A stretch of DNA of 36,258 nucleotides from Candidatus Zixiibacteriota bacterium (GTDB taxonomy: Bacteria > Zixibacteria > MSB-5A5 > GN15 > JAAZOE01). Below are positions 1-36,258 of the stretch, piece after piece (the first letter of the stretch is position 1; each line of letters starts with the position of its first letter). The stretch covers positions 1 through 36,258 of the forward strand of contig DAOUTW010000046.1 in assembly GCA_030668485.1 (NCBI GenBank). Direction: 5' to 3'. A program made the position numbers and the translations under genes. Below the pieces are notes generated by a model. That model ran no database searches. It was not told where the DNA came from and saw only the letters and a program-made list of their open reading frames with translations.

Positions 1-19
1 CCTGTTGATCGGCAACAGG
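1..19. terminator. Hairpin downstream of coaX
   Basis: A stem of CCTGTTG pairing with CAACAGG lies just past the coaX stop codon. It is placed to end the coaX transcript on the minus strand. The U-tract that would make it a canonical intrinsic terminator would lie outside the window. Confidence 0.4.
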
Positions 20-29
20 TTAGCCTATT

Positions 30-800
30 TTAAGAAAAATTGCGGTCGGCAATGAGCCGAATCCCCTCCAGAGTGAGGGTCGGCAGCACTTCCTTGACAT
101 ATTTCGACTCGCCGCAGTAAGTGTCAGCCTCGCCGCCAGTTGCCAGAACGTCCACCTCATGCCCTAATTCCTCGAAAATTAACTCCAGAATATGGTCGAT
201 AACGCCCAAAGTGCCATAAAAAAGGCCCGATTTTATCGCCTCGGCGGTCGATTGTCCGATAACCCGGTCGGGTTTTTCGCTGCGAACCTCAAAAAGTCGA
301 GCCGCTTTGCGAGCCAGGTTGGCGCCGGCAGTCTGAGTTCCCGGAGCTATAATACCACCGATATATTCGCCTTTTTCCGATACGGCATCAAAGGTAATAG
401 CGGTCCCCAGATCGACGACAATGACCGATTTTTTCACTCGGTCGTATCCGGCGGCGGCATTGGCCAGCCGGTCGGCCCCGATTTCTTCGGGGTTGGGGTA
501 GTTGATTGAAATTGGCAGTTTTATATGAGAACTGATCGTCAACGGTTCGACCTTAAAATACTCCCTGGTCATTTTTTCATAAATCTTGGTCAAATGCGGC
601 ACTACTGAGCAGATGGCTACCTGAGAAACCTGCGCCGCCTCGGCCTCCATATGATGATTGAACAACGATGAAACAAACAGCCCAGCCTCATCGACGGTCA
701 TATTCACATTCGACGTTACCCGGAAATTGGCGAGCAGCTTATCGCCGTCAAAAACACCCACAACGGTGTCGGTATTACCGATATCAATAGCCAGTAGCAT
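30..800 (-). CDS. coaX: Type III pantothenate kinase (CoaX)
   Basis: Phosphorylates pantothenate with ATP in the first step of coenzyme A synthesis, in the cytoplasm. The 256-residue protein opens with the ASKHA phosphate-binding motif AIDIGNTDTVVGVF, carries GADRLANAAAGYD in the middle and then VVDLGTAITFD with GGIIAPG. These are the conserved blocks of the CoaX family, and the length is normal. I chose the ATG at 800. An upstream TTG at 818 adds six residues before the conserved MLLAIDIGNT start and is less likely. No strong Shine-Dalgarno sequence is visible. The gene is divergent from the exported protein at 995, with a palindrome in the shared intergenic region. Confidence 0.95.
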   Translation of the reverse strand: MLLAIDIGNTDTVVGVFDGDKLLANFRVTSNVNMTVDEAGLFVSSLFNHHMEAEAAQVSQVAICSVVPHLTKIYEKMTREYFKVEPLTISSHIKLPISINYPNPEEIGADRLANAAAGYDRVKKSVIVVDLGTAITFDAVSEKGEYIGGIIAPGTQTAGANLARKAARLFEVRSEKPDRVIGQSTAEAIKSGLFYGTLGVIDHILELIFEELGHEVDVLATGGEADTYCGESKYVKEVLPTLTLEGIRLIADRNFS

Positions 801-862
801 AGCGGCAATATAGAACAATAGCGGTTATCGGTCAAACGGATTCTGGTCGGAGTATGGCTGTG

Positions 863-880
863 TGTGTCATAATTGACACA
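863..880. promoter_or_regulatory. Palindrome between divergent genes
   Basis: TGTGTCA-TAAT-TGACACA is a perfect 7-bp inverted repeat with a 4-bp centre, midway between coaX (minus) and the exported protein at 995 (plus). Its size and position suit a dimeric regulator site. No regulator is identified. Confidence 0.35.
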
Positions 881-994
881 GGCAGAGCCTGGGAGATTTA
901 GGGGAATCATGGTAGTCTATTGCCATTCAACAGATTAAAATCTATGGCACAGCGGTTGCTATTTCATCGGGCAGCACTTAACAAGGAGGATGGT

Positions 995-1714
995 ATGAAA
1001 ATCAGATTTAACTTATTGACCCCAGTGCTCGCCCTGATCGGCCTGCTTCTGCTGTCCGGTTCACAGAGCTGCGCAAAGGCGGAAAACCTGCCGACCGTTG
1101 AGGAAGTCCTCAATCGCTATATTGAAGTCATCGGGGGACGGGAGGCGATTGAAAAGCTTACTACCCGCAAGTGTATCGCCACAGAAATAACCGATCTCAC
1201 CTCCCGGCAGCAGCCGATTTTCGAATCGCTCTACTTCGAGGCATCGGCGGAATCCACCGGCCGGGTTTATATGGCCACCTGGTCCGATACCGAAATCTAT
1301 CGCCGGGGATACGACGGCGAAACCGGTTGGATCAAGGACAAATGCGGTGTGCAGCATAAAGAATATGTCGGAAAAGACCGGCTCGCATGGCTTCTCAATC
1401 CGCACAATGCCTTGGTGATCGAAGAATACTTTCCCGATCTCGAAATCAAAGGCACCGCCCGGGTGCGAGGAATGATCGTCTATGTCCTCAAATCGCCGGA
1501 ATTTCATCGCCCATTGTTTTTCGATTCGGCCACCGGGCTGCTGATCGGTTTCGGCCACAATTGGGAAATACATGATTACCGCGAAATCGACGGGGTGTTG
1601 TTCCCGCACAGAATACTCATGAGCCGCAAGGGAGGATCGACGGTGTATGAATTTTCCGAAGTCATTCATAACGAGAAAATTGACGATTCGATATTCACGA
1701 TGCCGGATAATTAG
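995..1714 (+). CDS. Exported LolA/LppX-like lipoprotein-fold protein
   Basis: Predicted 239-residue secreted or periplasmic protein. The N-terminus (about residues 1-25) is a signal peptide with a Leu-rich core followed by SQSCAKA, so processing by signal peptidase I or as a lipoprotein are both possible. The mature part begins with PTVEEVLNRYIEVIGGREAI, a start often seen in outer-membrane lipoprotein-sorting-like proteins (LolA/DUF4292 type). It continues as alternating beta-strand segments and ends in SKVIHN-like strands and DDSIFTMP. ATG 995 is chosen because AAGGAGG lies just upstream and the signal peptide begins there; longer in-frame starts would bury it. The cargo is unknown, so the family placement is tentative. 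Confidence 0.6.
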   Translation: MKIRFNLLTPVLALIGLLLLSGSQSCAKAENLPTVEEVLNRYIEVIGGREAIEKLTTRKCIATEITDLTSRQQPIFESLYFEASAESTGRVYMATWSDTEIYRRGYDGETGWIKDKCGVQHKEYVGKDRLAWLLNPHNALVIEEYFPDLEIKGTARVRGMIVYVLKSPEFHRPLFFDSATGLLIGFGHNWEIHDYREIDGVLFPHRILMSRKGGSTVYEFSEVIHNEKIDDSIFTMPDN

Positions 1715-1828
1715 AAGTAAGAAGTTGGAGCATATTGCGCCGTCAATCGGCCTGCCGCAAAAGCTGGACTGTATGTATCAAGACAGGTATCGCTTTACAA
1801 AACGGAGATTAGCGGCTATATTTCCGGC

Positions 1829-2620
1829 ATGTTGAAAAGAATTATACTTCCGGCAGTGGCTATTATGATCTGTGCCACGATTCTCTCGTCGGCTGCGGAA
1901 ATCACTATCGCGACAGCCGATCTGGATCATTTTATCGGTACATATGACGCCGAAAAAAACAGTCTCACCGATTTTGCCATCGCCCAATGGGACACCGCCG
2001 ACCCGATGGCATATCATAATGCCATAAGTCAATTCCCCAATGAAAAAGGGATTTATTTCGGTCTTGCGCCCTGGTATACCAACCTGGCCAAAGCGATTTT
2101 GCCCTTTCCCGAAAAAAATATAACTCTGGTCTCGTTCGTAGATATAAAACTGTCCTATGCGGCCAGAGCGATTGTCACCAAATGGAAAAACATTGGCGAC
2201 AGCCTCGAATTTGTCTGTGTCACCGAAAACTTCCCCGAACTCGGGGGAGCTCCCAATCTCGACGGTCTGTTCCTGTTGCCGGACTCATCCAGCTTACTGG
2301 TCACCCGTTCAGCCGGCGGGGATATGGAGTCGATATGGTATCGTTACAGCTTTCTCGTGGAAGAGCCGGAATGCGGCTGGATGGAAGTGTATCGGCTTGA
2401 ATCGGAAAGACTTATGTTCAAAGAGGAATTCACCGAAGGATGGTGCCGCCTGGTCGATTCGCTGGCCCCGGTCTATTATCTGCAAGTGGTCCAGCAGCAT
2501 CATAAGTCCTACGGGGGCAAAAATACGGACGGCTCGTATAATCATTTCAAAATCTCCGAAGATACCAGCATGATCAACCTCTGGGAAATGGTTCAGGAGG
2601 CCCGAAAAGACTCAAAATAA
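1829..2620 (+). CDS. Exported protein of unknown function
   Basis: A 263-residue protein with a clear Sec signal peptide (MLKRIILPAVAIMICATILS, cleavage after about residue 22) and no later membrane segment, so probably periplasmic or secreted. The mature part is rich in aromatic and acidic residues, with predicted mixed alpha/beta content and a basic, Tyr/His-rich stretch near residues 215-240. I do not recognise a family. It follows the LolA-like gene after 114 bases in the same direction, and the two may form a cell-envelope pair. No strong ribosome-binding site precedes the ATG. Confidence 0.6.
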   Translation: MLKRIILPAVAIMICATILSSAAEITIATADLDHFIGTYDAEKNSLTDFAIAQWDTADPMAYHNAISQFPNEKGIYFGLAPWYTNLAKAILPFPEKNITLVSFVDIKLSYAARAIVTKWKNIGDSLEFVCVTENFPELGGAPNLDGLFLLPDSSSLLVTRSAGGDMESIWYRYSFLVEEPECGWMEVYRLESERLMFKEEFTEGWCRLVDSLAPVYYLQVVQQHHKSYGGKNTDGSYNHFKISEDTSMINLWEMVQEARKDSK

Positions 2621-2717
2621 GCCGATCAACTCCATAAATAATTTTCTTATCCCTGCATTTGAATAAACCATCGGGGCCTTTGGTATGTCTTATATATACT
2701 GGAGGATAAATTATCAA

Positions 2718-2822
2718 ATGGAAGTAGGATCGATCACCGGGTGGATTGCCCTCGTTGCTGTAGCTGTCTTTATCATCGCGCCGCTGATATGGTTCGGCGT
2801 AGTCAGAAAAAGCCGGGAGTAA
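2718..2822 (+). CDS. 34-residue single-TM membrane peptide
   Basis: A short reading frame, ATG 2718 to TAA 2822, encodes a peptide with one hydrophobic helix (ITGWIALVAVAVFIIAPLIW) and a positively charged C-terminal end (VVRKSRE). GGAGG lies at 2701-2705, a somewhat long 12 bases upstream, and an AT-rich TATATATA stretch precedes it. The clean helix plus basic tail is typical of small inner-membrane proteins. Function unknown. Confidence 0.5.
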   Translation: MEVGSITGWIALVAVAVFIIAPLIWFGVVRKSRE

Positions 2823-3017
2823 TCCTGATAAAACAGAATCTCTCTGTCAGCCATAAATAAACCTCTCCTTTCCCCTCATAGCGTTTATCCTATTTAAATT
2901 AATCCTAATATCGCCCCATGATAGGCCAAATCATTATCACGGCCTTCATTGATGATCTTCGAAATTATTTGAGACTGGCGGCGTGAGACAGTTTGCCCTG
3001 TGCATGAACCAGTCATG

Positions 3018-3043
3018 AACCCCTGACCTTCGGGTTATGAGCC
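3018..3043 (-). repeat. Decayed tRNA-fMet 3' fragment (left boundary of AT-rich island)
   Basis: The minus strand reads the anticodon arm of an initiator tRNA-Met (CAT anticodon with the triple G-C stem) into a degenerate T-arm. A 19-base core, 3025-3043, is identical to 7259-7277 and in the same orientation. The two copies bracket the AT-rich island, as expected of att sites made by integration into a tRNA gene. The 5' half of the tRNA is absent. Confidence 0.6.
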
Positions 3044-3064
3044 TGTACATTAGTCCAAACAGTA

Positions 3065-3134
3065 GAAAGCACCAGACACTAAGAGGCAATAATAGCAACA
3101 ACTTAGCTTGAGCCTTTTGTCTGGTGTTTTCTCT
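3065..3134. repeat. Long imperfect inverted repeat
   Basis: CACCAGAC at about 3070 pairs with GTCTGGTG at about 3120. The pairing extends imperfectly on both sides (GAAA.CACCAGACA with its complement). It sits 25 bases inside the left tRNA fragment, in DNA without other genes. It could be a terminator stem, a mobile-element end or a recombinase arm site. The rest of 2823-3190 holds nothing else I can name. Confidence 0.4.
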
Positions 3135-3190
3135 TATTATCTGTTGTTTTGGCTGGTTATGTTAGAAAAATGTTAGAAAGAGGTGTATGT

Positions 3191-3313
3191 ATGAGTCGAA
3201 GCACCTTCCCTCAAAATCGGTTTATATTTTCTTTGAATGTTGCCCATACTTCTATAAATTGGAATGAATTAATCTCTAATGGAAGGGATTTTCATTGTAG
3301 CCATCAAATTTAA
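3191..3313 (+). CDS. Possible 40-residue peptide
   Basis: ATG 3191 to TAA 3313 is preceded by AGAGGTG at a usable distance. The peptide (starting MSRSTFPQNRFIF) has no recognisable motif. AT-rich DNA readily gives chance frames of this size, so this is weakly supported. It may be the remains of a longer gene lost at the island edge. Confidence 0.2.
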   Translation: MSRSTFPQNRFIFSLNVAHTSINWNELISNGRDFHCSHQI

Positions 3314-3342
3314 TCAAAGTATTTTTGAATAGGGGTGTTAAA

Positions 3343-3834
3343 ATGAGTGATAAAGAATCAAAAGATGTAGAACATGTTACTCAGACAGATAATGTTTTGC
3401 TTAAACAATACGAAATGATGGGGGCTTTCTACGATAATGAATCACAAAGATATTGGGTTCGTTTCAATATATTCATTGGTATTCAATTAGCAGCATTGAT
3501 TGCCATTATAACTCAAATTCAACTTTTGGTCTTAAATCCAGGTATATTTCGAGGCATTCTTGTATTTTTTGGAATTCTGTCTATCTTGATATTAATAATA
3601 GTGCATAGAGGCCTTATTTCAATAAAGCTAATTTATACATTGGCCAAGGAGATTGAGTCGCTTTCAGAGGGTAAACTAAAATTGATGTCGATGTTAGGAG
3701 AACACACAAAGGTCACACCTTTGGTTAATCAGTTTATTTCATCCGTTATTGCGCTACTATTTACAGTTATGTGGTGGTCAGTATTCATTTATCTGGAAAC
3801 TATCTCTTACAAGATAAAAATACCCACACCTTAG
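3343..3834 (+). CDS. Small three-TM membrane protein
   Basis: A 163-residue protein from the AT-rich island. A hydrophilic N-terminus ends in the polar-aromatic stretch DNESQRYWVRFN, followed by TM helices at about 40-60, 68-90 and 131-153. A cytoplasmic helix of about 35 residues lies between TM2 and TM3. The layout recalls small sensor or effector membrane proteins found near defence genes (SLATT-like), but I cannot place it in a family. ATG 3343 is chosen for the AGGGGTG ribosome-binding site at 3331. The upstream TTG 3325 lacks one. Base composition is far more AT-rich than in the chromosomal flanks. Confidence 0.6.
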   Translation: MSDKESKDVEHVTQTDNVLLKQYEMMGAFYDNESQRYWVRFNIFIGIQLAALIAIITQIQLLVLNPGIFRGILVFFGILSILILIIVHRGLISIKLIYTLAKEIESLSEGKLKLMSMLGEHTKVTPLVNQFISSVIALLFTVMWWSVFIYLETISYKIKIPTP

Positions 3835-3999
3835 TCAGAAGAAGTGTCTAAAAGTGAAATCAAAAATAAAGTGTTGCAATTTTCTACTTGGAGGAATATA
3901 TTTTGGAATCAAGTAGGTATCTGACTAAGAATTTAAGCGAAGGCGTGATTAACATATTTGTGGAATTTTACATTCAACTTTAAATGAGCAGGAATTGTA

Positions 4000-4542
4000 A
4001 TGCTGGAAATAAGAAAATGTGAATCGAATAATAATCGCATAGGAATATGTTTTTCCAATCCCAGAAGAGGAAAAGAAATATATATGGAACCTTGGAAAGA
4101 ATTCCTTGCCCTCTATCCAGAGGATGAAATATACATTAAGACTAGCAATTATCAGGATGGCCAATTGTATGCTGAGTTAATTCCGCGTGCAATTACTTAT
4201 AGCAATATAACAGTGAATTACTTCACGGCTAATCAAATTACCCTGATAATTTCTCAAATGGGTTACATCTTGGGTGGTATGGCAATAAGTGATCCTGGAT
4301 TTCTTGACCTTCCATCAACTATGATAGAGCAATATAAGCAGAAGCTATTGGACGGTGAAGTATATTTTGCTCGATTTAATATAAAATTTAAAAAGAAATT
4401 CTATTTATCTAAAAACGCTCAAGCTTTTATGAAAATAGATAAGGTAAAGTTTTTTAAAAATTCAGTTATAACAAATCTCTCCTTTCGAAGCCAACAAAAG
4501 GAAACCATTGCGGAAGTAATAACGATATTTTCGTTGGAATAA
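4000..4542 (+). CDS. Possible hotdog-fold protein (unknown function)
   Basis: A 180-residue soluble protein. The middle section, with YFTANQITLIISQMGYILGG near residues 73-92, looks like the central helix of a hotdog fold. It is followed by strand-rich, Lys-rich sequence (FARFNIKFKKKFYL, then VITNLSFRSQ, then EVITIFSL), which would fit a FcoT-like thioesterase/dehydratase shape. This is pattern judgement and no catalytic residue is assigned. The start ATG 4000 has AGGAA ten bases upstream. The stop is 2 bases before the next ATG, so the two genes are probably translationally coupled. Confidence 0.5.
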   Translation: MLEIRKCESNNNRIGICFSNPRRGKEIYMEPWKEFLALYPEDEIYIKTSNYQDGQLYAELIPRAITYSNITVNYFTANQITLIISQMGYILGGMAISDPGFLDLPSTMIEQYKQKLLDGEVYFARFNIKFKKKFYLSKNAQAFMKIDKVKFFKNSVITNLSFRSQQKETIAEVITIFSLE

Positions 4543-4544
4543 GT

Positions 4545-5405
4545 ATGTTCAGAGAAATTAAGCTATACAATAAAGAATTAGATAAAAATGAGGCAATAAA
4601 ACTAGGAAATGCTGTATATGCTATTTTATTTTCGACCTTAATGGGTGTTTTAATTTTATCTAAGAACTTTTTGGAAGGTGTCCCTGAGGTAAAAGGCTCA
4701 TTAGACATATGGATATATGCTATAGCCTATTTCCCCTATTTTCTAATAATTAACTATTTTTTTATTGACTGGATTGACCTAAATAAGGCTCCACATTTTG
4801 ATCCCAAAGTGACAGTGCTAGATGTTTTGTTATGGCTTACCTCCGGCATTTTTCAAGTCTTCATAGGCGTTTGGATTTATTATGGAAATTTTATGGAGGC
4901 CGGCCTTTTAACTGGGGGGTATCATGTGTTGGTTTCTTGCTTTAGAAATAAAAGACTTTCTCACGATTTGAGGGATATTAAAAATAAGTCTCAACAACAA
5001 ACCGCAGGAAGTCTAAAAAAATCAATTAACTATACATGGGCTACAAGAATATTCAGTGTTTTTGTATTAGTTTTCTTTATAGGTTTGAAAATATTTTGTC
5101 TAGAAATTGACCAAAACGGACATTCGATCTGGTTTATAGGTAGCAAGGAAATAGATGAACTTACTATATGGAAATGTTTTTCATACACTCTAATACTATT
5201 CTGGTTTATCTTTACATTATTGAAAATTGAACGTAGTCATAATTATATATTCGTGAGGTACGCCAAATCAATGGAAGAAATGGAAATCAAAATAAAAAAT
5301 CTAAAGAAATTGGAAATGAAACAACTTTATGAATATATGTACAGAAGGTTTTCAAATCACCTTAAGAAAAAGGGAAACAATCAGGACAAATCAAAGGACT
5401 TATAA
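4545..5405 (+). CDS. Multi-TM membrane protein of unknown function
   Basis: A 286-residue integral membrane protein with five or six hydrophobic helices, at about residues 22-42, 56-76, 93-112, 168-188 and 210-228. A charged, probably coiled-coil C-terminal tail follows (SMEEMEIKIKNLKKLEMKQL and a Lys-rich end). A soluble loop near 130-165 separates two membrane halves. It begins 2 bases after the hotdog-like gene, so the two are likely made together. No known family recognised. Composition is as AT-rich as the rest of the island. Confidence 0.65.
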   Translation: MFREIKLYNKELDKNEAIKLGNAVYAILFSTLMGVLILSKNFLEGVPEVKGSLDIWIYAIAYFPYFLIINYFFIDWIDLNKAPHFDPKVTVLDVLLWLTSGIFQVFIGVWIYYGNFMEAGLLTGGYHVLVSCFRNKRLSHDLRDIKNKSQQQTAGSLKKSINYTWATRIFSVFVLVFFIGLKIFCLEIDQNGHSIWFIGSKEIDELTIWKCFSYTLILFWFIFTLLKIERSHNYIFVRYAKSMEEMEIKIKNLKKLEMKQLYEYMYRRFSNHLKKKGNNQDKSKDL

Positions 5406-5479
5406 TCGTGTATACGACAATAGCATGTTTGTAAACAATGGATTGTATTACCTTATAAAGGGGTAATGTAAAGGTACCT

Positions 5480-6871
5480 ATGATAGCAATATTGGCATTA
5501 ACGACTATATTTTTCATTACGATAAATACAGTAATCGGTATTTATCGTAAGGCAGGAACGGATTTTTCTACCTTTGTTTCTTTTAAGGGGCAGTCTTCGA
5601 ATCTTTCCATAATGTTGAGTATTGTTGGTACTGTAATTGGTGGGGGAATGTTTTTTAGTATTGGAGAGATGGGATTTCAGGCTGGAGTTGCCCCACTCTC
5701 TATAGCTCTTAGCTATATCATCGGATTTGGATTGTTGAGTCTGATCATCCCGAAAATAAGAATGATTGCCGAAAAAGATGGTGTTGATACTTTTTATGAT
5801 GTTATGATGGAAAAATTAGGCAAAGGTAATCATTCCACACATTATCAAATTGGTTTAGCTGTCATAACATGTTTAATGTATTTTTTTATGCTTTCGGGAC
5901 AGTTTTTAATATTGGGTTCGTTTTATGCTTATTTTTTAAATATCGAATTAAGATATATTATTCTAATAACTGTAGTAGTTGTAGCAATAGCAACATTAAC
6001 TTATTCCGTGTTGGGTGGTCTTAAGAAAGATATAGCAACTGATATCTTTCAGACCATAACAATATTTTTGGCAATTGTAATTACTATAGTATTTATTGTT
6101 GTAGAGAGCTCTTGGGAAAGCCTAAATTCTTTACCAGATCAATATTTCGATGGAACGGGGTACGGGATTATATTTCCCATAGGAGTTTTAGTATTTTTCA
6201 GCCCAGCGTTTGTCGGGCGTTATGATTTCTGGCAAAGAATTATATCAGCAAAAGATTCTAATGCAGCAAAAAGATCTCTTTGGTTTTCAATAATCCCAAT
6301 CATAATTGCATACTGCGTATTTGTATTTCTGGGAATGTATGCTAAGGCTAATTCAGCGGGGGATGACATTGCTAATATATCGGTTTTATGGTCCGTAGAA
6401 AATATTTTGCCTACATGGGCTTTTGCGGTCGTGGGTATAGGCCTTTATGGTGCCGTTATGTCAACAGCTGATACTTTGCTTAATGTGTCTAGTGTATCGC
6501 TATGGAAGCTTGTTGATATCATAAGACCTGATGAAGATACACCCAAAAGAAAGTTGCTCTCTATACGGCTAATGTCTTTTTTCGTTGGAATAATAGCCTG
6601 CTTGCTGATATTAGTTGTTCCGGAAATTGTTTTACTTATAGTTGGAGCATTTTCGAGTTTGGCAATAATAACACCAACTGTGCTTTATATCATATTTTCT
6701 AAAAAACCATCCGGTTTTATAGCGACCTGGAGCCTAATTATTCCATATGCGATATTTATTACGATATTTATTTTCTTGCCGCATTTAAGGCTTTATGCTT
6801 TCATCTTTGGCGTTGTATTATCTCTTATACTATTATCACTGTTTAGTCTAATACGAAGATTCAAAATCTAG
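5480..6871 (+). CDS. Sodium/solute symporter (SSF family)
   Basis: A 463-residue, roughly 12-13 TM transporter of the SSS/SSF family (PutP/SGLT-like), moving an unknown solute with Na+ across the inner membrane. Family landmarks are visible: GTVIGGGMFFSIGEMGFQAG in the first membrane pair, YSVLGGLKKDIATDIFQ in the central region, and the GRYDFWQRIISAKD block before the C-terminal helices. The length is slightly under many SSF members, but the core is complete. It is the last gene of the island and starts 74 bases after the membrane protein. Solute specificity cannot be read from sequence. The neighbours are not metabolic genes, so signal sensing rather than nutrition is possible. Confidence 0.85.
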   Translation: MIAILALTTIFFITINTVIGIYRKAGTDFSTFVSFKGQSSNLSIMLSIVGTVIGGGMFFSIGEMGFQAGVAPLSIALSYIIGFGLLSLIIPKIRMIAEKDGVDTFYDVMMEKLGKGNHSTHYQIGLAVITCLMYFFMLSGQFLILGSFYAYFLNIELRYIILITVVVVAIATLTYSVLGGLKKDIATDIFQTITIFLAIVITIVFIVVESSWESLNSLPDQYFDGTGYGIIFPIGVLVFFSPAFVGRYDFWQRIISAKDSNAAKRSLWFSIIPIIIAYCVFVFLGMYAKANSAGDDIANISVLWSVENILPTWAFAVVGIGLYGAVMSTADTLLNVSSVSLWKLVDIIRPDEDTPKRKLLSIRLMSFFVGIIACLLILVVPEIVLLIVGAFSSLAIITPTVLYIIFSKKPSGFIATWSLIIPYAIFITIFIFLPHLRLYAFIFGVVLSLILLSLFSLIRRFKI

Positions 6872-7004
6872 TTCTTGTTTTAGAGTTCACCCAAATTAAG
6901 CCATTTACTAAGTAGTTACTTTGCGCAATCCGGCAATTGATATTCTCTATTTTTGATCTAAAATTTACTCAAATCACCTTCACAATCCAAAATAGGAGGT
7001 TATC

Positions 7005-7142
7005 ATGCCTACAAATCTGTATGATGCAAACCGGCATTGGGCTTCGCGTCCGCCGGATGAACGATTCGTATCGGTGAAGCAGATAGAACCCGAAGGTCAC
7101 AATACAGAAATTTCCCAAATTAGATACATCAATAGAAAATAG
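7005..7142 (+). pseudogene. 45-residue fragment resembling the N-terminus of a phage/plasmid (DUF932-like) protein
   Basis: An excellent ribosome-binding site (AGGAGG at 6994-6999) precedes an ATG whose product begins MPTNLYDANRHWASRPPDER. This resembles the conserved opening of large phage/plasmid proteins of the DUF932 type, which often begin with an ANRQW..RP.DERF pattern; that is memory, not a search. After about 32 residues the composition turns AT-rich and the frame stops. It is best read as a 5' remnant of a longer gene cut off at the island edge. Confidence 0.4.
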
Positions 7143-7230
7143 TAGATAGTATCATCTTGACCTTCGGGCTGGAACCTTGACAGATTATTTTCCCGTGAGA
7201 ATGCATAACTAATTGTGATGTAATTAATTT

Positions 7231-7282
7231 TGGTAGCGGGGACAGGATTTGAACCTGCGACCTTCGGGTTATGAGCCCGACG
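7231..7282 (-). repeat. tRNA-fMet 3' fragment with CCA (right boundary of AT-rich island)
   Basis: The minus strand reads CGTCGGGCTCATAACCCG, the initiator-type anticodon arm, then a variable loop, a good T-arm, the 3' acceptor strand CCCCGCT, A and CCA. The D-arm and 5' acceptor strand are missing; AT-rich DNA replaces them. The fragment starts at the anticodon stem, like the tRNA-Asp fragment at 33719. It shares a 19-base direct repeat with the copy at 3025. A further GACCTTCGGG lies at 7159. Other than the fragment at 7005, nothing else is seen in 6872-7457. Confidence 0.75.
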
Positions 7283-7457
7283 CTGATATGGACAATAAAA
7301 TTAACCTCACTCCCAATATGATTTAGTGAGATTTGTAGCCTCTTGGAAATAAAGTAGTCAAAATAAGCTGGCCTTTCTCCGTTTGAAAATTTCAAAATTT
7401 AGTTGAATCGTTCCGCCGAGAGATAGTATCTTATTTAGTTAACCTTAGGAGGAATAT

Positions 7458-8813
7458 GTGAAAGCGCCATTGATGAAGTCAACTTCGGGAATCAGAGGTA
7501 TCGTCGGTCAAACAATCGACCCGCCGACAATAATGCAATATGCAGCCGCTTTTGGGCAATTTGCCCGAAAAGGCAAGGTTATCGTCGGCCGCGACAGCCG
7601 CCCGTCGGGAGAACATATTTCCCGCCTGGTGACATCGGTTCTGGCGATGGCCGGATGCGATGTGATAGACCTGGGTATTGTACCGACCCCAACCGTAGAG
7701 CTGGAGATCGTGCATCATAAAGCGGCCGCCGGGATTGCCATCACCGCCAGCCATAATCCGGCGGAATGGAATGCCCTCAAATTCTTCAATTCCTCGGGTG
7801 AGTTCATAACCCGCCAGCAATATGCCCGGCTGGAGAAAATCGTTGCCCGGATGAAATCGGATTATGTCACATATGAAAAACTGGGGAAGGTTTCATCCGA
7901 CAGCGACTCCATCGAACGACATATCAAAAGCGTTCTCAAAATAAAAGCGGTAACTCCGGCCAAAATAAAGAAAAGGAAATACAAAGTCGTGGTCGATGCC
8001 ATCAATGGCGCCGGTTCAATCGCCTTGCCGGAATTCCTGGAACGGCTCGGTATCGAAGTTGTCCGCCTCAATTGCAAAAACGATGGCGACTTTTTCCGCA
8101 AACCGGAACCGATTGCCGAAAACCTGACTCAACTGGGACGGATGGTCAAACGGCACAAGGCCGATCTGGGTATGGCCTGCGACCCCGATGCCGACCGCCT
8201 GGCATTAGTCGATGAAAAAGGCCGGCCTATAGGCGAAGAACTGACCCTGACCCTGTCGGTTGCCTATTATCTCCTCAAAAAGAAAGGGCCGGTAGCGATA
8301 AATCTATCGACCTCGCGGATTACCGCCGATGTCGCCCGGATGATCGGCAGCCGCGTTTATCTCAGCCCGGTCGGCGAGGCCAATGTCATTGCCGAGATGA
8401 GAAAGCGAAAAGCTGTTATCGGCGGAGAGGGAAACGGAGGCGTCATCCTGCCCGAATGTCACTACGGTCGTGATGCCCTCGTCGGCGCGGGGTTGGTCAT
8501 GTCCTACCTGGCGCAAACGGGCAAGAACCTGTCGCAACTGGTCGGAACCTTGCCTGCCTATTTCAATATAAAGATGAAAGCCGCCCTGCCGGATAAGTTC
8601 GAACTGAAAATAGCGCAGGTGGAGCGACAAATAAAATCGGTTTATGGACGTATTAAGATTGATCGGCGCGATGGTCTTCGTTTTGATCTTGCTGAGGGTT
8701 GGATTCAAGTACGAAAATCAAATACCGAACCAATATATAGGCTGATTGTCGAAGCCCGGTCGGAAAAAAGCGCGCGGTCAATGGTCAAATCGGTCCGGAA
8801 AATACTTAAATAA
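7458..8813 (+). CDS. glmM: Phosphoglucosamine mutase (GlmM)
   Basis: Converts glucosamine-6-phosphate to glucosamine-1-phosphate for UDP-GlcNAc, peptidoglycan and LPS synthesis. The 451-residue alpha-D-phosphohexomutase has the STSGIRG opening (8-14), the phosphoserine loop TASHNP with Ser98, the Mg-binding loop DPDADR (242-247), the sugar loop GEGNGG and the C-terminal phosphate loop RKSNTEP. TASHNP rather than the more common SASHNP means another phosphohexomutase role is conceivable. However, glmS follows 12 bases later, so GlmM is the natural reading. The start is GTG 7458 with AGGAGG at 7447-7452. ATG 7473 is an in-frame alternative. Confidence 0.9.
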   Translation: MKAPLMKSTSGIRGIVGQTIDPPTIMQYAAAFGQFARKGKVIVGRDSRPSGEHISRLVTSVLAMAGCDVIDLGIVPTPTVELEIVHHKAAAGIAITASHNPAEWNALKFFNSSGEFITRQQYARLEKIVARMKSDYVTYEKLGKVSSDSDSIERHIKSVLKIKAVTPAKIKKRKYKVVVDAINGAGSIALPEFLERLGIEVVRLNCKNDGDFFRKPEPIAENLTQLGRMVKRHKADLGMACDPDADRLALVDEKGRPIGEELTLTLSVAYYLLKKKGPVAINLSTSRITADVARMIGSRVYLSPVGEANVIAEMRKRKAVIGGEGNGGVILPECHYGRDALVGAGLVMSYLAQTGKNLSQLVGTLPAYFNIKMKAALPDKFELKIAQVERQIKSVYGRIKIDRRDGLRFDLAEGWIQVRKSNTEPIYRLIVEARSEKSARSMVKSVRKILK

Positions 8814-8825
8814 GGAATATATTAA

Positions 8826-10652
8826 ATGTGTGGAATTGTCGGGTATATCGGTCACCAGAAAGCGACCCCGATTCTTATCGAAGGGCTCAAGCGACTCGAA
8901 TATAGAGGTTATGATTCAGCCGGTATCGCCCTGGTTGAAAAAGAGGGCCTGATTCATGAAAAAGCCGCCGGTAAGGTGAAAACCCTGGAAGAGCTTCTGA
9001 TCAATAAAACCTTTGCCAGCCATATCGGAATCGCCCATACCCGATGGGCCACGCACGGTGTCCCGTCCGATCTGAATGCTCATCCCCAGGTCGATCACAC
9101 CGGCAATATCGCCGTCGTCCATAACGGCATCATCGAAAATTACCGTACTCTGAAAGAGGTCCTCGAACGGAAGGGATATAATGTCATTTCCGATACCGAT
9201 ACCGAAATTATCGCCCACCTGATCAGCATGTACTATGAAGGCTGCCTGACCGAGGCGGTGCGGATGGCCTTGTCGCAGGTGGAGGGGACCTATGCGATCG
9301 CAGTGATAGATTCGCGCTCTCCGGAAAAGGTCGTTGCCGCCCGCAACGGCGCGCCGCTTTTGATCGGACAGGGCGAGGGGGAGAATTTTGTCGCCAGCGA
9401 TGTGGCGGCGATTCTGCGGTATACCAATAAGGTGGTCTATATCGAGGATAAGGAAATAGCCACCATTACAGCCAATGATTTCCGAATTTCAACCATCGAA
9501 AAGATCGATATTACTCATAAGGTAGAAGAGGTCGGATGGACGCTGGAGATGATCGAAAAGGCCGGGCATGAATATTTCATGCACAAAGAAATTCATGAAC
9601 AGCCGGAGACATTACGCAATGCCATGCGTGGAAGACTTAATCTCGAAGAAGGTACCGTGCGACTCAACGGTCTGACCGACCATCTCGACGACCTGTCCAA
9701 AATCAAACGGATTATAATCATCGCCTGCGGTACCTCGTGGCATGCGGCCCTGATCGGCGAATATCTGCTGGAGGAATACGCCAAAATTCCGGTGGAAGTC
9801 GAATATGCGTCCGAATTCCGTTATCGCAGCCCGATCATCGACGAGGGAACATTGGTATTGGTAATATCCCAGTCCGGAGAAACCGCTGACACTCTGGCAG
9901 CGATGCGCGAAGCGCAAAGGCGCGGCGCCAAGGGTTTGGGAATTGTCAATGTTGTCGGATCGACTATCGCTCGCGAATCGGATGGCGGTGTCTATATCCA
10001 TGCCGGTCCCGAAATCGGAGTCGCCTCGACCAAAGCGTTCACCTCTCAGATCATGGTCTTGTCATTGATCACTATCCTACTCGGTCGGATGCGCAATATT
10101 TCCTATAACATGGGCAAGGAAATGATCGAGGCGCTGCAGTCGCTCCCGGAAAAGATTCAGACCATTCTCGATAACGAGGAACAGATCAAAGGCATTGCCG
10201 AGACTTATTACAAGCATAACAACTTCCTCTATCTTGGGCGGGGAGTCAATTTCCCGGTGGCGCTGGAAGGCGCCCTGAAGCTGAAGGAAATTTCATATAT
10301 CCATGCCGAGGGATATCCGGCGGCGGAAATGAAACACGGTCCGATCGCCCTGATCTACGAAAACATGCCGGTGGTGGTTATCGCCACGCGCGATTCGATT
10401 TATGACAAAGTGATGTCTAATATCGCTCAGGTGAAGGCTCGCAACGGAAATGTGATCGCCATCGCTACCGAGGGTGACACCGAGATTGCCGAGAGGGTCA
10501 ACCATGTCATCTATATCCCGAAAATCAAACAATGCTTCACGCCGCTTCTGGCAGTGATTCCATTGCAGTTGATGGCGTATCATATGGCAGTCTTGCGCGA
10601 GTGCAACGTCGACCAACCCCGCAACCTCGCCAAATCGGTAACGGTGGAATAG
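8826..10652 (+). CDS. glmS: Glutamine--fructose-6-phosphate aminotransferase (GlmS)
   Basis: Makes glucosamine-6-phosphate from fructose-6-phosphate and glutamine, the committed step of amino-sugar synthesis. The 608-residue, full-length protein has an N-terminal Ntn glutaminase domain with catalytic Cys2 (MCGIVGYIG), RLEYRGYDSAG and the HTRWATHG block. Two SIS isomerase domains follow (GTSWHAA; SQSGETADT; EGALKLKEISYIHAEGYPA), and the end is the standard DQPRNLAKSVTVE. It forms a two-gene operon with glmM. No glmS ribozyme-like leader is possible here because glmM sits directly upstream. Confidence 0.97.
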   Translation: MCGIVGYIGHQKATPILIEGLKRLEYRGYDSAGIALVEKEGLIHEKAAGKVKTLEELLINKTFASHIGIAHTRWATHGVPSDLNAHPQVDHTGNIAVVHNGIIENYRTLKEVLERKGYNVISDTDTEIIAHLISMYYEGCLTEAVRMALSQVEGTYAIAVIDSRSPEKVVAARNGAPLLIGQGEGENFVASDVAAILRYTNKVVYIEDKEIATITANDFRISTIEKIDITHKVEEVGWTLEMIEKAGHEYFMHKEIHEQPETLRNAMRGRLNLEEGTVRLNGLTDHLDDLSKIKRIIIIACGTSWHAALIGEYLLEEYAKIPVEVEYASEFRYRSPIIDEGTLVLVISQSGETADTLAAMREAQRRGAKGLGIVNVVGSTIARESDGGVYIHAGPEIGVASTKAFTSQIMVLSLITILLGRMRNISYNMGKEMIEALQSLPEKIQTILDNEEQIKGIAETYYKHNNFLYLGRGVNFPVALEGALKLKEISYIHAEGYPAAEMKHGPIALIYENMPVVVIATRDSIYDKVMSNIAQVKARNGNVIAIATEGDTEIAERVNHVIYIPKIKQCFTPLLAVIPLQLMAYHMAVLRECNVDQPRNLAKSVTVE

Positions 10653-10729
10653 GCTTTTTTGTTATACCTGCGAATGCCCCGTCGCTTAAGGATCGTGCCG
10701 CATAATCTTATTCTTCGTAGGTCAGGAGT

Positions 10730-10741
10730 CCGCCGCGGCGG
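10730..10741. repeat. GC-rich palindrome CCGCCGCGGCGG
   Basis: A 12-bp perfect palindrome in the glmS-10790 spacer, within a short GC-rich segment unlike the gene that follows. It is one of several unrelated palindromes in the chromosomal spacers of this window. Confidence 0.35.
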
Positions 10742-10789
10742 GTGCTAAGGTATGCTGGGGAGATTACACCTCAGGGAGATAGGGGAGTT

Positions 10790-11686
10790 ATGAAACGCTT
10801 TATCATTTTGGCAATGCTCATGCCTACCTTGTTGATGGCTCAAGAATTTGGGCATACGGAAACTCAAATCAATATAGCTGCCGATTTTGCTAAATCAGGA
10901 CTTGCGGAGAAGGCGAAGACAATATTAATTCCATTACTTCACGATATGGAAGATTCCCTACTCAATCCGCGGATAAGATTTTTGCTTGGAGCTATTTGTT
11001 TCGAGGAACAAAATTATAATTGTTGGTCGTATCATTGGACCATTATTGTCGCTAAATACCCCTTGTCTGATGAAGCGTCAATAGTCAAAGAAGTACATGC
11101 GATATTCTCGTTCACTCATCAGGAACTGATTGAGTATGGAAATGAGCTCCTGGAATTTGATATTGCCTTGAAAATATCAAGGAAATTCTGGACACACAAA
11201 CCACCCGATTGGAAGATGAATTGGAGGGATGTGAAGGATGTAAGGCTGGCTATGCAATACATTGATATTTTGCTTGAGAGATATGATGATCCGGCCAAAA
11301 GAGTAATACTACTATATGACAAATTCCTTATGCTGATTGGATGCTGCGAAGAGGATTACGGAATGATGAACGTCCCTGATCGATATGGCCAAATGGATGG
11401 TAGTAGATATTTAAAAAGATCCAAAGCCGTAAGCGACAGCCTTGCAGATATTCAGGGGGGCGAGTTGTATTATATCAAAAGTCAATTTCTGCTTGGTATT
11501 ATCCATTCAGGAACCAAATTTCTGAGTTCCAAGATTAAGCTTAAAGAGGGAGCGACAATATATTTTAAAAATGTACTTGCGGCAACAGAGGGAGATATTA
11601 CCAATCCGTATAGACTTTTTGCATCTATTTGGCTTGGAGATTATTATAAAAACGACAAGTCCTTCATTGATGGGGATGGTAAATAA
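10790..11686 (+). CDS. Exported helical-repeat (TPR-like) protein
   Basis: A 298-residue protein with a signal peptide (MKRFIILAMLMPTLLMAQ) and a mature part made of amphipathic helices (AADFAKSGLAEKAKTILIPL, then FLLGAICFEEQNYNCWSYHW). This suggests TPR-like scaffolding in the periplasm or on the outer membrane. No enzymatic motif seen. ATG 10790 has GGGGAG just upstream and begins the signal peptide; an upstream in-frame GTG at 10742 would hide it. The gene is more AT-rich than glmS and PhzF on either side, perhaps a later arrival. Specific function unknown. Confidence 0.55.
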   Translation: MKRFIILAMLMPTLLMAQEFGHTETQINIAADFAKSGLAEKAKTILIPLLHDMEDSLLNPRIRFLLGAICFEEQNYNCWSYHWTIIVAKYPLSDEASIVKEVHAIFSFTHQELIEYGNELLEFDIALKISRKFWTHKPPDWKMNWRDVKDVRLAMQYIDILLERYDDPAKRVILLYDKFLMLIGCCEEDYGMMNVPDRYGQMDGSRYLKRSKAVSDSLADIQGGELYYIKSQFLLGIIHSGTKFLSSKIKLKEGATIYFKNVLAATEGDITNPYRLFASIWLGDYYKNDKSFIDGDGK

Positions 11687-11805
11687 AAGCTCCGTTTCAA
11701 CGAGTTAATCGAATTATTTTTTAAAAATTAGAATTAGATGTCAATAAGATACCATTCGCAAATGGGCAATATAAGGGCGGGGTATACGGGTATCTTAGTT
11801 TCGTG

Positions 11806-11934
11806 CCCGGCAGATGTCCACATCTGCCGAGCAATTCCCTGTTCCGGCAGGTCTTGGCGCGCCTTTGGCGGGGTGTGACCTGCCGGAATCCTTAATATCT
11901 TAAATGAAGATTATTCTTGGCCCTTCGGGGCCAA
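11806..11934. repeat. Cluster of hairpins before the PhzF gene
   Basis: Three stems follow one another. CGGCAGATGT.ACATCTGCCG is near 11808, CCGGCAGGTC with its complement GACCTGCCGG is at about 11842-11887, and TTGGCCC-TTCG-GGGCCAA is at 11917-11934 followed by ATTTT. The last has a UUCG tetraloop and a short T-run, so it may be a terminator or leader attenuator. Nothing else is recognised in 11687-11979. Confidence 0.5.
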
Positions 11935-11979
11935 ATTTTCGTATATTATAAGACCATCCCATTTGCAGGAGAGCATGTA

Positions 11980-12855
11980 ATGGATAAGCCTATATTCTAT
12001 ATCCTCGATGTTTTCGCCGAGGAAAAATATGCCGGCAACCAACTGGCCGTAGTCAGAAACGCCGAAAATTGGTCGACCGAAAAGATGCAGCAACTGACGC
12101 AGGAAATGAACTACTCCGAAACGACCTTCATTATTTCGGAAAAAATCAGCAATGGCGGCTATGATGTCCGCATTTTTACCCCCGGCGCCGAACTTCCCTT
12201 TGCCGGTCACCCGACCCTGGGGACCGCCTATATCATCGGCAAAGAAGTGATCGACCGCCCGGTTAGAAAGGTTGTCCTCAATCTGAAAGTGGGCCAGATC
12301 CCGGTTACCTTCGAAAGAGATGATATCCTCTGGATGAGGCAGGTCCCTCCGGTCTTTGGCGAGACCTTCGATGCCGGAGAAGTCGCCGTGGCGCTGAGCC
12401 TGAATCCTGAAGATATTGACGACCGTTTCCCGATTCAGGGGGTCTCCACCGGTATCCCGGCGATCATAGTTCCACTGAAATCGCTGGATGCGCTCAAGCG
12501 GGCCTACGTCAGGCGGACTCAATATAATGCCCTGATCGAAAAGCATGACGCCAAAGAAATCCTGATCTTCGCTCCAGAACCACATAAGCCGGAAAATGAT
12601 CTCAGCGTCCGCTTTTTCGCCCCGAGTCTGGGCGTTCCTGAAGATCCGGCCACCGGTTCAGGCAACGGTTGTCTGGCCGGATACCTCGTCAAACACCGCT
12701 ATTTCGGTAACGACAGTATCGATATCCGCGTCGGGCAGGGCTACGAAATGGGCCGACCGTCACTGCTGCTTCTGAGAGCGGAAGATAACGGCAAGAGAAT
12801 CGAGGTCAAAGTCGGCGGCAAGGTGATTATGACAGCAAAAGGGGAGTTGGTGTAG
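11980..12855 (+). CDS. PhzF-family isomerase/epimerase
   Basis: A 291-residue protein of the PhzF/YddE family, which has two diaminopimelate-epimerase-like domains. Visible family marks are AGNQLAVV (18-25), the catalytic glutamate Glu47 in NYSETTF, GHPTLGTA (76-83) and the second-domain signature DPATGSGN (222-229). PhzF itself isomerises a phenazine precursor, but most members lie outside phenazine clusters, no phenazine genes are present here and the substrate is unknown. ATG 11980 is chosen for the AGGAG at 11967 and the family-typical start. The longer frame from 11917 runs through the hairpin cluster. Confidence 0.85.
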   Translation: MDKPIFYILDVFAEEKYAGNQLAVVRNAENWSTEKMQQLTQEMNYSETTFIISEKISNGGYDVRIFTPGAELPFAGHPTLGTAYIIGKEVIDRPVRKVVLNLKVGQIPVTFERDDILWMRQVPPVFGETFDAGEVAVALSLNPEDIDDRFPIQGVSTGIPAIIVPLKSLDALKRAYVRRTQYNALIEKHDAKEILIFAPEPHKPENDLSVRFFAPSLGVPEDPATGSGNGCLAGYLVKHRYFGNDSIDIRVGQGYEMGRPSLLLLRAEDNGKRIEVKVGGKVIMTAKGELV

Positions 12856-12867
12856 CCAGCTACTTTT

Positions 12868-12920
12868 TCGTAGGGGCCGCTCGTGAGCGGTCCGGATGCG
12901 AACCGCAATCATAGATTGCG
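12868..12920. repeat. Paired hairpins between PhzF and hydrolase genes
   Basis: GGCCGCTC-GT-GAGCGGTCC and CCGCAATC-ATA-GATTGCGG lie close together. They overlap the first possible ATG (12896) of the next gene, which argues against that start. Confidence 0.45.
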
Positions 12921-12943
12921 GATACACAACTGATGGGAATTTT

Positions 12944-13990
12944 TTGAACGTGACAATAGATCGAGAGAAAGTCGAAGAGGCAGTAGATGCTCAGCATGAG
13001 ATGCAGCCTTTTTCCGGAGTTGTCCTTATCAGGGAAAAGGGAAACACCATCTTCGAATACGCTTACGGAGATGCCAACCGCTCGGAATCGATTCATAATA
13101 CCATGCATACCCGTTTTGCGATGGCATCCGGTTCAAAAATCTTCACCGCCGTCGCTATCGCACAGTTGGTCGAAAAGAATGTCATCACCTTCGATACACT
13201 TCTGAAAGACTGCCTCGATATCAAGTTCCCTCATTTTGATCCCCGGGTCACCGTCCGGCACCTTTTGACCCACAGTTCCGGGATTCCGGATTATTTCGAC
13301 GAGGAGGGGGAAGCCGATTATGAAGAACTATGGCAGAACCGGCCGATGTACAATATGCGCGAGCCGAAAGATTTTCTCCCGATGTTTCAAAACGAGCCAA
13401 TGAAATTCCCTCCCGGCGAGAAATTCTCATACAATGATGCCGGGTTCATCGTCCTTGGACTGATTATCGAGCAGCAGACCGGAATGAGTTTTATCGACTA
13501 TGTCGAAAAAAACGTCCTGGCTCGGGCCGACATGAGCGATTCCGGCTATTTCGCCGTAGACCGACTTCCGGATCGAGCCGCTTACAGCTATATCGAGGAT
13601 GAAGCCGACGGTAGTTGGCGCACCAATACCTTTGCCGTTCCGGTTGTCGGCGCCCCCGACGGCGGTGCCTATACGACCGCCCCCGATATGGCATATTTCT
13701 GGTCGGCCCTGTTTGATCATAGTCTCTTGAGCCGCGAGATCACCGAGGAATTGCTGCGTCCTCACATCGAGGCCAAAAGCGAAGGTGACAATCTCTGGTA
13801 TGGCCTCGGGATATGGATGAAGAAGAAGGATGATAAAATCTCATCATACTATGTCACCGGCTGGGACCCCGGCGTGGCGATGATTTCTGAAATTATACCC
13901 GACCGGGGGTTGCTTATAACCGTTCTTGGAAATTCCAACAAACCAACCTTCCCCATGTACAACGCAATATGCCAGGTACTTGATACATGA
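12944..13990 (+). CDS. Serine hydrolase of the beta-lactamase/PBP4* family
   Basis: A soluble 348-residue serine hydrolase (PF00144-type fold). From the TTG start, the nucleophile motif SxxK is Ser62-Gly-Ser-Lys65 in MASGSKIF. RHLLTHSSGIPDY follows and then the tyrosine motif in KFSYNDAGF. The family includes class C beta-lactamases, D-aminopeptidases and esterases, and the substrate cannot be told. No signal peptide is visible, so it is probably cytoplasmic, which makes resistance less likely. The start is uncertain: TTG 12944 (after GATGGGA), GTG 12950 or ATG 12896. I prefer 12944 because the longer form reads through a hairpin. Confidence 0.8.
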   Translation: MNVTIDREKVEEAVDAQHEMQPFSGVVLIREKGNTIFEYAYGDANRSESIHNTMHTRFAMASGSKIFTAVAIAQLVEKNVITFDTLLKDCLDIKFPHFDPRVTVRHLLTHSSGIPDYFDEEGEADYEELWQNRPMYNMREPKDFLPMFQNEPMKFPPGEKFSYNDAGFIVLGLIIEQQTGMSFIDYVEKNVLARADMSDSGYFAVDRLPDRAAYSYIEDEADGSWRTNTFAVPVVGAPDGGAYTTAPDMAYFWSALFDHSLLSREITEELLRPHIEAKSEGDNLWYGLGIWMKKKDDKISSYYVTGWDPGVAMISEIIPDRGLLITVLGNSNKPTFPMYNAICQVLDT

Positions 13991-14015
13991 TGTATTTGTC
14001 GGCAAGACAAAGCCG

Positions 14016-14043
14016 CAGGGTCATCCGCCGTTGGCGGACCCTG
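14016..14043. repeat. Hairpin before recX
   Basis: CAGGGTCATCCGCC pairs with GCGGACCCTG across a GTTG loop. It lies between the hydrolase and recX and could separate their transcription. Confidence 0.4.
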
Positions 14044-14116
14044 TCGGGAAGGACCCAGCGGAACGGGAACGCAGTTTTGAATTGGCATTAGAGTTTGCAA
14101 ATTTGTAAATTGGGGC

Positions 14117-14764
14117 ATGGATTCCGGGTCGGAAAATATATATCTCTTATCAATCCAGCGCCGAGGCATGCTGTTTTTGCTCACCTTCTCCAATGATTTC
14201 GAGGTCAAGGCGACCAGTGGGGTGGTCAAGCGTCTCAGTCTGGCTGAGGGGGCGGAGTTCAATCAGGCGACATTCGATGAACTGAAGGCTATTCTCGAAG
14301 AAAGGTTTGCTCATTACACCGCCGAATCGTTTCTGGCCCGACGGCCGTATTCAGTCGGCGAACTGAAACAACGCCTGCGAAATAAGAAAATCTCAGACAA
14401 CCATATCAAAGAGATTATCAGAGAATTCTGCGATCGGAAGATCCTCGATGACTATGAATATTCTCGCACCAGGACCCGGTCGTTGATTGAGCGTAAACCT
14501 GCCGGCCGGGGATACCTGATTGCCTGGCTGCAGAAACGGCTGGTCCCGCGTGAAATAGCTGAAAGCGCGGTGGCCGAACTACTAACCGGCGTCGATGAAG
14601 TCGACACCGCGGTCGAATTATTGAAAAGGCGTCGGGGATCATTTGAAAAGTTTGACCTTGAAACGGCACGCAAGAAAGCATATACTTATCTTTCACGCCG
14701 AGCGATTTCGTATGGCGCGGCTCGTGAGGCTTTTGAGAAAGTGTATGGAAAGACAACCGATTAG
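14117..14764 (+). CDS. recX: Regulatory protein RecX
   Basis: RecX binds and restrains RecA filaments. The 215-residue protein has an N-terminal beta segment (about 1-60) and then three-helix repeats with the family pattern LARRPYSVGELKQRLRNK and REFCDRKILDDYEYSR. A third repeat ends in YLSRRAISYGAAREAFEKV. It opens a tight operon: alaS starts 15 bases after the stop, in the same reading frame. recX next to alaS is a common arrangement, which supports both calls. recA itself is not in the window. Confidence 0.88.
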   Translation: MDSGSENIYLLSIQRRGMLFLLTFSNDFEVKATSGVVKRLSLAEGAEFNQATFDELKAILEERFAHYTAESFLARRPYSVGELKQRLRNKKISDNHIKEIIREFCDRKILDDYEYSRTRTRSLIERKPAGRGYLIAWLQKRLVPREIAESAVAELLTGVDEVDTAVELLKRRRGSFEKFDLETARKKAYTYLSRRAISYGAAREAFEKVYGKTTD

Positions 14765-14779
14765 ACGAGGTGGACAGCC

Positions 14780-17482
14780 ATTAAATCAGCAGATATCAGA
14801 CAGTCGTTTATAGATTTTTTCAAGGATCGGGACCATTCCCATCAACCGTCATCGCCGGTTATCCCGCTCGATGACCCGACCCTGCTGTTTATCAATGCCG
14901 GGATGAATCAGTTCAAAGACGTCTTCACCGGCAGCCGCAAAGTGTCGTACAAGCGGGCGGTGTCGTCGCAGAAATGTATCCGCGCCGGCGGAAAACATAA
15001 CGACCTCGAAAATGTCGGCGTAACCGGTCGTCACCAGACTTTCTTTGAAATGCTGGGAAATTTTTCTTTCGGCGATTATTTCAAGGAAGAAGCGATAATA
15101 TTCGCATGGGACTGGGTGACCAAAGGACTTGGCCTGCCGAAAGATAAACTCTACGCCACGGTTTACAACGACGATGACGAAGCTTTCGATTTATGGAGTA
15201 AGATAGCTCCGGAATTGAAAAACGGTCGGATCCTGCGTTTCGGTAAAAAGGATAATTACTGGTCGATGGGTGATACCGGGCCATGCGGGCCGTGTTCGGA
15301 AATTCATATCGACCGTGGTGAACATTTATCCAGAAATGACCCAACGGCCGCAGTTAATACCGAAAATGAGCGTTTTGTCGAATTCTGGAACCTGGTTTTT
15401 ATGCAATACGAGCGCACAGTTGCCGGCGGTGAATTGAATCCGCTGCCGAAGCCGTCGGTCGATACCGGAGCCGGGCTGGAACGAATCACGGCAATCATGC
15501 AAAACGCCGATTCCAACTATGAAACCGACCTGTTTATCCCGCTGACTTCGCATGTCGCTGATATTACCGGTGTCAAATATGATCCCGGCCCTGTGGGATT
15601 ATCGCATCGGGTAATTGCCGACCATGTCCGGGCGTTGTCATTCGCCCTTGCTGATGGCGGTGGGCTTTCGAACGAGGGGCGCGGGTATGTTCTACGGCGT
15701 ATATTGCGGCGCGGTGCGCGTCATGGGCGTCTGTTGGGATACAAAGAGCCGATTATCTTCCAGTTGGTGCCGACCCTGATCGATATTATGGCCGGGCATT
15801 TCACCGAATTGCGCGAGAAGCAAAATCATATTGAGAACGTGATCAAATCGGAAGAGGAACGATTCAGCGAACTTCTCGATACCGGGCTGGAACTGTTTAC
15901 GACTCTTGAAAAGAAAATCAAAGCCTCCGGTTCGGATACTATTCCGGGCGAGGATATATTCAAGCTGTATGATACTTATGGATTTCCGCCAGACATGACG
16001 GCCATTATGGCTCGCGAGGCGGGCCTTGAGGTAGATACAGCCGGCTTTGAGAAATCGATGGCGGCTCAGCAGGAATTATCGCGGGCGGGGTCGAATTTTG
16101 CAGGGATAAAAGCTACTCTGGAGATTTTAAAGAAGGGTGACATCGATGAATCTCATACTGAATTTCTATACGGTGATAATGAACCTCTGTTAGAAGTTGA
16201 AACTCGAGTGGTCCCCGGTTTGCTGGAAGTTAATACAACAGTAGAAACATCAGGTTATGTCGGCAGACCAATGAAGACAGATAAGAATGTATTTGTTGAA
16301 GTCGTCCTTGAGCAAACACCTTTTTACGCCAGCGCGGGCGGTCAGGTTGGTGATGTTGGAACCATTAGTAATGAACGATTCATTCTTTCTGTTGAAAGAG
16401 TGGAAAAGCATAGGGATGCGTATATTCATGTAGGTTTTCTTGAAAAAGGTACAGAGAATGATGTCCTTGAAGCCAATAAGGTTGTAGCCCGAGTCAAAAA
16501 ACCCCGCCGTTGGGATATTATGCGGAATCATACCGCGACTCATCTTCTCCATGCGGCCCTCAGGCAAGTGGTTGGCGATCATGTCAAGCAGTCGGGATCG
16601 ATGGTTGATGATGAACGCCTCCGGTTTGACTTCGCCCATTTCAAAGCTCTGACGTCCGATGAAATCGCCGAAATAGAAAAAATCGTCAATGAGAAAATTC
16701 GCGAAAACCTCCTGGTTCAAACCGACGTGATGCCGGTCGATGAAGCGATGAAATTACCGGGACTTATGGCCCTGTTCGATGAGAAATACGGCGATGAAGT
16801 CAGAGTCGTATCGGTCGGCGCGGAAGAAAATAAATTTTCAAGAGAACTGTGCGGTGGCACACATGTGACCAATACCGCCCAGATCGGATCATGTTATATC
16901 ACTGAAGAATCGGCGATAGCATCAGGTATTCGCCGATTGGAAGCAGTCACCGGACGCGGAGCGACTGAACTGAGCCAGATGAACAAACAAGCGGTCGGCA
17001 GTGTCGGAAGTTTGCTCAATGTCCCGGGTGATGATGTTATTGAAGCGGTCAAGAAGATGGCTTCCGCCATTTCTGATCTGCAAAAAGAAAACAAAAAGCT
17101 GAAGGCTGAAAGATTCTCCGCCGCCGACACCGTCGGTCAGAGAGAAAATATCGGTGATATAGAATTTTCCCATAACGATTTCGGCGAGGTCGATCAGGAA
17201 TCGGCATCAGGATGGGCTGATGGATTTAAGAGCGCAAAAGATCAAGCAATAGCAGTCGCGGTCGGAATCATCAATGGTAAGCGGACGTTTATCGCCTCGG
17301 CTTCCAAGGCGGCCAATGACGCCGGTATCGACTGTGGAAAATTGTTTGGCGAAATAGTGCGCGCTATGGGAGGTCGCGGGGGAGGCAAAGCAGGTTTTGC
17401 CCGGGGAGGTTTGCCCGATGATGTCGCGTATGATGATTTTGTCGCCAAAGTCAGGGAAAAGATAAACGAAGCACAAGGATAG
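14780..17482 (+). CDS. alaS: Alanine--tRNA ligase (AlaRS) with ATT start
   Basis: Charges tRNA-Ala with alanine and edits mischarged Ser/Gly. The full protein is 900 residues: a class II catalytic domain with LLFINAGMNQFKDVF, GRHQTFFEMLGNFSFGDYF and GDTGPCGPCSEIH; a linker; an editing domain with HTATHLLHAAL (Zn ligands) and CGGTHVTNT; and a C-terminal DHHA1-like GGRGGGKAGFARGG. No ATG, GTG or TTG exists in frame between the recX stop and codon 42, yet the first 41 codons encode conserved AlaRS sequence (ADIRQSFIDFFKDRDHS, then LDDPTLLFINAGM). The start must therefore be ATT 14780, with GAGGTG at 14767-14772 seven bases upstream. Calling the gene from ATG 14903 removes part of the active site. 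Confidence 0.95.
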   Translation: MKSADIRQSFIDFFKDRDHSHQPSSPVIPLDDPTLLFINAGMNQFKDVFTGSRKVSYKRAVSSQKCIRAGGKHNDLENVGVTGRHQTFFEMLGNFSFGDYFKEEAIIFAWDWVTKGLGLPKDKLYATVYNDDDEAFDLWSKIAPELKNGRILRFGKKDNYWSMGDTGPCGPCSEIHIDRGEHLSRNDPTAAVNTENERFVEFWNLVFMQYERTVAGGELNPLPKPSVDTGAGLERITAIMQNADSNYETDLFIPLTSHVADITGVKYDPGPVGLSHRVIADHVRALSFALADGGGLSNEGRGYVLRRILRRGARHGRLLGYKEPIIFQLVPTLIDIMAGHFTELREKQNHIENVIKSEEERFSELLDTGLELFTTLEKKIKASGSDTIPGEDIFKLYDTYGFPPDMTAIMAREAGLEVDTAGFEKSMAAQQELSRAGSNFAGIKATLEILKKGDIDESHTEFLYGDNEPLLEVETRVVPGLLEVNTTVETSGYVGRPMKTDKNVFVEVVLEQTPFYASAGGQVGDVGTISNERFILSVERVEKHRDAYIHVGFLEKGTENDVLEANKVVARVKKPRRWDIMRNHTATHLLHAALRQVVGDHVKQSGSMVDDERLRFDFAHFKALTSDEIAEIEKIVNEKIRENLLVQTDVMPVDEAMKLPGLMALFDEKYGDEVRVVSVGAEENKFSRELCGGTHVTNTAQIGSCYITEESAIASGIRRLEAVTGRGATELSQMNKQAVGSVGSLLNVPGDDVIEAVKKMASAISDLQKENKKLKAERFSAADTVGQRENIGDIEFSHNDFGEVDQESASGWADGFKSAKDQAIAVAVGIINGKRTFIASASKAANDAGIDCGKLFGEIVRAMGGRGGGKAGFARGGLPDDVAYDDFVAKVREKINEAQG

Positions 17483-18253
17483 ATGGCAGGGAATATGCCG
17501 TTATTTGAACATTTGCTTAAAATAAAAGAGGAGAAGGGAGCCGGGTTTTTCCTACTTCTTGATCCCGACCGTGTCGATGGCAAACGACTCGCGGAAATGG
17601 CCGAGGCGGCTGCTATGTGCGGCGTCGATGCTATTCTGGCCGGGAGTTCCTTTGTCGGCTGCCATGATTTCGACGCTCGCATGGCCGATCTAAAAAAGGC
17701 GTCGACCCTGCCGGTAATTCTTTTTCCCGGAAATTCTCGACAAATTTCCCGTCATGTCGATGGCCTGCTGTTTTTATCCCTGATATCGGGACGCAATCCG
17801 ACCTATCTGATCGAAGAGCAGGTCCGGGGGGCGTCATTGATTAAATCGTACGGGCTGGAACCGATCCCGACCGCATATATGCTGATCGAATCGGGAACAG
17901 TAACCTCGGTGCAATTCATTTCAAATACTCAGCCGATACCTCGCGATAAAACCGACCTGGCGAAGGCGCATGCGTTGGCCGCCAAATACCTGGGGATGAA
18001 AATGGTTTATCTCGAAGCCGGGTCAGGAGCGACGATTCCGGTTCCGGAGGAGATGATAACAGGCGTGGCTGATTATTGCGGATTGCCGGTGATTGTCGGA
18101 GGCGGTATCCGCCGGCCGGAGGAGGCCGCATCGCGAGTCGCTGCCGGAGCTTCATTTATCGTGATCGGAACCCGGTTGGAATATGAAAACGATACCAGGT
18201 ATATGCGCGAACTGGCCGATGCCATTCATTGCTCGGAAAAAACTACAATTTAG
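17483..18253 (+). CDS. Geranylgeranylglyceryl-phosphate synthase family protein (GGGPS/PcrB-like)
   Basis: Family members join a polyprenyl diphosphate to glycerol-1-phosphate by an ether bond, the first step of archaeal-type lipids. The 256-residue TIM-barrel shows FLLLDPDR near the start, GGSSF-like AGSSFVG, VILFPGN, the loop SGRNPTYLI, YLEAGSGA, the phosphate-binding GGGIRRPEEA and GTRLEY at the end. Family membership is clear; prenyl chain length and lipid product are not. The ATG abuts the alaS stop (ATG 17495 is an alternative), and gmhA follows after 3 bases, so it is embedded in a core operon. Such genes occur in several FCB-group bacteria. Confidence 0.88.
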   Translation: MAGNMPLFEHLLKIKEEKGAGFFLLLDPDRVDGKRLAEMAEAAAMCGVDAILAGSSFVGCHDFDARMADLKKASTLPVILFPGNSRQISRHVDGLLFLSLISGRNPTYLIEEQVRGASLIKSYGLEPIPTAYMLIESGTVTSVQFISNTQPIPRDKTDLAKAHALAAKYLGMKMVYLEAGSGATIPVPEEMITGVADYCGLPVIVGGGIRRPEEAASRVAAGASFIVIGTRLEYENDTRYMRELADAIHCSEKTTI

Positions 18254-18256
18254 CGG

Positions 18257-18853
18257 ATGATTATGACCAAAAACGAAAAAAGAAAAACGCTTCTCGATGC
18301 CGCTGCCCGTGCGGTCGAAACCAAGCAGGCATTGATGGAAAAAGCGCTCGATGATATCATCGACATGGCCGGCGACCTGGCCCGGGTATCAAAAAAAGGC
18401 GGGACTATCTATCTGGCCGGAAATGGCGGATCGGCAGCCGATTGCCAGCATTTTGCAACCGAGTTGGTAGTGCGGTTGACAGGAGATTTTGAGCGACCGT
18501 CGGTCCCGGCAGTTGCTCTCACGGCCAACAGCTCTCTTTTGACCGCCGCCGGAAACGATTACGGCTTTGACAAGATATTCGCCCGGCAAGTGGAGGGCCT
18601 GGTCGGCAAAAAAGATGCCCTGTTATTAATTTCGACTTCCGGAAATTCGATCAACCTGGTCAAGGCGGCGCAGGTGGCACGCCGCAAGGGCACACCGATT
18701 TTCGCCCTGCTCGGAAGCGGCGGCGGCAAATTGAAAAGATATACGACCCGGAAAATAATCGTCCCCTCGACTTCGGTTCAGCGGATTCAGGAGGAGCATA
18801 TTTTCATTATTCATAATCTGGTGAAACTGATGGAACAGGAACTGTTTGCATGA
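18257..18853 (+). CDS. gmhA: Phosphoheptose isomerase (GmhA)
   Basis: Converts sedoheptulose-7-phosphate to D-glycero-D-manno-heptose-7-phosphate for LPS inner-core heptose. The 198-residue SIS-domain protein has the family marks AGNGGSAADCQHFATELVVR, TANSSLLTAAGNDYGFDKIF, the STSGNS phosphate loop and the C-terminal QRIQEEHIFIIH with the catalytic Glu/His region. It starts 3 bases after the GGGPS gene and overlaps the O-antigen ligase by 4 bases (ATGA), so translation is coupled. ATG 18263 is a second possible start. Confidence 0.92.
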   Translation: MIMTKNEKRKTLLDAAARAVETKQALMEKALDDIIDMAGDLARVSKKGGTIYLAGNGGSAADCQHFATELVVRLTGDFERPSVPAVALTANSSLLTAAGNDYGFDKIFARQVEGLVGKKDALLLISTSGNSINLVKAAQVARRKGTPIFALLGSGGGKLKRYTTRKIIVPSTSVQRIQEEHIFIIHNLVKLMEQELFA

Positions 18854-20079
18854 AACCTGACAAAGTGGCGCAAATAATGATCTGGGTCGGACTGGGAGGT
18901 TTTGCCCTGACATCCCCGGCTTCAATCGCAGCCTCGCAATTGATGTTCGGCGTAGCTCTGGCCGGTTTTATCGGCTACATTATCACCCTTCATGACCGGA
19001 GCAAACTCGTTTTTCCTCCGGTGCCGATCATCATTGTAATGATCATTTATAGCTGTTATCGATTCGCTTCGATGCTTTATGGCGGCACCGATTTACTGAT
19101 AATCCGTGAGGATTGGTTGTTTCTGATGATGATTATCGGAGCGGTCGTCTTCCGGAATATCAAAAATCTGACCCGGGTTCTCGATTTCTTCGTTGCCGGG
19201 GTCATTTTTATGGGCGGCTATGGCATCTGGCAGCATTTTGTCGGAGTTGACCTTTACCACGGAGTTTTGCTGGATAAAATGGTTTTCGGCTACCGGGCGA
19301 TCGGCAATTTTTCTACTTATCTGACCTTTTCCGGTTTTTTTGCGATCGCCTCGATCTTCCTGGTCCCGGTCGGATTTTCAGTTACCAGCAAACCGCGCAA
19401 ATTTATATACCTGCTCGCCTCACAGATCGGTCTGGTTTGTATCCTGTTCAATTATTCCCGCTCAACCATTGTGGCCCTGGTTATAGGCGGTATCGTATTG
19501 GTGGTTCTGGTGGGCGCCAGATACCGGAAATGGGTTTCGCTGATACTGCTGTTGACACTGGCTGCCGGTATAGTGGTTTCCCCCGATTTCCTTAACCGCT
19601 TTAAGAATATGGGACAGACCGAATTTTCGATCGAATACGCCAATTCCCGTTTCGCTATCTGGGAGACGACACTATCGATGATCAAGGAAGATCCGATCCT
19701 TGGTATCGGGCCGGGAAATTTTCACGCCAAGTATATCGAATATAGAAAAAATCGAACCGGCCGCAATTTGTCTCATGCCCATAACGATATCCTGCATGTG
19801 GCCGCGGTTTCGGGTATTCCCTGCGCCCTTTTGTTTCTCCTGCTTTGGTTTTTGGTGCTCCTCTATTTGTATAAAGGGTATGCTCGCTGTCCTGACGGAT
19901 TTCAGAAAGGCCTGATCCTGGGGTCGTTTTTGGCCTCGGTAGTCTTTCTGGTGATGGCTCAATTTGAGGCGTTCTTTGCCGATGAAGAAGTTAGACTGCT
20001 TTTAATGTTCCTATGGGGAATAGGCCTGGCGGTGATCGGAAATTTGAAGGCCTCCGAGAAGTTATCGGAGATCGCATGA
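18850..20079 (+). CDS. O-antigen ligase-family membrane protein (Wzy/WaaL type)
   Basis: A 409-residue protein with about 10-12 TM helices and the large periplasmic loop typical of WaaL/Wzy_C proteins. The loop contains IGPGNFHAKY and then NLSHAHNDILHVAAVSGIP, the H.HN..L...A..GI signature. The family joins O-antigen to lipid A core or polymerises sugars, and I cannot tell ligase from polymerase. Its 4-base overlap with gmhA fits a shared role in LPS assembly. It ends the recX-to-ligase operon. Confidence 0.85.
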   Translation: MKPDKVAQIMIWVGLGGFALTSPASIAASQLMFGVALAGFIGYIITLHDRSKLVFPPVPIIIVMIIYSCYRFASMLYGGTDLLIIREDWLFLMMIIGAVVFRNIKNLTRVLDFFVAGVIFMGGYGIWQHFVGVDLYHGVLLDKMVFGYRAIGNFSTYLTFSGFFAIASIFLVPVGFSVTSKPRKFIYLLASQIGLVCILFNYSRSTIVALVIGGIVLVVLVGARYRKWVSLILLLTLAAGIVVSPDFLNRFKNMGQTEFSIEYANSRFAIWETTLSMIKEDPILGIGPGNFHAKYIEYRKNRTGRNLSHAHNDILHVAAVSGIPCALLFLLLWFLVLLYLYKGYARCPDGFQKGLILGSFLASVVFLVMAQFEAFFADEEVRLLLMFLWGIGLAVIGNLKASEKLSEIA

Positions 20080-20092
20080 TAGAAAATTCCGC

Positions 20093-20120
20093 TTGACAAA
20101 GGGCCGATTGGAGGTATATT
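20093..20120 (+). promoter_or_regulatory. Sigma70-type promoter giving a near-leaderless mRNA
   Basis: TTGACA (20093-20098), a 16-base spacer and TATATT (20115-20120) make a near-consensus promoter. Transcription would start near 20127, about 3 bases before the ATG at 20130. It could also feed the two tRNA genes downstream. Confidence 0.65.
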
Positions 20121-20129
20121 AGTCGGGCT

Positions 20130-20357
20130 ATGGCGCAGAAAAATAACAAAGAGAAGAAAACCGGCCTGCCGTTCGGCCCTCGAAATTATATGATAATGGG
20201 CGCGGCGCTGGTGATGATAATTATCGGTTATTTCTCTCTCAATTCGGGGTCGATTACTCTGGCTCCGATTCTACTGGTTTTAGGTTATTGCGTCCTTTTC
20301 CCGCTGGGTATCATCTGGGGTGGTAGCCGGGACGAGGCGGAAGATACGGGAGAGTAA
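20130..20357 (+). CDS. Small two-TM protein (DUF3098-like)
   Basis: A 75-residue protein with a Lys-rich N-terminus, a short FGPRNYMIMG stretch, TM helices at about 21-38 and 44-64, and an acidic tail. The Phe-Gly-x-x-Asn-Tyr entry to TM1 with a following IGY resembles DUF3098 proteins of Bacteroidetes; this is from memory. No Shine-Dalgarno sequence precedes the ATG, and the promoter at 20093 would leave almost no leader. Function unknown. Confidence 0.7.
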   Translation: MAQKNNKEKKTGLPFGPRNYMIMGAALVMIIIGYFSLNSGSITLAPILLVLGYCVLFPLGIIWGGSRDEAEDTGE

Positions 20358-20398
20358 TTCGGCAGTCATTGGTTAGAATAAAGTGGCTGTCCTGACAT

Positions 20399-20476
20399 GG
20401 GCAGTTAGCTCAGTTTGGTTAGAGCACCTGCCTTACACGCAGGGGGTCACTGGTTCGAGTCCAGTACTGCCCACCA
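20399..20476 (+). tRNA. tRNA-Val (TAC)
   Basis: A complete cloverleaf. The 5' acceptor strand GGGCAGT pairs with ACTGCCC, the anticodon loop CTTACAC gives TAC, GGTTCGAGTCC forms the T-arm, and A73 and CCA are encoded. Confidence 0.97.
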
Positions 20477-20522
20477 TAAAGCCGAGGTAGCGGGTTTAGA
20501 AAAAACAAGTTTTGTAATATAA

Positions 20523-20560
20523 AATAACGCGGAACCGACACAGCGACACCGCGTTATTCA
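20523..20560. repeat. Inverted repeat between the two tRNA genes
   Basis: AATAACGCGG and CCGCGTTATT are perfect 10-bp arms around a 16-base loop. There is no T-run, so a processing or pausing stem is as likely as a terminator. Confidence 0.5.
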
Positions 20561-20575
20561 TCATACATATGGTGC

Positions 20576-20653
20576 GGGGTTGTAGTTCAGTTTGGTTAGA
20601 ACGCCTGCCTGTCACGCAGGAGGTCGCGAGTTCGAGTCTCGTCAACCCCGCCA
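20576..20653 (+). tRNA. tRNA-Asp (GTC), integration target
   Basis: Acceptor strands GGGGTTG and CAACCCC pair, the anticodon loop CTGTCAC gives GTC, discriminator G73 and CCA are encoded. Its 3' part is duplicated exactly at 33719-33772, so this gene is the attachment site used by the 13-kb element. The gene stays intact after integration. Confidence 0.97.
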
Positions 20654-20655
20654 TT
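20602..20655 (+). repeat. attL: 54-bp direct repeat in tRNA-Asp
   Basis: From the anticodon stem through CCA plus TT, this is identical to 33719-33772. The bases outside differ at both ends (A/T before, A/G after). The integrase gene begins 98 bases downstream, as usual for tRNA-targeting tyrosine recombinases. Confidence 0.93.
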
Positions 20656-20700
20656 ATTCAGGCGCAAGCCGCCATCCCCCAACGACATTCAACGATCCAG

Positions 20701-20743
20701 CCAGTGCTTGAGCGCAGTTTTCAACGCTCGAAAACAGCACTGG
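20701..20743 (+). promoter_or_regulatory. Hairpin covering the integrase ribosome-binding site
   Basis: CCAGTGCT (20701-20708) pairs with AGCACTGG (20736-20743), and GAGCG/CGCTC can pair inside. The 3' arm overlaps the first bases of the GGAGG (20742-20746) that serves GTG 20753, so folding could restrain integrase translation. CAGCACTGG recurs at 33624 near attR, so it may instead be a recombinase arm site. Confidence 0.45.
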
Positions 20744-20752
20744 AGGTCTCCT

Positions 20753-21688
20753 GTGAGCATCACGACGTTCAAGCAATTACTGAACTATGCCGATCAGATT
20801 AATATGGGCAACACTACAACGACCACAATCGAGAGCTTCTATTTCCGCTGTCGTTTGATTGGCTGTACCGCCAAAACGCAGGCCGTTTACGCCGAACGCC
20901 TGAGCTACCTGTTGCGGTATGCGGAGTCAATCGACAGGAAACTGGAAGAGTTGACCAAGCACGACTTACAGCGGTACATCAACACTTTGATCGACACCGT
21001 AAGTCCAGTTACGATCAACGGGCGCATCCAAGTCTACCGAGTCTTTTACGGCCACCTGCTGAAAGAGGGCTTCGTTGAGACCGATCCCATGGTCGGCATC
21101 GACAAGGTGAAACAACCGCACACTTTGAAGCGTGTGATTACTCCGGAAGAGTTGAGCAGGATTTTGGACCAAATCAATAAGCGGACTTTCATCGGCACTA
21201 GGGACCGTGCGATTATCCTGTTGACCTTTGACGCCATGCTAAGACTTTCGGAGTTGCTGTCGATCAAAACGTCGCAACTGGATTTGCGGTCTGGGGTGAT
21301 CCACGTGGTAGGGAAGGGTCGAAAAGAGAGATTTGTGGCCTTTTCACCTACGACCGCACAACTTCTCCATACTTATGTGACACGGTTCCGTGCGAAAGTC
21401 CCAGGAGACTTGCTGTTCTGTACCCGGCAGGGTGGGCCAATCGGCCACCGCTACGCCCAAAGGATTTTCAGCAACCCAGCCCGCAAGATCGGGCTACATC
21501 TACACCCACATCTGGCGAGACACTCCGGAGCGACGGCATTTGTCCGTGCCGGTGGTCCGTTGTCCGTGCTGCAGCGTGCGCTTGGCCATTCGACCTTGCG
21601 GGTGACGGAGCGGTACATCCACGTAGACGACACTGATTTGCACAACGCCTATGAGCAATTCGCACCAGCGGCAGACGTAAGAGTGTGA
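20753..21688 (+). CDS. Tyrosine recombinase (integrase)
   Basis: Catalyses site-specific integration and excision at tRNA-Asp. The 311-residue XerC/D-like protein has an N-terminal SAM-like core-binding domain (about 22-110) and a C-terminal catalytic domain. All catalytic residues are visible: Arg164 (AMLRLSELL), Lys188 (VVGKGRKER), His253 and Arg256 (HPHLARHSGA), His279 (LGHST) and the nucleophile Tyr288 (TERYIHV). GTG 20753 is chosen because GGAGG lies 6 bases upstream; the frame can be extended to TTG 20708, but that runs through the hairpin. It sits next to attL and is the only recombinase in the element. Confidence 0.93.
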   Translation: MSITTFKQLLNYADQINMGNTTTTTIESFYFRCRLIGCTAKTQAVYAERLSYLLRYAESIDRKLEELTKHDLQRYINTLIDTVSPVTINGRIQVYRVFYGHLLKEGFVETDPMVGIDKVKQPHTLKRVITPEELSRILDQINKRTFIGTRDRAIILLTFDAMLRLSELLSIKTSQLDLRSGVIHVVGKGRKERFVAFSPTTAQLLHTYVTRFRAKVPGDLLFCTRQGGPIGHRYAQRIFSNPARKIGLHLHPHLARHSGATAFVRAGGPLSVLQRALGHSTLRVTERYIHVDDTDLHNAYEQFAPAADVRV

Positions 21689-21733
21689 GTGATCGGTTCA
21701 GCCCTGTCGATCAGCGATTCGCACATCGCATCA

Positions 21734-22042
21734 CTATAGTCCAATTGGTGGTCTCCTATCCGGAAACTCAACAGGGATGGTAAACCGCACGCGGCTGACC
21801 GACTCACTCGCGGACTCCGTTTGGCCGTCTACGCCAAGCTTGAGAATACCAGCGATGGCAATACCGGCACCAGCACCCCCCGACACGCCTTCCGAGACTG
21901 TAACAGCTACATCAAACTCGATTGACTGCAACTGTCCCATCTGGCAAACGTTATACTCTTTCGCACTAATTTGCCCTTGTGCGGTCACAACCCCATCAAC
22001 GATCTGCTGGATCGTCTGAGCTACGAACTCTTTCAATTCCAC
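21734..22042 (-). CDS. Small protein with Gly/Ala-rich centre (unknown family)
   Basis: A 102-residue protein: an amphipathic helix (MELKEFVAQTIQQIVDGVV), then strands with IEFDVAVTVSEG, a Gly/Ala/Ile-rich segment (GGAGAGIAIAGILKLGVDG) and a closing VSRVRFTIPVEFP strand. I recall similar small proteins with EFDVAVT...SRIKFSVP patterns across bacteria, some near signalling or defence genes, but no function is settled. The GTG start has AGGAGG eight bases upstream. It is convergent with the integrase and divergent from the methylase. A role in the element's regulation or defence is only a guess. Confidence 0.65.
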   Translation of the reverse strand: MELKEFVAQTIQQIVDGVVTAQGQISAKEYNVCQMGQLQSIEFDVAVTVSEGVSGGAGAGIAIAGILKLGVDGQTESASESVSRVRFTIPVEFPDRRPPIGL

Positions 22043-22213
22043 GGGTAAGCCTCCTCGTTAAACCTTGAACTGCTCCCAACATCGCAAACCCAGCAGGCCG
22101 TGTCAAGTCGTAAATCGTGGGTAGCTATTAGTCACATATTAAAGAGAAGCATTGACAGAGATACCTCGACCTTGTTTTTTAGGGTAAACGAGTCTAAATG
22201 AAAGGTCGCAACC

Positions 22214-23068
22214 GTGCAACTATCGCTTTTACCCCGTACTCGACCAAAAGGGCAACTCCTTAAGTGGGTTGGAAATAAGTACAAGTACGCCCACACCATC
22301 ACTGCCTATTTCCCAGATGACTATCGTCGCTACTATGAGCCTTTCCTCGGCATCGGGACTATACTCGCCACGCTCGCGCCGGAAAAAGCAATTGCCGGTG
22401 ATATTAATACAGAGCTTATTGAATTTTGGAAGTTAGTTCAGACTGATTCCGATTCACTTGAATCGTACTATAGAGACACAATTGAACGATTCAACAAGAA
22501 CCGGCAGGTGGTGTACAATGAAATCAAGGCTAAGTATAATGCGAACCCAAACCCATACGACTTAATGATAATCAGTCGCACCTGTTATGGTGGTGTGATG
22601 CGCTTCACACGCGAGGGCAGCATCAGCACGCCAATCGGCCCACACAAGCCAATCGCTCCGGAGACGTTTGAGGCTCGCCTGTATGAGTGGCAGAAGCGCG
22701 TCCAATATACTAGGTTTGTCAACCAGTCGTTCAGCAAAACAATGAAGTCGGCAGGAGAAGGTGATATCGTCTATTGCGATCCACCGTACATTGACACACA
22801 GGCGATTCTCTATGGCGCACAGGATTTCAGTTTCTCCGAGCTAGTCGAGATGATCGCAGAATGTAAGAGTAACGGGGCCAAGGTCGCACTTTCCATCGAC
22901 GGGACGAAGAAGTCCGGAACGAAGCGCATTCCGGTTGATTGGCCGAAGAGTCTCTTCGAGCGCGAAGTCCTCCTGGATTGTGGCAGTTCGATGTTACGTC
23001 GATTTCAGAACGGTGGTAGTGCGATGGTCGGCGAGGGCGTACACGACAGGCTGCTACTCACGTGGTAG
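22214..23068 (+). CDS. DNA adenine methylase, D12/Dam class
   Basis: A 284-residue N6-adenine methyltransferase that would protect target sites with S-adenosylmethionine. Motifs in alpha-class order are KWVGNK (17-22), EPFLGIGT (42-49, SAM binding), AGDIN and the catalytic DPPY (189-192). The target sequence cannot be read from the protein. It starts at GTG 22214. Its stop is followed directly by the convergent endonuclease-like gene (no gap), so the two probably form a restriction-modification pair. GATC maintenance is possible but less likely for a MTase paired with a nuclease. Confidence 0.92.
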   Translation: MQLSLLPRTRPKGQLLKWVGNKYKYAHTITAYFPDDYRRYYEPFLGIGTILATLAPEKAIAGDINTELIEFWKLVQTDSDSLESYYRDTIERFNKNRQVVYNEIKAKYNANPNPYDLMIISRTCYGGVMRFTREGSISTPIGPHKPIAPETFEARLYEWQKRVQYTRFVNQSFSKTMKSAGEGDIVYCDPPYIDTQAILYGAQDFSFSELVEMIAECKSNGAKVALSIDGTKKSGTKRIPVDWPKSLFEREVLLDCGSSMLRRFQNGGSAMVGEGVHDRLLLTW

Positions 23069-23884
23069 CTATTTCGGCCACTTACTCACGATGTCCGGCC
23101 ATCGATCGACAACCTCGCGTCCGAAGATGACCTCATCCACGAGGCCCATGTGCGTAGCATCGACCAAGCGGCAAAGGTATGATCGACCGCAATCCCACCA
23201 CGTGTAATGGTCATCCACGAGTAGATAGTGCCCAACGCGTCGTTCCGCGAGATTCTTCGCCTCGTTAATCTCGTAGCCATCCAGCAGCGTCTCATACACA
23301 CCATCGGCTACACGACTCCCAAACGACGTCGTGCCGTAATATTCTTTGATCTCCCAGACGACATGTGGGTTATCAGGGCTTGGATAGGCTCCATCGATTT
23401 GCCGCGACATCGTTGCCACGAGATGGCCTTTATCATTTTTTATCGTAGTTAGCTGACGCGGATTATCAGCAAAGCTCGTCCCGTCAAGTGTGGCCTCGGT
23501 AAGTGTGTTGATAATACAAGTAAAATATGCATGGTGGCGCATTGTTCCCTTTTGCTTATTGAGAGGCAGGTGGCATTGGGGCTTGTGCTTAGCCTTTAGC
23601 TTCTCGAAAAGGGCCTTAGCCTGATCGCGATCCATCAGCAGAGACTCGACTTGTTCTTCGAGCATAGCCGCTCGACAGTTGAGATAGTCAGTCACACGTT
23701 TCACTACCTCGTTGGCAGTGCCTAGGGTCTTCGCAACATTCGCAACCTCACCCTGTGTGTAGCGGCGCAAGGTCTTTGGCAGTCCCTTACCCACTCGTTT
23801 GGAGTATCCGAGTTGCTCAGAAGCGTACCGCACGAGTGCCCAGAAAGCGGGCGTCTCGTTGACGAATTCTGGATTTGGTTTCAT
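23069..23884 (-). CDS. Predicted PD-(D/E)xK restriction endonuclease
   Basis: A 271-residue soluble protein, tail-to-tail with the D12 methylase. The first half is helical and basic. The second half holds a likely PD-(D/E)xK site: Asp164 in RQIDGAY, then Glu178-Ile-Lys180 in VVWEIKEYYG, spaced as in type II nucleases. That motif and the methylase neighbour are the basis for the call; I do not recognise the family. ATG 23884 is chosen over the longer frame to 23953. A TATACT -10 element on the minus strand lies at 23892-23897 with TGGACT 17 bases before it, which would give a leaderless message. Confidence 0.72.
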   Translation of the reverse strand: MKPNPEFVNETPAFWALVRYASEQLGYSKRVGKGLPKTLRRYTQGEVANVAKTLGTANEVVKRVTDYLNCRAAMLEEQVESLLMDRDQAKALFEKLKAKHKPQCHLPLNKQKGTMRHHAYFTCIINTLTEATLDGTSFADNPRQLTTIKNDKGHLVATMSRQIDGAYPSPDNPHVVWEIKEYYGTTSFGSRVADGVYETLLDGYEINEAKNLAERRVGHYLLVDDHYTWWDCGRSYLCRLVDATHMGLVDEVIFGREVVDRWPDIVSKWPK

Positions 23885-24178
23885 GTGGCATAGTATAACA
23901 CGCCAAGTCGTCTGAGTCCACCACAAAAATCTAAATTGTGATTGACACGGCACGGTTGCCGCTTAGTGGTGTGCGATTTGCCTTTGGCTGCGTTTGATAG
24001 CAACATTAAGAGCTACGAGCAATTCAGCCCGGCAGCGATAATAAGAATTTGATCCCCTGTTTTGGCAATTCAGGCTAATAGGGATATTTGCATCTTGATT
24101 CACTGACATTTTATCATTACATTTATCACTGACATTTGCTAAATTCGAATGGGGCATAATGTGTGATAGGAGACGACG
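23885..24178. promoter_or_regulatory. Shared upstream region of two divergent endonuclease genes
   Basis: The region contains the minus-strand promoter at 23892-23920, TTGTGATTGACACG (23936-23949, repeated at 26013-26026), and a 12-base direct repeat TCACTGACATTT at 24100-24111 and 24126-24137 before the plus-strand gene. It ends with AGGAG before GTG 24179. No open frame of substance lies here. Confidence 0.5.
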
Positions 24179-24766
24179 GTGAAACGAAAAATTAAGATCA
24201 AGAATGCTGAATTGGTCAATCTGCTGGGTGGTAGTGCTGGCTCTTTCCCAAAATACACAACCCAGATCATTAATCTCGCAAACCAAAATGCGCAGGGCAC
24301 GCGGGCAAAAGTAGTGGGCCAAATGAGTGAGCTTATTCAGGAGTTTCCGGGAAAGACCTTGGACGAATGGATAGCTTGGTATAGTCTGAAGCACCCCGAT
24401 TCCATAGATCGTGCGACAGAGCTTACGTATGCGGCACTACAGAATCTTGCCGAGGCCATTCAACTTGTTGATAAGCCAATGGTGCGGGAGTGGGTGAAAG
24501 ATTTAGTTCACCAAAAGACATTCGCTGGTCTGAAATTCCAAGAGGCGATATTGAAGAGGATAGCCGAGCTATTGGATACCAGCTACAGGCTTTCCACACC
24601 GGAAGAAGAATCAAAAGGCATCGACGGATTCATTGGTGACAAGCCGGTATCGATAAAGGCGGCGACTTACAAATCGAAAACTACCACTGCACAAGAGAAA
24701 TTGCAGGGGGCGATGATCTACTACGATAAGAAGAAGGACGGGCTTTCAGTCGAGTTCGATCTCTAA
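24179..24766 (+). CDS. MjaI-family type II restriction endonuclease
   Basis: A 195-residue nuclease matching what I remember of the MjaI family (RE_MjaI): INLANQNAQGTRAKVVGQMS near 31-50, the WVKDLVHQKTFAGLKFQEAI block, and the active-site region ESKGIDGFIGDKPVSIK (144-160) with Asp149 and Ser158-Ile-Lys160. MjaI cuts CTAG. The same target is probable here but not shown. The gene starts at GTG 24179 (AGGAG 6 bases before) and ends 11 bases from the convergent methylase. N-terminal length is a little short but the core is complete. Confidence 0.85.
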   Translation: MKRKIKIKNAELVNLLGGSAGSFPKYTTQIINLANQNAQGTRAKVVGQMSELIQEFPGKTLDEWIAWYSLKHPDSIDRATELTYAALQNLAEAIQLVDKPMVREWVKDLVHQKTFAGLKFQEAILKRIAELLDTSYRLSTPEEESKGIDGFIGDKPVSIKAATYKSKTTTAQEKLQGAMIYYDKKKDGLSVEFDL

Positions 24767-24777
24767 GATAGTTGATC

Positions 24778-25920
24778 TTAGAAGTCCAGCCGTATTTGCC
24801 CCCCTGTGACTGTGCGCTTTGATTGCTTCACCGCTTCAGACACATTCGACATCGCTTGAATGTTGCATGTAGTTATCTGCTTATAGTTTGCCTCGAAGGT
24901 GTTGGCTGCGGTTCGGCGGATGTCTTCGATGTTGCAAAGCACAATCCCACATTCCTGCCGACTAACACACCCCGCTCCCAGACTCTCGATCATGAACTTA
25001 GGCGGCTTTCCGTCGACAATGCGGCTCTCGATGTGTCTGATGTGCTGATCCAACCGCGAAGCGATGTATTCGTTTGCACTACTCTTCAAAGCGGACACTC
25101 GCTCCTCAATGATCTGTCTGAAACTCGCGTCAATCTCAAAGCCGATGCTGTTTCGTTCCGAGGCGAGGGCCGCACATAAAGTTGTGCCAGTGCCGAGGAA
25201 TGGGTCGAGCACTATATCCCCCTTGACAGAGAACATGTTGACTATCCGATAGGCCAATTCAAACGGAAAGGCGGCACTACGCGCTCGGAGTTTAGTGCGA
25301 TTCAACCCTTGACGCACGCCCCTCAGGTCGAGCCACACATCGGAAAACCACTGATTGCGCTCTTCCCAGAAATATGCGCTCTCGCGTCGGAGCTGCTTTA
25401 GCTCTTTGCTGGCGAACTGCCGCTTGCTACCCTTCCGGAAAATCAGTATGTATTCATGCTCAAGTGTAACGTAGGCCCCCGGTGGCAACATGCCGGAACC
25501 CATAAATTTATTAGGCGCATTGGTGCTCTTGCGCCAAATGATGTTTGGGAGATTCTGAAATCCTAAACTGACTAACTTGCTAATAACCCGTGAATGAGAA
25601 GAATGTAGCTGGAACACCCCATCTAACGTACGCGCAGCATCACCAATGTTGACACAAACGATTCCGCCAGTTTTTACTACCCGTTCAAGTTCCTGCCATA
25701 CTTCATCAAGTTGGGTGTGCATCAGTTCGAAAGCCACAGCCCCCTCATTGGCTTGAAGGGCTGTGTTCACTCTCTCATCAGCCCGACAGAAGTCGGCGTC
25801 CCACATCTCGATCATCGGGTAAGGTGGGGATGTGACTACTAGGTCAACCGATGAATCGGGGACGTTTAATAACTTGGTGGCCGAAGCGTAGACCATTTTG
25901 TGCGTAGTATTCCGAGACAA
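24778..25920 (-). CDS. DNA methyltransferase, probable N4-cytosine type (MjaI partner)
   Basis: A 380-residue beta-class methyltransferase. The catalytic motif TSPPY (30-34) comes before the SAM-binding motif DPFLGTGTT (239-247). TSPPY is usual for N4-cytosine enzymes, and M.MjaI is of that kind. A C-terminal extension of about 110 residues may contribute to target recognition. It is convergent with the MjaI-like nuclease, so the pair likely forms a CTAG-type system. TTG 25920 has GAAGGA at good spacing; ATG 25896 (MVYASATKLL) is an alternative without one. Confidence 0.88.
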   Translation of the reverse strand: MSRNTTHKMVYASATKLLNVPDSSVDLVVTSPPYPMIEMWDADFCRADERVNTALQANEGAVAFELMHTQLDEVWQELERVVKTGGIVCVNIGDAARTLDGVFQLHSSHSRVISKLVSLGFQNLPNIIWRKSTNAPNKFMGSGMLPPGAYVTLEHEYILIFRKGSKRQFASKELKQLRRESAYFWEERNQWFSDVWLDLRGVRQGLNRTKLRARSAAFPFELAYRIVNMFSVKGDIVLDPFLGTGTTLCAALASERNSIGFEIDASFRQIIEERVSALKSSANEYIASRLDQHIRHIESRIVDGKPPKFMIESLGAGCVSRQECGIVLCNIEDIRRTAANTFEANYKQITTCNIQAMSNVSEAVKQSKRTVTGGQIRLDF

Positions 25921-26227
25921 CTTTGCATTCCTTCAGAATCGTCAAATTAACTGTCTGTGTCATATCCATAAAAAAATACACGAGGCCTCCCAGCGCAAGA
26001 CTTCTTTTTAATTTGTGATTGACACGAAAGTGTGTGAAATTGGGAGACTTCAAGATGTGTAAGCAATTACAGATCGACCTCACGAAAGGCCACGGGAGGT
26101 GTTCGAGGTGTTCTGGATGCCCCAGAGGACGTCTAGACGGCCTTGAGGCCAACCGTCGCGCTTCCTTGGGCATCGACGGTATACGTCCGTAGGCCCAGAC
26201 GGCCTATCTAGACGGCCTCCGGATGCC
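25921..26227. repeat. MTase upstream region with AGACGGCCT repeats
   Basis: No gene seen. TTGTGATTGACACG is at 26013-26026. TCTAGACGGCCT occurs at 26132-26143 and 26207-26218, and CAGACGGCCT at 26196-26205. Each 12-base copy contains CTAG, the presumed target of the neighbouring restriction system. Confidence 0.45.
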
Positions 26228-26374
26228 TTAAGGCGTGGTCAACAGGCCGTCCAACTCTTCGGTGATCTTGGTCAACTCGTCGTGTTGGCTGCTGGTGCCA
26301 AATTTGGGGCTAGCGAGCAACGCACGGAGGCGTTTCACCACCTGCTCGATCTTTTTCCACTCGTCGATGGTCAT
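26228..26374 (-). CDS. 48-residue helical protein coupled to the HTH gene
   Basis: ATG 26374 overlaps the stop of the upstream HTH gene by 4 bases (ATGA), a strong sign of a real, translationally coupled gene. The 48-residue product begins MTIDEWKKIEQVVKRLRALL and has a second amphipathic helix (HDELTKITEELDGLL), so it is probably a helical hairpin. It may bind the HTH protein or DNA. No family recognised. Confidence 0.7.
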   Translation of the reverse strand: MTIDEWKKIEQVVKRLRALLASPKFGTSSQHDELTKITEELDGLLTTP

Positions 26375-26712
26375 GACTTATCCTTACTGGCTTTCTTGCT
26401 GGACTTCGCTTTCGGTTTGGCCTTGCTGGTCTTTTTAGCGGCGGGTTTGGCCTTGGCTCGTTTCACTTTGGCCTTAGCCACGGCAGCAGCCACGACTTTC
26501 TGATTATCTCGCTTTAATCGAGTCACGGCGTCGGCGCAGCCTGCGGCCATCTTTCCATAGTCCTGCCACTTGGTTTCGATCGACAGGCCCAGCCTGTGAA
26601 CGAGTTTGTAAAACGCGGGAGTTGACAGGCCAAGGGCGATGGCGGCTTTTCGACGGCTGCCCTCTTTTTTGATTAGCTTCTCTAGGGCTTGTTTGGTTTC
26701 GGGAATCTTCAT
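26371..26712 (-). CDS. HTH DNA-binding protein with histone-H1-like tail
   Basis: A 113-residue protein. Residues 8-45 form a Fis-like helix-turn-helix (LIKKEGSRRKAAIALGLS, then FYKLVHRLGLSI). From about residue 75 the chain is almost only Lys, Ala, Ser and Pro (AKAKPAAKKTSKAKPKAKSS), as in histone H1-like bacterial proteins. The head would read DNA and the tail would bind it without sequence preference, giving a nucleoid-type or silencing regulator. AAAGGAG precedes ATG 26712, 31 bases after the acidic protein's stop. The tail is low complexity, so homology there proves little. Confidence 0.7.
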   Translation of the reverse strand: MKIPETKQALEKLIKKEGSRRKAAIALGLSTPAFYKLVHRLGLSIETKWQDYGKMAAGCADAVTRLKRDNQKVVAAAVAKAKVKRAKAKPAAKKTSKAKPKAKSSKKASKDKS

Positions 26713-26743
26713 GGCTTACTCCTTTGATTGGTTCGGTTAACGG

Positions 26744-27031
26744 TTAGGCGTCGTCTTCGGGGTATTCTTCACTGAGCCACTGGTCCAAGGGCTTGGCTTC
26801 GATTTCGGCCAGCTCGTCGTCGGTCAGCTCGTCCTCTCTGGCCATCAGCCTGTCGATCTCGCTCTTGTCAAAGCCAAGGTCTCGGAGGGCCACGCGGGCA
26901 CCTCTGGCGGTGGACTGGTGAAGAGCGGCCTTGGCCTGTAGGAGGTCAAGGATCGCGCTCTCGTCGGCTTCTTGCCCTGCCCAACGGAGGGCGTCGGCGG
27001 CGGCTTTGGCCAGCTTGCTTAGATTCGACAT
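26744..27031 (-). CDS. Acidic helical protein of unknown function
   Basis: A 95-residue protein: an Ala-rich helix (LAKAAADALRWAGQEADESA), a middle helix containing ARVALRDLGFDKSEIDRLM, and a strongly acidic end (DELTDDELAEIEAKPLD, then EEYPEDDA). The charge is opposite to that of the next gene's Lys-rich tail, so the two products might interact; that is inference. AGGAG lies 8 bases before ATG 27031. First gene of a three-gene set running to 26228. No family recognised. Confidence 0.65.
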   Translation of the reverse strand: MSNLSKLAKAAADALRWAGQEADESAILDLLQAKAALHQSTARGARVALRDLGFDKSEIDRLMAREDELTDDELAEIEAKPLDQWLSEEYPEDDA

Positions 27032-27520
27032 CGGGTCTCTCCTCTCGGTTTGGTCTCTCTCTCATCTACTAGGGGAATTGCACACGACGTGCCAAACGAT
27101 ATTGTAGCCTTCTGCATATATGAACATGGAGTCATAGTACCACGAAGCCCCGTGGGACGGGTTTTCGAAGGGGTATGTGTCCGGGAAGACACATTGTACC
27201 GGGGCGTACATTGTGCAAGCCCTATACCAGAAATATTGCAAGCTGCACGAATTCGTGCAGGGTGCAATGCGAAGCTTAGGGTGAGAGACCTATAGTGCGA
27301 GTCCTATATAGGACTTATCCAATATAGTCACCGGCAGGGGAACCGACCACCCTGCCGGTGATTGTGGAGCGGCCTGAGAAGAGAGGCGGCTCCGGTGGGC
27401 AGCAACGCTCGCAACTCACTGCGTTGCTGCGGAATTTTAGACTGTGCGACGCTGGTGTTATTGTCGGACTACCAACATCGCAACAGCCCACGGACACAAG
27501 TGTGTGGCCGTTCCCAATCT
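27032..27520. promoter_or_regulatory. Palindrome-rich control region
   Basis: No credible gene. It holds CTGCACGAATTCGTGCAG (27243-27260), AGTCCTATATAGGACT (27300-27315) and a 12-bp stem TCACCGGCAGGG/CCCTGCCGGTGA (27328-27339 and 27350-27361). It also has a GTGTC.GACAC stem and two ACATTGT copies near 27190-27215. The first two are probable operators for the minus-strand operon. The third could end the gene at 27521 or act in an RNA leader. Confidence 0.55.
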
Positions 27521-28390
27521 TTATGCGCCACTGGTGTCCGCATGGTCGCCTTCTCTACCACCTCTTTTCGGGCCAGGGCCACTCTGATTGTCGGCGGGTT
27601 CGCCGCCGTGCGTGTCGCTGTCCTTGACGAGCTGCCAGTTGCCATCATCCCCCTGTTGGATCGTGATCTTTGCGCCTTTTTCTGGCACGGCATCAGGATG
27701 GACTTGTACAGTGGCGTCGTTATCGAACACCACGTAGACGCCAGCATGGGAGCCATTCACACTGACGACGGTGACTTCAACGGGGGGAGCCTTAACAACA
27801 GCTTGCTGCGGCTGTACTATAGCGTCAATGGATAGATCCCCCTGCTTCGCATCGGCAATAAAACAACGGTAGATGTCCACACCATTGCAACTTGACTTCA
27901 CCACACCACGCATGCCGACCACAGGATCGGGCAGTAAGCGAGTTCCACCATCCGGCTGGGCCTGTTCAACGCGGTTAACCTCGACTTCACCGGTTTGATT
28001 TGGCGCATACGGGTGCGTTATGTCAAAGCGAATGGTTACACGGCGACTTACGGAATTGGTGGCAGTGATCTGAGCGACGAGATCCGGCTCCGCTTTGAGA
28101 CGTGCGGCAGTACGCTCCTCTCTGTCGAGTTTGGCTCTCGTCTGATCGTACTCCATCTGTTCGACTCCACCCATCTTGCTGCGCTTGACCTTCTCCATGC
28201 GGATGTGGTACTGCTCATCAGTTTCATCGGGTTGCCGGTCCAACGTGCGAGCTTGTTCTCTGTCGGCTCTGGCTTGCTGGTCGGCCTCACTAATCTCCTC
28301 CGAAGTCTCTCTCTTACCGGATTGGCCGCGCACTTGGCCCATCGCATCTTTTTCAATGCGGTTTGGATCATTCGGGTATCGGTCTTTCAT
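27521..28390 (-). CDS. Element protein of unknown function (coiled coil plus beta domain)
   Basis: A 289-residue protein. The first 95 residues are very polar and helical (EEISEADQQARADREQARTL, then RMEKVKRSKMGGVEQMEYDQ), a likely coiled coil. The centre (about 105-245) is strand-rich with VTIRFDITHPY, GVDIYRCFIADAKQG and VEVTVVSVNGSHAGVYVVFD, resembling small beta-barrel repeats. The tail is Gly/Asp-rich and disordered. GAAGGAG precedes the ATG, directly after a CGCACGAAATCGTGCG palindrome. I do not recognise the family. Location in the replication/accessory operon is the only clue. Confidence 0.65.
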   Translation of the reverse strand: MKDRYPNDPNRIEKDAMGQVRGQSGKRETSEEISEADQQARADREQARTLDRQPDETDEQYHIRMEKVKRSKMGGVEQMEYDQTRAKLDREERTAARLKAEPDLVAQITATNSVSRRVTIRFDITHPYAPNQTGEVEVNRVEQAQPDGGTRLLPDPVVGMRGVVKSSCNGVDIYRCFIADAKQGDLSIDAIVQPQQAVVKAPPVEVTVVSVNGSHAGVYVVFDNDATVQVHPDAVPEKGAKITIQQGDDGNWQLVKDSDTHGGEPADNQSGPGPKRGGREGDHADTSGA

Positions 28391-28404
28391 AGAAGTAACT
28401 CCTT

Positions 28405-28420
28405 CGCACGAAATCGTGCG
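28405..28420. promoter_or_regulatory. Palindrome upstream of the 28390 gene
   Basis: CGCACGAAATCGTGCG differs by one base in its inner 14 from the palindrome at 27245-27258. It lies right against the ribosome-binding site of the 28390 gene, so a bound protein or RNA fold could restrain it. Confidence 0.5.
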
Positions 28421-28481
28421 GTTTTATGTTAAAGTCTCGTTTCGTTTTCTTTGACGACGCTCTTCTCGCCGCCTATAGCGG

Positions 28482-28790
28482 TTACTCATCACTGCTGCTT
28501 CCTTTTGGGTCAACCGGGATGCCAATCAGCAGCTTGGCTCTGTTCAGCATCTTTTGAACCGGAAGGATTTTCATCCATTCGTTGTAAGTTCGGGCCTGTC
28601 GCACCCACGGCACGACTTTGACCAGCAGGAGGGTGCCCCGCTTGAAGATTCGCCACAGCTTGTTGCGTTTAACCTCGTCGGCCTCGTTGCTTATGGCCAC
28701 CGCCATATTGGCCCGTCGGGTGACCATATCGATCACGTCTTTATCGGTCTTCAACCGTGGCTTCCAGATTTGCCAACTGCGCCGACTCAT
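28482..28790 (-). CDS. Basic element protein of unknown function
   Basis: A 102-residue, Lys/Arg/Trp-rich protein (MSRRSWQIWKPRLKTDKDV, then WRIFKRGTLLLVKVVPWVRQ) with one amphipathic or weakly hydrophobic stretch near 55-70. ATG 28790 overlaps the upstream stop codon by 4 bases (ATGA), which sets the start and shows coupling. It may bind nucleic acid or a membrane surface. No family recognised. Confidence 0.65.
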   Translation of the reverse strand: MSRRSWQIWKPRLKTDKDVIDMVTRRANMAVAISNEADEVKRNKLWRIFKRGTLLLVKVVPWVRQARTYNEWMKILPVQKMLNRAKLLIGIPVDPKGSSSDE

Positions 28791-29521
28791 GATCGCCACC
28801 CGCCTTTCGGTGGGATGTCGTGGCGATCCGGCGGTTCGGGATCACCGTCCGGCGTCGGGCTTGGGGCGTCCGGCATATTCAGCAGGGGAAAGTTATCCTC
28901 ATCATCCGGTCGTTTGGGGATGAGTGTGGCCTCGTCGGAAGTCTTACCCTCGTTTTGCACCTTGGCGTCAAGTACGCTTTGTGCGGCGTCGATCAGCTGT
29001 TTCAATTCGAGTTGGCAGAGGACCGACAGATTGAGCTTATGGAGACCACCTATCTCACTGCGGAAGGTCATTAACATCTCTTCTACCAAAGCAGCGTCGA
29101 GTTTAACGTTTTTCGGATTGGATAACATGGTGCGTCCGTCGGCTGCTCCACTCGCACGGCGCAAATCGTTGAATGCTTCCAACGCTTTAAGCTTGATGCC
29201 GTCGCTTGCACCGCTGTCCTTGATGATGCTGGCCACGAAATCGAGCTGCCCATCGGCGGTCTCTAGATCGAAGTCGAGCGGTTTCTTGCTTCCTGTCGGC
29301 TTTCCTTTGTTTGTGGCTGCGCCCTTCGTCAATCGTGTCATCTTCTTGCGAAAGGCACCAAGCGATCCCGGATATTTGCCGACTTCCGGACCGCGCTCGT
29401 AGTTGTCGTCACTCGATAGCATGCGGTGGATGTCATTCACTGACTTACCCAACGTGACCTGTTGAAGCGCGAATCGCTCTTGCTCCGATGTGAGATTATT
29501 CCTGTCATCTTTTTTGATCAT
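28787..29521 (-). CDS. Element protein of unknown function, possible DNA-packaging or regulatory role
   Basis: A 244-residue protein. The N-terminus (LTSEQERFALQQVTLGKSVN and following) resembles the small-terminase or HTH openings that begin with SEQE.F.....G.S, but that is a weak likeness. A Lys-rich linker and a helical middle (about 75-185) follow, and the end is Pro/Asp-rich and disordered (DAPSPTPDGDPEPPDR). It overlaps the end of the replication gene by 17 bases, so the two are coupled. GAGGT precedes the start; GTG 29524 is an alternative. Confidence 0.6.
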   Translation of the reverse strand: MIKKDDRNNLTSEQERFALQQVTLGKSVNDIHRMLSSDDNYERGPEVGKYPGSLGAFRKKMTRLTKGAATNKGKPTGSKKPLDFDLETADGQLDFVASIIKDSGASDGIKLKALEAFNDLRRASGAADGRTMLSNPKNVKLDAALVEEMLMTFRSEIGGLHKLNLSVLCQLELKQLIDAAQSVLDAKVQNEGKTSDEATLIPKRPDDEDNFPLLNMPDAPSPTPDGDPEPPDRHDIPPKGGWRS

Positions 29522-31598
29522 CACTACCTCTTTCTTTCTTTATGAGATCGGTTGCATCGGCAGCCTGTGGCAGCGTCCATGGATCACCTGTGCGGTCGAT
29601 ATTAATCTGGCTAGCAGCACGGTAAAACGTGCCCTCCGAAAACCAGTCTTCTTTTGCCGCTTTACTGCGGACTTCGGCCTTTGGCACGCTTCCGTTGCCC
29701 GTTTTCATTAACTCGCGCAGCCATGCTTTCGCACGCTCGATTTTCGTCTCCTCGCTTTTGACACCCATAGAGGCAGGTCCAACTTCGATGAATCGCTGCA
29801 AGCCGAGGTCGAAAGTCACCCACAGGTCCGGTTGTGTCCATCGTCCCTCGTAGCACAGCTTGCGCTCCTTGTCGGCTTTCCTACCTTGCAGGTGCACCAT
29901 CATGTCAACAGCAGCTTCAAATCCCGACTGGCCTCGTACGCCTCGATTCTCGCCTTTGCCCTCATGCCCCAGCAAGGCCACGGCGATGCCCAGCGGATCG
30001 GCAATCTCCGACTTTAGCAACTGCAGCGCGGCGTGTGCCTCTTCGTTGTCCGATGACTGCAGCCGCTTTTTGCCCTTGTATCCGAGGCAGTTCGTTAGGT
30101 AGGTTGCGAGACTGTCAATGTAGATGCCGTCGAGATGGTGTATGAAGACGGCGTTTTCAATCGCATCCTTCAGGTCGTTAAACGACGTGGGGTTGTAAGG
30201 CATAATGTGAAAGCGGTCCATCGTGTGGCCAGCAGTCATGCCCATTGTCAAGAATCGCTTCTTGATGTCACCGTCTGACTCTTCCATCGAGATCAGTCCC
30301 ACCTTGAAACCACAATTAATCGCATTGATGCCGTCCGTTGCTGCAAGAGTGCTTTTCCCGTGCTTCGCTTTGCAGTAGGGGAGAGTCACACGACGGCGGA
30401 AGAGCAACCACGAGAGCTGGTCCTCCTTTTCGTCGATCGATTCATCCAGCAGCAAGTCTGAGGCGGTCACCCACAACTTGCGCTTGGTCGTGTCGTCCTC
30501 AGTGTGCTGTATCTGGTCAAGGAGCCGCAGCGCGGCGTAAGCCTTGCCGACATTAGTAGCGAAGCCTTCCGTAATCTTCCGTATGGCGAGATCGGCCAAT
30601 TCGCTACGGGGGGTAACCGTTGTCTTCCCACGCCTTGCTGCGTGTGACGGTTTCGCCTTTGCCGCGCCGAGTGCCGCTTTCAATGACGGCCACTTCTCCG
30701 GACCAGCAGGGTGGTGCTTAACCTCATAGACGTGTGCTACCAGCTCTGTGATCGTCTTATCGTTGAGATCACTGCCGGTCTCCTTAAACGGGTTGGCCAC
30801 GTAGAGCCGGTTGGCATCACACATCTTACTGAATGTTTCTTCTTTGATGTAACCGCACTGCCGGAACTTGGCGCACAGATTCAGCAGCTCAAATTCCCGT
30901 CTACCATCCTTAATCGGGTGGTCTTTGTAGTAGGCCAGCAGGGTAGTGAGTTCCGTACGGTCCAGATTCGTGTAGTCTTTCTGCTCTGGAACCACTTCAT
31001 AACCGGTGGGTACACTCCTCTTGCCGGTGGGTGCCGCACTCTTGGGTACGATCAAGGCTTCCGGGGGAAACGTGAACGGCCTACCGGTCAACACCGCCAA
31101 GCGGAATCGTGGGTAGCCACTCGTAGGTTTGCCACTGTCGAACTCGCAGCATGGAAACAATGGCTGCGATACTTTGAAAACCTGCTCGTCCGCGTCGGGG
31201 TACTCTGCTTTGAGCCAGTCGCAGATCGGCTCAAATGCGGTCTTATCCGTTATCGGCTGCGCGAGTGCTAGGAGCACCCGAATCTTCGGTTGTTCGTCGC
31301 TGTCGCTACTGCTGGTGTAAACGACGCCAGCGTAGTCCTTGAACTGTGCGACTCGCTCCTCGAACGTCTTAGGCGATTCATCGAAGTCAAACGGCACCAC
31401 CAACAGAGCGGTCGTGTTAGCAGCCTTGCGAGGGCCAGAGTACCGCCATGCGCTGTGAATCCGGCTGGTAAAGAACTCACACAGCGCAACTTCATCCTGC
31501 AGGGCAAGCTCGACCGGTTCTGGCTCAAACGCCGTAACCTTCCGACATATTGTCTTGTCGCTGTAGTTGCCAGCCGCAGCCTGTAGTGCGATCTTCAT
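29505..31598 (-). CDS. Replication protein: primase-like domain fused to RepA-type ATPase
   Basis: A 697-residue, two-part replication protein. The N-terminal third looks like an archaeo-eukaryotic-type primase: DFD at 71-73 in VVPFDFDES and a KIRVLLALAQPIT strand, though the usual His is not evident. A helical linker follows. The C-terminal part is a RecA/RepA-like ATPase: Walker A CKAKHGKST (409-417), Walker B GIYIDS (491-496), and LLGHEGKGENRGVRGQSGF (about 542-560). The first Gly of Walker A is Cys, while Gly414-Lys415-Ser/Thr are intact. It would prime and unwind the element's DNA. Its ATG overlaps the upstream stop (TAATG). Confidence 0.75.
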   Translation of the reverse strand: MKIALQAAAGNYSDKTICRKVTAFEPEPVELALQDEVALCEFFTSRIHSAWRYSGPRKAANTTALLVVPFDFDESPKTFEERVAQFKDYAGVVYTSSSDSDEQPKIRVLLALAQPITDKTAFEPICDWLKAEYPDADEQVFKVSQPLFPCCEFDSGKPTSGYPRFRLAVLTGRPFTFPPEALIVPKSAAPTGKRSVPTGYEVVPEQKDYTNLDRTELTTLLAYYKDHPIKDGRREFELLNLCAKFRQCGYIKEETFSKMCDANRLYVANPFKETGSDLNDKTITELVAHVYEVKHHPAGPEKWPSLKAALGAAKAKPSHAARRGKTTVTPRSELADLAIRKITEGFATNVGKAYAALRLLDQIQHTEDDTTKRKLWVTASDLLLDESIDEKEDQLSWLLFRRRVTLPYCKAKHGKSTLAATDGINAINCGFKVGLISMEESDGDIKKRFLTMGMTAGHTMDRFHIMPYNPTSFNDLKDAIENAVFIHHLDGIYIDSLATYLTNCLGYKGKKRLQSSDNEEAHAALQLLKSEIADPLGIAVALLGHEGKGENRGVRGQSGFEAAVDMMVHLQGRKADKERKLCYEGRWTQPDLWVTFDLGLQRFIEVGPASMGVKSEETKIERAKAWLRELMKTGNGSVPKAEVRSKAAKEDWFSEGTFYRAASQINIDRTGDPWTLPQAADATDLIKKERGSDDQKR

Positions 31599-31849
31599 TA
31601 CAAGCCCCTGTAGACTTGGGGTCTGTCTTTGAGGATTTCATCGCACGGCTTTATCGTAGATAGATACTCACAGTACAACGCTAGCACCGTGTAGTTCCAG
31701 CTACAGGTGCGATGCATCATAGTGTCGTACTCTTCCGCCTCCTGTGCTGTCAGCCCACCGCCGATTTTGGCTTCACGAGCAGCACGCCACTTTTGTAGTC
31801 CTTCATGAGCTTCCAGTATCAGCCCACTTCTTGATTTCTTCTTTAGCAT
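31598..31849 (-). CDS. 83-residue protein upstream of the replication gene
   Basis: A basic-start, helical protein (MLKKKSRSGLILEAHEGLQK, then GLTAQEAEEYDTMMHRTCSW) ending in an aromatic helix (YTVLALYCEYLSTIKPCDE). The stop shares a base with the replication gene's ATG, so they are translated together. It could be a replication accessory protein, but no family is recognised. Confidence 0.65.
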   Translation of the reverse strand: MLKKKSRSGLILEAHEGLQKWRAAREAKIGGGLTAQEAEEYDTMMHRTCSWNYTVLALYCEYLSTIKPCDEILKDRPQVYRGL

Positions 31850-31900
31850 AACCGAACCTCTTTTTGTTTTGAGTGTGATTTTGTAGTGATCAGCTCAGCT

Positions 31901-32068
31901 TCACACGTCGTCTGGGTATCCTTTGTTGAGGATCTTCTTGAGCGTGTTAAGCGAGATGCATAGATCGACCGCCAGCGCACGTTGGCTGATGGTGGTGTCA
32001 CGGTAGCGTTTGCGGATTTCCGCACGCTGTTTGGTGTTAAATTTCGGAAAAGCGGTAGGGCTTACCAT
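31901..32068 (-). CDS. 55-residue helix-turn-helix protein
   Basis: A gene too short for a 60-residue cutoff. AAGGAGG lies 6 bases before ATG 32068. The product (starting MVSPTAFPKFNTKQRAEIRK) carries a homeodomain-like HTH: KQRAEIRKRYRDTTISQRAL, then VDLCISLNTLKKILNKGY. The pattern QRAEIR..Y....S...LA...IS..T...IL is that of small HTH regulators and excisionases. It is the first gene of the replication operon, right beside the repeat region, so it may bind those repeats and control replication or excision. Confidence 0.8.
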   Translation of the reverse strand: MVSPTAFPKFNTKQRAEIRKRYRDTTISQRALAVDLCISLNTLKKILNKGYPDDV

Positions 32069-32159
32069 AGCAAGCCTCCTTAAGTTAGGGTTGTAAGTCT
32101 CGTTTTAATGGACCGGATGTAAAAAGCCGTAGCCCGTATGAGCCACGGCGTGTTCCAAG

Positions 32160-32475
32160 GTTTAGACGTAAGCAAAGCAGCGAGTGGACCACAGCGAGTT
32201 GATGCTCCCTAGGTCTGGGCATGGCCGCTCTACATGTTTAGACGTAAACAACGCCGCGAGTGGGAAACAGCGAGCTGATGCTCCCTAGGTCTGGGCATAG
32301 CCGTTCATAGGTTTAGCCGTAAGCAACGCCGCAAGTGGGACACAACGAGCTGGTGCTGGCCGTCTACAGTTTAGCCGTAAGCAAAGCAGCAAGTGGACCA
32401 CAGCAAGCTGGTGCCGGGCGTACTCCTACATGTTTAGTCACAAGAGACGCAGCGAGTGGGTCACAGCAAGCCAAA
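32160..32475. repeat. Five degenerate tandem repeats (iteron-like)
   Basis: Units begin at 32160, 32236, 32311, 32369 and 32432 with GTTTAG.CGTAA (the last diverges). Each contains a GC(A/C)(A/G)C(A/G)AGTGG core, three to five bases, then CA(G/A)C(G/A)AG(C/T)TG(A/G)TGC. Unit lengths are 76, 75, 58 and 63 bases plus a shorter last copy. Units 1 and 2 also share CTCCCTAGGTCTGGGCAT. The GTGG...CAC centre is kept in four of five units. Confidence 0.85.
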
Positions 32476-32476
32476 A

Positions 32477-32523
32477 CTGTTCAAAGGCTGAACAGGCGTG
32501 TGACCTGTTCAAGGCTTGAACAG
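32477..32523. repeat. Twin 19-bp palindromes
   Basis: CTGTTCAAAGGCTGAACAG (32477-32495) and CTGTTCAAGGCTTGAACAG (32505-32523) are near-identical palindromes 28 bases apart centre to centre, directly after the tandem repeats. Operator or origin function is inferred. Confidence 0.75.
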
Positions 32524-32876
32524 TGGACGTGCTTGTGGACGTGGGCATGCTTAGCCATGGGTGCGGTTCTCCTCCGCTCCTACCCCCCGTGTGTGTGGCG
32601 GAGGAGACGCCTCTCCTTCTCCTCCTACACCCACAAGGGGGGATGGAGAAACGGAGAAGCGGAGAACGCCCTCTCCTGCTGATGGGCATCTAGGGGGGAC
32701 TTACAGGACGTGCTCGTGGACGTTGACCGTGGATACCGAAACCCACGGTAAGGTAGTCTGAGGAAGTCGATATACGTGGTCAAATACGTAGTCAAGGAAC
32801 TCTGAGAAAGTGCGGCCAGACTGCCCTGCGAGGAAGTGCGACCATCCTGCCGATCTTGGGGTTAATCGGGACCTAC

Positions 32877-33055
32877 ATCGCACGGTAATGTGCGAAGTTC
32901 CCTTCTTGCGGTTAAAGTCCACTTCTTAGAGACGGGACCCATATCGCACAGTAGCGTGTGAAACTTTCTCCGTTAGGGGAGAGTCCACTTCCAAACAGCA
33001 AATCGCACGGCACTCAGCGATTTGCTAAAGTTCCTTTCCACCCTGCCGATAGCCT
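32877..33055 (+). repeat. Three hairpin repeats before the 33084 gene
   Basis: Units start ATCGCAC at 32877, 32943 and 33002. Unit 1 has a perfect TCGCAC/GTGCGA stem; unit 2 has the same stem with one G-T pair; unit 3 pairs AAATCGC with GCGATTT. Units 1 and 2 also share AGTCCACTTC. A fourth copy is at 33413 across the stop of the 33084 gene. Confidence 0.65.
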
Positions 33056-33083
33056 GAGTAAGTCCAATGAAAGGAGCACAACC

Positions 33084-33431
33084 ATGGCAGACAAGAATGA
33101 TCCACGCCCACAAGAAGACCCAAATCGCAATGCGGACTTGTCGGAGCTGGAAATAATGTTTAAAATGGGTTCTACCGACATAACTGCAAATTTGTGGGAT
33201 TGGGGACGTATTCTTCTGGTTGAGTTGGAAGATATCGTCAAAAAGGTGAACAAAGCCATTCAAGACAAAGATATTAACGAATATCTGTGCCAACTTGAAC
33301 ACATATACAACATGGACCGTTTTGTTGAAGGCCCACTTATTGTGCTCGGTAGGTTATCGACTGATGATCCTAATTATATACACCCCCTCATGGGTGACGA
33401 GGATGATGATTCATCGCACACCACTAAGTGA
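33084..33431 (+). CDS. 115-residue acidic protein of unknown function
   Basis: The only plus-strand gene in the right half of the element. ATG 33084 follows AAAGGAG. The first 20 residues are polar (MADKNDPRPQEDPNRNADLS). The core is helical (WDWGRILLVELEDIVKKVNK, then YLCQLEHIYNMDRFVEGPLI), and the tail is very acidic (GDEDDDSSH). Longer in-frame starts read through hairpin repeats and are unlikely. It lies between copies of that repeat, suggesting it is regulated through them. Function unknown. Confidence 0.7.
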   Translation: MADKNDPRPQEDPNRNADLSELEIMFKMGSTDITANLWDWGRILLVELEDIVKKVNKAIQDKDINEYLCQLEHIYNMDRFVEGPLIVLGRLSTDDPNYIHPLMGDEDDDSSHTTK

Positions 33432-33718
33432 TTTGCGGTGTGGCTCCCCCCCTGTCGGAGCATCCTAAAATATACCACTTCATATGGGACTTCAATAGCA
33501 AAGTCCCCCATCTTCATATAACTTCTTGCCGTTGATTTGGCACGTCGCTTGTTTACGCCCCAGCAGTAGGGAAAGTCTTGACAGGCGGCCTCTTATGTGC
33601 TTTATTGGGGTATAGACAATGCCCAGCACTGGTCGGAGTTCGCCTGTTGTCATTGGTGCAACACCTACGATGTGCGGCTTTCTCCTCTGGAGAGTGGGTG
33701 TCGATTGAGCCACGAGTT
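33432..33718. other. Element right end, non-coding
   Basis: No gene seen. GGGACTT (33486-33492) pairs with AAGTCCC (33501-33507), a small stem. TTGACA at 33578-33583 could be a -35 element, but the -10 is poor. CAGCACTGG at 33624-33632 matches the arm at 20735-20743 and could be an integrase arm site. Confidence 0.4.
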
Positions 33719-33772
33719 CGCCTGCCTGTCACGCAGGAGGTCGCGAGTTCGAGTCTCGTCAACCCCGCCATT
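33719..33772 (+). repeat. attR: tRNA-Asp 3' fragment, 54-bp direct repeat
   Basis: Identical to 20602-20655: anticodon stem, T-arm, 3' acceptor strand, CCA and TT. The 5' half of the tRNA is absent, so it is not a working gene. It marks the right end of the integrated element. Confidence 0.93.
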
Positions 33773-33779
33773 GACTTTG

Positions 33780-33806
33780 AAAGCCCGATCACATCGGGCT
33801 TTTTTA
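33780..33806 (+). terminator. Intrinsic terminator, originally of the tRNA-Asp transcript
   Basis: AAAGCCCGAT-CACA-TCGGGCTTTTTTATT is a strong stem with a T-run, a few bases after the tRNA fragment. Before integration it would have followed tRNA-Asp directly. Confidence 0.88.
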
Positions 33807-33872
33807 TTGCATATTCAGATGCCATGTATTCTTTTTCTGAAAAAGAACGACTTCTCTGTCCGGTTTTTTTGA

Positions 33873-34859
33873 CTATTCAATATTCCACAATTCCAGACTA
33901 TCCAATACCATATTTGAGGCAATTGACTGAAAATATGATACTTCTTCCTCAGATATACCTGCAGAATACTCAGTCCCGACTGTGCTCTCCTGGAAAATCG
34001 TAGAATAGATCACGCAAGCCATAAGATACGATCCTTTTAGAGAAGGATGATTCCAATCACTCAGATGTAAATAATGCAGCGGATAATTCTGTTCATACAA
34101 AACCGTGTTCCACGCCCAGCCTACCGGAGAAATGACAAATCCAATGCTGTCGGAGTAATCAAGTGTATTATCATAGATTTTCTGCTGCATCTCAGGATAC
34201 TCGTCGGTCCAGCCGGAAACCCAAATCATTCCATCTTCAAAAGCCCAGGGCAATTCGAAAATTATTTTGGTTGCCTCGCAGTTGGCCTTAATTTTATTTT
34301 TTAGAGTTACTAAGGCGGGATATACCGGATGATAGTCGGGGAAGGAATCAGGATAAGCCATAAGCATACCGCCGCCCTGCAAAACAATATAATCCCAGTT
34401 CCGCTCATTGATTTTTGCTTCGGTAGTAGCCAGAGCTGCGTGATCTTCAAGATAAAGACCGTTTCTCATCTCAGCTTCGATAGTAACCGTCTTGCCCATA
34501 TTTTCTGACAGTTCCCTTACCATTCCGGGAAGATTGTTGTAAGTAAAATAGCTGCTTCCAATGAAAAGAATTTCATTTGGTGTACTATCTATTACCTGAC
34601 AACAGAGTTCAACCGGGGGAGGACCGCCGTTGAAGATAAGATTTACCAAATATACGGCATCCGATATATTTACTATGTCATCTCCATTCGCCTCTCCAGA
34701 GCAAAGCGGATCAGGACTTGGACCGCTTTTAAACACATAATTTATTAAATAAACAACATCGCCCACATTCGTGTTACCATCGCCGTTGGCATCGCCACAT
34801 ATAAAAGCACCGAATGCCAATGTTGGCAAAAATAAACATATTAGAATGATAATTTTCAT
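33873..34859 (-). CDS. Secreted SGNH/GDSL-type hydrolase with two dockerin-like repeats
   Basis: A 328-residue exported protein. A signal peptide covers 1-18. Two calcium-binding dockerin-type repeats follow at about 21-46 and 54-82 (DANGDGNTNVGDVVYLINYV; EANGDDIVNISDAVYLVNLI). The SGNH-type domain (about 96-310) has a nucleophile block FIGSSYFTYNNLP (99-111; Ser102/103), LQGGG at 160-164 where many relatives have Asn, and the catalytic DWNHPS (268-273). It resembles DUF4886-type esterases; the substrate, perhaps a polysaccharide ester, is unknown. GAGGGA precedes ATG 34859; ATG 34874 is less likely. Confidence 0.85.
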   Translation of the reverse strand: MKIIILICLFLPTLAFGAFICGDANGDGNTNVGDVVYLINYVFKSGPSPDPLCSGEANGDDIVNISDAVYLVNLIFNGGPPPVELCCQVIDSTPNEILFIGSSYFTYNNLPGMVRELSENMGKTVTIEAEMRNGLYLEDHAALATTEAKINERNWDYIVLQGGGMLMAYPDSFPDYHPVYPALVTLKNKIKANCEATKIIFELPWAFEDGMIWVSGWTDEYPEMQQKIYDNTLDYSDSIGFVISPVGWAWNTVLYEQNYPLHYLHLSDWNHPSLKGSYLMACVIYSTIFQESTVGTEYSAGISEEEVSYFQSIASNMVLDSLELWNIE

Positions 34860-35204
34860 TCTCCCTCTCAGCATTGTTAGTTATGCTCAATACAAAGTAC
34901 ATTTGGTTTGCGTCGTTATAGTAATCCCATCCTAATTGCTCACATACATTAGTGACTTAGAAAGCATAAATCTTTCAAATTATTAAAGAATTTGTTAAAA
35001 ATATCAATTCTTAAATGACAATTGGTTTTGTTCATTCGTTTACAGTTTTAACACTTGGCTTATATCTTAAAAAGTTGCGGAAGTCGGATACTAATCCCCG
35101 CCATTCTCATATCTGTTAGGCCCTCATCATCTTAGCCGTTCCAGGGATGTCCTGCCTGTGTTCGCCTATGCGGAGTTGATCTCAGCGTTTGATATGCCTA
35201 TATT
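34860..35204. other. AT-rich spacer with a short att-like match
   Basis: No gene seen. CCCCGCCATT at 35096-35105 matches the last ten bases of the tRNA-Asp att site, in the same orientation. It may be the decayed end of an older insertion, or chance. Confidence 0.3.
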
Positions 35205-35837
35205 ATGGTATCTATGAAAGATTGCCCCAAGAGCCTTAAAGACGAAGCTGAGCGATTGGTGAGAAAGCAACTGCTCAATCAAGGGCACGTTGCCCCACTC
35301 ACACGGTTTGTGGAGGAAATCAGTCGCCAACATCCAGAAAAAAGCATTCCATATTTTGACCCTCTGGACGGTGGTACCAGAGCTCGGTGTCTCTTTGTAT
35401 TGGAGGCCCCAGGTTCGAATGCGGTAGAGTCTGGTTTCATTTCTCGGAATAACAACGATGAGTCAGCAAAGAATTTCTTTGAAATAAATGTGGAGGCAGG
35501 TATCCCAAGAGAGAAGACGATTACCTGGAATATTGTGCCTTGGTATATCGGTACTGGCAAGAAAATACGACCAGCCACTACGGATGACATCAATACGGGT
35601 CTGCCTTACTTGTATAGACTTATAGAGCTTTTGCCGATCTTGCAGATAGTAGTGCTCATTGGCAAAAAAGCCCAGAGAGTGAAAAAGGATTTGAAAAGTC
35701 GATATGCCGACATCAAGATATTCGAATGCTATCATCCAAGTCCTCGGGTTATTAATACTAATCCAAAGAACAGACAGAAAATCATAGAAACACTGAAACC
35801 TGTGAGTAACATCCTCAGTCAGGCGATCAACGAGTGA
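35205..35837 (+). CDS. Uracil-DNA glycosylase-superfamily protein
   Basis: Removes uracil or a related base from DNA if active as its family suggests. The 210-residue protein has LFVLEAPGSNA (64-73) as the first active-site motif (Glu67-Ala-Pro-Gly), WNIVPW near 108-113 and the DNA-intercalation motif YHPSPR (176-181). These are the landmarks of UDG families 4-6, with some divergence: the order and spacing fit but the catalytic acid is not certain. ATG 35205 is used; ATG 35214 is possible. No strong ribosome-binding site. The nearest neighbours do not form an operon. Confidence 0.75.
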   Translation: MVSMKDCPKSLKDEAERLVRKQLLNQGHVAPLTRFVEEISRQHPEKSIPYFDPLDGGTRARCLFVLEAPGSNAVESGFISRNNNDESAKNFFEINVEAGIPREKTITWNIVPWYIGTGKKIRPATTDDINTGLPYLYRLIELLPILQIVVLIGKKAQRVKKDLKSRYADIKIFECYHPSPRVINTNPKNRQKIIETLKPVSNILSQAINE

Positions 35838-36116
35838 ATGGCACTGTTCAATTCGTCGGATTTCACGATTTTTGATCCCGTCAGATAAGTTCCAAGGCTG
35901 GCAGAAACACCCCGCCATTGTTCCACAAGTTGTTGTAATTCAATAGATTGCGAAAACACACATTACTGATTCAGATAGTGCTCTCCTCGTTTATTCTCCA
36001 CAACTTTCATTGTTGCTTTCTGATTAATAATACCCTTAATTTCAATTTTAATCGATAAATAGGAGTATTAAGAAGCGGCCGGAACAAATAGTGATACTAA
36101 TCCGGAGGTTTAGGCG
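35838..36116. other. Non-coding spacer with second att-like match
   Basis: No gene seen. ACCCCGCCATTG at 35909-35920 equals the twelve bases at 33762-33773 (tRNA-Asp end plus host flank). Confidence 0.3.
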
Positions 36117-36206
36117 ATGACCTTGTATCTTAATCACAAGGAATATTATAAATTGGAACGGATCGGGATGAAACTGTTTTTGACCTCAGGCCCAAGAGCC
36201 TGTTGA
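36117..36206 (+). CDS. Possible 29-residue peptide
   Basis: GGAGG lies 8 bases before ATG 36117. The peptide starts MTLYLNHKEYYKLERIGMKL and ends at TGA 36206. It overlaps the left arm of a perfect 12-bp inverted repeat, so it could be a leader peptide or chance. Confidence 0.25.
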   Translation: MTLYLNHKEYYKLERIGMKLFLTSGPRAC

Positions 36207-36231
36207 GTAGATTAGTTCGCCCGATCCGTTC
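36156..36231. repeat. Long hairpin near the window end
   Basis: GAACGGATCGGG (36156-36167) pairs with CCCGATCCGTTC (36220-36231). Inside the 52-base loop, CAGGC/GCCTG forms a second stem. It may be a structured RNA or terminator of a gene beyond the window. Confidence 0.55.
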
Positions 36232-36258
36232 ACAGGATTGCCAAACTCCGAACGGTAA

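Follow-up and report, generated by a model that had tools for sequence, protein, structure and literature searches.

A 13.1-kb integrative element with paired restriction-modification systems and its own replication module at tRNA-Asp in an uncultured bacterial phylum

Tyrosine recombinases that target the 3′ ends of tRNA genes are established, and for this class of integrase it is equally well established that a complete tRNA is restored at attL and a fragment is left at attR. Many genomic islands have no visible transfer system, and their mode of movement is an open question (PMC11389934). Phage satellites are generally marked by their size, a tRNA site, an integrase, a primase, small regulators and defence cargo (PMC10803314, PMC11389934). 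AICEs such as pSAM2, which have been described from Actinobacteria only, combine an integrase and a replicase with a tRNA site and direct repeats (PMC9513070), while tycheposons join a tRNA site, a tyrosine recombinase and a cargo made mostly of nutrient genes (PMC10872708). Finally, ICESt1 and other integrative elements carry type II restriction-modification (RM) systems as cargo, RM being reported as rare in plasmids and prophages (PMC4176335). The element presented here is a compact, apparently intact, few-gene case with clear borders, found in an uncultured phylum; it is a genuine mobile element of a type that is broadly known, and its core genes are orphans in the collections searched.

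The window, that is, the whole stretch of 36,258 nucleotides that was analysed, carries at the element's left end a tRNA-Val gene (20399-20476) and an intact tRNA-Asp (GTC) gene (20576..20653, plus strand), the latter found by ARAGORN, scored at 71.7 bits by Rfam, syntenic with tRNA-Val in relatives and serving as the attachment gene. Its 3′ part is covered by a 54-bp direct repeat, 54/54 identical between attL (20602..20655, plus strand) and attR (33719..33772, plus strand) at an offset of 13,117 bp, which bears out the perfect boundary repeat claimed in the first-pass annotation. That annotation set the element at 20602-33772; these bounds hold, but with one att copy counted the element spans 20656-33772, and the right-hand tRNA copy is not a gene. 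The “tRNA-Asp” called by ARAGORN at 33694-33770 was rejected: it consists of the 3′ fragment and a 5′ arm that arose by chance, and Rfam scores it at 32 bits, against 72 for the intact gene. As a control, a second copy (≥13 bp) of the tRNA-Asp 3′ stretch was sought in the downstream DNA (up to 20 kb) of ten related genomes, and none was found. Its tetranucleotide profile sets the interior apart as foreign from the left and right flanks alike (r = 0.13), with an abrupt shift that coincides with the repeats. An Rfam scan returned tRNAs only. An intrinsic terminator (33776..33809, plus strand) begins directly 3′ of attR, 3 bp past it, and there is none past attL; in the empty site, as reconstructed virtually, it would directly adjoin tRNA-Asp. 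This empty site is only virtual because the right flank is syntenic in none of the relatives, and no site joining both flanks was found within any one of them. The UDG gene of the right flank was tried as an empty-site marker and occurs in one relative (G004), but on an unrelated contig.

Since no relative has the same element, its borders rest on one assembly. Could a foreign contig have been joined to the host at the tRNA repeat, through an error of assembly or binning? Assembly programs can be led astray by a repeat of 54 bp, and in several relatives the contig breaks off in or close to tRNA-Asp. The contig extends, however, 20.6 kb to the left and 2.5 kb to the right of the element with host-like composition on both sides, and the left flank is syntenic with relatives, which makes such an artefact highly improbable.

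Beside attL, as had been proposed, lies the gene for a 311-aa tyrosine recombinase (20753..21688, plus strand; PF00589, 5.2e-35), starting with GTG at 20753 behind the ribosome-binding site (RBS) GGAGG. It is followed by a 102-aa protein (21734..22042, minus strand) with a weak Trypco2-like match (PF19631, E=1.1e-4, just below the cut-off). No excisionase was identified among the element's genes. With a tRNA 3′-end repeat at both borders and a recombinase at one of them, the locus has the anatomy of a tRNA-targeting element. It resembles pSAM2 and other AICEs in its integrase, predicted replicase, tRNA site and direct repeats, but a TraB (FtsK/SpoIIIE) translocase is absent from its family matches (PMC9513070). 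Compared by description, it is like the tycheposons in its tRNA site, tyrosine recombinase and cargo, and unlike them in what that cargo is (PMC10872708). None of its proteins matches structural or packaging families (Pfam, PHROGs), nor do any match a coupling protein, the relaxase that an ICE or a relaxase-bearing IME would carry, or the type IV secretion system (T4SS) of an ICE. The initial statement that phage and conjugation genes are missing therefore stands, including for the hypothetical proteins, among which a homology search found no structural phage genes.

The cargo consists of two type II RM pairs, each arranged tail-to-tail, with family scores far above cut-off. The first joins a D12-class (Dam family) adenine methyltransferase (22214..23068, plus strand; PF02086, 1.4e-31; TIGR00571 above cut-off) to a DUF7690/DUF7687 restriction endonuclease (23069..23884, minus strand; PF24736, 3.6e-76; PADLOC REase_II, 1e-72), whose open frame reaches 23953 and whose likely start is the ATG at 23884. 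This tail-to-tail unit of DUF7687 and D12 methyltransferase is kept in all three of the genomes that have DUF7687 (loci L064 and L066 included). The second pair comprises an MjaI-type endonuclease (24179..24766, plus strand; PF09568, 4.6e-62) and an N4/N6 methyltransferase (24778..25920, minus strand; PF01555, 1.4e-40; PADLOC, 3.6e-139). A PF09568 endonuclease adjoining a methyltransferase tail-to-tail is the arrangement of the MjaI system (CTAG), but the pair 2 methyltransferase is only 32–35% identical to those beside related endonucleases in the phylum, and the MjaI specificity is putative. Avoidance of CTAG was considered as proof of it and rejected as uninformative, the site occurring at 0.59 of expectation in the element and lower still (0.24) in the flanks. 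Both pairs thus match the first reading of the cargo (Pfam, PADLOC). ICESt1-like elements share RM as cargo; the present element differs in having no conjugation module and two RM systems in 13 kb (PMC4176335).

Beyond the cargo, on the minus strand, come a 48-aa ORF (26228..26374) without family match, a 113-aa protein (26371..26712) with a weak helix-turn-helix (PF18024, E=0.005, below cut-off) and a lysine-rich tail, which may be a regulator or nucleoid-type protein, and a 95-aa acidic protein (26744..27031) with no family assigned. The replication operon, also on the minus strand, starts with an 83-aa protein (31598..31849; no family assigned) and continues with Rep (29505..31598), a 697-aa protein with a predicted primase (about residues 54-142) and a RecA-like ATPase (about 411-580). 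The primase-ATPase reported earlier is thus present as a divergent candidate: its matches are weak and to PHROGs only (3228, 9765, 256 and 19; E 2e-6 to 3e-3, best 2.4e-6). Rep aligns locally with the SETP7 helicase-primase, and in this alignment the DFD (DxD) motif is present, SSSDSD stands at the SxH position and CKAKHGKST forms the P-loop, the P-loop and primase motif II being unusual. The predicted structure has a pLDDT of 39 with confident helices at the C-terminus only, and Foldseek matches to that model were discarded as meaningless. Downstream of Rep follow a 244-aa protein (28787..29521), a 105-aa protein (28482..28799; no family assigned) and, as last gene, a 289-aa protein (27521..28390) without match in Pfam or PHROGs and for which a search for relatives found none. 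Upstream of the operon lies a 55-aa helix-turn-helix protein (31901..32068, minus strand) with a strong RBS (AGGAGG) and weak matches to repressor PHROGs (E=0.004), and near the right end a 115-aa acidic protein (33084..33431, plus strand; RBS AGGAG) without family match.

Such a gene set invites comparison with satellites, which would be induced by a helper phage, replicated by Rep and packaged in helper capsids. Small size, integrase, regulators, a predicted primase and defence cargo are shared with PICMI and other phage satellites (PMC10803314), the host genome has a phage-like locus on another contig, where a terminase large subunit adjoins a portal-like gene, and the 244-aa operon protein has a TerS-like helical look. 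The TerS, capsid-remodelling, AlpA and Fis families are, however, all unmatched in the element; of the PICMI model it has the integrase, but neither AlpA nor a Fis-family/HTH_8 match (a weak HTH_50 only), and its weak primase match is outside the DUF3987/DUF5906 families. The TerS reading of the 244-aa protein found no support: the protein is unmatched in PHROGs, the PDB, phage records, viral contigs and the phylum's other 131 genomes, and AF2 without alignment gave no confident fold for it (pLDDT 42). A satellite is on balance rather unlikely.

The repeats cluster beside the Rep gene, in a 1-kb non-coding region of the element. Five units of a ~46-nt repeat, spaced by 58-76 bp (32154..32471), form the origin- or iteron-like array noted at first reading; they are followed by two adjacent, operator-like 19-bp palindromes, CTGTTCAA..TTGAACAG (32477..32523), and by a second repeat set with ATCGCAC..GTGCGA palindromes (32867..33025). 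The iteron pattern gave a single match in viral contigs, an RNA-phage contig without repeat array, taken as chance. A Rep of its own and a repeat origin are plasmid-like, the palindromic repeats at 32.48-33.03 kb could include a candidate oriT, and oriT-only elements are common (PMC11389934). The element might then be an integrated plasmid or a mobilizable integrative element of the iOriT type, transferred with the help of a conjugative element from an oriT that escapes recognition; with relaxase and coupling protein absent among its proteins and no VirB4-type ATPase found in the host genome, this alternative is likewise rather unlikely.

The repeats, family matches and foreign composition together support a complete integrative element with restriction cargo and its own replication module, as first described. 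A decayed prophage or ICE, stripped of its transfer genes and now a fixed defence island, would also be without transfer and packaging genes and present in one genome only. The large frames are nonetheless all intact, the att repeat is free of mismatches, and no pseudogenes or IS elements were seen, which points to a small element that is complete and integrated not long ago, and makes a remnant quite unlikely. The locus is probably an excisable, site-specific integrative replicon, whose RM cargo would stabilise the element and protect the host, and which a helper would move. Judging from the anatomy, the tyrosine integrase would insert the circular element by recombination in the 3′ portion of tRNA-Asp, where the 54 identical bp give a complete tRNA at attL and a fragment at attR. 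Once excised, the element is predicted to be copied as a 13.1-kb circle, with the repeat array at 32.15-33.0 kb serving as origin and the primase-ATPase Rep as replication protein; small HTH proteins would presumably control the leftward operon from which Rep is expressed. By analogy with RM biology, the two RM systems may cut rival DNA and penalise a host that loses the element. Because no transfer gene is recognisable, movement between cells would probably depend on a helper phage, a conjugative element or uptake of free DNA. The defined junctions suit read-based excision tests.

Among the genomes of the phylum, 131 besides that of the host, the element is a singleton. At E≤1e-3, Rep has no relatives in these genomes or in phage or plasmid records, scanning viral and genome contigs for Rep patterns found nothing, and the 244-aa protein encoded next has no relative in the 131 genomes either; the core genes are without close relatives in any collection searched. 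The same gene order at tRNA-Asp, looked for in related genomes, was not found. The region is not fixed chromosome: tRNA-Val and tRNA-Asp beside the same O-antigen-ligase gene are conserved in relatives, and the DNA 3′ of tRNA-Asp differs in each. This site is a recurrent hotspot, occupied by unrelated elements in several distant relatives, with a serine recombinase and rolling-circle Rep in G007, a tyrosine integrase and HerA-type ATPase in G013, and a serine recombinase, primase-helicase and type I RM in G010. The mix of integration, replication and restriction recurs in at least one relative, most clearly in G010 (locus L039), which is of the same order: there, the same tRNA site is followed by an adjoining recombinase, RM cargo (HsdM, HsdS) and a 680-aa primase-helicase (PriCT_1 + AAA_25). 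It differs from the studied element in its serine recombinase and type I RM (vs. tyrosine recombinase and type II RM), in a Rep that BLASTP does not align with the studied one, and in that no second att copy was found within 20 kb. The “class in this lineage” suggested by the first-pass annotation is thus borne out only in part: the element itself stands alone, its Rep having no relative in the 131 genomes, and it is an architecture, made of unrelated parts, that recurs at tRNA-Asp. It is conceivable, as a tentative proposal, that the element belongs to a new family of small integrative elements that replicate by themselves, have an orphan Rep and operon and use paired RM as a maintenance device, in a lineage whose tRNA-Asp repeatedly acquires independent elements made of recombinase, replicase and restriction genes. 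Unrelated recombinases and replicases at the same tRNA-Asp, in one relative joined again by restriction genes, hint at selection for the combination rather than common descent. Hairpins 3′ of the tRNA in G007, G010, G018 and probably G001 were considered as conserved terminators and set aside, as they overlap recombinase C-termini in the three that were translated.

The interval integrated at tRNA-Asp, bounded by the two copies of a 54-bp repeat (attL 20602-20655 and attR 33719-33772), is a genuine integrative element that appears to be intact; it belongs to a known broad kind, and its core genes are orphans. The first-pass annotation was confirmed, coordinates included, for the repeat, tRNA genes, integrase, two restriction pairs, primase-ATPase and repeat array. 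The left tRNA-Asp is an intact gene, and the right copy is made of the 3′ part only, the 5′ arm added by ARAGORN being due to chance (Rfam 32 bits vs. 72). Since its tetranucleotide profile is unlike that of the flanks (r = 0.13), the interval is foreign DNA, and all 2-kb blocks from 20 to 34 kb lie nearer to the element's profile than to that of the flanks.

As in the window, genes for an O-antigen ligase and a 75-aa protein precede tRNA-Val and tRNA-Asp in three members of the family (G001, G003, and G004), and this order is also seen in many genomes of the order; in G002 the contig terminates within tRNA-Asp. The DNA after tRNA-Asp varies between genomes, meaning that the region is, as proposed, not fixed chromosome. 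In ten relatives (up to 20 kb of downstream DNA), the tRNA 3′-end is not repeated over 13 bp or more, and so the 54-bp repeat is not general to the locus. A canonical terminator lies at 33776-33809, 3 bp past attR, and the intact tRNA at attL has none after it. This arrangement is consistent with an empty site made of tRNA-Asp plus terminator. The natural empty site with both flanks, sought as a check of integration, was not found among the relatives because none of them keeps the right flank. This flank encodes a dockerin-type repeat protein with DUF4886 (33873-34874) and a UDG-family protein (35205-35837) about 90% identical over 111 residues to a G004 protein at a different locus. In G011, a 28-nt 5′ tRNA-Asp fragment (L008:1356-1383), perhaps the scar of an old insertion, sits between tRNA-Val and the intact tRNA-Asp.

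Following the integrase (20753-21688), the first restriction-modification (RM) pair combines a D12 methyltransferase (22214-23068) with a DUF7690/DUF7687 endonuclease, arranged tail to tail so that their ends adjoin at 23068/23069. Besides the host, DUF7687 is found in the phylum only in G028 and G075, in the same arrangement (61-81% identity). This constant pairing (loci L064 and L066) supports DUF7687 as the putative restriction partner. In the second pair, an MjaI endonuclease (24179-24766) is tail to tail with its methyltransferase (24778-25920). MjaI-family endonucleases occur in 20 of the 132 genomes searched in the phylum, and in no other member of the host's family; each of the six inspected has a related methyltransferase close by, yet only 32-35% identical to the element's. 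The 18-nt motif TAAWTTGTGATTGACACG, present in just two copies in the window (23932-23949 and 26009-26026, in one orientation), lies upstream of the minus-strand RM genes, namely the pair-1 endonuclease and the pair-2 methyltransferase. Shared control of the two systems is possible; the surroundings of the pair-1 homologues (L064 and L066) lack the motif. A non-coding stretch with repeated AGACGGCCT units (26080-26230) separates the methyltransferase from the small genes.

Starting at 32068 and reading leftward, the replication operon encodes HTH-55, an 83-aa protein, the 697-aa Rep (the predicted primase-ATPase), and proteins of 244, 105, and 289 aa. Rep weakly matches primase families (residues 54-142) and RecA-like helicase families (residues 411-580), but its motif-II histidine is replaced (SSSDSD vs. 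TASHTE in alignment to the phage SETP7 helicase-primase), so its predicted activity is not to be assumed. The 1-kb region at 32.07-33.08 kb has no convincing gene; it carries five repeats of about 46 nt, a pair of adjacent 19-bp palindromes and another family of palindromes (ATCGCAC), and plausibly serves as an origin and operator region. Elsewhere in the operon region, a 34-nt near-perfect palindrome around CTGCACGAATTCGTGCAG (27235-27268) lies in a gap of 490 bp.

No relative of Rep was found elsewhere in its own genome, in the 131 other genomes of the phylum, or in phage or plasmid records, nor in viral and genome contigs by pattern scans, which detect close relatives only. Scans with the integrase and with the 244- and 289-aa proteins also returned no close relative; the integrase has distant paralogues (29-34% identity) in its own genome. 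The element is thus a singleton within the collections searched.

The proposal of an integrative plasmid or satellite class in this lineage holds in part: the gene combination recurs at the same site in G010, but with unrelated parts. There, a serine recombinase is followed by a 680-aa PriCT_1/AAA_25 primase-helicase, unrelated to Rep by BLASTP, and a type I RM system; the window's combination therefore recurs at one hotspot with unrelated parts. Other elements, replicon-like or defence-bearing, occupy this tRNA-Asp hotspot too. In G007, a serine recombinase is accompanied by a rolling-circle Rep; G018 has a tyrosine recombinase, a QueC-domain protein and a serine recombinase; judged by eye, G020 resembles G018, serine recombinase included. 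In all four loci (L039 in G010, L036 in G007, L044 in G018, and L041 in G020), the end of the serine-recombinase gene abuts the tRNA-Asp 3′-end, the enzyme being assigned by Pfam in the first two and by eye in the last two. These elements, with their primase-helicase, rolling-circle Rep or QueC-domain genes, form a separate tRNA-Asp group. In G013, a tyrosine integrase with 25% identity to the element's occurs together with a HerA-type ATPase and with protein kinase, phosphatase and VWA-like genes, these last three identified by eye.

The defining features tested exclude a prophage, an ICE/IME with a relaxase, an AICE (integrase plus replicase, such as pSAM2) and a PICMI phage satellite. An oriT-only element, another satellite or a tycheposon-like element is possible. 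The analysis establishes where the element's borders lie, that its composition is foreign and its backbone orphan, which gene families it carries, and that its site is a hotspot; as to mechanism, the integrase would excise the element, Rep would replicate it at the repeat array, the HTH proteins would regulate it, and the RM systems would stabilise it and serve in defence. RM systems are able to work as addiction modules (PMC4176335). On another host contig, a terminase large subunit gene beside a portal-like gene (L068, G000:C108:10391-11824) marks a phage-like locus, a possible helper. While proving nothing, this locus, together with the absence of any VirB4-type ATPase from the host genome, leans slightly toward a phage helper for transfer.

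Follow-up and report, generated by a model that had tools for sequence, protein, structure and literature searches.

Five imperfect direct repeats ahead of the replication genes in a tRNA-Asp-integrated element, putative double binding sites for one of its own proteins

What is the function of a group of long degenerate repeats that lies beside putative replication genes in a mobile element of Candidatus Zixiibacteriota? In the window (the whole stretch of DNA analysed, 36,258 nt), positions 32160–32477 of the + strand carry an array of five imperfect units sharing a 46-bp core. A sequence-only reading had offered three explanations, namely paired binding sites, a structured RNA array and an incompatibility or iteron-like locus. 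The units are the following:

32160..32205, + strand, core of unit 1, with the GTTTAG box and CAGCGAG half-sites at 32178 and 32192
32236..32281, + strand, core of unit 2
32311..32356, + strand, core of unit 3
32369..32414, + strand, core of unit 4
32432..32477, + strand, core of unit 5, the most diverged, its final bases mismatching

The units start at 32160, 32236, 32311, 32369 and 32432, i.e. with spacings of 76, 75, 58 and 63 bp, exactly as first described. Tandem Repeats Finder gives the array scores of 288 and 166. In a fixed register, pairs of units are identical at 31–39 of 46 positions and the best pair of 46-mers in the region reaches 41/46, whereas 100 dinucleotide-shuffled versions of this 1-kb region reach 28/46 at most. 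The array is unique within the window, and all five matches found in the 4.5-Mb host genome belong to it.

All five units have GTTTAG, C, AA, GC.GC, AGTGG, ACA, C and AG in common, GC.GC and AGTGG being parts of the GC.GC(A/G)AGTGG core noticed at the outset. Two other motifs, thought to be kept in each unit, are so only in part. GTTTAG.CGTAA is exact in units 1–4 but reads GTTTAGTCACAA in unit 5, and only units 2 and 4 keep the whole of CAGC.AGCTG, unit 1 ending with GTTG, unit 3 beginning with CAAC and unit 5 carrying CAGCAAGCCA in its place. The spacers between units 2–5 diverge completely, while the GTTTAG, GC.GC.AGTGG and ACA blocks stay. The units are also mosaic: three columns join units 1 and 2 versus 3 and 4 while four columns join units 1 and 4 versus 2 and 3, and these conflicting groupings suggest exchange between units.

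In each unit, a pair of CAGCRAG-like half-sites in direct orientation, 14 bp apart, comes after a GTTTAGnCGTAA box. With a word of 8, this sub-repeat gives 31/40 matches, a value attained by none of 150 sets of column-shuffled units; with a word of 10, p is 0.013 against such units (in round terms, p about 0.01). Several word lengths were tried. By contrast, inverted symmetry does not exceed that of units shuffled by column (p 0.6–0.99). The GTGG...CAC centre that had been regarded as conserved is thus not a conserved dyad, and unit 2 reads GTGGGAAAC at this place.

The array belongs to a mobile element inserted in a tRNA-Asp gene, whose main components are as follows:

20602..33772, mobile element of ~13.2 kb, its ends being the intact tRNA-Asp and a 54-bp duplicate
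20708–21688, tyrosine integrase, next to the left end of the element
22214–25920, two adjacent restriction-modification modules
29505..31598, − strand, Rep (697 aa), with an N-terminal primase-like and a C-terminal helicase-like region
31598..31849, − strand, 83-aa protein of the replication operon, with no assigned function
31901..32068, − strand, HTH protein of 55 aa, whose gene opens the replication operon and has AAGGAGG as ribosome-binding site

The intact tRNA-Asp gene is located at 20576–20653 and its 3' part (54 bp) is duplicated at 33719–33772. The integrase is followed by the two restriction-modification modules and then by the leftward replication operon. The first module combines a D12 methylase and a DUF7687/DUF7690 protein, which is likely its partner endonuclease, and the second an MjaI-type endonuclease and an N6_N4 methylase. 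Among the proteins scanned, none was recognisable as a relaxase, a capsid protein or a terminase, and the element could be of phage-satellite or of integrative-plasmid type. A 245-aa protein (28787–29524) has no family match; by eye, its N-terminus (LTSEQERFALQQVTLGKSVNDIHRML) recalls small terminase subunits.

Rep has no match in Pfam and NCBIfam. It matches PHROG primases and replicative helicases (E 2e-6 to 2e-5), its residues 54–142 resembling phage primases and its residues 412–581 replicative helicases at E 2e-6 to 0.003, and it is a candidate initiator. The 55-aa HTH protein, which has a weak match to HTH_7 (E 0.013) and to PHROG repressors (E 0.004–0.008), is a candidate binder of the array. 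Single-sequence structure prediction was uninformative for both (pLDDT of 39 for Rep; one long helix with a pTM of 0.35 for the HTH protein). The array is located directly upstream of this operon, in a noncoding region of ~1 kb that extends from the HTH gene to a rightward 115-aa ORF (33084–33431).

Taken as a whole, these data suggest that the array is probably a cis-acting DNA element made of double protein-binding sites for Rep or the HTH protein, involved in the control of replication or of the operon. The direct half-sites and the position upstream of a replication operon fit protein-binding sites. The repeats exceed chance and are confined to this element; they are flanked by the HTH/Rep operon on one side and by a small divergent gene on the other, in a region where other dyads and repeats occur, and they show no RNA-fold signal and no coding periodicity (see below). 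Furthermore, direct repeats are established as Rep-binding sites in PLE and SGI1. The following model can be drawn: the tRNA-Asp-integrated element would carry five double binding sites for its own protein, either Rep or the 55-residue HTH protein, and the occupancy of the units would control replication start, copy number or operon expression, so that the array would work like long iterons or an incompatibility site. Among the three initial explanations, paired sites and an incompatibility or iteron-like locus fit best, on account of the direct half-sites and the adjacent replication operon; the structured RNA is not supported.

That these binding sites would also be initiator sites is a further step that we infer, and several features count against it. 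Although several direct repeats lie beside a rep operon, as in classical iterons, the 46-bp cores are not even, helically phased units of 17–22 bp: as had been pointed out, they are too long and, at 58–76 bp from each other, too unevenly spaced, and their spacing lacks helical phasing (resultant 0.41 at 10.5 bp). The signs of an origin core are also weak, and the surrounding noncoding region contains other signals:

32080..32110, AT-rich stretch, 30% GC per 30 bp
32126..32149, − strand, hairpin resembling an intrinsic terminator (stem of 10 pairs, 4-nt loop, TTTTT following)
32477..32523, two operator-like dyads adjoining unit 5, CTGTTCA-N5-TGAACAG and CTGTTCAA-N3-TTGAACAG
32525/32537 and 32706/32718, two GGACGT pairs, 12 bp apart, flanking a 98-nt hairpin

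The AT-rich stretch (one 30-mer at 32080) is the sole one of the noncoding kilobase and is a possible operon promoter or melting site. The single DnaA box, with one mismatch, lies at 32434 inside unit 5. The GGACGT pairs, which are at least as iteron-like as the array, are a rival candidate for the initiator's iterons. An 18-bp direct repeat (GGACGTGCTYGTGGACGT) is found at 32525 and 32706, on either side of the long imperfect hairpin (32564–32661; 44-nt arms, 75% complementary, z −4.4). The + strand folds at z −5.1 over 32470–33090. Three related hairpins (ATCGCAC...GTGCGA and variants, at 32877, 32943 and 33002) were observed within 32867–33040, the leader of the ORF 33084–33431, each followed by a similar pyrimidine-rich stretch. 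The CTGTTCA dyads, the GGACGT pairs with their hairpin, the leader hairpins and the terminator all compete with the array for the same roles.

A structured RNA array is not supported. The fold energy of the array equals that of shuffled sequences on both strands (z 0.04 and 0.84), no compensatory pair was found across the five units and an Rfam search of the array gave no family match. One explanation involving RNA, which is unlikely, is that a leader or antisense transcript starts inside the array or to its right on the minus strand and ends at 32149–32126, the array acting in RNA to exert a P4-immunity-like read-through control on the operon. As in such a P4-like control, a terminator lies between the leader and the replication operon: the minus-strand hairpin that separates the HTH gene from the array is strong (z −3.2, 0/200 shuffles) and no recognisable gene precedes it. 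This terminator is the best argument for a transcript crossing the array and stopped before the operon, but the array itself gives no RNA signal, whether in folding on either strand, in compensatory change or in family membership, and no promoter match was found for a minus-strand transcript.

A coding frame under selection, which the sequence-only reading had named as an observation that would speak against it, was tested for and not found. The variable columns are distributed 7/8/8 by codon phase, the best coding frame across the array has a p of 0.08 after taking the maximum, unit spacing and lengths shift any reading frame, and the ORFs across the region have no family match. One frame resembling LDVSKAASGPQRA, in which several columns differ at the third codon position, was attractive by eye but failed the codon-phase test.

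It is also rather improbable that the array is an operator cluster and nothing else, its units binding the HTH protein or another regulator while the origin is at another site such as 32525–32723, with its GGACGT pairs and hairpin. The HTH gene adjoins the array, its product is weakly similar to phage repressors and GGACGT forms a strong cluster (four copies in 200 bp versus 0.08 expected), all of which favour such a role. However, five 46-bp units over 320 bp are long for simple repression, and a small HTH protein usually has a short dyad as its operator, while these units have no dyad. Finally, a passive degenerate tandem duplication devoid of function is very improbable: the units are mosaic, as drifting and recombining repeats would be, but GTTTAG, AGTGG and ACA are kept in all five units beside fully diverged spacers between units 2–5.

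Binding of Rep or of the HTH protein to the units, the preferred explanation, can be compared with known systems. In the satellite phage P4, long direct repeats are replication sites and transcription is terminated ahead of the replication operon; its crr repeats, two 120-bp copies, differ from the five-unit array. No sequence relationship to P4 was found in the phage collection. The P4 initiator is a fused primase-helicase (PMC7145576), as the primase-helicase-like Rep would be. In the Vibrio cholerae PLE, three iterons of ~30 bp with sub-repeats are the Rep-binding sites of the origin (PMC8263062, PMC7145576). Like the array, the PLE iterons are direct repeats with sub-repeats and variable spacing, and they too occupy noncoding DNA of an integrated element, a satellite in this case. 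However, the three PLE repeats are semi-palindromic, whereas the five 46-bp units lack inverted symmetry, and the PLE initiator belongs to RepA_N, whereas Rep is primase-helicase-like. SGI1, a mobilisable island, is likewise integrated and, as is proposed for the array, its own Rep (RepA) binds the imperfect direct repeats of its plasmid-like origin, oriV, four in number and of 16 bp (PMC7826253); its 16-bp repeats, AT-rich region and six DnaA boxes are not evident at the array. Classical plasmid iterons are also tandem direct repeats beside rep but are evenly spaced and of 20–22 bp, as in Psychrobacter plasmids (PMC10457243), in contrast to 46-bp cores at 58–76 bp that are not helically phased.

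It is doubtful, although conceivable, that the array represents a new class of long bipartite iteron (a box and two direct half-sites, ~46 bp) used by a new family of primase-helicase initiators encoded on mobile elements of this poorly sampled bacterial phylum, possibly with termination control of the operon. If Rep binds the units, the element would provide a small, testable replicon for a bacterial group in which searches returned no relative of the initiator, and its initiator sites would exemplify a length roughly double the usual one. If Rep does not bind them, the array would be just another mobile-element operator cluster.

Searches for relatives covered the proteins, the DNA and the units. 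With Rep, tblastn against phages and plasmids returned only fragments (E 0.03–0.9), peptide patterns, which detect close relatives only, found none in IMG/VR and GTDB contigs, and none was found in 132 genomes of the phylum. The DNA region of the array and the other genes of the element, including those of the operon, have no relatives in the collections searched, and the unit patterns have none in viral and genome contigs. A looser unit pattern gave four single matches, judged to be due to chance, and a unit profile run across the phylum gave single weak matches (E 0.009–0.08), taken likewise. No other gene of this element, no replication module and no such array were found in the stretches examined around relatives of the integrase. 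These relatives (34–49% identity) adjoin other tRNA genes. In another genome of the phylum, a long CRISPR array (repeat GTGTTCCCCACGGGTGTGGGGATGAACCG) is located near one of them (L042:10846-15393).
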